From NCBI GenBank assembly GCA_022843585.1, contig JALHNJ010000010.1, positions 99,774 to 163,773 on the forward strand: DNA of 64,000 nucleotides, written 5' to 3'. This DNA comes from Chitinophagaceae bacterium. GTDB lineage: Bacteria > Bacteroidota > Bacteroidia > Chitinophagales > Chitinophagaceae. The notes under the pieces are model-generated. The model saw only the letters and a program-made list of their open reading frames with translations. It had not been told where the DNA came from and searched no databases. Within the stretch, counting starts at the first letter, position 1, and every line of letters begins with the position of its first letter. Both the position numbers and the translations under genes were made by a program. Below are positions 1 to 64,000 of the stretch, one piece after another.

Positions 1-133
1 GATATTCATTGCCATCTTCCCATTTCAATGTTTCTTTTGAAGCTGCTGTAGAGCGGCTCAGGAAAGTGTGACCATTACTCATGTCTTTAAAAACAACTAA
101 CCGATAGCTATCGGGATGGATTCCTTTTTTCAT
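1..133 (-). CDS. rpmE2: 50S ribosomal protein L31, type B (partial, cut by window edge)
   Basis: The reverse strand from an ATG at 131-133 reads [17 protein letters not shown] and continues to the window edge (44 codons seen). The opening, with the following [10 protein letters not shown] segment, is characteristic of type B L31, a protein of the large ribosomal subunit. The zinc-binding cysteines of type A L31 are absent in the visible part, as expected for type B. The C-terminal half lies outside the window. Confidence 0.88.
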
Positions 134-567
134 AACTTGATGATTTTGAAGGTTGCACGGATTTTGCCGTACAAATTAAAAGATAAATTTAGGGCGGCAA
201 AGATAGGCCAGAGAAGGCTTATAGCCAAATATTGAGGGAAATAGATTTTCGAAAAATATAAAGCACCTAAAATACGAAAGCACCAAGTTAGCTCACATTC
301 AGACTTACGTCTTTTTGTTTACTTACCCGATGCTTTCTGGAGTTATTTTCACCTTTTGACGGGTTTCCATTTCCCCAAGAGTTACTTCCACCTTTTGACG
401 GGCTTCCGTTTCTCCGGCACTAATTTTATTGCTAAAACTTCGTGCAGTTGTATATCAAATATAGTTTATCAAACTACCCGTTTCCAAATTTTTGCCCCTT
501 TTGATATGCACCCCTTATGCACTCACTTATGCACAGAAATCGGCCATATCCGCAGGTTTTAAGGAGA
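134..567. other. Intergenic region between rpmE2 and yajQ
   Basis: No credible gene is seen in these 434 bases. The short ORFs have no recognisable domain or start signal. The only structure noticed is a pair of imperfect 39-nt tandem repeats at 340-417, listed separately. The rest is AT-rich and featureless to my reading. Confidence 0.6.
340..417. repeat. Imperfect tandem repeat, two 39-nt units
   Basis: Units at 340-378 and 379-417 both begin GAGTTA and share the core ACCTTTTGACGGG. The period of 39 is a multiple of three. The reverse strand is open through both copies, giving a repeated ARQKV/TRQKV peptide, but the reading is short, has no good start and ends at 323. It may be decayed coding sequence or chance. 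Confidence 0.55.
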
Positions 568-1059
568 TTAATCCCTCATATTCACAAATTGTAAAGGAAT
601 TCCCAGATTTCCTGTTTTACAAAGCTGAATCACATCCTGCAGGTCGTCAATTTTCTTCCCGGTTACTCTTACCAGATCATCATTGATAGATGCCTGCACC
701 TTCAACCCAGAGTCTTTTATCAACTTTACTACCTTCTTTGCATCTTCTTGCGCCATACCGTTTTTCACTTTCACGGTTTTCTTCCAATATTTACCACTTA
801 TGGCACCTTCTTTTGACAGATCAAATGCCTCAGGGGCTATTCCTTGTTTATGAGAACGGCTTACCAATACATCTAACAATTGGCGCATCTTCATATCATC
901 ATCTGTTTCCAGTTTTAACTGAAATTCTTTTTTGTCCAGGTCAATAACGATATGTGATCCTTTAAAATCAAACCGGTTCGTAATTTCTTTGGTTACTACA
1001 TTCACGGCATTATCCAATGCTTGTGCATCTACTTTGCTAACAATATCAAATGAAGGCAT
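568..1059 (-). CDS. yajQ: YajQ family nucleotide-binding protein
   Basis: The 163-residue protein matches the usual length of the YajQ/DUF520 family. It begins MPSFDIVSKVD, and the family's internal FKGS motif is near residue 33. It ends with the typical GNLGIPLQFVNMRD C-terminus. YajQ proteins are cytoplasmic, have two ferredoxin-like folds and bind nucleotides; some members bind cyclic di-GMP. The family is well recognised, but the role in Bacteroidota is not settled. A TAnnTTTG-type -7 element lies on the minus strand at 1107-1100, giving a short leader of roughly 35 nt. Confidence 0.93.
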   Translation of the reverse strand: MPSFDIVSKVDAQALDNAVNVVTKEITNRFDFKGSHIVIDLDKKEFQLKLETDDDMKMRQLLDVLVSRSHKQGIAPEAFDLSKEGAISGKYWKKTVKVKNGMAQEDAKKVVKLIKDSGLKVQASINDDLVRVTGKKIDDLQDVIQLCKTGNLGIPLQFVNMRD

Positions 1060-1099
1060 AAAAGAGTTTTTAGTTTAAGGTTTTAAGTTTTGGCTTTAT

Positions 1100-1107
1100 C
1101 AAATGTA
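1100..1107 (-). promoter_or_regulatory. Candidate -7 element of the yajQ promoter (TACATTTG)
   Basis: On the minus strand, TACATTTG matches the Bacteroidota -7 consensus TAnnTTTG and lies about 40 nt before the yajQ start. No convincing -33 TTTG was found at 19-21 nt upstream, so this is a sequence match only. Confidence 0.4.
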
Positions 1108-1174
1108 AGATTGTTTTCATTTTCTAAGCAGTAAGATTTTTGAAAGATCTTTTCGTATTTAAGTATATAAAAAG

Positions 1175-1196
1175 GCCCCTCCTAGAAAAGAGGGGC
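1175..1196 (-). terminator. Rho-independent terminator of the 1235-3715 receptor gene
   Basis: A perfect 7-bp GC-rich stem (GCCCCTC / GAGGGGC) encloses an 8-nt loop. It is followed on the minus strand by CTTTTTAT. It lies 39 nt past the receptor stop codon and before yajQ, so the two genes are probably separate transcripts. Confidence 0.85.
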
Positions 1197-1234
1197 GATT
1201 ATGTATCGTTAATACATGAGAAAATCCTTATGGT

Positions 1235-3715
1235 TTATTGACCACCTTGCCCTACCCTGTTCTGCTCATCTTGCGAGGCACTGTTGCGGCGGCGTGGTGG
1301 AGTGTTTTGCTGTCCGCTTTTACCAAAGCGGTAGGTAAATGAAGTTGTGATTTGGCGGTTATCCCACCTGTTTTGTATTCTTGAATCAACAAGGTCATAT
1401 TGTGTTTTTCCTTTGTAGCGTTGTATCCAGAAGGGATCTCTCAGGTTCAGGCGAAGGGTGCCCTTGCCTTTCAACACTTGTTTTTGTGCGCCAAAACTTA
1501 TAACATACATTGGCTCATCAATATTCAACTGGTTAACACCTCTTGCCCGGTAAAAACCATTCATCTCTAACGTAAATCCTTGCTTTAGTGTAAACGTCTG
1601 TGTCATGTTTATCATAAAAGATGTAAAAGCAATATCAAGTGGTTTGTTTTCGTACACACCTTCGTAATGATTATTAAATACATTAACGAAAATATTTGAC
1701 ATCCACCATTTAGTAACAGGCACCGGTGCAGTAATAGAAACACCAATGTTCCTGAACTTTGCCACATTATCAGATGTAAGAAAAAGAAGATCGTCATCCG
1801 GCTTTATCAATTGAGAAATAACATTTGTTGTATTATTATAATTAAGAGTGGTGATCAATTTCCCTTTGAAGGAATGACTCAATTCTATATTATGAGAAAA
1901 CTGTGGCAACAAGAATGGGTTTCCCTTTCTGTATGACAATGAATCCAGAAAATAAATAAATGGGTTTAGATCCTGGTAATTAGGTCTTGTTATTCTACGA
2001 CTGTAGGATACGGTAAGACTGTTATCTTTATCAACAGCATAACTTACAAAAGCACTAGGGAATAAATTAGTGAAATTTCTTTTGAATGTAGAATCGTTAG
2101 TTACCTGGTAACCTTTGGCTATTGTATTTTCCAATCTCAATCCACCCTGGAATGACCATTTTTTTACCTGCCTGTTTACATTCAGGTAAAGGGCATTGAT
2201 ATTTTCATCATAAATAAAATGGTTTGATCGGCTGTCAGCAATCCACTTTGTTTCATCCCATCGTTCATAATTAACGATGTTATTATTTTTCACAAAAGAG
2301 CTTTTTACACCGGCTTCTAATCGTCCGCCTTTCTTAAATGGGTGTGTATAATCTGATTTAAGAGATATGATTTCAATTTCAGAAGGCAGATGTCCTTTTA
2401 ATTGCAACGGGTCTCCTGTTGGCATACCGGCTCCGTTGTAAAAATCCGTACTCAATGTCATCCTTGAAGTATTGTTGTAGGTAATATAATCTGCATCGGC
2501 TGTAATTTCTCTGCCAGCTGAATCAAATTGATGACGATAATTAAAGTTAGAAGTGAAATTTTTGAACTTTAACCGGTTATTAGTTACAGATACCATTGTC
2601 GATAACAGCTGGTAATTTTCATCCGCAGTTGTTGTAATTGTTTTAGGTGTTGGATGACCTGAAAAAAGGAATCCGCTGACTACCACACCAAAACTGTTTT
2701 TCTTATCAGCAAAATAATCAAGGCCGAGTTTCAACGTATGATTATTATTTCCAAACTTAAACTGGGTTGCTACATCATTATATCCCAGTACGTTTTTATT
2801 ATTATCAATTTTTATTCTGTTGATGTCGAGCATATTCATTCCCTTAAATACATTGGGATTGTAATTACCAAAGAAGTTGATCTTGTTTTTCCGGTAATTA
2901 AAGTTGATACTATTTTGTGTTTTGGGAATTACATAAAATGTACCAGACGGAGTTTCAAAAAAACTGGTGGTAATACCTGCCATTACAGAGCCATTAAAAC
3001 CTGCTGTTCTGCCTTTCTTTGTTTTTATATTAATTACACCAGAATTTCCTGATGCATCATATTTAGAAGAAGGATTTGTCATTATTTCAATCTGGTCAAT
3101 AGCTGAGGCGGGCAAATTTTTTAGCAAGTTTGCCAAATCTGTTGGTGATAAAAAAGTTGGTTTGCCATCCATCATTACAATTACACCTGCTTTTCCACGT
3201 AGGCTGATTGCTCCATCATTACTCACCATTATGCCAGGTGATTTTTCCAGTACTTCCAATGCAGTAGCACCTGCATTAGTTGGTGAGGCGTCTACATTTA
3301 CAACTGTCTTATCGATCTTTGTTTCAATAAATGGTCGCTTTGCTGTTACAGTAACTTCACTCAGTCCTTTTGCAGCGGGGGTAAGTTGCAACGCATCAAG
3401 TTGAACCGTATTCTCTGTTGAGCTTATTATTATTTTCTTACTGTTACCTTTTTCAAAACCAACAGTGGTAGCCTGAACGATGTATTCTCCTTCAGCAATA
3501 TTTTGAAATTCATAAATACCTTCTTTACTGCTTATAGCAGTTTTAATAAGTAGCGAATCAATCGCTTTTAACAACGATACTGTTACTGATGGAAGTGGTT
3601 TACCGGATGCATCCAATACAGCACCGGATATTTTTCCTGTTTTGTTTTGTGCTGCCGTATGAAGAATACATACTAACAGAAGACAGCAGAGAGTAAAATA
3701 CTTTCTCATAATCAT
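1235..3715 (-). CDS. TonB-dependent outer-membrane receptor with carboxypeptidase-like N-domain (paralogue 1)
   Basis: This 826-residue protein has a signal peptide (about 1-22, cleaved near HTAAQN). A CarboxypepD_reg-like beta-sandwich follows (about 27-95, with KISGAVLDASGKPLP and a GEYIVQATTVGFEKG end). A TonB plug comes next (about 120-240, with ALEVLEKSPGI and SGVINIKTKK). The rest is an OMP_b-brl_3 type barrel. Such receptors import ligands across the outer membrane using TonB energy; the ligand here is unknown. The barrel closes near FTYRFGKSG and is followed by a polar tail with DEQNRVG, which the neighbouring paralogue also carries. ATG 3715 is used; an in-frame ATG two codons later (MRKYF) is equally possible. 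No SusD partner is adjacent. Confidence 0.92.
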   Translation of the reverse strand: MIMRKYFTLCCLLLVCILHTAAQNKTGKISGAVLDASGKPLPSVTVSLLKAIDSLLIKTAISSKEGIYEFQNIAEGEYIVQATTVGFEKGNSKKIIISSTENTVQLDALQLTPAAKGLSEVTVTAKRPFIETKIDKTVVNVDASPTNAGATALEVLEKSPGIMVSNDGAISLRGKAGVIVMMDGKPTFLSPTDLANLLKNLPASAIDQIEIMTNPSSKYDASGNSGVINIKTKKGRTAGFNGSVMAGITTSFFETPSGTFYVIPKTQNSINFNYRKNKINFFGNYNPNVFKGMNMLDINRIKIDNNKNVLGYNDVATQFKFGNNNHTLKLGLDYFADKKNSFGVVVSGFLFSGHPTPKTITTTADENYQLLSTMVSVTNNRLKFKNFTSNFNYRHQFDSAGREITADADYITYNNTSRMTLSTDFYNGAGMPTGDPLQLKGHLPSEIEIISLKSDYTHPFKKGGRLEAGVKSSFVKNNNIVNYERWDETKWIADSRSNHFIYDENINALYLNVNRQVKKWSFQGGLRLENTIAKGYQVTNDSTFKRNFTNLFPSAFVSYAVDKDNSLTVSYSRRITRPNYQDLNPFIYFLDSLSYRKGNPFLLPQFSHNIELSHSFKGKLITTLNYNNTTNVISQLIKPDDDLLFLTSDNVAKFRNIGVSITAPVPVTKWWMSNIFVNVFNNHYEGVYENKPLDIAFTSFMINMTQTFTLKQGFTLEMNGFYRARGVNQLNIDEPMYVISFGAQKQVLKGKGTLRLNLRDPFWIQRYKGKTQYDLVDSRIQNRWDNRQITTSFTYRFGKSGQQNTPPRRRNSASQDEQNRVGQGGQ

Positions 3716-3868
3716 GGCTATGGTTAATGTTCTGTTTGAAAAACTAAAATTGCATTACAAAACATTCAAAAGAAAACGAAATATGACAAGCTTCGTAGTT
3801 CTCATGACAAAGGGCAACTATTACTTACCGATACACAAGCGGTAAGTTTGTCATTTGAACATCGATAA

Positions 3869-3889
3869 ATGTTAATGGTGCATTAACAT
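3869..3889. promoter_or_regulatory. 9-bp inverted repeat upstream of receptor gene 1
   Basis: ATGTTAATG and CATTAACAT form perfect 9-bp arms around a GTG spacer. The site lies between the terminator of the upstream receptor gene and the start of the 1235-3715 gene, where its promoter should be. It could be an operator, but no regulator is known from the sequence alone. Confidence 0.4.
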
Positions 3890-3902
3890 AGCTTTCAAAA
3901 AA

Positions 3903-3930
3903 AATCCTCCCGATAATTATCGGGAGGATT
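3903..3930 (-). terminator. Terminator of the 3958-6414 receptor gene
   Basis: A 28-bp perfect palindrome (AATCCTCCCGATAA and its complement) is followed on the minus strand by a run of T. It lies 27 nt beyond the stop codon of the second receptor. The strong stem separates the two tandem receptor genes into different transcripts. Confidence 0.85.
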
Positions 3931-3957
3931 GGAATGGTTAATGGTTATACTTTGTTA

Positions 3958-6414
3958 TTAATTTCCTGCACCTACTCTACCTTGCTCATCAGACGCACCA
4001 CCCTCTTTTTTACCACTTCCTGCTTTTAATTTTCCTTTGTTAAATCTCCAGGTAAAGCCAAGGCTTACCGAACGGCTATCATTAATATTTTTAAACACTG
4101 CATCTACATTGCTATACTTACTATACCCTCTTGCAACACCACCAGCAAATATGTCACGGAAATTTAACCGAACACTTCCTTTGTTATTTAAAATTTGTTT
4201 GCTGAAACCAACATTCATTTGCGCCATTGATCTGATAAATATCACACCTTCTAATCCTTTTGATCTGAAGAAGCCACTTACTTCGGCACCCCATCCTTTA
4301 CCCCATTTAAATTGTTGTTGGGCCTGCGCCATAAACATTACAATACCAAGAGAAACTTCCTCATTATTTACAATACCTTCAAAACGGTTGTTCGAAAGAT
4401 TGGTGTAAATGCTACCGCTCCACCATTTAGTAATTTGCTTATTAGCACTTACAGCAATCCCTAATTGTTTGCGGGATGCAATGTTCGCTTTTTTAATAAA
4501 TGTTTCGTTCGTCAATTCATTTTGCTCTAATACCTGCTGAATGATATCAGTCGTATTGCTATAATTCAATGTAGTGGTCAATGCCCCGCCATAAGTGTGG
4601 CTTAATTCAATATTATGGCTGAACTGTGGTTTCAGGTTAGGATTACCCTGTTGAAATGTATATCGGTCGATAAAATTGATAAATGGATTTAAATCCTCGT
4701 AGTTAGGCCTGTTAACTCTTCTGCCATAATTAATAACAAATGAATTTTTCTCATTGGCGGCATATTGTAAATAAGCAGTTGGAAAAAGTTGGGTATAGTT
4801 TCTTTTAAACTTTTCCCCTGAAGTCAACTGGTTACCTTTTGCATTGGTGTTCTCCATACGAAGACCAAATTGCCCTGTCCATTTTTTGCTTAGTGGTCTG
4901 CTATAATTTACGTAAGCAGCATTGATATTCTCCTCGTACAAAAAGTGATTGCTACGGTTATAATCATGTATTATTTGCCCGTTTTGTATGCTATCATAGC
5001 TTGCATTATTATCAGTTTTTACATAGCTTGATTTTATACCTGCCTCAAACTTTGCACCATTTTTTAACGGAAGTGTATAATCCATTTTGCCGCTATAAAT
5101 TGTAATAGCTTGTGGCAGTGTACCCATTAATGAATCTATTTTACCATTTTGGTTGCCCATATTATCATAATAGGTAGTGAATAAAGGCTGACTATTTGTT
5201 ACCCTGTATTGAATATAATCCAGATCAGCTGTTAACTCCTGCCCTGCTGAATCCAATGCAGTACGAAAATTTACATTACCACTAAAATTTTTCCATTTTT
5301 CCTCGTTTTTAGCTAATGATATTGTTTGGCTTATCAAAGCATTGTTAGGATCGTATATATAAGTATTAGTATTGCTTAGCCAGTTGCTTGGATTATAAAA
5401 TCCACTCAATACAAAGCCAATAGTTGTTTTTTTAGTAGCAGAATAATCTAAACCCAGCTTACCGCTGTAGAAATGACCCTGGTTTTCCATTTCAGATTTT
5501 TGATCGAAAATGGTAAGAATTTCTTTGGTATTTGTCTCCCTGAAGTTTCGTAATATCTCCAGATCTTCTCCCCGGTGATTTCTATTATAATTGAGGCTGG
5601 TAAAAAGGTTTATTTTTCCGTTACGGTAATTAAAATTTGCTCCTTCATTAAATCTTGAGTACTGACCTCTTGTATAACCCGTTGTCAAACTACCATTGTA
5701 TCCAAACTGCTTGTTCTTTTTTGTTTTGATATTGATTACACCGGAGTTACCAGCTGCGTCATACTTTGCAGGAGGATTAGTCATAATTTCAATTTGCTCC
5801 AGTTGGCTTGCACTCATGCTACGTAACATATTTGCAAGATCCGCACCACCTAAATAACTTGGGCGGCCATCGATCATTACTACAACACCTTGTTTTCCTT
5901 TCAGGCTAATGTTACCATCTTTATCAACGGTAATGCCCGGAGATTTTTCAAGCACTTCCAATGCAGAGCTACCAACATTAGTTATTGAAGCTTCTACATT
6001 CACAATCATCCTGTCGATCTTTTGTTCAACAAGTGGTTTGGTGGCAGTAACTGTTACTCCCGCTACTGATTTAGCAACCGGAACCAACTCAATAGCTTTT
6101 AATGAAATTGAGGGATTTGCTGAATTAATAGTAAACGCTTCGGAGAAACCTTTATCATGTCCAACTGCAGATATGGATACCAAATAGGTTCCTTCAGCTA
6201 CGCCTTCAAAATTGAATTTGCCAGCTTTATCTGCTACACTCATTTTTACTACTGTAGAATCTTTTGCTCTTAGCAATGTAATGGTTGCCGATTCTATGGT
6301 TTTGGTATTCCCGTCGATAACGGTTCCATTTACTGTTCCGTTTTTAACCTGGGCAAGCCCGGAAATAGATACACATATCAGGAAAGCTAGCAGCAGGTTC
6401 TTAATTTGTTTCAT
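3958..6414 (-). CDS. TonB-dependent outer-membrane receptor with carboxypeptidase-like N-domain (paralogue 2)
   Basis: This 818-residue protein is a clear paralogue of the adjacent receptor with the same order of parts. It has a signal peptide (about 1-21, ending GLAQ), a CarboxypepD_reg-like domain (about 28-98), a plug (with ALEVLEKSPGITVDKDG and NSGVINIKTKK) and an OMP_b-brl_3 barrel. It ends in a polar tail containing DEQGRVG. The two genes probably arose by tandem duplication, and strong terminators after each suggest independent expression. A -7 element TACCTTTG lies on the minus strand at 6460-6453. The LytTR/LytS-like pair lies just upstream on the same strand and could regulate it, but this is inference from position only. 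Confidence 0.92.
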   Translation of the reverse strand: MKQIKNLLLAFLICVSISGLAQVKNGTVNGTVIDGNTKTIESATITLLRAKDSTVVKMSVADKAGKFNFEGVAEGTYLVSISAVGHDKGFSEAFTINSANPSISLKAIELVPVAKSVAGVTVTATKPLVEQKIDRMIVNVEASITNVGSSALEVLEKSPGITVDKDGNISLKGKQGVVVMIDGRPSYLGGADLANMLRSMSASQLEQIEIMTNPPAKYDAAGNSGVINIKTKKNKQFGYNGSLTTGYTRGQYSRFNEGANFNYRNGKINLFTSLNYNRNHRGEDLEILRNFRETNTKEILTIFDQKSEMENQGHFYSGKLGLDYSATKKTTIGFVLSGFYNPSNWLSNTNTYIYDPNNALISQTISLAKNEEKWKNFSGNVNFRTALDSAGQELTADLDYIQYRVTNSQPLFTTYYDNMGNQNGKIDSLMGTLPQAITIYSGKMDYTLPLKNGAKFEAGIKSSYVKTDNNASYDSIQNGQIIHDYNRSNHFLYEENINAAYVNYSRPLSKKWTGQFGLRMENTNAKGNQLTSGEKFKRNYTQLFPTAYLQYAANEKNSFVINYGRRVNRPNYEDLNPFINFIDRYTFQQGNPNLKPQFSHNIELSHTYGGALTTTLNYSNTTDIIQQVLEQNELTNETFIKKANIASRKQLGIAVSANKQITKWWSGSIYTNLSNNRFEGIVNNEEVSLGIVMFMAQAQQQFKWGKGWGAEVSGFFRSKGLEGVIFIRSMAQMNVGFSKQILNNKGSVRLNFRDIFAGGVARGYSKYSNVDAVFKNINDSRSVSLGFTWRFNKGKLKAGSGKKEGGASDEQGRVGAGN

Positions 6415-6452
6415 TATTTAGTATTTAGTACTGGTTTTTGATTATTACAGTT

Positions 6453-6460
6453 CAAAGGTA
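6453..6460 (-). promoter_or_regulatory. Candidate -7 element for receptor gene 2 (TACCTTTG)
   Basis: On the minus strand TACCTTTG fits TAnnTTTG exactly, about 40 nt before the receptor ATG. A -33 TTTG is not obvious at the expected spacing, which would fit a promoter that needs an activator. Confidence 0.45.
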
Positions 6461-6495
6461 AGTACTTTGCATTACCTAGAACATTGTTTTAAATT

Positions 6496-6527
6496 AAACG
6501 GCCATATTTAAGGATGTACGGCCGTTT
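6496..6527 (-). terminator. Possible terminator after the LytTR regulator gene, or operator hairpin
   Basis: Arms AAACGGCC and GGCCGTTT (8 bp) flank a 16-nt spacer, and the minus-strand sequence beyond is T/A-rich. The hairpin lies about 200 nt past the regulator stop. The large loop makes termination less certain; a regulatory palindrome ahead of the receptor promoter is the alternative. Confidence 0.4.
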
Positions 6528-6726
6528 TCTGGAATAATAGTGTGACGCAAGGCTGACAATCTGGTTACAATTGCGCTATTTTTTAGGATAAGCGGCTAAT
6601 TTTTCCCATAAATGGCCTTTTGACTCGGATTCAAAGCTAATCCGGCCTTTGGGAGAGATAAAACAATATTAAGTTAAGGGGCTATTTCGCAATTTGAAGT
6701 GTATGGAATATGAATTAAGTGGGAAA

Positions 6727-7491
6727 TTATAATCCAAACTCCGTCCGAATGGCATCATGGTAAGTGCGGCCTGAGGTGAGCCGGGTAGACTCTTTATCAT
6801 CCAGTACAAATAGGTAGCGACCATTAAAATGACGGTGCATTTCCTTTATTTTCTCTTTATTTATAATATATGACTTTTGGATCCTGTAGAACTGGGAAGG
6901 TAATTTATCAGATAAAGCGGAAAGAGATTGATCTGTCAGGTGCTTCTGCCCTTCTGTTGTATGAATAAACACATATTTATCCTGCGCTTCCAGGTAAACG
7001 ATGTTTTCATATTTGAGCAATATTATTCTGTCTCCTGTTCTTATTGGCAAGGCAGTAGTTTGCTTCGGAGCTTGTAGCTGCCGGATTATTTCCTGTAAAC
7101 TCACCGAATTCAACTCTTGGTTCAGTCTTCCAAATTGTTTTAGCTTATCAATACTTTGCTGAAGCCTTTCCTCTTTAATTGGTTTCAATAAATAATCAAT
7201 AGAAAAAGTTTCAAATGCTTTTATCGCATATTGCTCATACGCTGTAGTAAAAATAATATTCGGCTTTTCTTTTAGTTGTTCCAATACTTCAAAACCGGTT
7301 AGATCCGGCATTTGAATATCTAAAAAAACGAGATCGGGTTTTAGCTCCTCTATTTTTTGAATTGCCTCTCTGCCTGTACCAGCCTCGTCAACAACAGTAA
7401 CTACATCGGCATGTTCCTCCAAAAGACTTTTCATTAATCTTCTTGCTGCAGGCTCATCATCCACAACAATGGCTTTAAATACCTGGCTCAT
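6727..7491 (-). CDS. LytTR-family response regulator
   Basis: This 254-residue protein has an N-terminal receiver domain (about 5-120). The acidic pair is in VVDDEPAA and the phospho-acceptor Asp in LVFLDIQMPDLTG; the conserved Lys is in YLLKPI. A C-terminal LytTR DNA-binding domain (about 150-254) contains YLEAQDKYVFI and FYRIQKSYIIN. Regulators of this class bind imperfect direct repeats and often control cell-surface genes. The gene is cotranscribed with, and its first 17 bases overlap, the upstream histidine kinase gene. Targets cannot be read from the sequence; the adjacent TonB receptor is a candidate. Confidence 0.92.
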   Translation of the reverse strand: MSQVFKAIVVDDEPAARRLMKSLLEEHADVVTVVDEAGTGREAIQKIEELKPDLVFLDIQMPDLTGFEVLEQLKEKPNIIFTTAYEQYAIKAFETFSIDYLLKPIKEERLQQSIDKLKQFGRLNQELNSVSLQEIIRQLQAPKQTTALPIRTGDRIILLKYENIVYLEAQDKYVFIHTTEGQKHLTDQSLSALSDKLPSQFYRIQKSYIINKEKIKEMHRHFNGRYLFVLDDKESTRLTSGRTYHDAIRTEFGL

Positions 7492-8641
7492 TTCTAATTA
7501 ATTTTTTAATATAGATGCAAACTTCTTTTTGAGGTATATTATTAAAACTAAGTTCAAAGTTTTCAGGAAAAAGTAATTCCAATTTATCATACACACTTTT
7601 CACTCCATAGCCGGGGCTTAACTCATCAGGGAAAAGTGGCCCATTGTCACCCACTATTAACTTCATGCCTTCTTCGTGTTTTTTTACTTCAAGGCTTATT
7701 TCAGTCATTTTGCCGGTGGCTTTCAACCCATGCTTTACTGCATTCTCTACCAGCGGCTGTAGTACAAATCTTGGAACCAGAAAATGATTCAAACTATCAT
7801 CTACTTTTATAGTACAGCTTAATTGATCTTCAAATCTTATTTTTTCGATTTGCAAGTACACTTCGGCCATTGCTACTTCATCTTTTATGGTTGAATAATT
7901 ATTCTGACTATAATTGATGCTGTAACGAAAAAGATCGGCTAAAGCAATCGTCATTCTTCTTGCTTTTTTACCATCTGTAATTGATAGATCGGCAATAGAG
8001 TTTAACGCATTATATAAAAAATGAGGATTTACTTTTGAATGCAGCGCATCCAGTTCTGCTTTTACTTTTAATTCCCGTAATCTGCTTAACTCTAACTCCT
8101 TTTCATCAAATTTTCTTTTCCTTTCTATATCCAGGTAACGGATAACGATGTACACCAAGCCAGTGGCACCTGCAAGATAAACACTATTAATAACTACATA
8201 CTTCAACACCATTGGCTTCATTCCATGAACCAAATAACCCAAGGGAATATTTATAGCTAGTGTTGTTACAACAAGTGTGATAAATATTATTATGTTGTGT
8301 TTGACAAAAGGTAATTTTTTCAGCTTTTTATTTTCTGATACAATTCTTACCAGGTTATAAATAATAAGAGTGCAGAGTGTTGTAGAAACAATTTGTGCCC
8401 CTATTGCCCATACCCAGCCATATGTGCCCACCAGGTAAAAGAACATACCGCCCAACGGCAGCATAGCGTTTGACAGGCAAAATATGATAAGCCAGGCTGC
8501 TACATTTTTACGAAGCAACTCATTACGTATGCTATTTTTAAATAAGCGGCTAAATGCTGCTAATAAATAAAGGCCTGCTAAAGCAAACAATAAGCTAACT
8601 GCAATCAGTATAACTAGTTCGAGTGTGGAAGGTTCTTTCAT
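7475..8641 (-). CDS. LytS/YehU-type membrane sensor histidine kinase
   Basis: The protein has an N-terminal region of about six membrane segments (roughly residues 5-170) and a short linker helix. The His_kinase domain contains the phospho-acceptor His in KVNPHFLYNALNS. A HATPase domain follows with LVENAVKHGL and GYGVKSVYDKL. It has no separate extracytoplasmic sensor domain, so sensing is probably within the membrane. I chose ATG 8641 (MKEPSTLELV, 388 residues); the frame is open to a TTG at 8653. The stop codon overlaps the regulator gene start, consistent with translational coupling. Confidence 0.9.
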   Translation of the reverse strand: MKEPSTLELVILIAVSLLFALAGLYLLAAFSRLFKNSIRNELLRKNVAAWLIIFCLSNAMLPLGGMFFYLVGTYGWVWAIGAQIVSTTLCTLIIYNLVRIVSENKKLKKLPFVKHNIIIFITLVVTTLAINIPLGYLVHGMKPMVLKYVVINSVYLAGATGLVYIVIRYLDIERKRKFDEKELELSRLRELKVKAELDALHSKVNPHFLYNALNSIADLSITDGKKARRMTIALADLFRYSINYSQNNYSTIKDEVAMAEVYLQIEKIRFEDQLSCTIKVDDSLNHFLVPRFVLQPLVENAVKHGLKATGKMTEISLEVKKHEEGMKLIVGDNGPLFPDELSPGYGVKSVYDKLELLFPENFELSFNNIPQKEVCIYIKKLIRNEPGI

Positions 8642-8741
8642 TTGAACCAACAAGATATAAAAACAGGAATAATATAATACTTAGGGTTCGTAAAATGCCG
8701 GTTTTAAAGAGTGAACTGATTATATTGCAGAAAAACAGGAA

Positions 8742-9758
8742 ATGATAATAGACTACCGGTCAGATACAGTTACACAACCTACCCCGGCTATGCTGGAAGC
8801 TATAATGAAGGCAAAAACCGGAGATGATGTGTTTGGCGAAGATCCCTCCATCAACGAATTGGAAAGAATGACAGCCGATATGTTTGGTATGGAATCCGCC
8901 ATTTTTTGTCCTTCGGGAACCATGACCAATCAAATAGCAATTAAATGTCATACACAGCCGGGTGATGAAGTGATTTGTGATGAAAGCTCCCATGTGTACC
9001 AATATGAGGGTGGTGGCATTGCATTTAATTCGGGTGCTTCTGTAAAACTATTATCTGGCGATAGAGGAAGAATAACTGCTGACCAGGTTCTAGCTGCTAT
9101 TAATCCCGATGATCCGCATAGAGCAAACACAAGTCTTGTGTCGTTAGAGAATACGTCTAATCGTGGTGGTGGTAGTTGCTATGACCTTGCTGAGATTAAA
9201 AAAATACAAACATTATGCAAAGAAAAAAATCTTGCCTTCCATCTTGATGGCGCAAGATTATGGAATGCAATAGTTGCAAAAAAAGAAACCGCCAAACAGT
9301 ATGGAGATGCGTTTGATAGTATCTCTGTTTGTTTAAGTAAAAGTCTAGGTTGCCCTATAGGTAGTTTATTGGTTGGCAAAAAAGATTTGATTAAAAAAGC
9401 CAGAAGAATAAGAAAAGCTTTTGGCGGAGGAATGCGACAGGCAGGATTTATCGCCGCTGCGGGTATTTATGCACTGGAAAATAATATTAACCGGTTAGAA
9501 GAAGATCATATTCATGCAAAGAAGATTGCTGATGTTATTGCAACAAAAGATTTTGTGCAACTGGTATTGCCGGTAGAAACTAATATTATCATATTTGAAT
9601 TAAAAGATGGAATGACAGCTCCGGAGTTAGTGAATACATTAAAAAACAGTTCTATCTTAGGATATGCTATTTCCCCCAATAGAGTAAGATTGGTTACTCA
9701 CCTCGACATTAGTCCGGCAATGGTGCAAAAAACAATAGAAGTATTTACTCAACTCTAG
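8742..9758 (+). CDS. ltaE: Low-specificity L-threonine aldolase
   Basis: This 338-residue protein belongs to the fold-type I PLP enzymes of the beta-eliminating lyase/threonine aldolase family. The N-terminus [12 protein letters not shown] is diagnostic, as are [10 protein letters not shown] and [10 protein letters not shown]. The PLP lysine is K200 in [12 protein letters not shown]. It cleaves L-threonine and L-allo-threonine to glycine and acetaldehyde in the cytoplasm. It lies 11 nt before pgi on the same strand and probably shares its transcript. Its start is about 100 nt from the divergent kinase gene, so that gap must hold both promoters. Confidence 0.93.
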
Positions 9759-9769
9759 TACTTATAATT

Positions 9770-11419
9770 ATGTTTCCGAAAATAAATCCGCTTAATACAA
9801 ACTCCTGGAAAGAACTGCAAGCCCATTACCAGCAGATGAAACAGATACACATGAGAGAACTATTTCTTAATGGCAACAGATTCAAAAAATTTTCTCTTTG
9901 CACAAATGAGCTTGTCTTTGACTATTCAAAAAACATCATTACAGATGAAACAATAAAACTATTGCTACAACTAGCTGAAGAGTGCAAAGTAAAAGAGGCC
10001 ATTGAAGCAATGATGAATGGCGAAAAGATAAACGCTACAGAAAACAGAGCCGTACTGCATACTGCGCTGCGTAATTTTTCGGGCAACCCGGTTTTTACTG
10101 AAGGGAAAGATATAATGCCAGATATAAAAAAAGCACTGAAAAAGATGAAAGCTTTTTGTAGTGGCATTCACAAAGGCAATACAAGAGGATATACTGGGAA
10201 GCGGATTACCAATTTTGTAAACATTGGTATTGGCGGAAGCGATTTAGGACCTCTAATGGTAACCGAAGCACTAAAGCCATATTGGGTGGACGGTATTCAA
10301 ACATACTTCGTTTCCAATGTTGATGGATCTCATATTGCAGAAGTGCTAAAAAAAGTTGATCCGGAAAGAACTTTATTTCTTATTGCTTCTAAAACATTTA
10401 CTACACAAGAAACGATGACGAATGCTCTAACAGCAAGAGAATGGTTTCTTAAAAAAGCAAAAAAAGAAGCATATATAGCAAAGCATTTCGTTGCCTTATC
10501 TACTAATGAAAGTGCAGTAATAAAGTTTGGTATCGACAAAAAGAACATGTTTGAATTTTGGGATTGGGTGGGTGGCCGTTATTCATTATGGAGTTCTATT
10601 GGCCTTTCTATTGCGTTGACAATTGGCTACAAAAATTTTGAACAGTTATTGAAAGGTGCTTATGAAGCGGATGTTCATTTTTCTACTACTACATTCAAAG
10701 AAAACATTCCGGTATTGATGGCTTTATTGGGAATATGGTACACTAATTTTTTTGGTGCACAATCAGAAGCAATTTTGCCTTACGACCAATACCTCCACCG
10801 TTTTACGGCATACTTTCAACAGGGAAATATGGAAAGTAATGGAAAAACTATTGACCGGAATGGCGAAGCAGTTGAATATGCCACCGGGCCAGTTATTTGG
10901 GGAGAACCGGGTACGAATGGCCAACATGCTTTTTATCAACTGATACACCAGGGCACTCCATTAATACCCTGTGATTTTATTGCAGCGGCGCAAACACACA
11001 ATGCTATTGGCGATCACCACATAAAACTGTTAAGCAATTTTTTTGCGCAGACAGAAGCCTTGATGAATGGGAAAACAGAAGCTGCAGCAAGAAAAGAATT
11101 AGAACTGGCGGAACTTAATACAGAGCAGGTTGTTAAATTACTGCCGTATAAAATTTTTGCAGGCAACAAGCCCAGCAATTCCTTCATTATCAAAAAAGTA
11201 ACGCCACATTCATTAGGCAATCTTATTGCTATGTATGAACATAAAATATTTGTACAAGGTGTAATCTGGAATATTTACAGTTTCGATCAGTGGGGAGTAG
11301 AATTAGGCAAGCAGCTAGCCAATAAAATTTTACCGGAACTAGAAACGGAAACATCCGTTTCTAATCATGATTCTTCAACAAATGGTTTGATCAATGCGTG
11401 GAAGGGAATGAGAAAATAA
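9770..11419 (+). CDS. pgi: Glucose-6-phosphate isomerase
   Basis: This 549-residue protein has the usual length of the long bacterial enzyme. It carries the family signatures [16 protein letters not shown] (around residue 150) and [19 protein letters not shown] (around residue 385). The N-terminal SKNIITDET region and the C-terminal [14 protein letters not shown] are also typical. It interconverts glucose 6-phosphate and fructose 6-phosphate. It follows the threonine aldolase gene closely and converges on the secreted-protein cluster, with only five bases between stop codons and no separate terminator visible. Confidence 0.96.
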
Positions 11420-11424
11420 ACACT

Positions 11425-11922
11425 TTACTCTGGGGTAAGTGTAAAAATGAGATTTACTTTATAGCTACCTCCTTCTACTTTCCAGGAAGGCGGTTTTACT
11501 TTTACATCCAGCAGATAAGAGTTTGAAATCAAATTATTTAAACTTTGTAATATTGTTATAGGTGTGTTTGATAAAGGCATAAAATCTTTGCTTGTATTCC
11601 CCCGGATTTCTATCAGTCCTACTGGAATTTTTCGGAAAGTGCCATTAGTCCTTTCAATTAAATACGGTTCACTGCTCATTACATTTACAGACCATGGACC
11701 ATTACTTATTATCGAAACCCTGCAAAACCCCGGGATGATCTTCTGGGTTTCCATTTCGGAAAGCGACTCAAAACTAAGTGGTATTGGCATTAATTCTTCA
11801 ACCTTCATACTTTGCAGCGATGAAACCGAAATAGCCCCTGCTAAAGTATGAGACTGAGCCCCTGGTTGAGCTGAGGACACCAGGGATAAAAAAAATAATA
11901 GTATGTATAATAAATATTTCAT
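11425..11922 (-). CDS. Secreted protein, last gene of usher-like cluster (possible minor subunit)
   Basis: This 165-residue protein has a clear signal peptide (about 1-18, ending VSSAQ) and no known domain that I recognise. The mature part is predicted all-beta and ends GGSYKVNLIFTLTPE. The upstream neighbour ends almost identically (PGSYNFSLIFTITPE), so the two are diverged paralogues. A conserved C-terminal beta strand is what donor-strand subunits or adhesin-like minor subunits would have, but this is inference. Its ATG overlaps the stop of the preceding gene by four bases, showing tight coupling. Confidence 0.7.
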   Translation of the reverse strand: MKYLLYILLFFLSLVSSAQPGAQSHTLAGAISVSSLQSMKVEELMPIPLSFESLSEMETQKIIPGFCRVSIISNGPWSVNVMSSEPYLIERTNGTFRKIPVGLIEIRGNTSKDFMPLSNTPITILQSLNNLISNSYLLDVKVKPPSWKVEGGSYKVNLIFTLTPE

Positions 11923-12407
11923 TCAGGTGTAATAGTAAAGATTAGTGAAAAATTATACGAACCTGGTTTAATAAAAGTTTTCGATGGCAAAAGCTTCATA
12001 TCATAAAGAAAGAAATGTTGTTGCGATAGTAATGCCCTGCCGGGAATTGTAAACAATGGAGTAGCAAACTCTGAAAGCAATATATCTGAATTCGTTGTAC
12101 TTGAAGGTAATGAACCTTTTTGAGCAAGTTTTAACACAAGCAGTTTCGAAAGCGGTGAGCTCTGGAGATTTCCACCTGATCGTAGTTGCACAAATGCCTT
12201 CAAATTTCTTTGCCCACTAGTTACTTTAAGTTCAAATGCTCCCGGAACTATTTGTGGAGCCAATAGATCTTCCGGGGTTTCGAATGTAAAAAAAATAGGT
12301 TTGTGTTGGATTAGAAGTACCTCATTTTCAGGCAACGATTGTTGCTGACCATTTCCTGTTTTAATAAGAAATAAAAATCCTGTTATAAGCAATAAGCAAT
12401 ACTTCAT
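11919..12407 (-). CDS. Secreted protein, paralogue of the following gene (possible minor subunit)
   Basis: The protein has about 162 residues from ATG 12407 (MKYCLLLITGFLF); the open frame runs back to a TTG at 12425 that lacks support. A signal peptide ends near GNGQQQ. The middle carries VPGAFELKVTSGQRNLKAFV, which parallels IPGFCRVSIISNGPWSVNV in the next gene. Both end in a shared SLIFTITPE-type strand. No family name is recognised. It sits between the chaperone-like gene and its paralogue in a single minus-strand operon. Confidence 0.68.
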   Translation of the reverse strand: MKYCLLLITGFLFLIKTGNGQQQSLPENEVLLIQHKPIFFTFETPEDLLAPQIVPGAFELKVTSGQRNLKAFVQLRSGGNLQSSPLSKLLVLKLAQKGSLPSSTTNSDILLSEFATPLFTIPGRALLSQQHFFLYDMKLLPSKTFIKPGSYNFSLIFTITPE

Positions 12408-12426
12408 GTCATTCTCTTTATTCAAC

Positions 12427-13254
12427 TCATTTTATTTCAAATTCCTTTTGTGCAGCTTCTAGAGGCAAATCCTCTCCTGCATCAACCAACACCAGAAACG
12501 AGTAACGACCTTTCGGTATACCAACGGGCAAAACAAAAGTGCTAACTCTTTTTTGCTTTGGGAAAATGGGAAACTCTTGTGGAACTAATTTCATTTTTGC
12601 ACCTGTTGACAAATTTGTTATTTCAAGTGTGCTTTTACATCTTACCTGAATATCACCTTCATTACTGGATACCACCCTGTAAACAGAAGAATCGGGAGTA
12701 ATAGCCACTTCCTCAAACTTTTCTAGTTTTACTTCCTTTTTCATACCTGTAAGCGGTGTGTGATATATATGAATCCCTAGTCGGAAAAGCTGATTGATTA
12801 TAGATTTTTGCGTTGTATCAATTTTGGGCATTTGCATTTCATTTATCATCTCAACAAACAGCATACCCCACTTCATTTGTTTCATAGACTCTGCGTCATT
12901 AGGAACTACAATTGTAACAACAACCGGAACTGTTTCACCTGGCTTCACTTCAACAAAATCTTTTTCAAGTTTGATCCAGTCAGAACAACTAAAAGGCTTT
13001 GTTCCGGGAGCATAATACCTGTGTTTTCCTAAACTATCCCTTTCCCAGTCACCGAGGTATAATTTAAATTGTTTAGTCTCACTTAATTTATTTGTGATTT
13101 TTAATGTTCTTGTACCAATTTGCCCTCCATTCAATTTATATTCTATAACAGAAGGCAGGGCAAATATACCCTTCTCAGGTGCTGCGGAACCATTTCCCAA
13201 TTGCCCTAATAGGTAAATAGGCGAACAAAGAAATATAAAAAATAAGGTTTTCAT
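12427..13254 (-). CDS. Periplasmic chaperone-like Ig-fold protein of usher-like cluster
   Basis: This 275-residue protein has a signal peptide (about 1-18). Its first domain is Ig-like with the layout of pilus chaperones: a start strand FALPSVIEYKLNGG, then TRTLKITNKLSETKQFKLYLGDW, then VEVKPGETVPVVVTIVVPND. A second beta domain follows with VRCKSTLEITNLSTG and a closing LPVGIPKGRYSFLVLVDAGED. The order matches fimbrial chaperones (two Ig-like domains), but sequence similarity is remote and I rely on fold logic and context. It lies directly downstream of the large barrel protein, with seven bases between the genes. Confidence 0.6.
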   Translation of the reverse strand: MKTLFFIFLCSPIYLLGQLGNGSAAPEKGIFALPSVIEYKLNGGQIGTRTLKITNKLSETKQFKLYLGDWERDSLGKHRYYAPGTKPFSCSDWIKLEKDFVEVKPGETVPVVVTIVVPNDAESMKQMKWGMLFVEMINEMQMPKIDTTQKSIINQLFRLGIHIYHTPLTGMKKEVKLEKFEEVAITPDSSVYRVVSSNEGDIQVRCKSTLEITNLSTGAKMKLVPQEFPIFPKQKRVSTFVLPVGIPKGRYSFLVLVDAGEDLPLEAAQKEFEIK

Positions 13255-13261
13255 TTTTTAA

Positions 13262-16015
13262 TTAATTATTAAGGAATCTAACTTTTCTTGTTTTTTGTCG
13301 AATTTCAAAATTTACAACCACTTCATCAGCAGTCATTCCAAGCTCTACATTAAACGACATTTCGACCGGCCTTACTTCTTTTGTAAAGGCCTCTTCGTTT
13401 AAAAACACACGGTATTTACCCGCCGGCACATTAATAAAATATTCTCCTTTAGAGTCGGTAAGGGTGCTGTAATAGTTGCCTGAGCTATCTGTTACCATTA
13501 CCTTTATTCGTTCAGCTTTAAAAGGCAAACTCATAGATGACAAAGAATCTAGTATAACATCAACTTTGCCTGCGATTACTTTGCCTTTTTGATAAGGAAT
13601 TTCTAACACAGTATTTCCGGCAACCTGTGCAAATTGCAATGTTCCTTCTTTTGGTATATAACCTCTTGGTGCATACACTTTCGATAAATCAATTGCATAT
13701 AATTTCTTCTCCACATTTGAGTATGTGGCAATACCTGCATTGCTGGTAATTAACTGGTCTTCGCCAATTTTAATTACAACATCCCTTAAAGGTATTTCTG
13801 TTGCTTCTTTTCGGTTATTTAAGTTTTCATCAATAAATAGAACAACTTTAAAGTCATAAAACTTTCTCTTAAAGAAAACAGGTAGATTCAGTTTTTTCTT
13901 AACTGTAAGAAGCACATTATTATTAGCAAGGCTTGAAAAATCAGGATTCGATGATGTGATAGGAACATTTCCCATAAGGCTTATATCCCAACCTGACAGC
14001 AGGTCTATATAACTTATATTCATGTTATTAAAAATCATAACACTATTATCGAATAAAGATTTTGAGAAATTCAGCCCAGTATTAATTCTCAATTTTTTAA
14101 AGAATAGTAAATTTATATATGGTCTGATGTTCATTGTTTCTCGTACAAGATTTGTGGTATCTCTGTTGTTCCCAAATCCTGAGTTTGGCATTCTAACGTA
14201 AAATGCACTAATGCCGCCATGCCTGGAATTGATTGCGGCACTTGTTGAACTAATCCAAACTTGTTTATCCTTAAATGTTCTTCCTGCTCCAAAACCATTA
14301 AAGCTATTGAGAATAATACTTGTGAACTTGCTTATTCGATAGGTGGATGAAAGCTCCAGGAATCTATAAGAAGGAAGACTATTTGATGCATTTAGAGTTT
14401 GACGAAAGTAACCAGCACTTGTCAATAAAGAGACCTTACCAACAACAGTTGACAAGGAGACCCCATATCTTTCAACATCAAAATTAAAGAAGTCTGAATT
14501 ATACACCGTATCCCTGAAAATATAATTATATCCTTTGGTTTTATTGTATTGATAAAACAATCCAACACTAAAATTCTTAAAAAATGTTCTGATAGTATGA
14601 TTATGAATAAGAGCTCCTTTATTAAAGCCCGGATAGTAATTACCGGCTAAAAGAAAATCTGAAGAAAGCTCAATCTTTTTAAGCCGATATAATACATTAT
14701 AACCAAGCAGAGTACCTGCTACCTCTTTTGGCATACCTGGCAGTTTAAGCATATAGTGGTCTTGTCCAACACCGAAATTTAGTTTGACCATTTTGTCATT
14801 CTTATCTATTAGGCTAACCTCGTTGGATAATAAAAGGCTTCCCTTTTTTTCAACTGGGTCTACATTTACTGCCATAGTGTGCTTGAGTCCAATGCCTTTA
14901 ATTTTGTATTTATGATACCCGGATACCAGATCATTTTTGAATATGCTTCTCCGGTAATTAAATATTGTTGTAAAATTAGACTCTTGTTGATTTTTCCCTT
15001 TATAAGTAATACTAAGCCCTTGTCCAAAAGCAAAAAATGAGTTGATATCTGAAAGGGCTCCTGCATAAACAGACCATCTTTTGTATTTATACTCCAATGA
15101 AAATACATTGCTTTCAATCGTATTGGCAATACCGAGTTGTTTAGTGCGATAGGAGAACCTTATATCTTCTCCTTTTTTTGTTTTTGCGCCTCCTGAAATT
15201 CCAGTGTAGTAAGATGACTGATTATCAGCCCAAAAAATTCCAGCTTCTAATTCTATTGGAATAACGTCATAAGCAAATTCGTTTTTTAAAACATGGCTGC
15301 TCAATCTTGAAAATGTAAACCGGAGTTTGTTGGTCTTGTCGTGTTGACCGGCGGCATTTACATCTATATACTTGCTTTTAATTGATTTTCGCATGATGGG
15401 GGTTATGCGAAGGGGAATAGAAATTTTTTTTTCTTCTCCTGGCTTTAAAGAGAGTTGATACATTTTGGAGAGGTAAAAAAAATCATTTCTTGCAGCTATA
15501 CTAAAAGACTCTGTGGTATTCCCTTTGTTAGCAATGGCAAAATCTATTTCTACTTTTTTTGTATTATCCCTTATTATAATTTCTTGATTTTCAGTTGTCA
15601 AAGCGAATTTGTAAACTGAAGGAGCCCTGACAAAAAAAGAATCTCTATAAACATCCCCTTTTGAATCTTTTATATGTATTCCAAATGCTTGCCAGGATGC
15701 AAGCGACAATGGAGTTCTTATTAAATTTAGCGGAGTAACTTTTGTTTCATTGGGCATGAGTTTAACGACAATTGAATCGCTTCCTACAAGTTGCCACAAC
15801 GGTGGGGCAAAAAGCCTTATTGTTACATTTTGCTGGCTGCCCGAAGTATTTACCAGCAATAAATCATTATTTACAATATTGGAGCCTTCTGTCAGATTTA
15901 CTGAATCTTTAAAAGAAAGAGTAATTGACCTTTGCGATTTTGCATCCGGCAGGTATATAAATAGCACAACCACCAAAAACATCAGCTTCCATATGGCTAT
16001 GTATCTATAATACAT
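13262..16015 (-). CDS. Usher-like outer-membrane beta-barrel protein
   Basis: The protein has about 917 residues from ATG 16015 (MYYRYIAIW). A signal peptide is followed by two Ig-like domains (about 35-130 and 145-245). A long run of alternating beta strands (about 250-690) is typical of an outer-membrane barrel. C-terminal plug/Ig-type domains include a carboxypeptidase-regulatory-like repeat (FKVVLFIDENLNNRKEATE, and DSKGEYFINVPAGKYRVFL near residue 860). This order and the neighbouring chaperone-like and subunit-like genes suggest a fimbrial usher analogue. It is not a recognised PapC/FimD homologue by sequence, and it could instead be an unrelated surface barrel. It follows a strong hairpin after the subunit gene, so it is probably expressed at a lower level. 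Confidence 0.6.
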   Translation of the reverse strand: MYYRYIAIWKLMFLVVVLFIYLPDAKSQRSITLSFKDSVNLTEGSNIVNNDLLLVNTSGSQQNVTIRLFAPPLWQLVGSDSIVVKLMPNETKVTPLNLIRTPLSLASWQAFGIHIKDSKGDVYRDSFFVRAPSVYKFALTTENQEIIIRDNTKKVEIDFAIANKGNTTESFSIAARNDFFYLSKMYQLSLKPGEEKKISIPLRITPIMRKSIKSKYIDVNAAGQHDKTNKLRFTFSRLSSHVLKNEFAYDVIPIELEAGIFWADNQSSYYTGISGGAKTKKGEDIRFSYRTKQLGIANTIESNVFSLEYKYKRWSVYAGALSDINSFFAFGQGLSITYKGKNQQESNFTTIFNYRRSIFKNDLVSGYHKYKIKGIGLKHTMAVNVDPVEKKGSLLLSNEVSLIDKNDKMVKLNFGVGQDHYMLKLPGMPKEVAGTLLGYNVLYRLKKIELSSDFLLAGNYYPGFNKGALIHNHTIRTFFKNFSVGLFYQYNKTKGYNYIFRDTVYNSDFFNFDVERYGVSLSTVVGKVSLLTSAGYFRQTLNASNSLPSYRFLELSSTYRISKFTSIILNSFNGFGAGRTFKDKQVWISSTSAAINSRHGGISAFYVRMPNSGFGNNRDTTNLVRETMNIRPYINLLFFKKLRINTGLNFSKSLFDNSVMIFNNMNISYIDLLSGWDISLMGNVPITSSNPDFSSLANNNVLLTVKKKLNLPVFFKRKFYDFKVVLFIDENLNNRKEATEIPLRDVVIKIGEDQLITSNAGIATYSNVEKKLYAIDLSKVYAPRGYIPKEGTLQFAQVAGNTVLEIPYQKGKVIAGKVDVILDSLSSMSLPFKAERIKVMVTDSSGNYYSTLTDSKGEYFINVPAGKYRVFLNEEAFTKEVRPVEMSFNVELGMTADEVVVNFEIRQKTRKVRFLNN

Positions 16016-16045
16016 TTTAAAGACTATCAAAGGGTTTAACGGTAA

Positions 16046-16078
16046 AATATAGAAGCCCTTATTTAGGGCTTCTATATT
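16046..16078 (-). terminator. Terminator or attenuator between subunit gene and usher-like operon
   Basis: Perfect 14-bp arms (AATATAGAAGCCCT and its complement) enclose a 5-nt loop, with TTTT following on the minus strand. The hairpin sits 12 nt after the stop of the 205-residue secreted protein and before the usher-like gene. Leaky termination here would give more subunit than usher, the usual stoichiometry in pilus operons. Confidence 0.8.
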
Positions 16079-16089
16079 GTTAAGTGCAA

Positions 16090-16707
16090 TTAATCAACAG
16101 TAGCAGTTACATAAACATCAGCTTTGTAAAGACCTGGACCATAGTTCCAGGCATTTGCCAATGGCTTCATTCTGAACTGCAATTCAAATTGGCCATAAGT
16201 TGGGTTATGCTCACTGATTACGTTATCAAAACCTGCACCTGCACCAATTGATGCAAAGTAAGGCAAGTCAACATAAGTACCTTTTGCGTTTACAAAAGAA
16301 GTAAGCCCAGGAGTAGCAGCATTTTTTACTGTCCACTGAACGTTGCTTGTTGATAGGTTCTGATTAAAATTTGAACCAAAGTACTCAAAATTCTGATCAG
16401 TAGTGAATAGGTTGATATCAAACTTCATGTTTGACCATACATTCAAATCCCAATCATTTTGACCGCCATCGTTGTTTTCAAATTGCTGATAGCTGTCAAA
16501 ATCAGTACGGCAATCATACTCAACATAACCAGTTGGTTGTTGGTTTGGCCATAAACAAATAATTGGTTCAATTTCAACTTTTAAATCAAAGTCAACTTTG
16601 TAATCGCAGCATGGTGCTGGTGGTGGATTGTACGTATTGGCAACTTGTGCATTTACAGCTACAAATGAACCAATAGCCAATGCGGCTGTGAAAAAAATTT
16701 TTCTCAT
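16090..16707 (-). CDS. Secreted protein, candidate major subunit of usher-like system
   Basis: This 205-residue protein has a clear signal peptide (about 1-20, ending AVNAQ). The mature N-terminus is proline- and cysteine-rich (NPPPAPCCDYKVDFDLKVE). The rest is rich in Asn, Asp and aromatic residues with alternating beta strands. It ends GLYKADVYVTATVD, resembling the C-terminal strand pattern of the two small secreted proteins at the other end of the cluster. No known family is recognised. Its place as first gene, followed by a strong hairpin and then an usher-like and a chaperone-like gene, is the arrangement expected of a major fimbrial subunit; this is inference. Confidence 0.65.
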   Translation of the reverse strand: MRKIFFTAALAIGSFVAVNAQVANTYNPPPAPCCDYKVDFDLKVEIEPIICLWPNQQPTGYVEYDCRTDFDSYQQFENNDGGQNDWDLNVWSNMKFDINLFTTDQNFEYFGSNFNQNLSTSNVQWTVKNAATPGLTSFVNAKGTYVDLPYFASIGAGAGFDNVISEHNPTYGQFELQFRMKPLANAWNYGPGLYKADVYVTATVD

Positions 16708-17330
16708 TTTTTTACATTTAGAATTTAAAAAAAATTGTTACTGTGGTAATCCAGAGGTTGATTTACGGTGGTTGGGTTCAGAGGAGGTAGATAGTGGGCT
16801 ACTTGTTCAGAGGAAAAACCTTCAACGTTGATAAGGCTAAAGTAGATAATTTATTTATATAACCGAAATTGTTTTTCCACATTTTTTATAACATGATAAA
16901 ATGATTATCGTAAATCTACTATAACCCATGTAAAGGAATAATGTTGCAACAATGATATTTTATTATTGCGATAATAGCACCTCAAACTTACACGTATAAA
17001 TGACTTGATTGTATTTACCTGCAAATTCATTATTATTTATTATCTGCATCAGTTATCCTTGCAATTGGATTATACCTATACATAAACCCGTTATAGGCAT
17101 GGCCATATATATCTCTTCTACAAAAGCAAGTATAAATTTTTACAGGAAAATATCACCGGTTGATTTTATACTTTTCTTTTGTCCCTATATATTTCTACAA
17201 CTTCATAGCCTTCGTTTTCAGCTTTCTGATTTATATTTTTCACAAACCTATTAGTAGTAAACGAGACAATAAAAAAATCCCCCGTTTTATAAACGGGGGA
17301 TTTTGTATGCTATAAAAAATCTAATTCAGC
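16708..17330. other. Long intergenic region upstream of the subunit gene
   Basis: Over 600 bases hold no convincing gene. The only ORF of any length (17009-17254) has neither domain nor start signal. The left part must carry the promoter of the secreted-subunit operon. The right end contains the terminator of the 1311-residue T9SS protein (17274-17304). Repeated TTATTG/AACAATG words around 16930-16975 are AT-rich and may be regulatory, but no clear symmetry was found. Confidence 0.55.
17274..17304 (-). terminator. Terminator of the 1311-residue T9SS protein gene
   Basis: Perfect 14-bp arms (AAAATCCCCCGTTT and complement) with a 3-nt loop are followed by a T run on the minus strand, 27 nt past the stop codon. 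This is a canonical strong terminator. Confidence 0.92.
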
Positions 17331-20300
17331 TTAAAGAATCTGAAGGAAACCAGCTACTATTTTTTCAGTAGTTTTCTCTGTAACCTTCACTACATAAGTT
17401 CCGGCTGGTTGATTGCTTAGATCAAACTCTACCTGAACGTAAGGAGGAGTAGTTCTTCTTAAATCAATATTCTTCCTTGCTACCAATTGTCCTTGTGAGT
17501 TGTATACAGAAATCACACGACTGTCAGCTTCAGCTGTTGGAGATCCATAGAACAATCTTACCTGGAATCTGCCATCAGATGGGTTTGGATAAATCCAAAG
17601 TCTGTCAGAGAATTGTGCATCTATAACAATTACATTCGAACTATTTACACATCCATTGACATCAGTAACGGTTGCACGGTATGCACCTAATTTATCAACG
17701 TCAGCAGTAATAGTTGAAGTAGTAGCACCTGCTACTGTAGCACCATTGAGTGTCCATGAATAGCTGGTAGCATTTAATGGAGCTGGTGAAGTAGTAGCAG
17801 TAATTACAGTTGTAACGCCAGGTGTCAATGAAGTTACCGGAGTTGAAATTGTAATTACAGGAAGTGGATTCACATTCAACCTTGCACCGTTAGATGTAAC
17901 TGTTGTAGCACAAGGTGCAGTAGTTACAACCACTCTGTACAGGTTGTTATTCATCAACAAGGTAACATTAGTAAGTGTAAGCGTTGCAGCTGTTGCACCA
18001 GTAATGTTTGCATAAGTAAGACCATTGTTGGTACTTACCTGCCACTGATACGTGGATGCAGCAGGGCCGTTAGGGGCATTAGCTACAACAGTAAATGTTG
18101 CAGTTGCACCAAGACATCTTGTTGTATTAACCGGTTGTGTAACGATTGTTGGATTAATATTTACAAACAAGGTAGCTGCAGAACTTGTAACACTTGAACC
18201 CGGAGCAGGACAAGCACCACTTACAATTACACGATACAGGTTTTGATTTAAACCAGCAGTTGCACCAGTAATAGTTAAGGTATTTGTTGTTGCACCAGAA
18301 TAAGGAGCAGCATTAGCAATATTTGAATAAGTACCACCGCCGTTTGTGCTTACCTGCCACTGATATGTAGTACCAAGTGATGGGCCTGCAGCAACCGTAA
18401 ATGATGTATTTAAACCGGCACATGTTGTTCTGTTTACCGGCTGTGTAGTGATGGATGGCGGAGGTGTTACAGTAATAACTGCTGCACCTGTATTACCAAC
18501 ACCTACACAACCATTAGCACCTGTTACAGATACAATAGTATAAGTAGTAGTAGCAGATGGGAACACATCAATTGGTGTACCGCTTACATAACCATTAACT
18601 ATAAAGTTAGAAGTACCATTAGTATAAACCAATGTATACGGTCCGGTTCCACCAGTAATATCTACTTTGATGTTAGATAATGTGTTAGCACATGTAACTG
18701 CAGGTGGCCTAAGTACCGATACATTATCAATACCGATAAAATCTGAGTTAGCTCCAGTTGGTCCACCACTTTCAACAAAATATCTAAAGGCAAGGCGACC
18801 AGATGTTGGGCTACCTAAACCAGATACAGTAGCGGTATATTTTGTCCAAACATTCGGGAATGCAGTTGCATTGTAGGTAGGATTAATATCTAATAACAAT
18901 GTACCAAAATCTCCGGTAGATGTGGCAGTTGCACCAACATTCACACTTGCACCGCTGGTACTAAGTCTTACTTGTAACCTATCCGGGAAACCAGCATTTG
19001 CAGCTCTTCCATAAAACTCCAGAACATCACCATTTTGAAGTGTGGTTGTAGGAGTAAATAACCAGTTGCTGATTGTTCCGGTACCTGCAGTATTATTAAA
19101 GTTTGCACCGATATATGAAGTAGGTCCGCCATTAAATGCAGGGAATACAGTAGCATTACCCTGGAACCAGCCAGTAGTACCAACAGGGGCACTCAGATTT
19201 TGAGCAGCCCATCCTGCCGGAAGTGGTGCAGCAACATCCCAGCTTTCATTCCATAATGTAGTTGGAGGTGCTCCCAAACTGCTTATAACAGCAGAAGTAG
19301 AAGTTCCTAAAACCTGAACACTTACAGGAGCAGTTGCACAACCATTAGCACCATAACCATTAACTGTATAAGTAGTATTTACACTAGGCGTAGCAATTAC
19401 TGTAGAACCCGTTGTTGTGTTCAATCCTGTTGCAGGAGACCAGTTATAAATGCTGCCACCTGAAGCTACTAATGTAGCCCGGGCACACACTCCACTTGGT
19501 AAACCATTAGGAGTAACTGATACAGTTGGGACAGGTAATACATTTACCGTAACTGTATTTGCACCTACGCAAGGTCCGTTGTTTACAGTAGCTGTATATG
19601 TTGTTGTTGTAGCAGGACTTGCATAAACAACTGAAGTTTCAGTACCGGCAACATAAGCACCTGTACCATTAGGATTTGTAAATAAACCGGTTACAGGAGT
19701 CCATGTGGCTGTTGTGGCTGGTATATTGAATGTTATACTAAAACCACCAGAAATAGAACCTGCATCTCCACCTAAATCATCAACAACAAATAATTCCCAT
19801 GTACCGTTTCCTGCAGTAATAGAAGATAATAAAGGAGTAGCCTGAGATATACTACCAGGACCAGGAGCAGGGAAATTATCCGGAACACCTATGTTAGTAG
19901 GTCGGTAAGTACCAGACACAATTGCAGCTGGCAATAGAGTAGCCGCACCATCATTAAATGTTAGGTTAGCATTTACAGCATCTGTTGCTCCACCTGCATC
20001 TGACATTAGAATTACCGTTTGACCTGATGGTGAACGTAAGGCGATATCTACATCAGCAGGGAAAGTATGTGAAAATCCGGTTAGAGTTACAGAATTAATA
20101 GTTGCTCCACCTGGTAAACCTGCAACTGCTAGTGTAGCAGGATAAGGGCTGGCATTTCCAACAGCATTGATTGTAATAGCCCCCGCTGCAGTAAATGGAG
20201 CAGATATAGTTGCCGGAAGAGTTTGATTAACTCGTAAAGCTTGTACAGAGCCTGCACAAATTGTAGATACATCCGGAGTTATACAGCTGCAAGCAGTAAC

Positions 20301-21266
20301 AGTTACAGCCTGTGATCCGCAAGGACCAGGAGCTGGAGCACAACCACCCTCACCACGGGCAAAATAGGTTGTATTGGCAACAGGGCTTACAGTTATAGAA
20401 GTTCCAGTGCCAATTGAAGCACCAGTACCACAACCACCAGCATACCATACCCAGTTTGCAGCACCATTGAGGTTGCCAGACAAAATGCTTAAAGTAATTG
20501 GCGAGCCAGCACATGTGCTGGAAGGAACTGAAGATATAACTGGAGCAGTTGCATTAGTAGGTACACAAGGTGTGCAAATACCATCTACTGTAATTGAATA
20601 GCCTGAAGAAAATACACCAGGTGTAACTGTTGTTACAGCCAGAACCATTGTTGCTGAACCCGGAATAACAACTTGAAAACTTATAACACCACCGGCACCA
20701 GCAGCGCTAGAGCCTGCGTCAGCAAGATAATTAGTACAAACATTGGAAGGATCAAAGCTACCAAGGTGTGCAGACACAAATTGGCTGATTGCCGGGTCAT
20801 TGTTAGTTACAGTAACTGTAACACACTGAGAAACTGGCTGAGTATTAACAAACGAATACGTGTCGTACACATTACCTGCAGCCCCAAAAGCTCCGGGGCA
20901 AGCCGGCTTTGGAGTACAGGTTGAAGGAACACCATCTCTAAAAAACCTTCCTCCTGTCATAACAGGATCAGCAGCTGTAAGTGCTCCTGTAAATGTGGTA
21001 CAAATAGCTTCTGGTTGATTTCTATTAACTAATTGCACCTTATTAGGGCGTCCCGCATCATTATCACTAATGCTGCCAGCAGCTAAACGCTGCTGCTCAA
21101 CTTGTTCTTTGGTAAGTGCCTTTTTTTCTGTGACAACGGGCTTAGGCCTTGCCCCATTTGTAGTCTTTTGAGCATACGAGAATTGCAACGATAGCAGCAG
21201 AACAATTGCCATCGGAAGAAATCTCATGCAGAATAACTCTTTTAATCGAGTAAATTTTGGTTGCAT
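17331..21266 (-). CDS. Large secreted multidomain protein with T9SS type A sorting domain
   Basis: This 1311-residue protein has an N-terminal hydrophobic signal (best cleavage after FSYAQ). A proprotein-convertase P-like domain (about 350-510) contains SHTFPADVDIALRSP and GTWELFVVDDLGGD. Beta-sandwich segments with WYAGGCGTG and WSPATGLNTTTG follow. A choice-of-anchor J-like domain (about 680-870) contains WNESWDVAAPLPAGW. Two Ig-like repeats (about 960-1140) both contain YQWQVSTN. The C-terminal about 75 residues are a type A sorting domain with LWIYPNPSDGRF and NQPAGTYVVKV. It should be exported by type IX secretion and cell-surface attached or released. No catalytic domain is seen, so adhesion or matrix function is likely. 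An in-frame ATG at 21227 gives a tighter signal peptide. Confidence 0.88.
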   Translation of the reverse strand: MQPKFTRLKELFCMRFLPMAIVLLLSLQFSYAQKTTNGARPKPVVTEKKALTKEQVEQQRLAAGSISDNDAGRPNKVQLVNRNQPEAICTTFTGALTAADPVMTGGRFFRDGVPSTCTPKPACPGAFGAAGNVYDTYSFVNTQPVSQCVTVTVTNNDPAISQFVSAHLGSFDPSNVCTNYLADAGSSAAGAGGVISFQVVIPGSATMVLAVTTVTPGVFSSGYSITVDGICTPCVPTNATAPVISSVPSSTCAGSPITLSILSGNLNGAANWVWYAGGCGTGASIGTGTSITVSPVANTTYFARGEGGCAPAPGPCGSQAVTVTACSCITPDVSTICAGSVQALRVNQTLPATISAPFTAAGAITINAVGNASPYPATLAVAGLPGGATINSVTLTGFSHTFPADVDIALRSPSGQTVILMSDAGGATDAVNANLTFNDGAATLLPAAIVSGTYRPTNIGVPDNFPAPGPGSISQATPLLSSITAGNGTWELFVVDDLGGDAGSISGGFSITFNIPATTATWTPVTGLFTNPNGTGAYVAGTETSVVYASPATTTTYTATVNNGPCVGANTVTVNVLPVPTVSVTPNGLPSGVCARATLVASGGSIYNWSPATGLNTTTGSTVIATPSVNTTYTVNGYGANGCATAPVSVQVLGTSTSAVISSLGAPPTTLWNESWDVAAPLPAGWAAQNLSAPVGTTGWFQGNATVFPAFNGGPTSYIGANFNNTAGTGTISNWLFTPTTTLQNGDVLEFYGRAANAGFPDRLQVRLSTSGASVNVGATATSTGDFGTLLLDINPTYNATAFPNVWTKYTATVSGLGSPTSGRLAFRYFVESGGPTGANSDFIGIDNVSVLRPPAVTCANTLSNIKVDITGGTGPYTLVYTNGTSNFIVNGYVSGTPIDVFPSATTTYTIVSVTGANGCVGVGNTGAAVITVTPPPSITTQPVNRTTCAGLNTSFTVAAGPSLGTTYQWQVSTNGGGTYSNIANAAPYSGATTNTLTITGATAGLNQNLYRVIVSGACPAPGSSVTSSAATLFVNINPTIVTQPVNTTRCLGATATFTVVANAPNGPAASTYQWQVSTNNGLTYANITGATAATLTLTNVTLLMNNNLYRVVVTTAPCATTVTSNGARLNVNPLPVITISTPVTSLTPGVTTVITATTSPAPLNATSYSWTLNGATVAGATTSTITADVDKLGAYRATVTDVNGCVNSSNVIVIDAQFSDRLWIYPNPSDGRFQVRLFYGSPTAEADSRVISVYNSQGQLVARKNIDLRRTTPPYVQVEFDLSNQPAGTYVVKVTEKTTEKIVAGFLQIL

Positions 21267-21368
21267 AATATATTATTTAAATGATTGATTACTACCACTT
21301 GGCAGTAGAATGTCCAGAATCCGGGACGTAAGATAATTTTTTTTTGAATACCACGAAAAAAAAACAAA

Positions 21369-21830
21369 TTACCACTTATCCACTTCTTCAGTATTCTTCT
21401 CCGGCTCTAAGCCAGCATCAGATAAAGAAGTTGTTTCCGGCTTTTCTTCTACAGCAGCTACTTCAATAGGATTGTCTGCGGCAGGCAATGCTTCTTGCAG
21501 GCCTGCCTCATCCATGCTCTCGTCATGATTGAATGCATCAAAATCAAAATCAGGCATCAGATCAGTTTTTACATAATCAACTGCTTCCCCTAATGCTTTG
21601 ATGAATTTATTAAAATCTTCTTTGTAAAGAAATATCTTATGGCGGTCATATCCATTATCATCAAACCGTTTGCGACTTTCTGTAATGGTAAGGTAATAAT
21701 CATTACCCCTTGTAGCTCTTACATCAAAAAAATAAGTTCTTCGTTTACCAGCACGAATACGTTTGCTGTAAATGCTCTCCATCTTCCGGTCGTTGTTATC
21801 AAATTTTTTTTCGTTGTTTTCGTACGCCAC
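21369..21830 (-). CDS. DUF3276/PUR-alpha-like nucleic-acid-binding protein
   Basis: This 153-residue protein contains the Bacteroidota PUR-like domain (about 15-100). It includes ESIYSKRIRAGKRRTYFFDVR, interrupted here only to mark the family start, and HKIFLYKEDFNKFIKAL. The C-terminal tail is acidic and low-complexity (many Glu and Asp). The family binds single-stranded nucleic acid in other organisms; the role in this phylum is unclear. Length and domain position are typical of DUF3276 members. Confidence 0.85.
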   Translation of the reverse strand: MAYENNEKKFDNNDRKMESIYSKRIRAGKRRTYFFDVRATRGNDYYLTITESRKRFDDNGYDRHKIFLYKEDFNKFIKALGEAVDYVKTDLMPDFDFDAFNHDESMDEAGLQEALPAADNPIEVAAVEEKPETTSLSDAGLEPEKNTEEVDKW

Positions 21831-22000
21831 TGTGTAAGTTTTTAGCAGTTAAGGAATTACTTTAGTTTTGGAAGGCACAAATATAGAGATGTTTTTGAAA
21901 CAGCCAAATGGGTTTTAGGGTTGCTGAAAGCAGATATTAAATAAATTTCTCAGGTTGTCAGAAGCCGGAGTTGTTATAGTGAAAAAATATTGCCTGTCTG

Positions 22001-23842
22001 CTACCTATTTCCAGTGTTTCGTTTTTCCTCTTCCTGCTGGCGTTTATATAATTTTGCATAGTACCCATTTTTTTCCAGCAACTGTTTATGAGTGCCCTTT
22101 TCTATCATTTTCCCATCTTCCAAAACAACAATCGTATCAAAATCCAGCAACGAGAAAATTCGATGTGTAATAATAATGGCTGTTTTGCCGCTTAGATAAC
22201 TTTTCAGGTTGCCAATAATTTCTTTTTCGGTTCTTGCATCAACTGCACTCAAACAATCATCGAAAATTACAAGTGCCGGGTTTTTGACAAAAGCCCTGGC
22301 AATGGAAATTCGTTGCTTTTGTCCACCACTTAGCGTAACCCCTCTTTCCCCAATCATTGTATCATATTGCTGAGGAAATGTTTCAATCTCTCTGGCCACA
22401 CTGGCCTGGGTGGCTGCTTTAATAGCATTGGCTTTATCTATGTCCGCAGTTCCAAACCGTATATTATTCTCCACAGTTTCACTAAAAAGAAAAACATCCT
22501 GTGGCACATAGCTAATCTGCTCCCTCAATCTTTTTAATTCTATATCGGTGATATTATCTCCATCCATTTCAATTTTTCCGCCTGTAACATCATACATACG
22601 CAACAGCAAATGAGCAATGGTTGATTTGCCGCTACCTGTTCTGCCCACAATAGCAACCTTCTCCCCTTTTTTAATTTCGAGGTTAAAATCTTTCAACGCC
22701 TGAATGCCGGTATGCGGATATATAAACTGAACATTGCTGAAACTAATATTACCCCCGATATTTTTCTTTATAGGATTTTTTTGATTTTGAATCGCCGGTT
22801 CTGTTGTAAGAAATTCGTTTATTCTTTTTTGCGATGCAGCTGCCCGTTGAATCATACTGGCCGTTAATCCGATTGCACTTACAGGGAAAGTGAGCATATT
22901 AATATACATCACAAACTCAACTATGGTGTTAACGCCAATATTATGTCCGCCATTAATATAATATAGCCCGCCAATCATTATAGTAAGCAAAGTACTTATG
23001 CCAATCAGCAAAGTGATAGAGGGAAAATAAATGGCTTCCACTTTAGAAAGTCCAATAGCATTTTTTTTATACTCTTCACTGTTTTTTGTAAAAAATCCAA
23101 GCATTGCTTTTTCCTGTACAAACGACTTTATAACCCGTATGCCTGAATAAGACTCCTGTGCATTGGTAGTAAGTCTGGAGAGTGAAGCCTGGATCGCTTC
23201 ACTTTTTTTATTAATTGTATTATTGACGAAATAGATAGTTATTGCAAGAATTGGCAACGGCGCCAATACATACATGGTGAGCTCAGCGTCTCGCTGAAGC
23301 ATAAAAAATACACTCAGCGATATAATTGTTACCAGGTTTGCCAGGTACATAATAGCGGGGCCGGTAAACATTCTTACCCTACTTACATCTTCTGCAATAC
23401 GGTTCATTAAGTCTCCGGTGCTATTTGTTTTGTAAAATGCCGTATCCAATTGCTGATACTTAGAATAAATCTCATTTTTTTGATCATATTCAATATGGCG
23501 GCTCATTACAATTATGGTTTGCCGCATCAAAAAGAGAAAAAAGCCCCGTAAAAGTGCCAGTACAAGAATAGTTACACCACATAAAGCAACTACCTCACCT
23601 ACTGAATCAAGTCCTTGTACACTTGCAATAAATTTATCAACCAGTACATCATAGTTAGCATTATTGTCAGGGGATTTATAGCCCGGAAGATTTAAAGCCT
23701 TTTGTACAAAGTCGATAACAAAGCTTGTTACCTGTGGTGTTAATACGTTAAAGTAGTTAGACAGGAATACAAAAAACACCCCTATAATCAGGCGAGTACG
23801 ATATTTCCAGAAGTATTTATTGAGAGATTTAAGCTGCTTCAC
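22001..23842 (-). CDS. ABC exporter with fused membrane and ATPase domains
   Basis: This 613-residue protein has an N-terminal six-helix exporter domain (about 15-310) and a C-terminal ATPase. The ATPase has Walker A GRTGSGKST, signature LSGGQKQR and Walker B LVIFDDCLSAVD. The residue after the Walker B Asp is Asp rather than the usual catalytic Glu. This resembles the degenerate half of heterodimeric exporters, so the protein may be slow as a homodimer or may pair with another subunit. It belongs to the MsbA/BmrA-like group for lipids or drugs; the substrate is unknown. It is the last backbone gene before tRNA-Ser. Confidence 0.9.
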   Translation of the reverse strand: MKQLKSLNKYFWKYRTRLIIGVFFVFLSNYFNVLTPQVTSFVIDFVQKALNLPGYKSPDNNANYDVLVDKFIASVQGLDSVGEVVALCGVTILVLALLRGFFLFLMRQTIIVMSRHIEYDQKNEIYSKYQQLDTAFYKTNSTGDLMNRIAEDVSRVRMFTGPAIMYLANLVTIISLSVFFMLQRDAELTMYVLAPLPILAITIYFVNNTINKKSEAIQASLSRLTTNAQESYSGIRVIKSFVQEKAMLGFFTKNSEEYKKNAIGLSKVEAIYFPSITLLIGISTLLTIMIGGLYYINGGHNIGVNTIVEFVMYINMLTFPVSAIGLTASMIQRAAASQKRINEFLTTEPAIQNQKNPIKKNIGGNISFSNVQFIYPHTGIQALKDFNLEIKKGEKVAIVGRTGSGKSTIAHLLLRMYDVTGGKIEMDGDNITDIELKRLREQISYVPQDVFLFSETVENNIRFGTADIDKANAIKAATQASVAREIETFPQQYDTMIGERGVTLSGGQKQRISIARAFVKNPALVIFDDCLSAVDARTEKEIIGNLKSYLSGKTAIIITHRIFSLLDFDTIVVLEDGKMIEKGTHKQLLEKNGYYAKLYKRQQEEEKRNTGNR

Positions 23843-23884
23843 CCAAAAAATTTGATGCGAAGGTAAATGATTGATACACTAAAG

Positions 23885-23916
23885 TTTGGGTTGAAAACAG
23901 ATAGACCTTACTTTTG
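23885..23916 (+). promoter_or_regulatory. Promoter of tRNA-Ser
   Basis: TTTG at 23885-23888 and TACTTTTG at 23909-23916 are separated by 20 nt. They match the Bacteroidota -33/-7 consensus (TTTG, TAnnTTTG). The -7 element ends 4 nt before the tRNA, so transcription should start at or just before its first base. Confidence 0.7.
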
Positions 23917-23920
23917 CGCC

Positions 23921-24005
23921 GGAGAGATGGCAGAGCGGTCGAATGCGGCGGTCTTGAAAACCGTTGAAGCGCAAGTTTCCGGGGGTTCGAATCCCTCTCT
24001 CTCCG
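23921..24005 (+). tRNA. tRNA-Ser (anticodon UGA)
   Basis: The acceptor stem is GGAGAGA (23921-23927) with TCTCTCC (23998-24004), and the discriminator is G. The anticodon stem GCGGT/ACCGT encloses loop CTTGAAA, giving anticodon TGA. A long variable arm typical of serine tRNAs follows. The T arm is GGGGG-TTCGAAT-CCCTC. CCA is not encoded. Its last 23 bases plus one are repeated exactly at 53865-53888, so the gene is the insertion site of the element to the right and was kept intact by element-supplied sequence. Confidence 0.96.
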
Positions 24006-24006
24006 C
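23983..24006 (+). repeat. attL: 24-bp direct repeat at the tRNA-Ser 3' end
   Basis: The 24 bases beginning GGGTTCGAATCCC and ending CTCTCCGC are identical to 53865-53888. They cover the T loop and 3' acceptor strand of tRNA-Ser, the standard core for tyrosine-recombinase integration. The bases on either side differ between the copies, so the repeat is bounded. Confidence 0.9.
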
Positions 24007-24040
24007 TGGTTACAGTTAATTGAGATAATCTTAAAGTAAG

Positions 24041-24072
24041 AAAACCTGCAAAATCAATCACTTGCAGGTTTT
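24041..24072 (+). terminator. Terminator after tRNA-Ser (element-borne)
   Basis: Arms AAAACCTGCAA and TTGCAGGTTTT (11 bp) enclose a 10-nt loop and are followed by T-rich sequence. It lies about 36 nt beyond the tRNA and belongs to the element, replacing the ancestral terminator now at the far end. Confidence 0.85.
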
Positions 24073-24123
24073 TGTATTTTTAAACATACCTGTTTTTCTC
24101 CCGCTTTACGGCTATAGTTTCAT

Positions 24124-24164
24124 GCGTGATTCAGTGAGTAGTCCAAAACTTTACCACTACTCAC
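24124..24164. promoter_or_regulatory. Inverted and shared repeats near attL (candidate integrase arm sites)
   Basis: GTGAGTAGT (24134-24142) and ACTACTCAC (24156-24164) form a perfect 9-bp inverted repeat with a 13-nt spacer. The adjoining word GCGTGATTC (24124-24132) recurs near the other end of the element at 53799-53807. Position between attL and the integrase gene suggests binding sites for integrase or excisionase; binding is not shown by the sequence. Confidence 0.45.
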
Positions 24165-24267
24165 GAAACTTAACATAAACGACTTGTTTTTAACGATTTA
24201 CAAGAGCTGAACTCCCCTTTTCACTGATTTAAGAAACTAATTTTAAACCCTTAAAAGAGGAGTGTTT

Positions 24268-25485
24268 ATGGAAAAAAGTTTTGGCCTGCAGTTTTATCTC
24301 AGAAAAAGCAAATATGACAAGGATGGCGAGGTAGCAATTTATATGCGAATTACAGTAAATGGTGGATCATGTGAAATCAGTACCAAGAGAAGGTGTACGA
24401 CTTCAAATTGGAATACTAATGTCGGCAGAGTTGGTGGTAGAACAGAGTTTGCAAGATCACTAAATTCCGAACTTGACTTGTTTCAACGCAAAGTTTATGA
24501 GAAAAGAAAATTTCTCATAGACAATGATCACGAAGTAAGTGCATCAAACATTAAAATATTGATGCAGGGTGGCGAGCTTCATCAGCATAAATACATGCTG
24601 ATGGAAATTTTCAAACATCATAACCAGCAAATGAAAGAACTGGTAGGCCGTGAGTATGCTCCAGGAACCCATGAACGCTATACGACATCCTATAAGCATA
24701 CGTTGTCTTTTCTTCAATGGAAATACAATGTTGCAGACATTGATATCAACCAACTGAATTTTGAATTCATTACCGAGTATGAGTTCTGGTTGAAAAGCAC
24801 ACGTAAGTGCGATCATAATTCTACTATGAAATACCTGAGCAATTTCCGGAAGATAGTTAACCGATCTATCCGGAATGGATGGTTACAAAGAGACCCTTTC
24901 CTTGGTTTTAAAATGACAAAAAGAGAAGTAGAGAGAATTGCGCTTACTGAGTTTGAACTACAAGCACTTGCTTCCAAGCAATTCCCGACTGAACGGCTCA
25001 GCATCGTGCGGGACATCTTTCTGTTTAGCTGTTACTCCGGTCTTGCTTATGCTGATGTAAAAAAATTAAAGCGCTCCGAAATTGTTATAGGTATTGATGG
25101 TGAAAAATGGCTTATGAGTAAACGACAAAAGACCGATATAGCCGCCAGAATCCCATTATTACCGTCTGCGATGAGTATTGTAAATCGTTACGCAAATAAT
25201 CCCCAGTGCATTATGGAAGGCCGGGTATTACCTGTTTTGAGCAATCAAAAAATGAATGCTTATCTAAAAGAGATAGCTGACTTATGCGAAATCTCTAAAA
25301 AACTGACGTATCATATTGCCCGCCATACATTTGCCACTACTGTTACTTTAAGTAATGGAGTGCCTATAGAAACAGTGAGTAAAATGCTCGGTCACCGGAA
25401 TTTAAAAACCACACAGCATTATGCAAGAATACTGGATATAAAGATCAGTGAGGATATGAAGGAACTACGAAAGAAATTCTTATAA
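24268..25485 (+). CDS. Tyrosine recombinase (element integrase)
   Basis: The protein has about 405 residues. The open frame extends to GTG 24262, but AGAGGAG lies 5 nt before ATG 24268, which decides the start. It has an N-terminal SAM-like arm-binding part, a core-binding domain (about 100-200) and a catalytic domain (about 215-400). The motifs HIARHTFATT (H-x-x-R), LGHRNLKTTQHY and the nucleophile Tyr in HYARI are present. The first catalytic Arg is not in its usual place: the segment reads SCYSGLAYADV, a form common in Bacteroidota integrases related to the CTnDOT type. It lies next to attL, as expected for a tRNA-targeting element. Confidence 0.92.
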   Translation: MEKSFGLQFYLRKSKYDKDGEVAIYMRITVNGGSCEISTKRRCTTSNWNTNVGRVGGRTEFARSLNSELDLFQRKVYEKRKFLIDNDHEVSASNIKILMQGGELHQHKYMLMEIFKHHNQQMKELVGREYAPGTHERYTTSYKHTLSFLQWKYNVADIDINQLNFEFITEYEFWLKSTRKCDHNSTMKYLSNFRKIVNRSIRNGWLQRDPFLGFKMTKREVERIALTEFELQALASKQFPTERLSIVRDIFLFSCYSGLAYADVKKLKRSEIVIGIDGEKWLMSKRQKTDIAARIPLLPSAMSIVNRYANNPQCIMEGRVLPVLSNQKMNAYLKEIADLCEISKKLTYHIARHTFATTVTLSNGVPIETVSKMLGHRNLKTTQHYARILDIKISEDMKELRKKFL

Positions 25486-25644
25486 TCAAAAGCTTTACAA
25501 CTAATATGATTCAGGTTAATTGGCTATTTGATTGACAAGATTCCTGTATCGTTCATGATAAAAACGGTAAAAGATGAAGAAGACAGTATCCATAAATTTG
25601 GAATAATTATCTTTAAGACCATAGACAAAAACTTTCGCTTATCG

Positions 25645-26466
25645 ATGAATCAATCTTTACCAATAAAAGATAAAAGTGAATCAGGAAAGTCTATCAAAAT
25701 TGCATCATTCCGAAAGAATGTACGCAGAACAGAGCCTCATAAGCATAATAGCTATTTTGAAATTATTTATCTTTCTAAGGGGAAAGGTTTCCATACCATA
25801 GACTCACAACAATATCCTGTAACCCCACCTGTAGTTTTTATTGTAAGAAAAGAGCAAGTGCATAACTGGGAACTGTTTTCTGAACCTGATGGCTATGTTC
25901 TGATTCTGAAAAAATCTTTCGCTGACATAAGTCTTGATAAAGAACTGAAAAACCTGCTGATACAGGTGAGCGCCTTTTCTTATATCCTCCTGCAGGAAAA
26001 GAAAATGATAGAACACTTGTTTGAAATGCTGGTACAAGAATACAACGATGATTTGAATATCAACTCGCCTGTGATCGAGGGTCTGTTGAAGGCGCTGCTT
26101 GGCAAGATGCTGCAACTGGCAAAGCCTGTTCAGCCTCCAAAGAAAAAGGCATCTAACATTTGCCTGGAGTTCCGGGAAATACTCAGCCAGGACAAAGCGC
26201 TTAAAAACAGTGTTGCCCATTATGCCTGGTTGTTAAAAACCACCCCGCAAAACCTGAATTCAGTCTGCCGAAAAACAGTAAGTCAATCCGCGGCAGAAAT
26301 GCTGTCTGAATTTATTATAAGTGAAGCCAAGCGACTGCTGCTCTATACTGATATGACTGTTGCTGAAATATCACTATCGCTGGACTTCAAGGATAACTCA
26401 CATTTTGTAAAATATTTCAAACGGCATACAGGCCATACCCCCAATTATTTCAGAACCGCTGTTTAG
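25645..26466 (+). CDS. AraC-family transcriptional regulator
   Basis: The protein has 273 residues from ATG 25645 (MNQSLPIKDKS); the frame also has ATG 25555 and a TTG at 25528, and no ribosome site decides between them. An AraC-type cupin domain spans about 15-110 (EPHKHNSYFEIIYLSKGKG). A C-terminal pair of helix-turn-helix motifs (about 175-270) contains VAHYAWLLKTTPQNLNSVCR and ISLSLDFKDNSHFVKYFKRHTG. It probably controls the next three genes (lipoprotein, DoxX, TSUP), which start 90 nt downstream on the same strand. The effector is unknown. Confidence 0.88.
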   Translation: MNQSLPIKDKSESGKSIKIASFRKNVRRTEPHKHNSYFEIIYLSKGKGFHTIDSQQYPVTPPVVFIVRKEQVHNWELFSEPDGYVLILKKSFADISLDKELKNLLIQVSAFSYILLQEKKMIEHLFEMLVQEYNDDLNINSPVIEGLLKALLGKMLQLAKPVQPPKKKASNICLEFREILSQDKALKNSVAHYAWLLKTTPQNLNSVCRKTVSQSAAEMLSEFIISEAKRLLLYTDMTVAEISLSLDFKDNSHFVKYFKRHTGHTPNYFRTAV

Positions 26467-26517
26467 AAAATACCATTCTATTTTCAAATAGACCACGATC
26501 CATCCAATATATTGTAC

Positions 26518-26532
26518 CACTTTTGAAAAGTG
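26518..26532. promoter_or_regulatory. Perfect 7-bp inverted repeat upstream of the lipoprotein-DoxX-TSUP genes
   Basis: CACTTTT and AAAAGTG flank a single G. The site lies 27 nt before the lipoprotein start, in the only intergenic gap between the AraC gene and its likely targets. It is a plausible operator, although AraC proteins more often use direct repeats. Confidence 0.35.
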
Positions 26533-26559
26533 AAACAATAATCTTTCACACACAGTTTT

Positions 26560-27039
26560 ATGAAACTTGCAATAACCGCTGCTCTGGCGGTATTTCTTTT
26601 TCTTATTGCCTGCAGTAATAATAAAAACAACACGCAAGGTGAATGGATAAAAGGAAGTGAGGAAGAAAAAATCAAGATAACAGAAAGGCAGTTTCGCGGA
26701 TTCGACATGGCAATGGTGGAAACAGGATACCGCTACCAGGAACTTTATTGGGCCGGTAAGGATCAGAATTGGGGATATGCCAATTACCAGGTGGAGAAAA
26801 TAAAAATTGCCGTCGAAAATGGGTTGCAGCGAAGACCTAAAAGGGCAAAGTCTGCCGAACATTTTTTAACCGATGTATTACCGCAGATTCAAAAGTCTGT
26901 TGATGCCAAAGACAGCGCTGAGTTCAACAACCGGTTTCTTATTCTTACTTCCAATTGCAACAGTTGTCATGCAGCGGAGAATGTTTCCTTCTTTACCGTC
27001 AAAACTCCGACTGAAAGGCAATCACCTATAAGAAAATGA
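26560..27039 (+). CDS. Lipoprotein with a single c-type heme motif
   Basis: This 159-residue protein has a lipoprotein signal with the acylated Cys at residue 18 (LFLIACSN). The mature part is mostly helical. A CNSCH heme c attachment motif is at 133-137, followed by a short tail. It is therefore a periplasm- or surface-facing cytochrome-like protein. No known family is recognised; a role as electron carrier or redox sensor is inference from the heme motif. It is the first of three coupled genes, and the next ATG follows its stop by one base. Confidence 0.7.
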   Translation: MKLAITAALAVFLFLIACSNNKNNTQGEWIKGSEEEKIKITERQFRGFDMAMVETGYRYQELYWAGKDQNWGYANYQVEKIKIAVENGLQRRPKRAKSAEHFLTDVLPQIQKSVDAKDSAEFNNRFLILTSNCNSCHAAENVSFFTVKTPTERQSPIRK

Positions 27040-27040
27040 A

Positions 27041-27475
27041 ATGCTAAAACGATTACTCCAAACAGATAATGCCACCACCACCATCATTATACGCCTGATG
27101 GTCGGTGCGGTTTTTTTGTCAGAGGGGATACAGAAATTTTTGTTTGCCGATAAATTAGGCGCGGGGCGGTTTGCCAAAATCGGGTTACCGAGTCCTGATT
27201 TTCTCGGCCCTTTTGTGGGAAGTTTTGAAGTTCTATGCGGATCATTGGTCTTATCAGGTCTGCTCACACGGCTTGCCGCTATTCCATTACTCAGTATTAT
27301 GTTAGTTGCGATAGCTACTACCAAAGCACAGTTATTAGCAGATAATGGTTTCTGGTCTATGCTTCACGACAGCCGCACCGACTGGGCGATGCTGCTGGGC
27401 AGTATCTTCTTATTAATAAAAGGCGGAGGCAAATGGTCGGTTGACCACAAAATCACAAATCTGCGATGGAAATAG
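27041..27475 (+). CDS. DoxX family membrane protein
   Basis: This 144-residue protein has four membrane segments and the DoxX signatures IIRLMVGAVFLSEGIQKF near the N-terminus and SFEVLCGSLVLSGLLTRLA in the middle. DoxX-like proteins include a thiosulfate:quinone oxidoreductase subunit, but most members are uncharacterised. It overlaps the following TSUP gene by 10 bases, so the two are translationally coupled. The pairing with a putative sulfite/sulfonate permease hints at sulfur or thiol handling, which is inference. Confidence 0.85.
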   Translation: MLKRLLQTDNATTTIIIRLMVGAVFLSEGIQKFLFADKLGAGRFAKIGLPSPDFLGPFVGSFEVLCGSLVLSGLLTRLAAIPLLSIMLVAIATTKAQLLADNGFWSMLHDSRTDWAMLLGSIFLLIKGGGKWSVDHKITNLRWK

Positions 27476-28239
27476 TTATATTGTCACTTGCCGCCTTTGT
27501 AGTAGCCATCCTTACCTTTTTTTCAGGTTTTGGTCTGGGAACTATCCTTACGCCCGTCTTTATGATCTTTTTCCCCGTTGATCTGGCCATTGCCTTGACC
27601 GGAGTGCTACATTTCTTCAATAATATTTTTAAGATTATCCTGGTCGGTAAAAAGGCCAAGAGGCAGGTGACTCTCCGATTTGGAATTCCTGCGGTGATTG
27701 CCGCATTTGCAGGGGCTTGGCTATTGCTCCGGATCACTGATTTGAGCCCGTTGTTTTCTTATGCAATAGGCGGAAGAACATTTGAAGTATCTCCCGTGAA
27801 ATTTATTATTTCCATTCTCCTAATTGCATTTGCCCTGATAGACTTACTACCCTATTTTAGCAAACTGCAATTTGGGAAAGAAAAGTTGCCTATCGGCGGT
27901 GCATTAAGCGGGTTTTTTGGCGGACTGTCAGGTAACCAGGGAGCATTACGCAGCGCTTTTCTTATTAGGGCCGGGTTATCCAAAGAAGCCTTTATTGCCA
28001 CAGCAGTGGTGGTTTCCACCTTTGTTGATTTTACACGATTGTCGGTTTATGCAACCCGGTTTTCAAAAGCTGGGCTACAGGAAAATCTCACTTTAGTAAT
28101 AAGTGCTACGCTTGCTGGGGTTGCAGGCTCTTATATTGGAAACAAACTTTTGAAAAAAGTCACCCTGAAGTTCATGCAAGTGCTGGTTGCCATTATGTTA
28201 ATCCTGCTTTCACTTGCATTAGGGGCTGGCCTCCTTTAA
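27466..28239 (+). CDS. TSUP-family membrane permease (TauE/SafE type)
   Basis: This 257-residue protein has about eight membrane helices and the two-repeat layout of the TauE/SafE family. FFSGFGLGTILTPVF marks the first repeat and GALSGFFGGLSGNQGALRSAF the second. Members move sulfite, sulfonates or other organic anions. It is the third gene of the lipoprotein-DoxX-TSUP operon, probably under the AraC regulator upstream. The next gene on its right is convergent. Confidence 0.88.
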   Translation: MEIVILSLAAFVVAILTFFSGFGLGTILTPVFMIFFPVDLAIALTGVLHFFNNIFKIILVGKKAKRQVTLRFGIPAVIAAFAGAWLLLRITDLSPLFSYAIGGRTFEVSPVKFIISILLIAFALIDLLPYFSKLQFGKEKLPIGGALSGFFGGLSGNQGALRSAFLIRAGLSKEAFIATAVVVSTFVDFTRLSVYATRFSKAGLQENLTLVISATLAGVAGSYIGNKLLKKVTLKFMQVLVAIMLILLSLALGAGLL

Positions 28240-28438
28240 CTCTGTTCTGCTAAAACTAACTCAAACAACAAAATGCCATTATACTATTATGTTGTAGTGG
28301 GCATAAAAATATAATGAGGTATACCCTCGAACACTATAAGCAGGCCACAATGCTCAATGCCTTAACGCTCCATCCCGAACAGCAGGCAGAGCAACAACAA
28401 TCATTTCGATCTCTCAAACTTTTTAATTTTAAGCAGTC

Positions 28439-28852
28439 TCATTTTTTCAATTCATCTGCAAGATCCTGGATCGTTTTGGATTCAAAAAGCTCTTTCAGTT
28501 GTTGCTTAATAAATTTGTAACGTGAATGCATTGGACAGGGGCTTTTTTCAGAACACTGGTTCAAACCAAGCACGCATTTTTCCAGGGCTTCTTCTTCCCC
28601 CATCGCTTTCAGAATGAAACGTGCCGGCAATTTTTTGGCTTTCTCAGTAATATAAAAACCGCCATGTGGTCCGGGCACTGAACGGATGATTTTATTGTCC
28701 CTGGTAAGCAACTGGAGAATTTTCGCGGTAAACGATTGTGGAGAGTCGATAGCTTCTGCGATAGCCTGGATGCCGACTTTCCTTTCCTCTGAACTATTTT
28801 GAGCTATATAGATTGTCGCTCTTAACGCATACTCGGTTGCTTTTGAAAACAT
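28439..28852 (-). CDS. Rrf2-family regulator with three cysteines (NsrR/IscR-like), copy 1
   Basis: The protein has 137 residues from ATG 28852 (MFSKATEYALRA), the normal Rrf2 start; the open frame extends further upstream into the preceding gene. A winged-helix N-domain contains GIQAIAEAIDSPQSFTAKILQLL and GPHGGFYI. The Cys cluster ECVLGL-type reads EKCVLGLNQCSEKSPCPMH, the pattern that binds an Fe-S cluster in NsrR and IscR. In this family NO damages the cluster and releases DNA. It is the last gene of a norC-norB-queD-rrf2 operon, suggesting it controls that operon and the divergent nod gene. Confidence 0.9.
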   Translation of the reverse strand: MFSKATEYALRATIYIAQNSSEERKVGIQAIAEAIDSPQSFTAKILQLLTRDNKIIRSVPGPHGGFYITEKAKKLPARFILKAMGEEEALEKCVLGLNQCSEKSPCPMHSRYKFIKQQLKELFESKTIQDLADELKK

Positions 28853-28910
28853 AATATTATTTAATAGTAGTGGTGGAGGAATTCCACCGCAATTTATCAA
28901 AATACAGTCT

Positions 28911-29345
28911 TCAAAATAAGCCATTTATCCATTCTGCGTACGAATCTTTTGTTTCATAAAGTCTAAGTCTACCCAGGTTTACATGCTTTGGGAGCTTTTC
29001 ACAAATAACAGCCTGGATATACAAGAGCAAATTCTCAGCAGTGGGTTCTGCATTCCAAATGACCAGATTTTCCTGTGAGTGAATCCCTGGATTTTGGCTT
29101 AAGTAAGCCCTCGACAAAAGAAGTTTATGGTCAAGTACATCGATAATGGATGATTTAACCAACTGTTTTAATTCTTTAAAATCTATTATAAAACCCGGAA
29201 CAGCTATATAGCCCTTTTCCTGATTATCTGCAGATACAGTTACATGTAATTCATAAGAATGGCCATGTATATTTTTACAGGCACCCTGATAACCATTAAT
29301 GGCATGTGCCATTTCGAAATGAAATATTTTTGTGACGAGCAGCAT
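28911..29345 (-). CDS. 6-carboxytetrahydropterin/6-pyruvoyl-tetrahydropterin synthase family protein
   Basis: This 144-residue protein has the full family signature. The zinc ligands are H14 (FEMAHA), H27 and H29 (NIHGHSY), the catalytic Cys is C23 in the C-x3-HGH arrangement, and an acidic ETKDSYAEW comes near the end. QueD makes a queuosine precursor; relatives make biopterin-type cofactors. The gene lies in an NO-reductase operon, not with other queuosine genes, so a pterin product for another cofactor is possible. It follows norB by 26 nt. Confidence 0.88.
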   Translation of the reverse strand: MLLVTKIFHFEMAHAINGYQGACKNIHGHSYELHVTVSADNQEKGYIAVPGFIIDFKELKQLVKSSIIDVLDHKLLLSRAYLSQNPGIHSQENLVIWNAEPTAENLLLYIQAVICEKLPKHVNLGRLRLYETKDSYAEWINGLF

Positions 29346-29371
29346 ATATAAAAAATTAGTTGCCAGGCTAT

Positions 29372-30772
29372 TTATTCTATTTTAAAGGCAACAGATGAAT
29401 AGTACCGGGTTTGTATTTTTTCTTTTGTTGTTGTTTTGAAATAACAGAGCAACTGGTTTTTTAACAAGGGGTAGATAATGAATATGAAACCTGTCATCAT
29501 TATTGTTCCGGAAATAAAAAATACAATAAAGAATGGTCTTAACTGAAGCATCATACTGCTGAAAGGTATCTGAGAAGTACTTAACTGCCATCTTGCTTTC
29601 ATTACGCCTGCCCCGATTAAACTTATCCAGAAGATAAATAGCGACATATTAGCCAGCCAATATCCCCTGTTGAATAGTCTTTTATAAGGCTCAAAACTCC
29701 GGCAGGTATCATTGAGTATATCAAATGCAATAGCCAGCAATAAAAAGCTATTAATACCAATGGTTGCACCCATTGTATGAGCTACGGTAATATGTGTGCC
29801 ATGAGTGTACAGATTGATTCCTGGAATTGACATAAAAATTGCCAATAATAATGTTAAGAATATCCAGACATCAGCAGCTACCAGAAAGCGGTAGGCTGTT
29901 TTATGAAAATTTTTTCTAGCTGTACTGACAGAAGCCCTCCAGTTAAAAATAATTCTGCCAAGGATGAAGAGCTCTGTCATGCTGACTGCATAACTGATGT
30001 GTTTGATGTAATTATGAGTGGGTAATGTATAAATATGATGTCCCCAGTTAAACATCAGGTTGAATAACCCAGTAAAATAAAGCACAAAGGCTATACCTGA
30101 GTGACTATAGGTTTTACTATTGCTTATTTTATCCATCAGGAAAATACTGCTGCCGTAAATAAGCATATTCCATGAACCTACCATAGAACCGTACGATTTC
30201 CATTGCACCGTCATGTCGTTCACTACATTATTTCTGAAATAAGGGAATATCCATAAATAGGACTCGAGAAAGGTGAATAAAAAGAATACGATTCCTGTAA
30301 GCCACATCCACACATAAACGGGTTGTTTTCTGAACGAACCAATTGATTTTATAAAATTGATTAAAAACAGTACCCAACCTGCAACAATGGGTAATGCCAG
30401 TAGCGGATGAAATTCCCAATATTCCCTGCCGCCGAATATGCCGGCGCAATAGGAAATCAAAATAGCAATGATGGAAAGAATAAAAATGACCAATTGAACT
30501 TTTGTAAGTAACTGCGAATACATTTTTCTGCCGGTATGTTGCTGCAGATAAGTGAGAACACTACCCATCGCCCCAAAAATTATCCAGAAAACTACTGATG
30601 ATACATGCAGCGGCCTTACTTTCTCAAAAGACAGATTTTGTTTTAGAAATCCGGGTACCAGGTATTGCAGTCCGCCGGTTAATCCCCAAAACATTCCTGT
30701 GCCCAGCAGCAAAAGACCGGCAATTATAAATAGCCTAGATGTCGTTCCTTGCTTACTGTTCAATAGTGCCAT
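29372..30772 (-). CDS. NorB-like heme-copper oxidase family subunit with altered metal ligands
   Basis: The protein has 466 residues from ATG 30772 (MALLNSKQG); the frame runs on to 30847 inside norC. About twelve helices fit the heme-copper oxidase superfamily. Retained are H56 (heme b ligand, RPLHV), H245-H246 (NWGHH, FeB pair), E267 (22 residues later, as E280 in Pseudomonas NorB) and H332 (VAHTM, heme b3). The usual fourth position, AHGH, reads AHTM, so the second heme b ligand is Met or missing. The helix that should carry the first FeB His and nearby Glu (about 183-215) contains no His or Glu at all. It pairs with NorC upstream (20-base overlap). Activity as an NO reductase is therefore doubtful; it may be an altered NOR subfamily. 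Confidence 0.8.
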   Translation of the reverse strand: MALLNSKQGTTSRLFIIAGLLLLGTGMFWGLTGGLQYLVPGFLKQNLSFEKVRPLHVSSVVFWIIFGAMGSVLTYLQQHTGRKMYSQLLTKVQLVIFILSIIAILISYCAGIFGGREYWEFHPLLALPIVAGWVLFLINFIKSIGSFRKQPVYVWMWLTGIVFFLFTFLESYLWIFPYFRNNVVNDMTVQWKSYGSMVGSWNMLIYGSSIFLMDKISNSKTYSHSGIAFVLYFTGLFNLMFNWGHHIYTLPTHNYIKHISYAVSMTELFILGRIIFNWRASVSTARKNFHKTAYRFLVAADVWIFLTLLLAIFMSIPGINLYTHGTHITVAHTMGATIGINSFLLLAIAFDILNDTCRSFEPYKRLFNRGYWLANMSLFIFWISLIGAGVMKARWQLSTSQIPFSSMMLQLRPFFIVFFISGTIMMTGFIFIIYPLLKNQLLCYFKTTTKEKIQTRYYSSVAFKIE

Positions 30773-31154
30773 TGGTATTAATTGTAAAAGTTCTTGGGTC
30801 TGCGTTGCCCGATGCATCAATGTTTTGTAAATAAGCAAGTAAAGCATTCATTTCCTGTCCGTTCAGATGGAAATTGGGCATGGTGACAGTTCCGCTTTGC
30901 AAAAAAGCTGTGATGTAAGCAGGACCCTTAAGTGAATAAGTATTGGTAAGATCCGGGCCAAGGTATCCGCCTAACCCAAATACCTGGTGACAGGCATTGC
31001 AATTATATTGTTGCCATATCAATTTCCCTTTGCTGGTTTCTTCAGTAACTGTTTTCCCTTTCACTGGTAAGGATGAGTAAAGATGGAAGGAATAGAATAA
31101 GAAAGTAACTACCAAAGATGCCGCTGTAATATTTTTTAGCTTTCCGGAACGCAT
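30753..31154 (-). CDS. norC: NorC-like membrane-anchored cytochrome c subunit
   Basis: The protein has 133 residues from ATG 31154; the frame also opens at a TTG at 31181 within the operator. One N-terminal membrane anchor is at about 9-27. A heme c motif CNACH is at 52-56, in the NorC context GKLIWQQYNCNACH, with FGLGGYLGPDLTN after it. A Met axial ligand is in VTMPNF. In cNor this subunit passes electrons from periplasmic donors to NorB. Its stop codon overlaps the NorB-like start, so the two are made together. A minus-strand -7 element TAATTTTG (31186-31179) lies inside the shared palindrome. Confidence 0.87.
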   Translation of the reverse strand: MRSGKLKNITAASLVVTFLFYSFHLYSSLPVKGKTVTEETSKGKLIWQQYNCNACHQVFGLGGYLGPDLTNTYSLKGPAYITAFLQSGTVTMPNFHLNGQEMNALLAYLQNIDASGNADPRTFTINTNGTIEQ

Positions 31155-31166
31155 GGTAACGCCTGA

Positions 31167-31206
31167 AATAATTAAGGACAAAATTATCTTTAATTATTTA
31201 TATTTG
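31167..31206. promoter_or_regulatory. Bidirectional nod/norC promoter with 32-bp palindromic operator
   Basis: Arms AATAATTAAGGA (31167-31178) and TCTTTAATTATT (31187-31198) match in 11 of 12 positions around an 8-nt spacer. On the plus strand TATATTTG (31199-31206), a perfect TAnnTTTG, follows at once and serves nod. On the minus strand TAATTTTG (31186-31179) lies in the spacer, with TTGG 20 nt upstream at 31210-31207, and serves norC. The same palindrome recurs at 36669-36700. A bound regulator here would control both transcripts. Confidence 0.75.
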
Positions 31207-31221
31207 CCAATAATTTTTTTT

Positions 31222-33567
31222 ATGGCAAAGAGAAATTTTATCAGCTACCTGCTGAATCCCAAAAACTGGTGGCTGCCGTTGCTGATTATTTTTATAATCA
31301 GTATAGCAGGGGTAACGATGATTGCCGTGCATACTTACACAGAAGCCCCGCCCATTCCATTCTACGTTTCATCAAAGAATGAAACTGTTTTCTCAAAAGA
31401 GGATGTATTGGATGGACAGGCCGTGTTTCAGAAATATGCCCTGATGGAATACGGAAGTATGTTTGGCGATGGTGCCAACCGCGGACCGGACTATACAGCA
31501 GAAGCATTACATTATGTTTCTAAATACATGAATGATTTTTATCAGTCGCAATTGAAGGCAGATGCAAATGCTGATTTGCTTAAGAAAGGAATTGCTGAAC
31601 AGGTGAAGGCTGAAATAAAAAATAACAAGTATAGTAAGAATAACAGTGTATTACTTTCCGATGCACAGGCTTATGCGGTAAGTGAACTGATCAAATATTA
31701 CAATCAAAAATTTACCAATCCCTCTTCACCCGGTGCATTTAAACCATCTGGTTATATTACTGATGCCAATGAAATAAAATCGCTGACAGCTTTTTTCTTT
31801 TGGGGTTCATGGGTTTGTGGAGTAGAAAGACCTGGTGAGCATTACAGCTATACGCATAACTGGCCTTATGACCCGGCAGCAGGCAATACTCCCAGTGCTG
31901 CAATTATCCTCTGGAGCATTATTGGTTCACTCGGGTTAATCTTTGGTTTGGGGTTGGTGTTGTATTATCATGGTAAACTGGAAAAACTGGATGATAATGT
32001 TTATACAAACAATGCCCGGCCCTTTATGTCAAGGGGAGAAATACAAAAATTTCAACCTGATGCTGTACAAAAGTCCACTTACAAGTTTTTTTATGTTGCT
32101 ATTTTACTTTTTGCTGTACAGGTTTTAGCAGGCATTTTAACTGTTCATGATTTTGTAGGGTTTGTAAACTTTTTTGGGTTTAATATTTCTGAAACACTGC
32201 CAATTACAGTAACAAGAAGCTGGCATGTGCAATTATCCATTTTATGGATTTCTGCCTGCTGGATAGGTGCTTCATTTTTTATGATGTCACTTGTTTCTCC
32301 AAAACAATCTAAAAAACAGGTTACACTTATCAATGCTATTTTCTGGCTTACCATATTGTTGGTGGCTGGCTCATTCGCCGGAATGTTGCTTGGACCAAAA
32401 GGGATTATTGGAAAGAACTGGTATTGGCTTGGCCACCAGGGATGGGAATATGTAGAGCCTGGAAAACTATGGCAGATAATTCTCGGAGTTGTATTTATTA
32501 TATGGGCTATAACAATATACCGCGGCATTAAACCGGTAATGAAAATGAAACAACCATGGGCATTACCCAATTGGTTAGTGTATGCCACTTTCAGTATCAT
32601 TTTATTATTGATTTCCGGGTTTATTGCAACACCTAAAACCAATTTTGTGATTGCTGATTTCTGGCGATGGATGGTAGTACACATGTGGGCTGAAGCATTT
32701 TTTGAAGTGTTTACAACAGTATTGATTGGATATTTTATGGTGGTAATGGGTTTGGTAAGCAAGCAAGCTGTTATCCGTGTTATTTACTTAGCTACATTGT
32801 TGTTCCTTGGTTCTGGCTTACTTGGCATCTCTCATAATTTTTACTGGAATGGGAAACCGGTTTTCACAATGGCCCTTGGTTCTGTGTTTTCAACATTGCA
32901 GGTAATACCATTGGTATTGCTTACACTGGAAGCATGGCGGTTCAGTAAACTTCCTAAAGTGCTGGAGAATAACAACAAGGTTAATGGAGATTTGAATAAG
33001 CAATTCGGATTTTCAGAAGTGTTCCTGTTTCTGGTAGCAGTAAATTTCTGGAATTTCTTTGGTGCCGGTGTGTTGGGTTTTATCATCAACCTTCCCATCG
33101 CTAATTATTATGAACATGGTACTTACTTAACGGTGAATCATGGCCATGCTGCATTGATGGGTGTATATGGTAATCTTGCTTTGGCGGCTATATTGTTTTG
33201 TTGTCAGCTTTTATTTAAAGCTGATTGGTGGAAGCCCCGGCTCATCAAAAGGGCTTTCTGGTCAATCAACATTGGTCTGCTATTGATGGTATTTCTTGAT
33301 TTATTTCCTGCTGGAATTTATCAGTTTAAAACTGTAACAGATCAGGGATTATGGTATGCCCGCAGCCATGAATTTATTGAGAGCACCGGTTTTCAAACAC
33401 TCACCTGGCTTCGTATTGTTGGTGGTTCCATATTCACAATAGGCGGAGTGATACCGTTGGTTTGGTTTATTACCAGCAGAAGAAGAGGGTTAAAAAAGAA
33501 TGATCCTGGTATTTTAACTCAATCATTAAGCGATGAAAAAATTACAACACCTCTGGCTCAATATTAA
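31222..33567 (+). CDS. nod: Putative nitric oxide dismutase (qNor-like, H->N and E->Q active-site variant)
   Basis: The protein has 781 residues from ATG 31222 (MAKRNF); upstream frame to 31153 lies in the operator. It has the qNor layout: N-terminal helix, a periplasmic cytochrome-c-like fold without heme motif (about 40-220), then about twelve helices. Heme ligands are present (H335 in RSWHVQL; H640 and H642 in VNHGHAAL). FeB ligands: H487 and E491 are kept (VVHMWAEAF), H538 is kept, but the next His is N539 (ISHNFYW) and the conserved Glu 22 residues later is Q560 (STLQVIP). These two changes are the diagnostic pair of Nod from Methylomirabilis and strain HdN1. The quinol-site Glu after H309 is G313. 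Proposed reaction: 2 NO -> N2 + O2. First gene of a five-gene plus-strand run. Confidence 0.85.
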   Translation: MAKRNFISYLLNPKNWWLPLLIIFIISIAGVTMIAVHTYTEAPPIPFYVSSKNETVFSKEDVLDGQAVFQKYALMEYGSMFGDGANRGPDYTAEALHYVSKYMNDFYQSQLKADANADLLKKGIAEQVKAEIKNNKYSKNNSVLLSDAQAYAVSELIKYYNQKFTNPSSPGAFKPSGYITDANEIKSLTAFFFWGSWVCGVERPGEHYSYTHNWPYDPAAGNTPSAAIILWSIIGSLGLIFGLGLVLYYHGKLEKLDDNVYTNNARPFMSRGEIQKFQPDAVQKSTYKFFYVAILLFAVQVLAGILTVHDFVGFVNFFGFNISETLPITVTRSWHVQLSILWISACWIGASFFMMSLVSPKQSKKQVTLINAIFWLTILLVAGSFAGMLLGPKGIIGKNWYWLGHQGWEYVEPGKLWQIILGVVFIIWAITIYRGIKPVMKMKQPWALPNWLVYATFSIILLLISGFIATPKTNFVIADFWRWMVVHMWAEAFFEVFTTVLIGYFMVVMGLVSKQAVIRVIYLATLLFLGSGLLGISHNFYWNGKPVFTMALGSVFSTLQVIPLVLLTLEAWRFSKLPKVLENNNKVNGDLNKQFGFSEVFLFLVAVNFWNFFGAGVLGFIINLPIANYYEHGTYLTVNHGHAALMGVYGNLALAAILFCCQLLFKADWWKPRLIKRAFWSINIGLLLMVFLDLFPAGIYQFKTVTDQGLWYARSHEFIESTGFQTLTWLRIVGGSIFTIGGVIPLVWFITSRRRGLKKNDPGILTQSLSDEKITTPLAQY

Positions 33568-33639
33568 AATACGCAGCGTCTGGCGGGTGCAGCTTCTTTT
33601 GGGATTAATGAAAACATATTTTAGAAAAGTATTTTCTAT

Positions 33640-35226
33640 ATGATGAAAACAATAGCCGAAAAAAAGCCCCTTGTGTATTCCTGCTCCGGTTGTTCCAGTG
33701 CGGCACAGATGGCCAATTATCTGGCAATAAAAATGGACAGAGCTGGAGTAGCAGAAATGTCCTGCATTGCAGGTATTGGCGGCAATGTAAAAAAAATAGT
33801 ACACACGGCTTTGTCAGGAAGAAAAATTATTACAATTGATGGTTGCCCGCTGGCTTGTTCCAAGGAGTGTTTGGGGAATCATAACATCATCCCCGATATG
33901 CAATTTGAGTTAACAAGTTTTGGGGTGAGCAAAAAGCAGCATGAAGATTTTGATATAGAGGAGGCCAATCAGCTATTAATGAAAATGGAAGCTCTTATAA
34001 GCGAAAAAAATACAAAAATATCCCTGCGGGAATTTCAGGCTTCCGAAACCCCTCTGGATGGAAACTCGATATTAAATCCAACCACATTCACTGAAAAATC
34101 CAGCAATATCATCATTAAAGAGGTGGTAAATAAAAAACAACTCAGTAAATTTATTGATTTCCCCTTCCGCTTATATCAGGGAAACAAATATTATGTTCCT
34201 CAATTAAAAAAAGATATTGAAGATACATTTAGCAAAAATAAAAACCCTGCATTTGAGTTCTGTGAAGCGAAATACTGGCTGGCTTATAAAGGAAATAAAG
34301 TGGTAGGCCGTATAGCAGCTATTGTCAATCATGCGTTTATTGAAAAGTGGAAAAATAAATACATGAGGTTTGGCTGGATAGATTTTGAGGAAGATGAAGA
34401 AATTACAAAAGCTCTTTTAGGGCAAGCAGAAATGTGGGCAAAAGAGAAAGGAATGACTGCCGTTCATGGGCCACTTGGGTTTACCAATTTTGATTATGCC
34501 GGTTTATTAATAGATGGGTTTGACAAATTGGGCACTTTTGCAACTATATATAACCACCCTTATTATTCTTTGTTTATTGAAAGGGCAGGTTACAGCAAAG
34601 ATGTTGACTGGGTAGAGTACAAGATTAAACTACCCGATGTGGTGCCGGAAAAGCTAGAGAAAATACCAGCCATTGTTCAAAAGAGATATCAACTGAAGGT
34701 GGTGAGATTGGAAACTACAAAAGATCTATTGTCCTATGCAAAAGAAATTTTCAGGTTAATCAATTCTGCTTATGCTGATTTATATGGCATGGTGCCGCTT
34801 AATGAAAAGCAAATTGAATATAACACGAGGAAATATTTATCGTTTATCCGTCCAGATTTTGTTTCATTGGTTTTAGATAAGAATGGTGAATTGGCTGCAG
34901 TTGGAATTACGATGCCTTCTTTGTCTCTAGCCCTGCAAAAAGCAAAAGGAAGTCTTTACCCATTTGGTTTTATTCATGTCCTGAAAGCGTTTAAAAAAAA
35001 CAATCTTGCTGATTTATGCCTCGTAGCAGTGAGAAAGGATTTACAGGGAAAAGGCGTTAATGCAATTCTTATGAATGAGCTAACAAAGTCTTACATAAAA
35101 AATGGAATTGAATATGCAGAATCAAATCCCGAGCTGGAGGAGAACACAAAAGTTCAGTCTATATGGGAATACTATGATACGGTGCAGCATAAGCGGCGCA
35201 GGTGTTATATAAAACATTTACAGTAA
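33640..35226 (+). CDS. Fusion of a DGC-domain cysteine protein with a GNAT-like C-terminal region
   Basis: This 528-residue protein is one open frame. Residues 1-125 form a DGC domain with CSGC (15-18), MSCIAGIGG and the DGCPLACSKECL signature, presumed to bind zinc or another metal. DGC proteins are often found near denitrification genes. Residues about 155-528 resemble a YghO-like GNAT family: LYQGNKYYVPQ at the start, AVHGPLGFTNFDYAGLLIDG in the middle, and RKDLQGKGVNAILMNEL for acyl-CoA binding near the end. The linker (126-150) is polar. It lies 72 nt after nod and 7 nt before the thioesterase gene. Confidence 0.78.
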   Translation: MMKTIAEKKPLVYSCSGCSSAAQMANYLAIKMDRAGVAEMSCIAGIGGNVKKIVHTALSGRKIITIDGCPLACSKECLGNHNIIPDMQFELTSFGVSKKQHEDFDIEEANQLLMKMEALISEKNTKISLREFQASETPLDGNSILNPTTFTEKSSNIIIKEVVNKKQLSKFIDFPFRLYQGNKYYVPQLKKDIEDTFSKNKNPAFEFCEAKYWLAYKGNKVVGRIAAIVNHAFIEKWKNKYMRFGWIDFEEDEEITKALLGQAEMWAKEKGMTAVHGPLGFTNFDYAGLLIDGFDKLGTFATIYNHPYYSLFIERAGYSKDVDWVEYKIKLPDVVPEKLEKIPAIVQKRYQLKVVRLETTKDLLSYAKEIFRLINSAYADLYGMVPLNEKQIEYNTRKYLSFIRPDFVSLVLDKNGELAAVGITMPSLSLALQKAKGSLYPFGFIHVLKAFKKNNLADLCLVAVRKDLQGKGVNAILMNELTKSYIKNGIEYAESNPELEENTKVQSIWEYYDTVQHKRRRCYIKHLQ

Positions 35227-35233
35227 CTAAACA

Positions 35234-35698
35234 ATGAAAGCATTAAGCTATAAGGCCCCATCCGATTCTGAAACCATCAAAACAGAGGTTGTTTGTCCAA
35301 ATGATACGAACCCCATGGGCATACTGCAGGGCGGTCGTTTGGTTGAGTGGATGGATATAGCTGCAGCTGTATGTGCACAAACCCATGCAGAAAAAATTTG
35401 TGTTACCGCTTGTATCAATCGTGTTGATTTTAGTGCAGCGGCTAAAGTTGGAGATATTATTACTATTTCTGCCAGGATAACCCGTGCTTTTAAAACGTCA
35501 ATGGAAATTTTTGTTTTCGCTTTTGCCAAAACAGTAATGGATGGGAAAAACTATTTAATCAGTGAAGCTTATTTCATTTTTGTGGCATTGGATGAGTATG
35601 GAAAAACTACTCCTGTGATTGGCGTTGCACCGGTAACAGCAGCTGAAAAAAAACAATTTAATGCCGCTTTAGTGAGGAAGAAAAAAATGTTTAGTTAA
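35234..35698 (+). CDS. Acyl-CoA thioesterase, hotdog fold (YciA/cytosolic type)
   Basis: This 154-residue protein has the hotdog signature NPMGILQGGRLVEWMD, where the catalytic Asp/His class is replaced by the YciA-type pattern, and FSAAAKVGDIITISARI. It hydrolyses acyl-CoA esters in the cytoplasm. It follows the DGC-GNAT fusion by seven bases and precedes a flavin-type gene by 22, so it belongs to the nod transcript. Its link to NO metabolism may be lipid remodelling along with the two lipid enzymes downstream, which is inference. Confidence 0.85.
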   Translation: MKALSYKAPSDSETIKTEVVCPNDTNPMGILQGGRLVEWMDIAAAVCAQTHAEKICVTACINRVDFSAAAKVGDIITISARITRAFKTSMEIFVFAFAKTVMDGKNYLISEAYFIFVALDEYGKTTPVIGVAPVTAAEKKQFNAALVRKKKMFS

Positions 35699-35720
35699 GA
35701 GAGAATGGAATTTAAATAAG

Positions 35721-36179
35721 ATGAGTACTATAAACAATAGCATTATCCGCTTTTTACAACAACAAACCTGTGCCACTATTTGCTGCAAAAATGGAGGTGG
35801 AAGCCCTTATTGTTTCAGTTGTTATTATGTATTTAACAAGGAGAATAGTTTATTCTATTTCAAATCATCAATGGATGCATACCATTCAGCTTTAATAGCA
35901 AACAACCCCATTGTTGCGGGTACTATCCTGCCGGATAAACTGAATAAGTTGATAACAAGGGGCATACAGCTGCAGGGAGAAGTGTTGCAGCAATTTCATC
36001 CGATGGCAAAAGATGCATATATGCGGTATCATAAGAAACACCCCATGGCGTTGGCAATAAAAGGGGAAGTGTTTACTATCCGGATTGATTATATAAAAAT
36101 GACAGATAGCAAGTTAGGGTTTGGGAAAAAGTTAAACTGGAAAAGGCAAAATGATTTGGAGAAAGTAACTATTTCGTAA
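35721..36179 (+). CDS. Pyridoxamine 5'-phosphate oxidase-like (split-barrel) protein
   Basis: This 152-residue protein resembles the YhbP/UPF0306 branch of the split-barrel flavin family. It begins with a strand region ATICCKNGGGSPYCFSCYY and continues with ENSLFYFKSSMDAYHSALIANNP, the usual beta-barrel core. A C-terminal segment FTIRIDYIKMTDSKLGFG follows. FMN or heme binding cannot be judged from sequence alone. Four cysteines lie near the N-terminus (CATICC, CFSC), unusual for the family and possibly metal-binding. It is the fourth gene of the nod run. Confidence 0.65.
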   Translation: MSTINNSIIRFLQQQTCATICCKNGGGSPYCFSCYYVFNKENSLFYFKSSMDAYHSALIANNPIVAGTILPDKLNKLITRGIQLQGEVLQQFHPMAKDAYMRYHKKHPMALAIKGEVFTIRIDYIKMTDSKLGFGKKLNWKRQNDLEKVTIS

Positions 36180-36217
36180 ATCCAGAGAAACATAATTATT
36201 TAATTAAAACAACTAAT

Positions 36218-36604
36218 ATGAAAAAAGTACAAATTTTATTTTTTATGGTGATTTTTTCTTTTTTAAGCCAGACTGGCTTTTCTCAACAAGAAGCTAAGTG
36301 GAAAGAGATGGAGGATTTTCATGCAGTTATGAGTACAGCCTTTCATCCGGCTGAAGAAAATAACCTGCAACCTGTAAAAGAAAAAGTCGGCGATTTGGTG
36401 AACAGGGCCAAAGCCTGGGAAAAATCAGTGGCACCAGGGGGGTTTAATGGTTCTGTAACCAAGCCTATTTTGAAACGCCTGGTTCAGCAATGCAAAGTTA
36501 TTAAGGAAGCAGTAGGAAAAAATAAAACGGATGCTGAATTAAAAACGATGATTACTGAGGCGCATGAGATATTTCATGAGATAAAGGAGAAATGCCAGAA
36601 GTAA
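36218..36604 (+). CDS. Small secreted helical protein of unknown function
   Basis: This 128-residue protein has a signal peptide (about 1-22, ending GFSQQ). The mature part is all-helical with a repeated amphipathic pattern (EMEDFHAVMSTAFHPAEE and EAHEIFHEIKEKC). Histidines and a single Cys near the C-terminus recall four-helix cytochrome c'/b562 folds, but there is no CxxCH. The family is not recognised. It ends the nod-directed gene run and may be a periplasmic partner. Structure prediction of a helix bundle with bound heme would be informative. Confidence 0.6.
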   Translation: MKKVQILFFMVIFSFLSQTGFSQQEAKWKEMEDFHAVMSTAFHPAEENNLQPVKEKVGDLVNRAKAWEKSVAPGGFNGSVTKPILKRLVQQCKVIKEAVGKNKTDAELKTMITEAHEIFHEIKEKCQK

Positions 36605-36668
36605 GATAACGCAACAGGGAAAGCAATTATCCGGATAAGGGCCGGATATAGAGAAGTAATGAATCTGA

Positions 36669-36710
36669 AATAATTAAGGACATTATTATCCTTAATTATT
36701 GATATCTTTA
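36669..36710 (+). promoter_or_regulatory. 32-bp palindromic operator and -7 element for the 602-residue gene
   Basis: Perfect 12-bp arms AATAATTAAGGA (36669-36680) and TCCTTAATTATT (36689-36700) flank an 8-nt spacer. TATCTTTA, one base from TAnnTTTG, follows at 36703-36710. The left arm is identical to that of the nod/norC operator and the spacing to the -7 element is nearly the same. The palindrome covers the -33 region, so the bound protein would block or replace normal promoter recognition. Confidence 0.75.
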
Positions 36711-36813
36711 CTTCCCAAAAACATACACACTGGTTGTTAGCAGCCACTTGTTTGTTTTGTGTCTCTCATTAAAAAATATTACTTACAAGTTTCAATCATA
36801 GTTATTACATAAC

Positions 36814-38622
36814 ATGTATTATTCTCCACAGCATAAATTTCACATTCCCGTAATGGGGTTAGCTTATACCGTTGATACACCAATCAAAGTAGCCCGGTTT
36901 GGCATCTCATCCGTTATTTCAATTATCGAGGACAGGTTAGTAGAAATGATGCGCAGTCATTATTATCCAACTATCAATAAGGAGTATTTCCCTATCAGTA
37001 CCCATGAAGAGGACTATCGGGCCAAAAGAATTACAGACTACCTGAACCTCGTAAATATAATTGTGCAGGCACAGGTTGAAAAACTCAAGAGAGCTGCATT
37101 TGAAGCAGGTTCAGAAATAGTAAAATATTTTGAAATGCTGCCGGATGATAGTACGCTGAAACAATTGTACCTGCAAATGATGGGAGCAAGTAATCAGCCG
37201 GACAAGAAAAGAATGGAGGATTATCTGCGGACACAAATAAGACCTGGTAGTATTGATGTAAACATAATGACAAAAACAGACCGGAATAATTATAGTAGTG
37301 ATGGCGAATTGCTGGAAGACGGTTCAGATGCGGTAGCAGCTTTGAGAGGATATGCAAAAAGCAGCCTCACCAATTCTTCTGTTGTTTTTTCTGCTGGTAT
37401 GAACCCCAGGTTATATAATTACCTGGAAAAATGTAATGAATTTGATGTAAATGAAGATGGAGGGTTTACAAAAAAAGTAATTATAAAGGTTAGTGATTAT
37501 CGTTCTGCATTAATCCAGGGAAAATTTTTAGCCAAGAAGGGTATTTGGGTAAGTGAATTCAGGATCGAATCCGGCCTGAATTGTGGTGGTCATGCTTTTG
37601 CAACGGATGGATATTTGATGGGACCTATACTCGAAGAATTCAAATCAAATAAACAGGAACTTATTGATACGCTTTTTGAAATCTATAATGCTGCCTTGCT
37701 GAAAAAAAATAATCAAAAATTTATTTACCCCCCCAGGATGGTATTTTCCGCACAAGGAGGTATTGGCACTTATGACGAAGATGACTTTTTGCACCGGCAT
37801 TACAATATCGAAAGCACCGGATGGGGAACACCTTTTTTGTTGGTACCGGAAGCTACCACCGTTGATGAACCCACATTGAAATTACTATGTGCAGCAAAAG
37901 AAAAAGACGTAGTACTGAGCCGCAATTCTCCTTTGGGGGTCAGACTCCATTATCTGAAAGGGACTACTGCTGAAAACGAAAAGTTATTGCGTATAAAAAA
38001 TGGAAAACCAGGTAGTCCCTGTACCGAAAAGCATCTTGGGTTTAATACAGAGTTTACTAAAGAGCCTATTTGTACAGCATCACATAAGTATCAAAAAATA
38101 AAAATTGCACAGTTGCAATCGCTTAATCTGCCGGAGCCTGAATACAAAAGGCAACTAAATGATGTTTTGGGTAAAGAATGTTTATGTGTGGGCCTGAGTA
38201 ATGCAGCGGCAATCAACTATAAACAAACTTTTATTAAGAAACTGACTGCGGTGACAATTTGTCCGGGGCCGAATATTGCTAATTTCTCTAAAGTAGTTTC
38301 GCTGCAAACGATGACTGACCATATTTACGGACGAAAAAATATTGTTACCAATGCCAACAGACCTCATATGTTTATTGCGGAACTGCATTTATATATTGAT
38401 TACCTGAAAGAGCAATTGGAGGAGGATACCAGTACCGGACAATTTGCTAAAAAGAAAAAATACTATGTTTCCTTTTATCAAAACCTCAGAGAAGGTATAA
38501 TGTATTATCGCCGGTTGCCGGGTATATCCCCCACAGACAGGAATTTGTTTGTTAAAGCCCTGTATTATGCCGGAGTAGAACTGGACTCCTTAAATTATCA
38601 ATACGAAATTAATAATATCTGA
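36814..38622 (+). CDS. Unrecognised 602-residue cysteine-containing protein in NO regulon
   Basis: No family is recognised. The protein has no signal peptide or membrane segment and should be cytoplasmic. Conserved-looking Cys lie in motifs: C257 (ESGLNCGGHAFATDG), C403 (GSPCTEK), C420 (PICTAS), C456 and C458 (GKECLCVGLSNAAAI) and C483 (TICPGPNIANF). The glycine-rich GLNCGGH and PGPN loops suggest a cofactor site, perhaps Fe-S or flavin, in a TIM-barrel-like context; this is a guess. It stands alone between a palindromic operator and the lipid genes. The operator links it to NO response. Confidence 0.75.
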   Translation: MYYSPQHKFHIPVMGLAYTVDTPIKVARFGISSVISIIEDRLVEMMRSHYYPTINKEYFPISTHEEDYRAKRITDYLNLVNIIVQAQVEKLKRAAFEAGSEIVKYFEMLPDDSTLKQLYLQMMGASNQPDKKRMEDYLRTQIRPGSIDVNIMTKTDRNNYSSDGELLEDGSDAVAALRGYAKSSLTNSSVVFSAGMNPRLYNYLEKCNEFDVNEDGGFTKKVIIKVSDYRSALIQGKFLAKKGIWVSEFRIESGLNCGGHAFATDGYLMGPILEEFKSNKQELIDTLFEIYNAALLKKNNQKFIYPPRMVFSAQGGIGTYDEDDFLHRHYNIESTGWGTPFLLVPEATTVDEPTLKLLCAAKEKDVVLSRNSPLGVRLHYLKGTTAENEKLLRIKNGKPGSPCTEKHLGFNTEFTKEPICTASHKYQKIKIAQLQSLNLPEPEYKRQLNDVLGKECLCVGLSNAAAINYKQTFIKKLTAVTICPGPNIANFSKVVSLQTMTDHIYGRKNIVTNANRPHMFIAELHLYIDYLKEQLEEDTSTGQFAKKKKYYVSFYQNLREGIMYYRRLPGISPTDRNLFVKALYYAGVELDSLNYQYEINNI

Positions 38623-38638
38623 AAATGTTTGCAGGAAG
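38623..38638 (+). repeat. 16-bp repeat, vestigial MFAG start of an NnrS-like gene
   Basis: AAATGTTTGCAGGAAG recurs exactly at 42979-42994, where it is the start of the NnrS-like gene (MFAGSDND). Here the same ATG at 38625 gives MFAGRNGL and then a stop. Both follow directly on a TCTGA stop context. This looks like a leftover of an earlier gene order in which the NnrS-like gene followed the 602-residue gene. Confidence 0.5.
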
Positions 38639-38713
38639 AAATGGTTTATAAAAAAGGTTTTGAATGATTAAAATCAGGTTAACATTCCATTCGTTACCAT
38701 AATTTCATAACAT

Positions 38714-39382
38714 ATGTACTTCGAAAAAATTCATAACAAAGGTCAGGCCCGACTGTTTAAAAGTGGGTTTCTTGAAGCATTGACAAAAGCACATCCTTTG
38801 CTTATTTGGTGTATGTATCTCCCGGTTATTGCCTATATGCTTTATTACAGCCATATCAGGCTTGAATATGCTACGCTGAAAATTGTCCTGGTTTTTCTGG
38901 GAGGGTTATTTGTCTGGAGTTTCTTTGAATACCTGGCTCACCGCTTTCTTTTTCATTGGCAAACGGAAAACAAAACCGGAAAAAAAATTGTTTACATTTT
39001 TCATGGCAACCATCATCATTATCCCAGGGATACTACCCGCCTGTTTATGCCGCCATTACCCAGTCTGATTATTTCCGGATCTATATTTGGCTTAATGTAT
39101 CTTATAATGGGACAAAATGCTTTTATATTTTTCCCGGGCTTTCTGTTTGGCTACCTGTTGTATGGTAGTATCCATTATGCCATCCATGCCTGGAACCCTC
39201 CATTCAAATGGATGAAACCACATTGGCGCAATCATCACCTGCATCATTACAAAGATGAACACATGGGTTATGGAGTAAGCTCCACATTGTGGGATCATGT
39301 TTTTGGTACCATGTTCGATTTGAAACAGGAAAAGGAAGATAAAGAGAAAGTAAAAGAACTGATGTATGGGAAAGAGAAATAG
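38714..39382 (+). CDS. Fatty-acid/sterol hydroxylase family membrane di-iron protein
   Basis: This 222-residue protein has about four membrane helices and the His-box set of the family: HRFLFH, HGNHHHYP, HYAIHAW and HHLHHYKDEH. These ligate two irons. It resembles the fatty acid 2-hydroxylase branch (FA2H/SCS7) more than sterol desaturases, judging by the HRFLFH-x-HGNHHHYPRD pattern. The reaction needs O2 and a reductant in the membrane. It lies between the 602-residue gene and the broken desaturase, both on the plus strand. Confidence 0.87.
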   Translation: MYFEKIHNKGQARLFKSGFLEALTKAHPLLIWCMYLPVIAYMLYYSHIRLEYATLKIVLVFLGGLFVWSFFEYLAHRFLFHWQTENKTGKKIVYIFHGNHHHYPRDTTRLFMPPLPSLIISGSIFGLMYLIMGQNAFIFFPGFLFGYLLYGSIHYAIHAWNPPFKWMKPHWRNHHLHHYKDEHMGYGVSSTLWDHVFGTMFDLKQEKEDKEKVKELMYGKEK

Positions 39383-39458
39383 CATCATCGCTTTTCATTT
39401 TCATCAATAGTATTATCCCGCTGACAGGTTGTTGATTATTAATTAATTGATTTTCTTC

Positions 39459-40499
39459 ATGAAAACACTGACTACAATTACAGACCCGGTGTATGCTGAA
39501 CCTCAAAAATTCAGCTAGTATGAAAAATTCTGGCTAAAATATATAAATGATAAAAGAGACCTTCCTTTTATTCATTTGCTTACTGGTATTCATATCCTTG
39601 TAATACCTGTTGCTATTTTGTTGTATACTTCTGTTTTGCAGGGATGGTACTGGTGGCTGGTTTATATTCCTTACTTCTATGTGTCGCAGATGTATTTTAA
39701 GGGTCGGTTTGGTTTGATGCTGCATTGTATCGTTCACCGCAAATTGTTTAAAAAAAATTATACATGGCTATACCGCTGGATTATTTGGTTTGTCTGTCCT
39801 TTTTTTGGCCACACTCCTGAAACTTACTTTGTGCATCACATGGGTATGCACCATGTTGCCAATAATATGATGGATGATGCCAGCAGTACATTGCCCTATC
39901 AGCGGGACAGCCTTCGTGGTTTTTTAGCTTATGTTGGCCGGTTTCTTATCCTGGGAGTCCGGGATACTTTCATGTATTTTTTCAGAAACAAGAGAAAGAA
40001 ATTTTATATGCGTCTTCTGGCAGGAGAAATGTCTTTCTATTTTTTCTGCGTGGGAATGAGTTTTGTAAACTTTAAAGCCACTCTTTTTATTTTCATTATT
40101 CCGTTTGTATTTGCCAGGGTAGTGATGATGCTGGGCAACTGGACGCAACATGCTTTTGTAAATCCCATTGACCTGGAAGACAACTCTATTAATTGTATCA
40201 ATACAAAATACAATAGAATCTGCTGGAACGATGGCTATCATGCAGTGCATCATAACCGCCCGGCATTGCACTACACTGATATACCCGGTGAGTTTCTGAA
40301 AAGTAAAGAATTTTTTGTCAAACAGAGAACACTCACTTTCGACGGCATTCATTATCTGCACATATTTGCCTGGCTGATGATGAAGCGGTATGATAAGCTT
40401 GTCAAGAATGTCGTAAACATAGATAATATGTTTGCAAACGACGAAGAAGCAATTGCTTTAATGAAGGAAAGAACAAAGAAAATGAAACTGATTGCCTAA
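39459..40499 (+). pseudogene. Fatty acid desaturase gene interrupted by an in-frame TAG
   Basis: The frame opens at ATG 39459 (MKTLTTITDPVYAEPQKFS) and meets TAG at 39516-39518. It then continues in the same frame as YEKFWLKYINDKRDLPF and runs to 40499. The downstream 324 codons form a membrane desaturase with His boxes HCIVHRK, HHMGMHHVANN and HAVHHNRP. The text before and after the stop reads as one protein of about 346 residues, so a single nonsense change is the likely cause. Readthrough, internal initiation (TTG 39576) or a sequencing error are alternatives. The enzyme, if made, needs O2 and di-iron. Confidence 0.75.
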
Positions 40500-40565
40500 T
40501 GTAAACTATGAAAAAAGTCTGCCAGTTGCTGCTGTATCCTCAATTGGCGTGAAGGTAAATTTTAA

Positions 40566-40614
40566 ATAATAAAAGTAATTAAATACTTTTATTATAAAAT
40601 AATGCATACCTTTG
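40566..40614 (+). promoter_or_regulatory. 30-bp palindrome and -7 element upstream of ric
   Basis: Perfect 12-bp arms ATAATAAAAGTA (40566-40577) and TACTTTTATTAT (40584-40595) flank ATTAAA. TACCTTTG, an exact TAnnTTTG, lies at 40607-40614, 28 nt before the ric ATG. Half-site comparison with the nod/norC palindrome gives 11 matches of 15, so the same or a related regulator may bind. The A/T-rich centre is also reminiscent of NsrR sites. Spacing to the -7 element differs from the other two. Confidence 0.65.
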
Positions 40615-40641
40615 TGAAATAAAACAATAAAATTTACAGAT

Positions 40642-41601
40642 ATGCAAACTATAACAGAAAACATCCTCAATGTAACCCTGCTGGAACCCCGGCAAAAACA
40701 CCCCACTATTTTTGTTCGCTTTGATGAATTAGTTGAAGGAGAGAGTTTAACGATACATAATGACCATGACCCCAAACCATTGTATTATCAATTGCTGGGC
40801 GAAAGAGGAAATATATTTGAGTGGCAATATTTAGAGCAAGGGCCTGAATGGTGGAAAGTAAAAATCAGCAAACGCATTTCTGGTGAAAATGATGAAACAC
40901 TTGGGCAAATTGCTGCCAAAGATTTACGCAAAGCCCAGATATTTAAAAAATATGGATTAGATTTTTGCTGTGGGGGAAAGAAAACGGTGAAAGAAGCCTG
41001 TAAAGAAAAAGGGCTGGATGTAACAAAGATTGAACAGGAGCTACAACAGGCTGATAAAATGACGGCTTCCCGTCCCTTGCCTTATAATGACTGGAGCCTG
41101 GATTTCCTGTCTGATTATATTGTAAACACCCATCATAGCTATGTGCAAAAAAACCTTCCCGACATAAGGGCTTATGCAGAAAAAGTAATGAAGGTACATG
41201 GCAACCGGCATTCTGAACTATTACCCATCTATCAGTTAGTGGAAGAAGTAAATGCAGAATTAACGGCACACATGGTTAAAGAGGAAAAAGTATTATTCCC
41301 TTACATCAAAGAACTGGTAGCTTCAAGCAAAAATGCACAGCCATTACATGCCGCACATTTCGGGTCAGTGCAAAATCCAATCAACATGATGGAGATGGAG
41401 CATGAAATGGTGGGAAAAAACCTGGCACAAATCAGGGAGTTGACTAATAATTATTCATTGCCGGAAGATGCATGTGCCAGCTACAGCTTGCTGTACCGTA
41501 TGCTGGATGAGTTTGAAGAAGACTTGCATTTGCATGTGCACTTGGAGAACAATATTCTGTTTCCAAAAGCACTGGAAATAGAAAATAGATTGAATCCATG
41601 A
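40642..41601 (+). CDS. ric: Iron-sulfur cluster repair di-iron protein (RIC/ScdA/YtfE) with N-terminal DUF2249
   Basis: This 319-residue protein has three parts. Residues 1-80 are a DUF2249-like domain (FVRFDELVEGESLTIHNDHDP). Residues 85-140 are the ScdA N-domain with DFCCGGKKTVKEAC. Residues 155-315 are a hemerythrin-like di-iron domain with His and Glu ligands (HHSYVQKNL, HMVKEEKVLFPYI, MEHEMVGKNL, HLHVHLENNILFP). RIC repairs Fe-S clusters damaged by NO and oxidants in the cytoplasm. The DUF2249 fusion is longer than Escherichia YtfE (about 220). A palindrome and -7 element lie just upstream, and a terminator lies just downstream. Confidence 0.93.
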   Translation: MQTITENILNVTLLEPRQKHPTIFVRFDELVEGESLTIHNDHDPKPLYYQLLGERGNIFEWQYLEQGPEWWKVKISKRISGENDETLGQIAAKDLRKAQIFKKYGLDFCCGGKKTVKEACKEKGLDVTKIEQELQQADKMTASRPLPYNDWSLDFLSDYIVNTHHSYVQKNLPDIRAYAEKVMKVHGNRHSELLPIYQLVEEVNAELTAHMVKEEKVLFPYIKELVASSKNAQPLHAAHFGSVQNPINMMEMEHEMVGKNLAQIRELTNNYSLPEDACASYSLLYRMLDEFEEDLHLHVHLENNILFPKALEIENRLNP

Positions 41602-41617
41602 AAAACCTTTCTGAAGT

Positions 41618-41674
41618 AAAATGCCTCTCCGGATTGTTGAACTACCAGAAAACGATTAATGGAGATGGCATTTT
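41618..41674 (+). terminator. Terminator after ric
   Basis: Arms AAAATGCCTCTCC (41618-41630) and GGAGATGGCATTTT (41661-41674) pair with one bulged base, and T-rich sequence follows. The hairpin separates ric from the lipoprotein-DUF2249-NnrS operon, although the loop is about 30 nt. Confidence 0.6.
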
Positions 41675-41711
41675 TCTTTAGGAGCTCAGGAAAATCAAAA
41701 CAATAATCTTC

Positions 41712-42167
41712 ATGAAAAAGGTATTTACAGTTGCACTGCTTTTTGGAGTTTTTCTGGCTTGTAGCAATGGCGGTCAAACTGAAAATAAGAAAACTGATAC
41801 TGCCGGAGAACCCGGTCATCAGCATCAAACAAACACCGAAAGCCTTGAATTGAATAATGGTGTTAAGTGGAAAGCCGATTCAATAACAATATCCAACGTA
41901 GCCGCATTAAAAGTAATCGTATCAGGCACAAAGAAAGAAAGCCTGGAAAACTATATTCAAACTGCTGAGCAATTGCAGGATGGATTGAATAAGATGATAA
42001 ACGAATGTAAAATGAAAGAGCCGGACCATGATGCTTTGCACCAATGGCTTGAGCCATTGCTTGAAGAAACAAAAGAGATTAAGAATGCGACTGAGGTGAA
42101 GAATGCGCAGGAGAAATTAAAGGAAATAGAAGAACGGATTAACCTGTTCGCACAATACTTTGAATAA
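41712..42167 (+). CDS. Small lipoprotein of the DUF2249-NnrS operon
   Basis: This 151-residue protein has a lipoprotein signal with the lipobox Cys in VFLACSN. A His-containing linker (EPGHQHQTN) follows, and then a helical domain with EPDHDALHQWLEPLLEETKEI. The family is not recognised. It may be a periplasmic metal- or heme-binding helper, as the fold seems similar to the small secreted helical protein at 36218, which is inference. The next gene starts within its stop codon (1-base overlap), so it is cotranslated with the DUF2249 protein. Confidence 0.65.
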   Translation: MKKVFTVALLFGVFLACSNGGQTENKKTDTAGEPGHQHQTNTESLELNNGVKWKADSITISNVAALKVIVSGTKKESLENYIQTAEQLQDGLNKMINECKMKEPDHDALHQWLEPLLEETKEIKNATEVKNAQEKLKEIEERINLFAQYFE

Positions 42168-42979
42168 TGATGACTATTAATGCCAATACTAAAATTGGAG
42201 CTATATTAAAACGGCACCCCGCAGCACTGGATGTGATTGTTGGAATCAGTCCGAAATTTGAAAAACTGAGAAACCCGATACTGCGAAAATTGATGGCAGG
42301 GCGGGCCAGTATTGCCATGGCTTCTAAAATTGGCGGATGCAGTGTTGATGTTTTTTTTAGCAGACTGGAGCCATTGGGCTTTGAAGTAGATAAAGTAAAG
42401 CCTTCTGAAGAAAAAGAAGATATAAAAGAAGTGCCTGAATTTCTCAGGAATGTGAAACCGGAAAAAATAATAAAACTGGATGTACGTCCGGTAATAGAAG
42501 GAGGCGAAGACCCGCTGAATATTATTCTTGGAAAAATTAAAGGTTTGCAAACAGGTCAGGTACTTGAAATCATTAATACTTTTGAGCCTGCACCGCTGAT
42601 GCTGTTGCTGAAAAAGCAGGGGTTTGAATCTCATGCAGAAATAATAAACGATAATCTGGTACAAACTTATTTTTATAAAACAAGTGGTACAAAGCCAGCT
42701 GAGGCAATCAGCACCGAACATAGTTCTGCCGGATGGGATGAAGTACTGCAGCAATATGAAAAGAAACTACAAACAATAGATGTACGCTGGATGGAAATGC
42801 CTTTGCCAATGATGACGATCCTTGAAGCAGTGCATAAACTACCTGCAGATGAAGCTTTGTTTGTTTACCATAAACGTATTCCTGTATTTTTATTACCCGA
42901 ACTGAAAGAAAGAAAATTAGATTACCGTATCAAAGAAATCAGTGACGGAGAAGTACACCTATTGATTTTTAAACTCTGA
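42167..42979 (+). CDS. DUF1858 plus two DUF2249 domains protein
   Basis: This 270-residue protein begins with a DUF1858-type helical domain (about 5-65; KIGAILKRHPAALDVIVG and SKIGGCSVDVFF). Two TusA-like DUF2249 domains follow. One has KLDVRPVIEGGEDPLNIIL and GLQTGQVLEIINTFEPAPLM, the second DVRWMEMPLPMMTILEAV and FVYHKRIPVFLLPEL. DUF2249 also occurs at the N-terminus of RIC in this island, and the domain set is common next to NO genes. A role in handling Fe-S or sulfur for repair is inferred. It sits between the lipoprotein and the NnrS-like gene, one base from the latter. Confidence 0.82.
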   Translation: MMTINANTKIGAILKRHPAALDVIVGISPKFEKLRNPILRKLMAGRASIAMASKIGGCSVDVFFSRLEPLGFEVDKVKPSEEKEDIKEVPEFLRNVKPEKIIKLDVRPVIEGGEDPLNIILGKIKGLQTGQVLEIINTFEPAPLMLLLKKQGFESHAEIINDNLVQTYFYKTSGTKPAEAISTEHSSAGWDEVLQQYEKKLQTIDVRWMEMPLPMMTILEAVHKLPADEALFVYHKRIPVFLLPELKERKLDYRIKEISDGEVHLLIFKL

Positions 42980-42980
42980 A

Positions 42981-44267
42981 ATGTTTGCAGGAAGCGATAA
43001 TGATATATTAGTCAAAAACACTACTCACAAAGTAGTATTGCCCTTTTATTTGTATGCGGCATTATCATTCCTGATTTGTACTATTATTTTGTTTTTTTCT
43101 GCTAAAGCATTTACACAACATTACTTTCATCCTCATATTTTAGCTATTACCCATATCATGGCCCTGGGTTGGGGATCTATGATAATATTAGGTGCCAGCC
43201 ACCAGCTGGTGCCAGTATTAATTGAAGGAAGCTTGTATAGCACAAAACTGGCATATTGTTCCTTTATATTAGCTGCTGTCGGTATCCCAATCATGGTGTA
43301 CGGTTTTTATATTTTCGATATGGGCTGGCCGGCCAAATGGGGGGGCAGACTTGTACTATTGGCTGTGCTTTGCTATGTTATTAACCTGGCAGTAAGCATT
43401 GTAAAAAGTAAAACAAAAAATGTACATTCCTATTTTATATTTACTGCTTCGCTATGGTTACTTCTCACAGCTTTTTTGGGATTAATGCTGGTGTATAATT
43501 TTAGTTACTCTTTTTTACCAAAAGAATCATTGAAATATCTGCCGCTACATGCACATATTGGTGTTATTGGCTGGTTTCTTCTATTGGTAATTGGTGTAGG
43601 TTCCCGGTTGATACCGATGTTTTTGATATCAAATTACATTAATCCTAAACTGTTGTGGTTGATATATTTACTGATTAATGTCGGACTGGTATTTTTCTTA
43701 ATAAAATTTCTTTATTACCCCTACGGCTCTTACAATATACCAATTGGTGCACTTCTTCTTGCATTGATTTTCTTTGGAAAGTATTGCTATAGTACTTACA
43801 GGCAGCGTATCCGGAGACAAGTAGATGAGCAAATGAAAATTTCTCTTTTATCAGTAATGATGATGTTATTACCTGTTATTTTCCTGGTAAGCATAACAGG
43901 ATGGTTGCTGGCTGATAAACGGAATGTGCAAATTGTACTTATCTATGGCTTTGTTATTTTCTTTGGATGGATAACAGTTATCATATTTGGCATGACGTTT
44001 AAAACATTGCCTTTTATTGTCTGGAATAAAGTATATCACCAAAAAGCCGGGCTGGGTAAAACACCAAACCCGAAAGACCTGTTTAATAACAGGATATTTA
44101 TAGTGATGGCTCTGACTTATCATTCTGGTTTTATACTTTTCATTGCCGGGACTTATCTTGTTGATGTATTTATATTGAATTTTGCAACCACTTATTTAAT
44201 ACTGTCTGCAGTACTGTATAATTATAATGTGATAAAAGTGTTACTGCATAAACCGGCAAAAGAATGA
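42981..44267 (+). CDS. NnrS-like or oxidase-subunit-I-like multi-helix membrane protein
   Basis: This 428-residue protein has about twelve membrane helices. Histidines lie at the ends of helices in ITHIMALGWGSM, LGASHQLVPVL and LPLHAHIGVIGWFLLLVIGVGSRLIPMF. The last is like the heme-binding motif of NnrS, a heme- and copper-containing protein found with NO reductases. It has no complete heme-copper oxidase ligand set. It overlaps the PaaD-like gene by four bases. Its start MFAG is repeated as a vestige at 38625. Confidence 0.78.
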   Translation: MFAGSDNDILVKNTTHKVVLPFYLYAALSFLICTIILFFSAKAFTQHYFHPHILAITHIMALGWGSMIILGASHQLVPVLIEGSLYSTKLAYCSFILAAVGIPIMVYGFYIFDMGWPAKWGGRLVLLAVLCYVINLAVSIVKSKTKNVHSYFIFTASLWLLLTAFLGLMLVYNFSYSFLPKESLKYLPLHAHIGVIGWFLLLVIGVGSRLIPMFLISNYINPKLLWLIYLLINVGLVFFLIKFLYYPYGSYNIPIGALLLALIFFGKYCYSTYRQRIRRQVDEQMKISLLSVMMMLLPVIFLVSITGWLLADKRNVQIVLIYGFVIFFGWITVIIFGMTFKTLPFIVWNKVYHQKAGLGKTPNPKDLFNNRIFIVMALTYHSGFILFIAGTYLVDVFILNFATTYLILSAVLYNYNVIKVLLHKPAKE

Positions 44268-44587
44268 ATGTAATAACCAACAAAAATATTAAATGTACTA
44301 TTGCATTGGCAGCCCTGGAGAGTGTGATGGACCCGGAGATTGGTTTGAATGTAGTTGACCTTGGATTGATTTACCAGATTGATTTTGATGAAGCCGAAAG
44401 GAAGATTTATGTTACGATGACACTGACAACACAATTTTGCCCGATGGGGGAATCAATAACCGGCGCAGTGAAGCGGGTGCTGGAAAGTACATTTACCTGT
44501 GAGGAAGTGTTCATAGAATTGAGTTTTGACACACCATGGAATCATGAACGGATATCTGAACATGGACAACATTTTTTAAACAAATAA
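44264..44587 (+). CDS. MIP18/PaaD-like Fe-S assembly protein (DUF59)
   Basis: This 107-residue protein is a stand-alone DUF59 domain with SVMDPEIGLNVVDLGLIY at the start and the Cys-containing TTQFCPMGESITGAV in the middle. Members take part in Fe-S cluster maturation (SufT, PaaD, MIP18). Placed between an NnrS-like gene and an Fe-S-type Rrf2 regulator, it fits cluster repair or assembly after NO stress. It overlaps the upstream gene by four bases and is two bases from the next ATG. Confidence 0.88.
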   Translation: MNVITNKNIKCTIALAALESVMDPEIGLNVVDLGLIYQIDFDEAERKIYVTMTLTTQFCPMGESITGAVKRVLESTFTCEEVFIELSFDTPWNHERISEHGQHFLNK

Positions 44588-44589
44588 TT

Positions 44590-45021
44590 ATGCTGAGCCT
44601 TACCTGCAAGACTGCTATTAAAGCTGTTATATACCTGGCTTCTAAATATGAGTCGGGAGTAAGAACAGGCATTAAAGAGATCGCTGAATTTATAGAAGCC
44701 AGTGAACATACAGTTGGAAAAATGCTGCAAATATTGGTTAAGGAGAAAGTCATTAACAGTGCAAAGGGTCCCACTGGCGGCTTTTACGTAACAGTGAAAC
44801 AAAAAAATCAACCCATTATCAATATCGTGGAAGCAATAGATGGCAAAGAAGTTTTTAAACAATGCGGATTAGGCTTGAGCAAATGTTCTTCCACACATCC
44901 CTGCCCAATACACAATGATTATAAAGGTGTCAGGGATTTATTTGAAAAATTATGCAGGGATAAAAAAATGACTGACTTATGCGAACCGGTTAATAATGGG
45001 TTGGCTTACCTGTTTGGTTAA
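44590..45021 (+). CDS. Rrf2-family regulator with three cysteines, copy 2
   Basis: This 143-residue protein has the Rrf2 winged-helix N-domain (MLSLTCKTAIKAVIYLA, IKEIAEFIEASEHTVGKMLQ, GPTGGFYV). A Cys cluster KQCGLGLSKCSSTHPCPIH has the same spacing as in copy 1. The two copies therefore probably both carry Fe-S clusters and share a fold. It is the last gene of the lipoprotein-DUF2249-NnrS-PaaD operon. With copy 1 it is the obvious candidate to bind the repeated palindromes; which one binds where cannot be told by reading. Confidence 0.9.
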   Translation: MLSLTCKTAIKAVIYLASKYESGVRTGIKEIAEFIEASEHTVGKMLQILVKEKVINSAKGPTGGFYVTVKQKNQPIINIVEAIDGKEVFKQCGLGLSKCSSTHPCPIHNDYKGVRDLFEKLCRDKKMTDLCEPVNNGLAYLFG

Positions 45022-45024
45022 TGA

Positions 45025-45275
<251 letters not shown>

Positions 45276-45282
45276 ATTAAGC

Positions 45283-45726
45283 AAAAATTTAGATTTTAAC
45301 AAGGATGGATTCAGGGACCTGCCGACCGGGAACCAGTTCTGTTTGATCAGTAGATGGAAGTATGATAACGGGAAGGGCTTTCTTACACGGGTTGGCGTAA
45401 AAGTATTGAATGATAAAAGGACAGGCGGGGAACTAACAATTAATCCTGACACGGATAAGAATACAACCAACAGCTATGGATTAGGAATTAATACAGAGCG
45501 CTACGAAGCTTTTGCCAAAATTGGGTATGTATTCCCGGAAAAGAAATATAAGAGTTTTGGCTTGCAACTATCAGGGATTGACTATATGCAGAATTCTTAT
45601 TTTGGACTAACTACTTATGCTGCTAAACAGCAAAACCTTTACACTAACCTGATTTACCAGTCAATCATTAATAATACAGCGCATAAATTCAGAATGTTAG
45701 GTTTGATTTTTCAATTTGATCACGGT
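45283..45726 (+). pseudogene. Fragment of a TonB-dependent receptor barrel
   Basis: An open frame of 191 codons contains a stretch typical of TonB receptor barrels: FNKDGFRDLPTGNQF, WKYDNGKGFLTRVGVKV, NTNSYGLGI-type NSYGLGINTERYEAFAKIGY and FGLQLSGIDYMQNSYFGL. The plug, signal peptide and C-terminal strands are missing, so it is an internal piece of about 150 residues. It abuts the tryptophanase remnant, showing that two unrelated broken genes were joined here. The last 30 codons do not look like a receptor. Confidence 0.7.
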
Positions 45727-45828
45727 CACGAGCCACACCTAAAATATGCTATTGGTGGTCGCATGTTTCAAATTGTTTTCAGAAGAGGCTGCCATATAAA
45801 GTTTGAATTAATTCTATAATTTTACAAC

Positions 45829-46440
45829 ATGGATAAAAAAGAACATTGGGAAAAGGTGTATAATGCCAAACAGCCAAATGAAATAAGTTGGACGCAGGAG
45901 ATACCCAAAACATCTCTTGACTTCATACATAGTTATAATCTGTCAAAATCTGCAAGAATAATAGATATTGGCGGCGGTGATAGCAAACTTGTTGACTATT
46001 TATTAAATGAAGGGTTTGAAGATATAACGGTCTTAGATATTTCAGAAAAGGCAATCCAGAGGGTTAAAGAAAGGCTCGGTGAGCAGGCCAATAAAGTGCG
46101 CTGGATTATTTCTGATATAACAGAGTTTAAACCATCGAGAACCTACGATGTATGGCATGATAGAGCAACTTTCCATTTCCTGACCACTCCCCAACAAATA
46201 AATGAATACCTAAACAGGGCGAGAAAATCTGTAACGGGGTTTATAACTATTGGAACTTTCTCTGAAAATGGGCCGGATAAATGTAGTGGGCTCTTCATAA
46301 AAAAGTACAACGAAGAACAGTTAGAAAGTGAGCTTAATAATGGGTTTGAAAAAACAAAATGTATAACTGAAGACCATACGACCCCTTTTAATACTATTCA
46401 GAATTTTCTTTTTTGCAGCTTCCGTCGAAAAAGAGCCTGA
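45829..46440 (+). CDS. SAM-dependent class I methyltransferase
   Basis: This 203-residue protein begins MDKKEHWEKVYNAKQPNEISW, with the WEKVYN opening of a small methyltransferase family. The SAM-binding motif is RIIDIGGGDSKLVDYLL (near residue 45), with TVLDISEKAI as the acidic loop. Asp residues continue in WIISDITEF, and VWHDRATFHFL follows. The family includes thiol and arsenite-type methyltransferases, but the substrate here is unknown. It is the first intact gene after the broken zone and is not in an operon. Confidence 0.85.
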   Translation: MDKKEHWEKVYNAKQPNEISWTQEIPKTSLDFIHSYNLSKSARIIDIGGGDSKLVDYLLNEGFEDITVLDISEKAIQRVKERLGEQANKVRWIISDITEFKPSRTYDVWHDRATFHFLTTPQQINEYLNRARKSVTGFITIGTFSENGPDKCSGLFIKKYNEEQLESELNNGFEKTKCITEDHTTPFNTIQNFLFCSFRRKRA

Positions 46441-46492
46441 ATTTTAAACCGAGATACCCCAGGTCGGACCACCTATTAGTCTGGTACTACTG

Positions 46493-46708
46493 TTAACGAT
46501 TTATCACTTTTTTGCAACCATCACTGTACTCTTCTACCAACTTATCTTTATCTATATAATAGATCGGTAATCCTTTATTGAAAGCTTTTTCCCGGGCTCG
46601 CCGTAAAATGGATGAAGCAGCCTGATTGAGTTCGGTGGCATTCATATTAAAACTTGATTTAGCTGCGCTACCATAGCGGATCAATATGGGCTTTGCAGTT
46701 ATAGGCAT
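46493..46708 (-). CDS. Small hypothetical protein next to the AbiEii-type genes
   Basis: This 71-residue protein has an internal ATG at residue 22 (MNATELNQAASSILRRARE) that may be the true start. A helix is followed by GLPIYYIDKDKLVEEYSDG. The C-terminal part resembles short antitoxin-like or DNA-binding helix proteins, but no family is recognised. It follows the AbiEii-type gene by 19 nt on the same strand and may form a third component. Confidence 0.5.
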   Translation of the reverse strand: MPITAKPILIRYGSAAKSSFNMNATELNQAASSILRRAREKAFNKGLPIYYIDKDKLVEEYSDGCKKVINR

Positions 46709-46727
46709 AAATTTTCTCCTTGATTAA

Positions 46728-47444
46728 CTACAACCTGGGGCCTCTATGCCCTTTACGTAAGGAACGCTTCTGTTCTTCTTTTAATTTGTCCTGTTGTTTC
46801 TCTTTAACGCGGTGACCTTGAAAGGTCATACGTTCATTGGCTACAGCCTCCCGCAACCTATCTGCAATCTCCTTCCATGGAGTTTTCTTTCCAATAAAAA
46901 TAATTTCCTGGTTGCGTTTAACATCTTTATGATAAAGAAGGGCAGTATGTGCCATTTGTTTATTTACATCAGAATATTTTTTTTCAAATGCTTCCGTTAG
47001 TTTGTGCAAAGGAACGTGTTCTAACAAGCTATACATGTCAACAAAATCTTTTAGCCGTGTTCCATTATATAAAATGGCATTAAGTTTCATCGCTCCGATG
47101 TCTTCCAAAGAAAGCATTCGTATTTCATCGACTATTTCCACTTTATTAAGTATCGGATACCGGTGTGCAAGAATATCTAACTTGACCTTGTTAACTAAAG
47201 AGAATACTCCATTTTTTAGAGTTTTAATATTCTCGGCGCTATATTTTTCTGATAAATGCTTGGCAATATGAGCAGAATCAAAATCACGATCTGTAAAAAG
47301 ATCTATATCTATGGATTTCCGGTGGCCTATTTTAAGGGAAAGAGCGGTACCCCCAACTAAGTTAAATGCAGTGAACTCCTTATCCCTCATCAATTCTTTG
47401 ATCAGATCCAATGTCCCGGTCTCGACTGTTTCCTTGTATAACAT
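46728..47444 (-). CDS. AbiEii/AbiGii-type nucleotidyltransferase toxin
   Basis: This 238-residue protein carries the family signature NLVGGTALSLKIGHRKSIDIDLF (interrupted). The G-G-T motif and the D-x-D metal site of the nucleotidyltransferase are visible. RLKDFVDMYSLLEHVP is the usual later helix. AbiEii-type toxins modify tRNA or proteins and are neutralised by a partner. The C-terminus is basic. Its ATG overlaps the preceding gene by 43 bases, so the two are coexpressed; it is therefore likely the toxin of a two-gene system. Confidence 0.85.
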   Translation of the reverse strand: MLYKETVETGTLDLIKELMRDKEFTAFNLVGGTALSLKIGHRKSIDIDLFTDRDFDSAHIAKHLSEKYSAENIKTLKNGVFSLVNKVKLDILAHRYPILNKVEIVDEIRMLSLEDIGAMKLNAILYNGTRLKDFVDMYSLLEHVPLHKLTEAFEKKYSDVNKQMAHTALLYHKDVKRNQEIIFIGKKTPWKEIADRLREAVANERMTFQGHRVKEKQQDKLKEEQKRSLRKGHRGPRL

Positions 47445-47716
47445 AAAAGTTCTTCCTTACGGAGTTGGAAATATGCACAAACCTCTTCTATAGCGTAATC
47501 AGCCAGGAATTTGATCTCTTTTTTTAGAGCAGTAATGACTTTTTTATTCCCATAAAAACGAATCATTTCTTCCCAGTCCTGCCTGGAACCTCTTTCAAGT
47601 ACTCTTTCCATTACAGTCGTATAATCACCTTTCCAGTCTATCTTATCATAAACAAAGTCCCAAAACAGGTGTCTTGGCAAATCCGGCTTCTGCAATATGG
47701 CTGTGCTTTTTCCCAT
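47402..47716 (-). CDS. Probable AbiEii-system partner (DUF6922-like)
   Basis: This 104-residue protein reads LPRHLFWDFVYDKIDWKGD near the start, then VMERVLERGSRQDWEEMIRFYG, and ends with a basic tail. This WD-rich pattern is typical of a small domain found just before AbiEii-type toxins in Bacteroidota. It has no clear helix-turn-helix. It overlaps the toxin gene, and the order antitoxin-then-toxin is usual. Function as antitoxin is inferred from position. Confidence 0.7.
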   Translation of the reverse strand: MGKSTAILQKPDLPRHLFWDFVYDKIDWKGDYTTVMERVLERGSRQDWEEMIRFYGNKKVITALKKEIKFLADYAIEEVCAYFQLRKEELLCYTRKQSRPGHWI

Positions 47717-47734
47717 TGTTTAAAGTTACAAAAT

Positions 47735-48328
47735 CTATTTTGAAAGTCGTTTTTTGTCGTTCCTTTTAGAAGGTTGCTGTTCAAGCTGATCATGCTTGTT
47801 TGTCTTCTCTGACAACTCCAATTGTTGCCGTTCTATCCACATCACTTTTTTTTGCATAGAATCGGTTGCATATAGGTACAAGCTATCTGTGAGGCGCAGT
47901 ATTTTTTTCAAATTTTGACTTGCATTTAATTTCAAGTACCGGTACTTTAAATCGTTTCCTTTATGGGCATTTGCCTCCTTCTCTTTTTCAATGTAAAGCC
48001 AGGTTAAACTCACTATGATCATAAAAAATAAGATTGCAATTACCGCCGTTGTTTTGAAATAGAAATGATGTTTTATAACAGTTTGTACCGGCGTGATATG
48101 GGCAGAGTTTAACGCTGGTTTTTCTGAACCGCTTTGACACGCAACTTGGATAGCCCGAAGCCGCTCCAAAATCGCAGGGCCATCTTCTGGGTGAAGTAGT
48201 TGTTCCAGGACCTCAACCTTTGCCAATAACTTTTTGACAATGGAAACCATTTCTGCATTTGTGAGCGTCTCTTTTTTCTGTTCCTCCAGTAACTCTGTCA
48301 ACACTAATTCAAGCATCTCGGGATTCAT
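47735..48328 (-). CDS. Membrane-anchored coiled-coil protein linked to mobilization
   Basis: This 197-residue protein begins with a helical, acidic domain (about 1-70; ELVLTELLEEQKKETLTNAE). One membrane helix follows (about 93-113; TTAVIAILFFMIIVSLTWL). A basic, Lys/Gln-rich coiled coil ends in KRNDKKRLSK. No named family is recognised. It lies 25 nt after the relaxase gene on the same strand, and similar membrane proteins follow relaxases in Bacteroides mobilizable elements. A role in coupling the relaxosome to the membrane is inference. Confidence 0.6.
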   Translation of the reverse strand: MNPEMLELVLTELLEEQKKETLTNAEMVSIVKKLLAKVEVLEQLLHPEDGPAILERLRAIQVACQSGSEKPALNSAHITPVQTVIKHHFYFKTTAVIAILFFMIIVSLTWLYIEKEKEANAHKGNDLKYRYLKLNASQNLKKILRLTDSLYLYATDSMQKKVMWIERQQLELSEKTNKHDQLEQQPSKRNDKKRLSK

Positions 48329-48353
48329 TTGATGTATATTTTTTGTGATTAAA

Positions 48354-49271
48354 CTATAGTCCTATTCTTCTTCTTTTTTGTCTTTTCTTTTTGAGCAATG
48401 CAGGGTTAATATTATCCTGTTGGTGTGCTGGCTCTAATAGTATTTCGGCGCCCACTTTTAATTCCCTGCCTTTTTCTAAATTCTTCGCTGGAATGCCTGT
48501 GAGTTTTTGTTGGACTGATTGGTCCTTTGTTTCATTTAATTGCGCATGTTGCAAAGCAACTTTTTTCTGTCCTGGCAGCATAGAAAGGATCTTTTCGATT
48601 GTACTCAAAGAGTACCCAATTTCACTGCCTTTTACCCTGACTTTTTGCTGGTCAACAAAAGCAATTCCTCTTGCTTTGTGGACCTGGTAACCCCGCTTTT
48701 TTATCTGTTTCTCGAACTCGGAATAATCCGTCGATATGGCAAGGCATTTTTTTATGTCCTGGCGAAGCTTTTCTTTTCGCTGGTCAGTTCGGGGTAATTG
48801 CCACTGATCTTTTGACAAATATCTTTTTGGACTAAGCACTTTCTGCAGACCATGTTTTTCCTCCATCTTCCTGCAATAAACAGCCATCTTCCGGTAGTTA
48901 TGATTATCCTTTACGGTCTTTCCATCAAAACTTACCCGGTTTGCCACAATATGAATATGCTGATGGGCCGTGTCATGATGGACGATTACGATATATTGAT
49001 TCTTCTCGAAGCCAAGATCTTTGGCGCAGTCTTCGGCAATGGTCACTAACCGGGCTTTATCCAGTTGTTCTCCTTTCGGAAGACTGATAGTTATATGCTG
49101 AACTGGCTTGGATAAATTTTGGTTCAGCCGCCGGACTTCATTAAACTGGCTGATCAACTCCTTTTTGTTGCCGTAGCAAAGGTTTGTATTGAGCAATTCC
49201 GCTTCCTTTTTATCAAGGCAATAACTGATGCAGCCGCGAAAGGATTTTCCTATGATTATTTTGCCGATCAT
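48354..49271 (-). CDS. MobA-type relaxase
   Basis: This 305-residue protein has the relaxase signature: an N-terminal basic start (MIGKIIIGKSFRGCISYCL), the histidine triad in VHHDTAHQHIHIVANRVS and a KDNHNYRKM segment. It would nick oriT and lead the strand in conjugation. Length is short for a relaxase, with no helicase or primase domain attached. The start overlaps mobC by four bases. The C-terminal part is basic and low-complexity. Confidence 0.9.
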   Translation of the reverse strand: MIGKIIIGKSFRGCISYCLDKKEAELLNTNLCYGNKKELISQFNEVRRLNQNLSKPVQHITISLPKGEQLDKARLVTIAEDCAKDLGFEKNQYIVIVHHDTAHQHIHIVANRVSFDGKTVKDNHNYRKMAVYCRKMEEKHGLQKVLSPKRYLSKDQWQLPRTDQRKEKLRQDIKKCLAISTDYSEFEKQIKKRGYQVHKARGIAFVDQQKVRVKGSEIGYSLSTIEKILSMLPGQKKVALQHAQLNETKDQSVQQKLTGIPAKNLEKGRELKVGAEILLEPAHQQDNINPALLKKKRQKRRRIGL

Positions 49272-49630
49272 TTCAGGAAATATTTGATGTCCGCTGCAAG
49301 TTTTTTTACCTCGTTTGACAGTACAATTAAACCCGCCCTTTCAATGGCATTTAGTTCGTCATTTTGATTTCTTTTTTTTGCGATCTGGTTCATGTTTGCC
49401 GCCAGGTGATTTAGATTTGCAGTGAATAGTAAAACTTCTTTGGGAAGGACCTTTATCTTCCTGTCAACTTGTCCCTGCAGCGCCAGCTCCCGGAAAAACT
49501 GTGATATGGAAACATTGGCGAGTTTTGCTTTGTCTTCAATTATTTTTCTTTCTGATGTCGTACACATGACAGCAAGTTGCTGACTTCTTTTATTTTCCTT
49601 TTTTGGTCGTCCTCCTTTGTTCATCTTCAC
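49268..49630 (-). CDS. MobC-like relaxosome accessory protein
   Basis: This 120-residue protein starts with a basic ribbon-helix-helix-like part (KKENKRSQQLAVMCTTSERKIIEDKAKL). It continues with VSISQFFRELALQG and a helical AANLNHLAANMNQIAKKRNQ. This matches the MobC/BmgB-type family that assists relaxases. It overlaps the relaxase start by four bases. The region upstream (49631-49737) has palindromes that could be oriT. Confidence 0.82.
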   Translation of the reverse strand: MKMNKGGRPKKENKRSQQLAVMCTTSERKIIEDKAKLANVSISQFFRELALQGQVDRKIKVLPKEVLLFTANLNHLAANMNQIAKKRNQNDELNAIERAGLIVLSNEVKKLAADIKYFLK

Positions 49631-49737
49631 TTGTCATTTTCACGTCTTCAACAATACTTTTTGAATCCCGTCCGGCAGGCGGGATGAAAAAAGCCAGCGG
49701 TTTCGACGAAGGAGAAACATAGCTGGCTCCTGAAATT
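49631..49737. other. Candidate oriT region with two hairpins
   Basis: The gap between primase and mobC carries ATCCCG/CGGGAT (49665-49685, 9-nt loop). A larger cruciform has outer arms AGCCAGC (49692-49698) and GCTGGCT (49722-49728), with an inner GTTTC/GAAAC pair. An origin of transfer usually lies just upstream of mobC in such elements. No nick-site consensus can be confirmed from the sequence. Confidence 0.5.
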
Positions 49738-50700
49738 TTAAAGACGCATTCCTTTACTGCGGCTTTGTTTTAGTCCGGAGCTTACAGATTTAATAAGATA
49801 GTCGTTTAGGTCTTTATGCTTATCATAAAATCTGCTCTGATCTTTGTATTTAGCCGACCACGTCAACGCTTTTTGTGTACACTGCTGTCCCATTTTATCC
49901 CTGTCTAAACACAGATGAACAATGGCATATTTTTCCATCAGTTCCCGGCTTTTTTCAAAAAAAGAAAGAGAGTTTAATACCAGCGAATCGGTCTGCTGTT
50001 TTGGCAGTGGAAGGATGTTTCTATCCTTGATATATTTCATGGCCTCGTAGGAAAGAAAACTGAAAAATCCTTCAAAAACGGCCAGTTCTCCGGCAGCCGG
50101 TTGCTGGATCAAACGGGGCTTTTTAGGAGTGCTGCTTCCTTTAAAGTAGTGGTTGCGTAATTCATAGCCACCGCCACGATTTTGAAAGCCTATAGCCAGG
50201 TGCTTTTTACCATTAATTTCAAAGCATATTTCCCGACAATATTTATTGGCTATTTCCGACGGGATTTTTCTTTGCGCCAGATAGTTTTTTAATACAGGGT
50301 TATCGATTGCTGCGTCACTTATAATAGTGATTTTTCCGGCCTCGTTGGAGTATTCTTTTCTTTCACCCGCCACTATATTTTTTTGCGGGTGAAAAGAAAC
50401 ACTGATCCCTTTATCATCCTGAAGTCTTATGAGTAAATCTTTTACGGTGCATTGGAAATACAGTTTGCCAAAATCCACCAGTGTACCACCTTTACCGATA
50501 CCGTGGTCGTACCATAAATTCTTTAGCCGGTTGACTTTAAAAGAGGCTGTCTTTTCATCCCGTAAAGGCGACAGATACCAATAGTCGTTACCCCGCATTT
50601 TTTGCGGCTTATAGCCCAGCTTTTCCAGATAATCAACGATGTCAAGTTGGTTGGCCTGTTCACACAAAATCTTTCGCTGCATATTTAAGCTTTTACTCAA
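49738..50700 (-). CDS. Element primase (CHC2-like and Toprim domains)
   Basis: This 320-residue protein opens with a helical segment (IVDYLEKLGYKPQKMRG). A zinc-ribbon-like beta region matches CHC2 in shape but lacks cysteines (YWYLSPLRDEKTASFKVN, WYDHGIGKGGTLVDF). The Toprim half has AVFEGFFSFLSYEAM and HLCLDRDKMGQQCT, the acidic metal-binding motifs. Such proteins prime replication of mobilizable elements in Bacteroidota. The start is at 50700, with a second ATG at residue 7. Confidence 0.85.
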   Translation of the reverse strand: MSKSLNMQRKILCEQANQLDIVDYLEKLGYKPQKMRGNDYWYLSPLRDEKTASFKVNRLKNLWYDHGIGKGGTLVDFGKLYFQCTVKDLLIRLQDDKGISVSFHPQKNIVAGERKEYSNEAGKITIISDAAIDNPVLKNYLAQRKIPSEIANKYCREICFEINGKKHLAIGFQNRGGGYELRNHYFKGSSTPKKPRLIQQPAAGELAVFEGFFSFLSYEAMKYIKDRNILPLPKQQTDSLVLNSLSFFEKSRELMEKYAIVHLCLDRDKMGQQCTQKALTWSAKYKDQSRFYDKHKDLNDYLIKSVSSGLKQSRSKGMRL

Positions 50701-50719
50701 CTGATAATTTTCTAGCGCC

Positions 50720-51217
50720 TTACTCTTCCGAAGATTTTATTACTAATTCATCAATGCTCCATCCATTTTGAACCGTTTGCTTTTCTAAATGGTCCCTTGT
50801 TTTATCATTTTCTACACTGATCAAAAATTGGTAGTAAGGCCAGGTTAACCGGAACCTCTTTTTAAATAATTTAACCACTGGATCATATTGTGGTATTGTT
50901 GTAAGATTTGCTGACCATGCTTTGAAAATTTTCTGCACCTCATTATCCGAAAAACGGGCTGAGTATAAAATATAGAATCGCTTAAAAAGCACCAGGTTTT
51001 CAACCGAATAACTTTTACCGTTTTCTTTTACAAGCTGCTTGCTTATTTCACTTAACATTTCTTCTGGCAACAGATTTTTATTTCGTTGCTCATCTTGGTG
51101 AATGATACGTCCAACATTGAAATAAGTGTATAGGATAGCGGCTTCAACAGTTCGCAAAGTTTCCTTCCTGACGTTCCTGATTATTTGAGCGGTTTCAATT
51201 AAGTGTTTTTGTGACAT
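50720..51217 (-). CDS. DUF1016 N-terminal domain protein (truncated YhcG-type)
   Basis: This 165-residue protein matches the N-terminal half of YhcG/PDDEXK proteins: YTYFNVGRIIHQDEQRN near the start, KQLVKENGKSYSVENLVLFKRFY, then WSANLTTIPQY. Full-length members have about 340 residues and a C-terminal nuclease domain, which is missing. The ORF ends cleanly at 50720, so it may be a stand-alone N-domain protein or a truncated gene. It lies 19 nt upstream of the primase on the same strand. Confidence 0.8.
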   Translation of the reverse strand: MSQKHLIETAQIIRNVRKETLRTVEAAILYTYFNVGRIIHQDEQRNKNLLPEEMLSEISKQLVKENGKSYSVENLVLFKRFYILYSARFSDNEVQKIFKAWSANLTTIPQYDPVVKLFKKRFRLTWPYYQFLISVENDKTRDHLEKQTVQNGWSIDELVIKSSEE

Positions 51218-51286
51218 GCGATGTTGGTTTTATAATTCTGAATAAAGCCTATTAGGTTACTGGTGAATCCAGATTTCAGAATCAGC

Positions 51287-51619
51287 TTATGCGGGATCGG
51301 AATGTAAAAGATTCTGAATATCCTGCCAGAGAAAATAGACCCTTGACCTGATTTTAAATGGCTTTAGTTTCCCGTGCTTCACCCAATCATAGATAGTGGG
51401 TTTGGTAACATGAAAAAGATTACAGACCTCAGCGATCTTGTACAGGGGCTTGTAGGTCATTCCAGGCGTTTCAAAGGTCGTCGCGACTGGCCTGTTTTTT
51501 TCGGCATTGCTTACTTCTTCCCGGATAATTTGGCGGACTTGTTGCCAGTACTGCTCCGGCTCATACGGGAACAGCATGGGGGTAACGAGGTTACCATTGC
51601 TCACAGATTCTTTCATCAC
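51287..51619 (-). CDS. Helix-turn-helix protein (excisionase-like)
   Basis: This 110-residue protein has a C-terminal MerR/excisionase-type HTH_17 domain: LYKIAEVCNLFHVTKPTIYDWVKHGKLKPFKI, interrupted for brevity, with RVYFLWQDIQNLL after it. The N-terminal half is polar. Proteins of this type act as excisionases or regulators in Bacteroidota integrative elements. It diverges from the Fic gene, and the gap between them holds three GGGTAA-type repeats. Confidence 0.82.
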   Translation of the reverse strand: MMKESVSNGNLVTPMLFPYEPEQYWQQVRQIIREEVSNAEKNRPVATTFETPGMTYKPLYKIAEVCNLFHVTKPTIYDWVKHGKLKPFKIRSRVYFLWQDIQNLLHSDPA

Positions 51620-51710
51620 TTTTCGTTTTAGGTTTGCAATATGGCCTTATGGAAAAGAGAATAGAAGTTAAGTATACTTAAATCTTTTATCTGTGCTATT
51701 TGTTTATGGA

Positions 51711-51763
51711 TATTTATGGGTAAATATTTGGGTAATATCCATTTTACGGGTATTTTTGGGTAA
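51711..51763. repeat. Three TATTT-n-TGGGTAA iterons upstream of the Fic gene
   Basis: Copies at 51711-51723 (TATTTATGGGTAA), 51725-51735 (TATTTGGGTAA) and 51751-51763 (TATTTTTGGGTAA) lie in the divergent gap, ending 10 nt before the Fic ATG. Such closely spaced repeats suggest an operator for the Fic protein itself or the neighbouring HTH protein. Confidence 0.5.
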
Positions 51764-51773
51764 TTTGTAGATA

Positions 51774-52823
51774 ATGTTGAATACCCAGTCACTAAATATC
51801 ACACCACAAATCCTCTCTTTAATTGCTGAATTAGACGAATTTAAAGGGGCGTGGCGGGCCTTGGGTCAATTAGCCCCGGAACAACTCACCAGTTTGAAAA
51901 GAGTGGCTACAATCGAAAGTATTGGGTCTTCAACCCGGATCGAGGGGAGTAAATTGACTGACCGGGAAGTGGAAGTATTGCTGAGTAACCTGGAAATTAA
52001 AAAATTTGCAACCAGAGATGAACAGGAAGTAGCGGGATATGCGGAGGTAATGAATACCGTTTTTCAACACTACAGGGACATTCCGCTGACAGAAAATTAC
52101 ATCAAACAGCTCCACCGGGATCTTTTGGAATTCAGTGAAAAAGACAACCGGCACCGTGGCGAATATAAAAAGCATACTAACCATGTTGAGGCATTTGATG
52201 CGGATGGCAAGAGTTTGGGTGTCGTATTTGAAACGGCCACACCTTTTGATACGCCTTTTAGGATGGAAGAACTGGTTGCATGGACAAAAGAAGCGATAGA
52301 AAAAAAGTCGTTGCACCCGTTATTAATTATTGCTATTTTCATAATTGTATTCCTTGCTATCCATCCGTTCCAGGATGGCAACGGAAGATTGTCAAGGGTA
52401 TTGACAACTTACTTGCTACTTTCTCTTGGATATAGTTATGCTCCATACAGTTCACTTGAATCAGTAATAGAAAATAATAAAGAAGGGTATTATCTCTCCC
52501 TGCGGCAGACACAGGGAACATTAAAAACAGATCATCCCAACTGGCAGCCGTGGATAGTATTTTTCCTGAAAGCACTTACCGAGCAAAAAAAGAAGCTGGA
52601 AGTAAAAGTAGAAAGAGAAAAGCTTCTGCTGGGGCAATTACCAGAACTTTCGTTACATATCCTGGAACTGGTAAAATCAAGAGGGCGGATTACTATCAGC
52701 GATATTGTGACGTTGACGAATGCCAATCGCAATACTATTAAAAAGCATTTAGAGGCATTGGTAGATATAAAGCAACTTGCTCAACATGGCACTGGAAAAG
52801 GAACATGGTATAGTATTAGCTAG
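51774..52823 (+). CDS. Fic family protein with inhibitory motif
   Basis: This 349-residue protein contains the catalytic Fic motif AIHPFQDGNGRLSRVL (near residue 200). An N-terminal inhibition motif SSTRIEGS (near residue 52, S/T-x-x-x-E-G/N) should hold the enzyme inactive. The C-terminal part is a winged helix (ISDIVTLTNANRNTIKKHLEAL) that could bind DNA. Fic enzymes transfer AMP or other groups to proteins. As a single-gene, self-inhibited Fic it resembles regulated AMPylators rather than classical toxin-antitoxin pairs. GGGTAA repeats before the start suggest autoregulation. Confidence 0.92.
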   Translation: MLNTQSLNITPQILSLIAELDEFKGAWRALGQLAPEQLTSLKRVATIESIGSSTRIEGSKLTDREVEVLLSNLEIKKFATRDEQEVAGYAEVMNTVFQHYRDIPLTENYIKQLHRDLLEFSEKDNRHRGEYKKHTNHVEAFDADGKSLGVVFETATPFDTPFRMEELVAWTKEAIEKKSLHPLLIIAIFIIVFLAIHPFQDGNGRLSRVLTTYLLLSLGYSYAPYSSLESVIENNKEGYYLSLRQTQGTLKTDHPNWQPWIVFFLKALTEQKKKLEVKVEREKLLLGQLPELSLHILELVKSRGRITISDIVTLTNANRNTIKKHLEALVDIKQLAQHGTGKGTWYSIS

Positions 52824-52830
52824 CCAAATA

Positions 52831-52862
52831 AATAAGGTAGCTTTTTAGGGAGCTATCTTATT
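52831..52862 (+). terminator. Terminator after the Fic gene
   Basis: Arms AATAAGGTAGCT (52831-52842) and AGCTATCTTATT (52851-52862) pair at 12 positions with one G-T, around an 8-nt loop, with T-rich sequence following. It lies 7 nt past the Fic stop. Confidence 0.75.
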
Positions 52863-52884
52863 TTCTAACGCTGACCTTGAAGTA

Positions 52885-53601
52885 TCACTGCAATAGTCTT
52901 CGTTCAAGTTTTCGCAACTCTGCAACGCCTTCAGAAAAACCCATGAATTCAAAAAAACTAAAAGCTTCCTGGAAATTTTTTTGAACCTCAGTTATCTTTC
53001 GTATTGAAAGAGGTTTCTTTTTCCCACAGAGCAACTCTAAATTCTTTTTCATACTTCCTGAATCAACCCCGTATAATTTCATCAGATGGCGGGCAAATTG
53101 ATCATTACATTGAATTGCGTTCATCCCACTGCTCTTATCCAAAACATAAAATATCAACGTAAGCGATAAATTGGAAAGCTGAGCCTGCCGGCATTTTTCT
53201 TGTTTGTGTGCTGTTGAACATTCGTACACTTCTTTGATGGTTTCTAACCGGGGCAGGAAGACGGAAGAAAAATAGGGCCGGTAATGAAACAGGTACAAAA
53301 TAGTGTAACTGATAAGCCCTGCTATGAATACACCTGGTAAATAAAAGCCAGCTTGCTTAAATCCAAATAACAGGAAGATCAGCAGAGCAGGGAATCCTAA
53401 GACGAAGGCAAAATGTCCTGGCACATAAGTAAACCAATACCTGGAAATCAGTTTTTGCCGGGTGGCTACAGTGCTCCATCCGGAGGTTTCCGATTGAAGC
53501 TTTCTATGCACATTGTTGAATTGCGTACTGATATACGCAGTTTGTAACGGGAAGTCGAATATAATAAAGGACTTCACCCTTTTCACTAAATCTTTCATCA
53601 C
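52885..53601 (-). CDS. Two-helix membrane protein of unknown function
   Basis: This 238-residue protein has two membrane helices (about 60-80 and 85-107; FVLGFPALLIFLLFGF and FYLPGVFIAGLISYTILYLF). A cytoplasmic C-terminal part follows with paired Cys (YECSTAHKQEKCRQAQ) and helical SFFEFMGFSEGVAELRKLERRL. No family is recognised. It is the last gene of the element, between Fic and attR, and may be a fitness or entry-exclusion factor, but this is guesswork. Confidence 0.6.
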   Translation of the reverse strand: MMKDLVKRVKSFIIFDFPLQTAYISTQFNNVHRKLQSETSGWSTVATRQKLISRYWFTYVPGHFAFVLGFPALLIFLLFGFKQAGFYLPGVFIAGLISYTILYLFHYRPYFSSVFLPRLETIKEVYECSTAHKQEKCRQAQLSNLSLTLIFYVLDKSSGMNAIQCNDQFARHLMKLYGVDSGSMKKNLELLCGKKKPLSIRKITEVQKNFQEAFSFFEFMGFSEGVAELRKLERRLLQ

Positions 53602-53864
53602 TTATCCTTTTTATAAAATTATCAAATCTTATTTAACTTGATGAAACGGGAAATAAAAAATTCAACTAAATAAAGCAGGATTAAAGTTATTCTACTAAGT
53701 AAAAAATGAAAATAAAATCAAACGTATCAGCAAAAATGAAATGAGTTTTATATATCTTTACTGTAGTAGTTCAGTTCTTATAATCAGAAAGACTTGTTGC
53801 GTGATTCGTGGAGTCGTGATCTTTTGCAGGTCTTAATTAATTGATAATTACACTGGAAAGGGTT
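53602..53864. other. Right-end region of the element before attR
   Basis: No gene is seen here. The word GCGTGATTC (53799-53807) repeats the left-end word at 24124-24132, which fits integrase-site symmetry. The rest is AT-rich without clear symmetry. Confidence 0.45.
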
Positions 53865-53888
53865 GGGTTCGAATCCCTCTCTCTCCGC
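53865..53888 (+). repeat. attR: 24-bp copy of the tRNA-Ser 3' end
   Basis: This is identical to 23983-24006, starting GGGTTCGAATCCC. The upstream sequence does not form a tRNA, so this is only the 3' fragment left by integration. It marks the right boundary of the element. Confidence 0.9.
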
Positions 53889-53889
53889 A

Positions 53890-53916
53890 AAAAAGCAGCT
53901 TTCAAAGCTGCTTTTT
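53890..53916. terminator. Ancestral tRNA-Ser terminator, shared with the LacI-type gene
   Basis: Arms AAAAAGCAGCTTT and AAAGCTGCTTTTT pair over 13 bp around one base, with A/T runs on both sides, so it can work in either direction. It ends at the stop codon of the LacI-type gene. Before insertion it would have followed tRNA-Ser directly. Confidence 0.85.
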
Positions 53917-54938
53917 CATTTTAGCTCCATATTTACTACCAGCTTGCTTTCCAGTATCAGCTTTTTAGGAAAATCTTCCCTTAACCCTTTGTTTTGAATT
54001 AATTGAAACAAAATGTCTGTTGCTTTTTCTGCCTGCTGGTATGGAAACTGCTCCACCGAGGCTAATGGGGGCTCATCCATATAACTTGTAATGGGGAGGT
54101 TGGCATAACTTACAAAGAAAATGTCTTTATTGATCTTTACCCCCCGACTGCGGCTATACTTTATTGCATCAAGTGCTACATAATCATTAAATGTAATGAC
54201 AGCAGTTGGTCGATTTTTCAACGCCAGCAATTTGTGAATTGCATCAGTTGTTTTTGCTTTACTCAGGTCTGTACTTACCACCAGCGATTTATCTGATTTT
54301 AATTTGTGTTTTGCAAGACCCCTATAATAGCCATTCAATCTTTCCTGGGAAAGTATAATTGAATCAGGACCTTTTATAAAGCCAATATGTTTATGCCCCT
54401 TGCTAACTAACCAATCAACTAATTCAACTGAGCTATTCTCCAGGTTACAGGAAACACAATAAGCAGCTGCATCATCAGGCACCCTGTCAAAGAAAACAAC
54501 CGGGATATTATACTTTTTTAATTGCTCAAAATGCTCATACGATTTTGTTGTTTTCGCCAATGAAACCACCACCCCATCTACTCTGTGCTTACGCATTGTA
54601 TCTACTATTTTAATTTCTCTTTCGATATCATCATGCGATTGCCCAATCAATACGGTGTAATTATTCTTTGTAGCCACATCTTCAATACCATTTATGGCCA
54701 TAGAAAAAAACTCTTCTCCCAAATTTGGAAGGATGGCGCCTAAAGTGAGAGTTTTGCCTTGCTTAAATGATATCGCAGCCTGATTGGGTTCGTAGTTAAG
54801 TTCTTCTGCCAGTTTCTGTACCTGTGTTTTTGTTCGAAGTCCAATACTTGGGTGATCATGCAATGCCCTTGAAACTGTTGAGACAGAAACATTGAGCCTT
54901 TTGGCAATCTCTTTTATAGTGGCTGGCTTTTTTTCCAT
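53916..54938 (-). CDS. LacI-family transcriptional regulator
   Basis: This 340-residue protein has an N-terminal LacI helix-turn-helix (TIKEIAKRLNVSVSTVSRAL) and a periplasmic-binding-protein-like effector domain (about 60-340, starting LTLGAILPNLGEEFF). It should bind an operator and a sugar-type effector. An imperfect palindrome GAAACGATTTC lies upstream at 54988-54998 and may be its own operator. It borders the element but is backbone; no sugar gene is adjacent in the window. Confidence 0.92.
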   Translation of the reverse strand: MEKKPATIKEIAKRLNVSVSTVSRALHDHPSIGLRTKTQVQKLAEELNYEPNQAAISFKQGKTLTLGAILPNLGEEFFSMAINGIEDVATKNNYTVLIGQSHDDIEREIKIVDTMRKHRVDGVVVSLAKTTKSYEHFEQLKKYNIPVVFFDRVPDDAAAYCVSCNLENSSVELVDWLVSKGHKHIGFIKGPDSIILSQERLNGYYRGLAKHKLKSDKSLVVSTDLSKAKTTDAIHKLLALKNRPTAVITFNDYVALDAIKYSRSRGVKINKDIFFVSYANLPITSYMDEPPLASVEQFPYQQAEKATDILFQLIQNKGLREDFPKKLILESKLVVNMELK

Positions 54939-55078
54939 TAAAAGTATCGGATGTGTAAGGGTGAAATGCGATACAAGTTATAAAAAGGAAACGATTTCGG
55001 CTTTGTTTATAATTTAAATGGTGAAATTGTTTTTGCAGTGGTAATTAGTTTTAGTAAATTTCATTATCAAATCTTAGT

Positions 55079-55507
55079 ATGAGTAATGTTGCTTCCATTC
55101 TTGCCCGAAAAGGGAATACTGTTTTTAGTATTTCTCCTGTTGCAACTGTAATGGAAGCATTACAAATAATGGCCGAAAAAAACATAGGTTCTCTTGCTGT
55201 AATTGAAAATGAGAATTATGTCGGCATCATGTCCGAAAGAGATTATTCAAGAAAAGTTATTCTGAAAGGAAAAAATTCTACGAGTACAAAAGTAGCTGAG
55301 ATTATGACTGCTGATCTTCCCTCTGTTAGTGCCGATAAAAGCATTGAGCATTGCATGGAACTAATGACAAAGAATAATATCCGCTACATACCTGTAATTG
55401 AAAACGGAAAATTGGCAGGCATCATTTCTATGAGTGATATTGTGAAGGCAACCATTCTGGCTCAGAAAGAAACAATTACACATTTACAAAGCTATATTCA
55501 GCAATAA
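55079..55507 (+). CDS. CBS-domain protein
   Basis: This 142-residue protein consists of two CBS motifs: VMEALQIMAEKNIGSLAVIE at about 25-70 and SIEHCMELMTKNNIRYIPVIE at about 90-140. Paired CBS domains bind adenosyl nucleotides and regulate other proteins. No catalytic domain is attached. It is the only plus-strand gene in this stretch and converges on the MutS2-like gene, with a hairpin between them. Confidence 0.9.
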   Translation: MSNVASILARKGNTVFSISPVATVMEALQIMAEKNIGSLAVIENENYVGIMSERDYSRKVILKGKNSTSTKVAEIMTADLPSVSADKSIEHCMELMTKNNIRYIPVIENGKLAGIISMSDIVKATILAQKETITHLQSYIQQ

Positions 55508-55533
55508 CGAACTTACTCACTCATTAAATATCC

Positions 55534-55557
55534 AGCGAAGCCCCGTAAGGCTTCGCT
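55534..55557. terminator. Terminator between the CBS and MutS2-like genes
   Basis: Arms AGCGAAGCC and GGCTTCGCT (9 bp) with a 6-nt loop lie between two converging genes. A short T stretch follows on the plus strand, so it mainly serves the CBS gene, but it may stop both. Confidence 0.75.
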
Positions 55558-55560
55558 TCT

Positions 55561-57669
55561 TTATTCCTGTTCTGTTTGCTTTTCTTTTACCACTACCAGA
55601 TCTTTAATATCTACTTGCATAGGTAATAAACCAATTTTTACAACAGCTTTTTTGCTACGTAATTCAATTACCTGACCTACCTGGTGGTTCTTCTTCATTT
55701 TAACTTTATCGCCGATCTTTATCTCTCCTCCTACTTCACTAAATTTTGAATCAATCTTTTTTTGCATTTTACTTACCACCTTCTTCTCATCCTTCTTAAA
55801 CAACAATGCTTCCATAGACTTGATCACCTTGTTCTTATTTTCTTCCTTTCTCCACTCCACCAGCATTTGCTTCAGCTTTCTTTCCATGTCTTTCAGGTAC
55901 ACAATTCTTTCCTCTGCAATTTTATTTTGCTCCCGCAACACTTCTACCTGCTGACGATGCTTTTCTTTATCCATCGTTACCTGCATTTCCTTTTTCAACT
56001 TCTCATTCTCTTTTAATAGATGATGAAGATGCTTTTCTTTTTTCTCCAGATCCTGCAGATCCTGTTCGGTTCTGTTTAATAATTTATCTAGCCGAAACTG
56101 GTCATCATCTACCAATTGCCTTGCACGGTTAATGAGGTTTTTATCCAAACCTATTCTTTCTGCAATGGAAAAGGTGTACGAACTGCCTGGCTTACCAATT
56201 AATAATTTGTATTGGGGTTGTAAATTTTTCTCATCAAAGGCCATAGCTCCGTTAATGATTCCGGGGGTTTTTCCGGCCATTACTTTCAGGTTCAAATAGT
56301 GAGTCGTTACAATTCCAAAAGCATGTTTCTTTGCTAACTCCTGCATTATAACTTCTGCAAATGCTCCACCTAGATTTGGATCACTACCACTTCCTAATTC
56401 ATCTATGAAAAATAAAGTACGGCCATTCGCATTTTCCATAAAATGCTTCATATGTATTAAATGGCTGCTATAAGTGCTTAATTCAAATTCGATACTTTGT
56501 GTATCACCAATATGGATCATCAATTGTTTGAAAATTCCAAATTGAGATGAAGGATGAACAGGCACCAGCAATCCACTTTGCACCATCATTTGTAACAACC
56601 CAATAGTTTTCATGGTAACGGTTTTGCCACCTGCATTGGGGCCGCTGATAACCAAAATCCTTTTTGTATCATCCAATGTAATCGTAACCGGAATGGTTGG
56701 TTTACCGGAACGTTGATTATAGAGATATAGCAAAGGATGATAGGCATTTACCAAATGAACATGAGCTTTGTCGATTACAGCAGGATACTCACCTTTTATT
56801 TCAATTCCCAGTTTTGCTTTGGCTCTTATAAAATCATACTCGCCGATTACTGCATGCCAATCTGATAATAATGAAGCATATACTGACAACTTTGCCGTCA
56901 GTTCTTTTAAAATCCGGTAGACTTCTTTTCGTTCATCGTTTTCGAGTTCGTAAATAGTATTGTTTAACTCAACTGTTTCTTCGGGTTCTACAAAAGCAGT
57001 TTTTCGACTATCACTTTCGCCATGCAAAATCCCTTTTACAGTTCGTTTCTGTTCGGCAAAAACCGCTAACACCCTTCGGCCATTCATAAAACTCTCTTCG
57101 ATTTCTGCAAGATGGCCTTGCTTATTTAGCTTGGCCACAATCTTATCAAATAAACGCCGCAATTCATTTCTCTTTCGGTATAAATTCAGCCGGATATCTT
57201 TCAGATCATCCGATGCATTATCTTTTACCTGTCCAACTTCATCCAGCACATCATTGATCAGTTCCGCAATAACTTTCTCATAATATGTGTTGCTGATTAT
57301 ACGAGCCAACCCCGAATAAGCATTTTTTCTTTCTGCATCAAACCATCGGAATATCTTTTCAATACTTTCTGCCAATTTTCTCAATTGTTGCAATTCTTCT
57401 CCGCCCAGCATGGCTCCGGGTATTGATAATAGTTTTAATTCTTTGGAAAGATTAATAATATAATCGTTGGGAAAATAAATAGCATTGGCAATAAGCTGCC
57501 GGAATTCGTGGCTTTGTTTCAATTCAGTTTGCACAAATTCTACTCTTGTATGAATGCGCAAGAGACCCGCCTTTGAAACTGCATATTCTGTTTGGCAATA
57601 GTTTGCCAGCAATTCTTTAACCTTATTAAATTCAAGTTGTATATAGGCCGATTCTGGAAAAAGTTTCAT
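55561..57669 (-). CDS. MutS2-like ATPase without C-terminal Smr domain
   Basis: This 702-residue protein has the MutS2 layout: an N-terminal helical clamp region (about 1-290) and the MutS ATPase with Walker A VISGPNAGGKTVTMK and Walker B FFIDELGSGSDP. A long coiled coil (about 505-640) follows, with a KOW-like end (GDKVKMKKNHQVGQVIEL). Typical MutS2 has about 780 residues and ends in an Smr nuclease domain; here the protein stops at QTEQE with no Smr. MutS2 is known to act on collided ribosomes or recombination intermediates; the lack of Smr would change its role. Confidence 0.88.
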   Translation of the reverse strand: MKLFPESAYIQLEFNKVKELLANYCQTEYAVSKAGLLRIHTRVEFVQTELKQSHEFRQLIANAIYFPNDYIINLSKELKLLSIPGAMLGGEELQQLRKLAESIEKIFRWFDAERKNAYSGLARIISNTYYEKVIAELINDVLDEVGQVKDNASDDLKDIRLNLYRKRNELRRLFDKIVAKLNKQGHLAEIEESFMNGRRVLAVFAEQKRTVKGILHGESDSRKTAFVEPEETVELNNTIYELENDERKEVYRILKELTAKLSVYASLLSDWHAVIGEYDFIRAKAKLGIEIKGEYPAVIDKAHVHLVNAYHPLLYLYNQRSGKPTIPVTITLDDTKRILVISGPNAGGKTVTMKTIGLLQMMVQSGLLVPVHPSSQFGIFKQLMIHIGDTQSIEFELSTYSSHLIHMKHFMENANGRTLFFIDELGSGSDPNLGGAFAEVIMQELAKKHAFGIVTTHYLNLKVMAGKTPGIINGAMAFDEKNLQPQYKLLIGKPGSSYTFSIAERIGLDKNLINRARQLVDDDQFRLDKLLNRTEQDLQDLEKKEKHLHHLLKENEKLKKEMQVTMDKEKHRQQVEVLREQNKIAEERIVYLKDMERKLKQMLVEWRKEENKNKVIKSMEALLFKKDEKKVVSKMQKKIDSKFSEVGGEIKIGDKVKMKKNHQVGQVIELRSKKAVVKIGLLPMQVDIKDLVVVKEKQTEQE

Positions 57670-57729
57670 ACTACGTTGTAAAGAAATTTTTTGTAGGGCA
57701 AAATTAAGGCCTGCAATGCTGTACCCATT

Positions 57730-58200
57730 TTATTTTTCCTTTATTTGCAACTCTTCCCAGGGAGTAGTTCCATCTTTTTCCCGAATGAATTCATATTTAT
57801 CTGAATATTGAATCACTATTTCGGCTGTGGTATAAATTTTACAACCGGGCATCAAGTGACCTCCAATTGTCTTTCCGGTACTGTCGCTAATGCTGAGATG
57901 CAGATGAGAGCCATTTATGCTTACTGTACCAACGAGATTTACAATTTCAAAATGACCTTGCCCGGTATTGCCATCGGGCATATTAGCAAAACGTATCGCA
58001 TAATCAGTAAGACTTCCCACACAGGTAGCGATCCACCCGGCTTTTATATTTTTTTCTTTTATATGCTTTTCAATTCCTTCTTTTAGGTCTTCGCCAGGCT
58101 TTAGCCGGAATGCATGAGTGGAAATATTTTCCTGCTTCATTTTACTATTTTGACAGGCTGAAAAAATCAAAGTTGTTAAAACAATGGCAACAAATCGCAC
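57730..58200 (-). CDS. PPC/DUF296-domain lipoprotein
   Basis: This 156-residue protein has a lipoprotein signal with the lipobox Cys in LIFSACQN. The mature part is a PPC (DUF296) domain: FRLKPGEDLKEGIEKHIKE, AGWIATCVGSLTDYAIRFAN and GSHLHLSISDSTGKTIGGHL. Metal-binding histidines are visible in HLHLSIS and GGHL. PPC domains are usually described as DNA-binding, yet this one should be exported and lipid-anchored, so another role is likely. Confidence 0.82.
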   Translation of the reverse strand: MRFVAIVLTTLIFSACQNSKMKQENISTHAFRLKPGEDLKEGIEKHIKEKNIKAGWIATCVGSLTDYAIRFANMPDGNTGQGHFEIVNLVGTVSINGSHLHLSISDSTGKTIGGHLMPGCKIYTTAEIVIQYSDKYEFIREKDGTTPWEELQIKEK

Positions 58201-58356
58201 GCTACATCTCTTTTAGTGAACAGATCGTAAATCGTTTTGTTATATTTCATGTTAACGAATATGCAAAAATCAATTAATGTCATGCAACTTACAAAACAAG
58301 CTATTGCCGTACGATTAAATTGCCTGAAATTTACAAAGCGATTTAAAATTCAACAT

Positions 58357-59016
58357 ATGAAAACAATGCTTACAGCAGCTATTGCCGGTTTAACTACACT
58401 GATTTCCTGTGCTCAAAAAACACCTTCAGCAGCAACAACAATGAATATGAATAATAATACCACCTCAACAGTAAAAACTGAAACTGCCACATTTGCCAAT
58501 GGATGCTTTTGGTGTACCGAAGCCATTTTTGAAGAACTGGATGGTGTGATCAGTGCCGTTTCCGGCTACTCTGGCGGCAATACAAAAAACCCTACTTATA
58601 AAGATATTGGAACAGGTGAAACCGGGCATGCTGAATGTCTGGAAATTGTTTACGATCCTTCAAAAATCAGTTTTGACCAATTACTGGAAGTATTTTGGGA
58701 AACACATGACCCGACTACATTGAACCGGCAAGGAGCAGATGTAGGGACACAATACCGAAGTGCAATTTTTTATCACAATGCTGAGCAAAAGGAAAAAGCA
58801 GAAAAGTATAAAGAAGAATTAAACAAAAGCGGAGCTTTTGATAAGCCCATAGTTACAGAAATAACTGCCGCCAGTAAATTTTACCCTGCAGAAGATTATC
58901 ACCAGCAGTATTATGAAAACAATGCCAATCAAAATCCATATTGCAGAGTGGTAATTCAGCCTAAATTAGAAAAATTCAGGAAGGTATTTAAGGACAAGTT
59001 GAAAGCAAATAATTAA
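58357..59016 (+). CDS. msrA: Peptide-methionine (S)-S-oxide reductase with lipoprotein signal
   Basis: The protein has about 219 residues from ATG 58357 (MKTMLTAAIAG), which gives a good signal and a lipobox Cys in TLISCAQ; the longer open frame to 58237 is unsupported. The MsrA core follows with ANGCFWCTEAIF, where the first Cys is the nucleophile, and SAVSGYSGGNTKNP and ADVGTQYRSAIF. It reduces methionine sulfoxide in proteins. The lipid anchor places it in the periplasm or at the surface, as in some Bacteroidota. Its stop overlaps the stop of the next gene. Confidence 0.92.
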   Translation: MKTMLTAAIAGLTTLISCAQKTPSAATTMNMNNNTTSTVKTETATFANGCFWCTEAIFEELDGVISAVSGYSGGNTKNPTYKDIGTGETGHAECLEIVYDPSKISFDQLLEVFWETHDPTTLNRQGADVGTQYRSAIFYHNAEQKEKAEKYKEELNKSGAFDKPIVTEITAASKFYPAEDYHQQYYENNANQNPYCRVVIQPKLEKFRKVFKDKLKANN

Positions 59017-60647
59017 TTCAACTTCACTCTTCGCAACTCTAGCAAGTTTAGTGCATTGGGATTAAAGCCTTTTACATTCGGCTGAACAAGTCGTACCACT
59101 TTATCATACCACAGAGGCACAACGGGTGCATCTTCGATCATTATTTTATCAGCTTGCTGGTAGAGTTTGTAACGAATGGAATCATTATCTTCTTGTATAG
59201 CTTGTTCAAATGCTGCATCAAAAGCCGCACTTTTATAGCGGGTGTAATTTGGTGGTGCAGGATTCTTAGAATAAAATACCGATAAATAATTTTCTGCATC
59301 CGGATAATCTGCAATCCAACTTGCCCGGAAAAATGCAGTTGTAGAACTCGATGTCATAGTTAAGAGCAAGGCTTTTTGAACCACTTCTACCTGCACAGGA
59401 ATACCCGATTCCTCTAATTGCTTGGCGATGAAGCTTGCCATGTCTGCATAAATGGCAATGGTTTGCAACTTAACGGTTGGCATTCCTTTGCCATCGGGAA
59501 AACCAGCTTCAGCTAATAATCGTTTTGATTTTGCAGGATCATACGTATATCCCTTTACAACGGATGAATCAAAAGATGGCAATCCCATTGGCACAAATCC
59601 TGATTCGGCAGGAGTGCCTAAGGAATTACGCAGGTATAGTACCATTTTTCTTCTGTCAAACCCATAATTAATTGCCTGGCGGATCTTCTTTAATCGCATC
59701 GGTGAATTTTTTACCAGGTCGTTTGTTGAATCAACCAAAATGCCGAGGTATTCAATATTCAAATAAGGATTTACCTGCAACACAATTTTATCTTCCCAGT
59801 CTTTTCGCAAAACTCCTTTTTTTGTGAGCACTTCATCTTTAAAAGAAGCTTCGATATCATTGATAAAGTCCAGTTGCTTTTGCCGAAATAATAAAAACTC
59901 AGTGGCTTTACTATCATAAAAAGAAACTTTTACTCCATCTACATATGGCAAGCGGTTCCCACTTTCATCTTTTTCAAAGTAGTTCGGATTTTTTTTCAGT
60001 ACCAATGCTTGCCCTTCTTCCCATGCTATAAATTGAAACGGACCGGTACCAACCGGATGACGGCGAAAATCTGTTCCGTATTTTTCTACTGCTTCTTTTG
60101 GAATTATTGAACAGTACTGCATAGAAATAATTCCAAGAATAGGATTGTATGGTCGCTGCAATTTTAATTGGAAGGTTGAATCATCAATGGCCTTGAATGG
60201 TTGAATACTGTCTACTTTGCGATTGAATATCCATGATCCGGGGCTGGCAACTTTTGTATCGAGTATGCGGGACAAACTATACACCACATCTTGGGCCACC
60301 ATTTTTCGTCCTTTACCTCCGGGAAAAGCTTCATCATCATGAAAAAAAACATCAGTTCGTAAATGAAAGATGAAACTTGTTCTGTCTTCCGAGATATCCC
60401 AATTTTTGGCTAAGGAAGGTATGATGTGCAGGCTATCGTCAATCTCTACCAAAGTGTTAAATAATTGGTGAGCCGACCACATCACCGACTGACTTTTAGC
60501 AAATGCCGGATCCAGGGAGGCAATGCCATTGAATTCGTTGTAGTGAAATATATTGGCTTCTTTATTCTTTTTGTTATAACAACCAGAAAATAGCACAACT
60601 ATTGCCACAATAAACCCATCCTTTATGTAATTAGCTTTACCGTTCAT
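59013..60647 (-). CDS. Oligopeptide-type ABC substrate-binding lipoprotein
   Basis: This 544-residue protein has a lipoprotein signal (LFSGCYNKK). The SBP_bac_5 family body (about 45-540) is marked by ASLDPAFAKSQSVMW, WDISEDRTSFIFHLRTDV and HPVGTGPFQFIAW. SYKSAAFDAAFEQAI-like closing segments complete it. It binds peptides or other solutes for import. No permease gene is adjacent. It converges with msrA and diverges from the M1 peptidase gene. Confidence 0.9.
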   Translation of the reverse strand: MNGKANYIKDGFIVAIVVLFSGCYNKKNKEANIFHYNEFNGIASLDPAFAKSQSVMWSAHQLFNTLVEIDDSLHIIPSLAKNWDISEDRTSFIFHLRTDVFFHDDEAFPGGKGRKMVAQDVVYSLSRILDTKVASPGSWIFNRKVDSIQPFKAIDDSTFQLKLQRPYNPILGIISMQYCSIIPKEAVEKYGTDFRRHPVGTGPFQFIAWEEGQALVLKKNPNYFEKDESGNRLPYVDGVKVSFYDSKATEFLLFRQKQLDFINDIEASFKDEVLTKKGVLRKDWEDKIVLQVNPYLNIEYLGILVDSTNDLVKNSPMRLKKIRQAINYGFDRRKMVLYLRNSLGTPAESGFVPMGLPSFDSSVVKGYTYDPAKSKRLLAEAGFPDGKGMPTVKLQTIAIYADMASFIAKQLEESGIPVQVEVVQKALLLTMTSSSTTAFFRASWIADYPDAENYLSVFYSKNPAPPNYTRYKSAAFDAAFEQAIQEDNDSIRYKLYQQADKIMIEDAPVVPLWYDKVVRLVQPNVKGFNPNALNLLELRRVKLN

Positions 60648-60699
60648 CTATTAATTGATATTTTCGGATTTCATATTATTCATCATAATTACTGAGCCT

Positions 60700-60707
60700 T
60701 AAATTTA
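60700..60707 (+). promoter_or_regulatory. Candidate -7 element of the M1 peptidase gene (TAAATTTA)
   Basis: TAAATTTA matches TAnnTTTG in seven of eight positions, 21 nt before the GTG start. Evidence is sequence match only. Confidence 0.3.
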
Positions 60708-60727
60708 CACTAACAAAACAAATCGTC

Positions 60728-62434
60728 GTGAAATACATTGCCGGAATAGTTTACATCCTCTTTTTTTCTCTTTTCTTATCAAACACTTCATGTGCACAAC
60801 CAGTTTATAATAAAGGCCAGTTTACAAAACAAGATAGCCTTCGTGGAAGTATGAATGCGGAACGGGATTGGTGGGATGTGGCATCGTATAATATTTATGT
60901 TGCTCCGGATTATAAAACCAAAACTATTAAAGGGTGGAACCAGATAAGTTTTGATATTAACAGTGATGGCCAAAACAGGAGGATGCAAATTGATCTGCAA
61001 CAGCCGATGGAAATTGACAGCATTTATTTTGATAAGAAAAAGATTACAAGTTTTAAACGCAATGGCAATGTTTATATAATTGATTTCGGAAGTTTCAAAT
61101 TCATGGCCGCCAGAACATTGGTAAAAAAAGATAAAGCGATCCCACTACATAGCATTACTATTTACTTTCATGGCAAACCAAGAGAAGCCGTAAATGCGCC
61201 ATGGGATGGTGGATGGATTTTTGCCAAAGATGCCAAAGGCAGACCGTGGATGACGGTAGCTTGCCAGGGACTGGGCGCCAGTGTTTGGTATCCCTGCAAG
61301 GATCATCAAAGTGATGAACCTGATTTAGGCGCATTAATACAAATAAAAGTTCCGGACACATTAGTAGCAATTGCCAATGGAAAATTTTATGCGAAAGATG
61401 ACCAGAAAGATGGCAATATTTTATACACCTGGAAAGTAGAAAATCCTATCAACAATTATAATATCGTTCCCTACATAGGTAAATATGTTCATTTTGCTGA
61501 TGATTATATTGGAGAAACAGAAAAAAATCTTTCGCTGGATTATTGGGTGCTGGATTATAATCTTGAAAAAGCGAAGAAACAGTTTGGCAGAGATGTAAAA
61601 CCAATGCTAAAAGCTTTTGAGTATTGGTTTGGCCCCTATCCTTTTTATGAAGATGGATTTAAACTGGTAGAATCATCTCACCTTGGCATGGAACACCAAA
61701 GTGCAATTGCATATGGTAACCAGTACAAGGATGGTTATCTCGGCAGCGATCTTTCCGGCACAGGTTGGGGATTAAAGTGGGACTATATTATCGTACATGA
61801 AGCCGGGCATGAATGGTTTGCCAATAATATTACTACCAAAGACATTGCTGATATGTGGGTGCATGAGGGTTTTACTATGTACTCTGAAGCCTTATTCGTA
61901 GAATACTATTGGGGCAAAAAAGCGGCTGACGAATATGTGCAGGGCATCCGTAAAAATATCAGTAATGACCACCCTTTGATTGGCCCATATGGGGTAAACC
62001 AAGAAGGCAGCGGCGATATGTATAATAAAGGAGCGAATCTATTGCATACGATCAGACAGGTAATTAATGACGACTCTCTGTTTAGAAAAATATTGAGAGG
62101 TTTGAATAAAGATTTCTATCACATGACGGTTACAACCAGTGATGTAGAAAAATATTTTTCCAAACAATCAGGAAAAGATCTGTCGAAAATTTTTGACCAG
62201 TATTTGAGAACGACTAAAATTCCGGTGCTGGAGTACAAAATAAAAGGTGATAACATTTCCTATCGTTGGGCAAATTGTGTAAGTGGATTTGCAATGCTGG
62301 TAAAATTGGAAGGAGTTGATGTATGGCTGAAGCCTACTACGCAATGGAAATCCACTTCTGTGACCCGTGACATGCTGAACCGATCAATTGAAGCCGACAA
62401 AAATTTTTATATTACAGTAAAGAAAGTAGAGTAA
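60728..62434 (+). CDS. M1-family metallopeptidase
   Basis: This 568-residue protein starts at GTG 60728, followed by a signal peptide (about 1-24, ending TSCAQ). The zinc motif HEAGHEW lies near residue 358, with the third ligand Glu in WVHEGFTMYSEAL. The exopeptidase substrate motif is GMEHQSAIAYG (GxMEN-type). It is shorter than full aminopeptidase N because it lacks the C-terminal ERAP1 domain. It acts in the periplasm. It is followed by the flippase gene after 40 nt. Confidence 0.92.
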   Translation: MKYIAGIVYILFFSLFLSNTSCAQPVYNKGQFTKQDSLRGSMNAERDWWDVASYNIYVAPDYKTKTIKGWNQISFDINSDGQNRRMQIDLQQPMEIDSIYFDKKKITSFKRNGNVYIIDFGSFKFMAARTLVKKDKAIPLHSITIYFHGKPREAVNAPWDGGWIFAKDAKGRPWMTVACQGLGASVWYPCKDHQSDEPDLGALIQIKVPDTLVAIANGKFYAKDDQKDGNILYTWKVENPINNYNIVPYIGKYVHFADDYIGETEKNLSLDYWVLDYNLEKAKKQFGRDVKPMLKAFEYWFGPYPFYEDGFKLVESSHLGMEHQSAIAYGNQYKDGYLGSDLSGTGWGLKWDYIIVHEAGHEWFANNITTKDIADMWVHEGFTMYSEALFVEYYWGKKAADEYVQGIRKNISNDHPLIGPYGVNQEGSGDMYNKGANLLHTIRQVINDDSLFRKILRGLNKDFYHMTVTTSDVEKYFSKQSGKDLSKIFDQYLRTTKIPVLEYKIKGDNISYRWANCVSGFAMLVKLEGVDVWLKPTTQWKSTSVTRDMLNRSIEADKNFYITVKKVE

Positions 62435-62474
62435 CCCTACTTGTCACTCACCATTCCCCTCTTACCTTTACGAC

Positions 62475-63980
62475 ATGAGCAGTATTCGCCGGCAAAGCAT
62501 TATTTCTTCGGTTGTAATTTACATTGGGTTTGCTGTCGGCTTATTGAATACCTACCTTTTTGCCAAAGAGGGAATATTTCTTGATTCTCAATTTGGATTG
62601 TACAATGCTTTTATTGCCATAGCAACTATTATGATGGCCTTTGCTAATCTGGCCATGCCTTCATTTATTTATAAGTTTTATCCTTATTATAAAGAACATG
62701 CCGGGGGCAAAAAAAACGACCTGTTAACATTAGCCATTGCCATCAGTGTCATTGGGTTTATACTGGTAACTATTGCCGGTTTTACGTTTAAAGAATTAAT
62801 TGTAAGAAAATACGGTACCAATGCACCGGAAATTGTAACTTTTTATAACTGGATTTTCCCATTAGGACTTGGACTTACCGTTTATACGATACTTGAGGCG
62901 TACGCCTGGCAATTACAAAAATCTGTCTTCACTAATTACTTAAAGGAAGTACAATGGCGTTTATTTACAACCGTTCTTATAATTCTTTTTGCAACTGGCG
63001 TCATCAACAGTTTTGATTTATTTATAAAGTTGTTTTCATTCAGCTATCCTTTTATTGCTCTTACGCTTTTATTGTACTTGCTTTTTACCAGAAAAATTAA
63101 TTTCACTTTTAAACTAAGTAAAGTCACCCGAAGATTTTCAAAAAGTATTCTCCGGCTTTGTGCTTTTGTATATGGCGGCTCATTAATATTTACTATTTCC
63201 CAGGTATTTGATTCGTTGCTTATCAGTTCTGTGCTGGATGATGCATTATCTAAGCTGGCTGTTTATTCGGTGGGTCAAAGTATTGTAGCTATGATACAGG
63301 TGCCCCAGCGGGGAATTATTGCTGCATCTATCAGCCATTTATCACAAGCATGGAAAGATAAAAATATGGCATTGATACAGAAAGTATATCAACGTTCTTC
63401 AATCAACCAATTGATATTTGCTTGTGGATTATTTGCCATAATAATTCTCAGCTTTACAGAAGCAGTGTATACATTTCAATTGAAAGGAACATACCTGAAT
63501 GCCTACTATGTAGTTATTTTATTAGGCCTCACTAAAATTATTGACATGGGAACAGGAGTAAATGCCCAGATAATTGGCACTTCTACTTACTGGAGATTTG
63601 AAATGCTGAGTGGCGTAGCTTTATTATTGGTAATGCTACCTTCTAATTATTTTCTAACAAAAGAGTTTGATATTACCGGCACTGCATTAGCCAATCTTAT
63701 TTCTATTTCTGTTTATAATGCCATCCGGATTATTTTTCTATGGAAAAAATTTAAGCTATTTCCTTTCACCATGCAATCCTTATACACTGTTTTATTGGCA
63801 GCGGCCTGCTATGGCATTTGCCATTTTGCATTTATGAATGTACATGGCTTTGCAGGTATATTTTTACGAAGTATTGCTTTCATCATTCTTTACGCTACCG
63901 GTGCTATTGGATTGAAGTTGTCCCCGGATATTTTACCAGTAATGCAGACGATCAAGAAAAAATTAGGGTTAAGGAGATAA
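62475..63980 (+). CDS. Polysaccharide flippase (Wzx/MATE-like)
   Basis: This 501-residue protein has about fourteen membrane helices, starting SIISSVVIYIGFAVGLLNTYL. The layout fits the oligosaccharide flippase/MviN superfamily, and the AQIIGTSTYWRFEM loop is typical of Bacteroidota members. It would move lipid-linked sugars across the inner membrane. The gene is complete and ends 20 nt from the window edge. No glycosyltransferase is seen in the window. Confidence 0.88.
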   Translation: MSSIRRQSIISSVVIYIGFAVGLLNTYLFAKEGIFLDSQFGLYNAFIAIATIMMAFANLAMPSFIYKFYPYYKEHAGGKKNDLLTLAIAISVIGFILVTIAGFTFKELIVRKYGTNAPEIVTFYNWIFPLGLGLTVYTILEAYAWQLQKSVFTNYLKEVQWRLFTTVLIILFATGVINSFDLFIKLFSFSYPFIALTLLLYLLFTRKINFTFKLSKVTRRFSKSILRLCAFVYGGSLIFTISQVFDSLLISSVLDDALSKLAVYSVGQSIVAMIQVPQRGIIAASISHLSQAWKDKNMALIQKVYQRSSINQLIFACGLFAIIILSFTEAVYTFQLKGTYLNAYYVVILLGLTKIIDMGTGVNAQIIGTSTYWRFEMLSGVALLLVMLPSNYFLTKEFDITGTALANLISISVYNAIRIIFLWKKFKLFPFTMQSLYTVLLAAACYGICHFAFMNVHGFAGIFLRSIAFIILYATGAIGLKLSPDILPVMQTIKKKLGLRR

Positions 63981-64000
63981 AAGAGTTTGAAATTCTAGTC

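Follow-up and report, generated by a model that had tools for sequence, protein, structure and literature searches.

Putative nitric oxide dismutases (Nods) of Muricauda ruestringensis, 'Candidatus Methylomirabilis oxyfera' and strain HdN1 form one cluster according to the available part of their description and, with Muricauda, a Nod of Bacteroidota has been in print since 2012 (PMC3413370). Further sources, likewise available in part, report Nod in Bacteroidota MAGs (PMC12285268) and a viral NOD-like NorB (PMC8115048). In the accessible text of a study of lake enrichments, NsrR is noted near nod in FEN-1191 and Cecembia calidifontis, and the nod neighborhoods contain no clear O2-consuming neighbor; the same text states that no Nod has been isolated and characterized and that opposing results exist on its activity (PMC13386854). 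The open-licence literature searched yielded no report of nod on an integrative element, and none is present in the available parts of PMC6636425, PMC10130571, PMC10359470 and PMC8115048. The presence of Nod in Bacteroidota is already known; new here are an integrated element that carries nod and a conserved control site. Both come from a stretch of 64,000 nucleotides of a Chitinophagaceae bacterium (contig JALHNJ010000010.1 of assembly GCA_022843585.1), hereafter the window.

The Nod protein and its family

The nod gene (31222..33567, + strand, intact ORF) encodes a putative nitric oxide dismutase of 781 aa, in which a Pfam search identifies a NorB cytochrome-c-like domain (PF22085) followed by COX1 (PF00115). 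The translation contains no CxxCH motif, so the N-terminal cytochrome-c-like domain lacks heme c. Among the PDB sequences, the top match is the quinol-dependent NO reductase (qNOR) of Geobacillus, 3AYF (E-value 2.4e-161); the same entry is the best PDB match of an AlphaFold2 model of Nod (mean pLDDT 79; TM 0.85, 37% identity), and in this model the protein has a qNOR-type fold.

Three FeB histidines and a catalytic Glu characterize quinol-dependent NO reductases. The original prediction, that the FeB residues H487, E491 and H538 are accompanied by an Asn and a Gln diagnostic of Nod, is borne out in the ORF, in the alignment with 3AYF and in a MAFFT alignment: the three residues are retained, Asn539 (codon AAT) stands in place of an FeB-ligand His (Gs H560), and Gln560 (codon CAG), 22 residues past H538, in place of the catalytic Glu (Gs E581, which we take to be the position matching Q560). 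The claimed spacings of 51 and 22 residues also hold and, in the alignment, equal those between H508, H559 and E581 of the Geobacillus enzyme. The numbering of H508 and H559 is that of PMC10286720.

The same prediction noted that the quinol-site Glu is replaced, in line with an enzyme that needs no external electrons. The replacement is real (Gs E332 corresponds to G313) and is joined by that of the Asp (Gs D746 corresponds to G735), but the His (Gs H328) persists as H309 and the Phe (Gs F336) as F317, such that two of the four named residues are gone. Because H309 and F317 are retained, electrons may still enter Nod.

The pattern HN..Q is present in the query and in the best 120 of 1961 protein matches (P0001-P0121), with 81-100% identity to Nod. 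In a sample of 395 Bacteroidota genomes, 38 have a match at E<=1e-50, and in the 30 of these loci that were read (the remaining 8 are weaker matches), HN/Q is found in 5, at 55-100% identity, and HH/E in 25, at 39% identity or less. A larger set comprises 104 rows, namely the query and 103 loci (95 distinct proteins, with some genomes represented twice); HN/Q is found in 101 of these, the exceptions being two rows that end before the site and L072 (38% identity), which has HH/E. Codon comparisons with four relatives yield dN/dS of 0.047-0.060, values that are only approximate because dS exceeds 1; a fifth comparison (L128) yielded no dS.

A phylogenetic tree was built, with five trait columns removed, from the query, 72 loci thinned from the 103, and 18 hand-chosen qNORs, of which 12 come from Bacteroidota loci and 6 from plasmid loci. 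One branch, with SH-aLRT support of 100, separates the 73 HN/Q proteins, the query among them, from the 18 HH/E qNORs, as the original prediction requires, in a tree made by a quick method without bootstrap, for which the software warns that the qNOR branches are long and that one join is between long branches. The Nod side has two main subclades. The first includes Chitinophagaceae and Cyclobacteriaceae, in which the three quinol positions considered are mostly H/G/G, and contains the window protein along with those of Hydrotalea flava, Ferruginibacter, Algoriphagus and Cecembia; the second includes Saprospiraceae and Flavobacteriaceae, mostly with N/N-or-D/A, and contains three Muricauda loci. 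The anchor of this tree is Muricauda species other than M. ruestringensis itself, which is not included, and neither are M. oxyfera and HdN1, so that the tie of the window clade to the latter two runs through the published cluster (PMC3413370). The M. oxyfera and HdN1 Nods are absent from the best 80 of 288 genome-contig relatives, which are mostly Bacteroidota, and the named matches of a second protein search are Bacteroidota as well. Altogether, the assignment of the window protein to the putative Nod family is supported by the two diagnostic substitutions, the separate clade and the modeled qNOR-type fold, in agreement with the initial reading of Asn and Gln as the hallmark.

Members of the family are encoded in named strains, such as Hydrotalea flava CCUG 51397, Flavihumibacter solisilvae 3-3 and Algoriphagus aquaeductus T4, and nod is found in 20 of 294 searched genomes of the family to which the window belongs. 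Carriage on plasmids was considered and rejected: a tblastn search against 72,556 plasmid records detects 318, all with less than 60% identity to Nod, and the six plasmid loci checked all have HH/E. Among viral contigs, five pattern matches include a single relative (L178, 38% identity, catalytic segment missing).

The integrated element

In the window, nod lies in a 29.9-kb element inserted in a tRNA-Ser gene (tga; 23921..24006, + strand, predicted by ARAGORN). The element is delimited by a perfect 24-bp direct att repeat, the left copy of which (23983..24006, + strand) is the 3' end of the tRNA gene and the right copy (53865..53888, + strand) the end of the element. Next to the left end are a tyrosine integrase (24262..25485, + strand; PF13102, PF17293, PF00589) and, as cargo, an AraC-family regulator (25528..26466, + strand). 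Clustered near the right end, all on the minus strand, are the genes for a MobA/VirD2-type relaxase (48354..49271, PF03432), a NikA-like mobilization protein (49268..49630, PF21983), a primase-like protein with a CHC2 zinc finger and a Toprim domain (49738..50700), and an excisionase-type HTH_17 protein (51287..51619, PF12728). Judging from the relaxase and the mobilization protein, the element is probably mobilizable. The site is empty in relatives: in G675 and G670, which belong to the same genus, the ABC gene of the left flank, tRNA-Ser and the LacI gene of the right flank are adjacent, and when the two flanks of the window are joined, all 539 of 539 positions spanning the junction can be aligned with L154 and L155 (91.5% and 89.4%, respectively). 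The mobile element that had been suspected from the sequence is thereby confirmed with exact ends, on the evidence of the att repeats, the integrase and relaxase genes, and the empty sites.

The nod module recurs in G600, a genome placed in another genus, on a 12,953-bp contig of 'Chitinophagales bacterium UWPOB_CHIT5' that appears as both L050 and L143. This contig contains the segment 28028-34007 of the window (5981 bp, 99.83% identical) joined directly to the segment 50825-53196 (2372 bp, 99.96% identical), and the intervening 16.8 kb of the window are a variable region. The att sequence of L050 lies inside its own tRNA-Ser, the surrounding 264 columns of which are only 74% like those of the window, and its integrase is 54% identical to the window integrase. 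Given that the module is nearly identical in G600, unlike the host flank, the genes for Rrf2, the pyruvoyl-tetrahydropterin-synthase-like protein, the NorBC-like pair and Nod have moved recently; the assignment of the MAG contig to that genus is less certain than the difference between the host flanks, because the contig is mostly element. Among the 103 nod loci, relatives of the window integrase are present in L050/L143 and in L063 (40% over 166 aa), and the window relaxase has no relatives. Carriage of nod on an integrated element is established for two loci only, those of the window and of L050.

Genomic neighborhood

Upstream of nod, on the opposite strand, are genes for a NorC-like membrane cytochrome c (30753..31154; the listed ORF extends to 31181, with 31154 the likely start), a divergent NorB-like heme-copper subunit (29372..30847, PF00115) and a 6-pyruvoyl-tetrahydropterin-synthase-like (PTPS-like) protein (28911..29345, PF01242). 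The NorB-like protein aligns to NorB of cNOR. In an alignment of nine rows (the window copy and eight others, including the copy in G600), the first FeB-ligand His is replaced (YG[S/A]) in all nine; the Glu is retained together with the HH pair, and HxM stands in place of the HxH of cNOR. Downstream, on the plus strand, are a DGC-domain/GNAT fusion protein (33640..35226, PF08859 and PF00583), a conserved 602-aa protein (36814..38622) that has no Pfam or NCBIfam match, fatty-acid hydroxylase (38714..39382, PF04116) and fatty-acid desaturase (39576..40499, PF00487) family proteins, an Fe-S cluster repair di-iron protein of the RIC/YtfE/ScdA type, an NO-stress marker (40642..41601, TIGR03652 above cut-off), and a 428-aa membrane protein with a weak heme-copper-oxidase-like match (42981..44267). 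For the 602-aa protein, the structural model has a mean pLDDT of 55 and the PDB profile search yields a single match, with an E-value of 0.034.

Neighbors were counted within 6 kb of nod in 95 loci with distinct proteins, the HH/E outlier L072 included, many of which lie on short contigs. In this set, PTPS-like proteins are found in 18 loci, and RIC-type proteins and the 602-aa family in 14 each; NorB-like proteins are found in 8 and NorC-like proteins in 9, in 3 of the latter not adjacent to nod. Families named by eye include NrdG-like (11), NrdD-like (10), FNR-like (8) and truncated-hemoglobin-like (7) proteins and short DGC-type proteins (12); full-length relatives of the DGC/GNAT fusion form a cluster of at most 5 loci.

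The hydroxylase and desaturase families are O2-dependent, and the respective genes lie 5.1 kb and 6.0 kb downstream of nod on the element. The 6-kb count alone is too short-ranged to test the desaturase. Among the 103 nod loci, 43 of which are at least 20 kb long and 60 shorter, hydroxylase relatives are found in only 2 (L148 and L127) and desaturase relatives in 0. With these counts, a general link of nod to an O2-consuming partner is unsupported, and a conserved partner of this kind is rejected.

The putative operator and the Rrf2-family regulator

The region that separates the divergently oriented starts of the norC-like gene and nod contains, about 50-52 bp before the nod ATG, an inverted repeat that appears to be an operator (31167..31200). 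Another copy (36669..36700), the 12-bp arms of which are perfect, precedes the 602-aa ORF, the distance from its core to the ORF start being 141 bp; in L052, the same motif is located 137 bp before a relative of this ORF. The motif was sought in 24 distinct nod upstream regions with at least 62% protein identity and is present in 21, with scores of 18-26 out of 26 against the consensus that none of 200 letter shuffles of each region reaches, although these scores overstate independence because the consensus was derived from part of the same regions. It starts 52-66 bp before nod in 20 of the 21 and 87 bp in one. In L069 the match is weak (score 16, with 3 of 200 shuffles as high), and in L148 and L147 the motif is missing; in some regions, dyad symmetry is poor (5/13 in L066, 7/13 in L146). 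In 96 control windows inside nod, the score is at most 16.

A test of the dyad itself, which depends less on the consensus, was performed on 22 rows comprising 21 distinct sequences, with L069 kept and L148 and L147 omitted. Changes on both sides occur at 9 of 14 pairs, in 18 cells, as high as in none of 500 shuffles; for further dyad pair types, 23 of 500 shuffles are as high. All measures drop when the dyad is shifted by 1-3 columns. The Hydrotalea upstream region carries the same operator, which is mostly unrecognizable in Nod loci below 62% identity. On the 3' side of the dyad is a sequence resembling the Bacteroidota -7 box, which we take to be TAnnTTTG.

The candidate regulator is an Rrf2-family protein with a three-Cys motif, the predicted Fe-S/NO sensor of nod (28439..28924, - strand, PF02082); the element encodes a second such regulator, also with the three-Cys motif (44590..45021, + strand, PF02082). 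Against the NCBIfam NsrR model, the former scores 29.4 bits, with a cut-off of 182, and it is therefore classified only as an Rrf2-family regulator. In 60 of the 95 distinct loci, a gene of this family lies at most 6 kb from nod, in 38 of these no more than 1.3 kb upstream, and the motif C-x(4-8)-C-x5-C is present in 68 of 68 Rrf2 proteins encoded near nod and in both from the window. On the basis of the dyad and the three-Cys Rrf2 regulator beside it, nod is predicted to respond to NO and is likely switched on by it.

Predicted function and alternative explanations

The host genome contains four COX1-family genes, namely nod, the NorB-like gene and two others that are taken for terminal oxidases. 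It carries nosZ (PF18764), and no NirK scores above the cut-off in this genome (best 32 bits), nor is NirS detected (19 bits over 64 positions). In the absence of a clear NirK or NirS, the NO of the host probably comes from outside the cell. In a comparison of 40 chosen, non-random genomes, in which the nod-free group includes G675, with its nod status assumed, nosZ is found in 19 of the 20 nod-bearing genomes and in 12 of the 20 others, and NirK above cut-off in 2 and 3, respectively.

The explanation that we favor, and consider somewhat probable as a whole, is that a Nod-family dismutase carried on a tRNA-Ser element is under Rrf2/NO control, draws NO from neighbors and provides O2 to host oxidases. 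Under this scheme, NO would damage the Fe-S cluster of the Rrf2 regulator, releasing the repression of nod and of the divergent NorBC-like pair; Nod would then remove NO, probably produced by neighboring denitrifiers, by joining two NO molecules at the modified heme b3/FeB site to form N2 and O2 without outside electrons, and the O2 would be consumed by the terminal oxidases of the host itself. The Asn/Gln pair, the tree, the modeled fold, the element, the module shared with G600, the operator, the Rrf2 regulator and the RIC gene all speak for this scheme; against it stand the retained quinol-site His and Phe, the cytochrome-c-bearing NorBC-like pair that adjoins nod in the window, the lack of a conserved O2-consuming partner, the opposing results cited in PMC13386854, the low NsrR score of the Rrf2 protein and the regions in which the operator is weak or missing. 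Dismutation by the window protein is predicted from its sequence and, given that this activity is unproven for the whole Nod family, the enzyme is called putative. A more inclusive version, whereby non-denitrifying Bacteroidota would have, in the making of O2 from NO, an accessory trait that is induced by NO and moves horizontally, with one operator governing both nod and the NorBC-like pair, NO coming from neighbors, and O2 passing to the terminal oxidases as well as to the lipid desaturase and hydroxylase of the element, appears quite improbable.

The chemistry would be the same if Nod served to scavenge NO under stress, as part of an NO-induced regulon with RIC and Rrf2, and O2 were incidental, the difference being in the selection that acts on the gene. 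We regard this as a serious, if tentative, possibility: the RIC gene on the element and its counterparts in 14 of the 95 loci, the Rrf2 neighbors with the operator, and a host that has no clear NirK or NirS all point in this direction, but detoxification and O2 supply fit the present results alike, and the anaerobic ribonucleotide-reductase-like neighbors (named by eye in about 10 of the 95 loci) only suggest an anoxic setting. It is rather unlikely that Nod is a modified NO reductase that converts NO to N2O with electrons delivered via the quinol-side His region or the NorC-like cytochrome, with NosZ removing the N2O and the Asn/Gln pair altering kinetics only. The retention of H309 and F317, the window-type NorB-like genes in 8 of the 95 neighborhoods and the frequency of nosZ in nod-bearing genomes would suit such an enzyme, and the available part of PMC8115048 reports an opinion according to which certain NOD-like NorB proteins may have remained reductases; however, the residues corresponding to Gs E332 and D746 are lost in the window protein, the FeB-ligand His and the catalytic Glu are both replaced in 101 of 101 readable Nod rows, the quinol-site His is also lost in the Muricauda loci, and only a minority of nod loci have the NorBC-like pair. 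Finally, an ordinary qNOR with sequencing errors at the two codons, or a decayed pseudogene, is refuted practically beyond doubt, no point having been found in its favor, by the pair shared among relatives, the open frame, the dN/dS of about 0.05 and the separate clade.

If the capacity to obtain O2 from NO indeed moves between genera on an integrated element, taxonomy cannot predict this trait. The Nod relatives in named strains, together with the operator in Hydrotalea, could offer an NO/Rrf2 handle for inducing nod outside slow methanotroph enrichments.

Comparison with known systems

The window Nod resembles qNORs (3AYF, 6QQ5 and the Cupriavidus pHG1 locus L031) in fold and length, and differs from them in the replacement of an FeB-ligand His, the catalytic Glu, and the quinol-site Glu and Asp. 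Mobilizable Bacteroidota elements that integrate in tRNA genes typically contain an end-placed tyrosine integrase, a relaxase, mobilization, primase-like and HTH_17 proteins, and att repeats; the window element shares these parts and differs by its NO-metabolism cargo.

Compared with the Nods of 'Ca. M. oxyfera' (DAMO_2434/2437), HdN1 and M. ruestringensis, as presented in the available part of PMC3413370, the window protein has the same FeB His-to-Asn and Glu-to-Gln substitutions, along with a qNOR-type fold, a heme-less N-terminal domain and, in part, the erosion of the quinol site; unlike them, it keeps the quinol-site His and Phe, and its gene is on an integrated element with an Rrf2 regulator rather than near methane monooxygenase. 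The nod genes of Sediminibacterium and Algoriphagus groundwater MAGs (PMC10264387) likewise encode Bacteroidota Nods, and the tree places Algoriphagus loci in the subclade of the window protein; element carriage and an operator go unmentioned in the portion of that article at hand. A Bacteroidota Nod clade is likewise described from the lake enrichments, and the window locus is distinguished from their neighborhoods, to the extent that these are described in the accessible text (PMC13386854), by the mobile element and the operator.

The NorB-like heme-copper protein encoded next to the putative nitric oxide dismutase gene, nod (29372-30847, - strand), has no histidine at the first FeB-ligand position and carries HxM in place of HxH in all 9 aligned rows. 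This protein may represent an uncharacterised heme-copper group whose partner is a NorC-like cytochrome. Another membrane protein, of 428 aa (42981-44267, +), shows weak similarity to heme-copper oxidases, and its gene adjoins the DUF2249/DUF1858 and RIC genes.

The 602-aa protein (36814-38622, +), whose ORF is preceded by the nod-type operator, a conserved inverted repeat, belongs to a conserved family for which no Pfam or NCBIfam name was found. The family includes at least 7999 matches at E<=1e-10 (7999 of the 7999 scored candidates); the AlphaFold model of this protein is of poor quality. Relatives of the window's fatty-acid hydroxylase are present in 2 of the 103 nod loci, in one of which (L148:9331-9888, 38% identity) the gene lies directly upstream of nod.

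A Nod-like gene fragment is found on the 231-kb viral contig L178 (IMGVR_UViG_3300035492_000331); nothing in it corresponds to the region bounded by residues 433 and 592 of the window protein. The Nods of L075 and L096, contigs labelled Acidobacteriota (Thermoanaerobaculia) and Chlorobiota, respectively, group in the tree among those of Saprospiraceae and Flavobacteriaceae, a placement that reflects either transfer or misbinning.

PADLOC defence models are matched by three proteins encoded on the element: AbiEii-type (46728-47444, -), DUF1016 (PDC-S02; 50720-51217, -) and Fic (SoFic-like; 51774-52823, +). The same type of element is carried by L050, a contig of G600, a genome placed in another genus; there, a 16.8-kb part of the window's copy, comprising cargo and mobilization genes, is missing at a junction corresponding to window positions 34007/50825, and the integrase is just 54% identical to that of the window.
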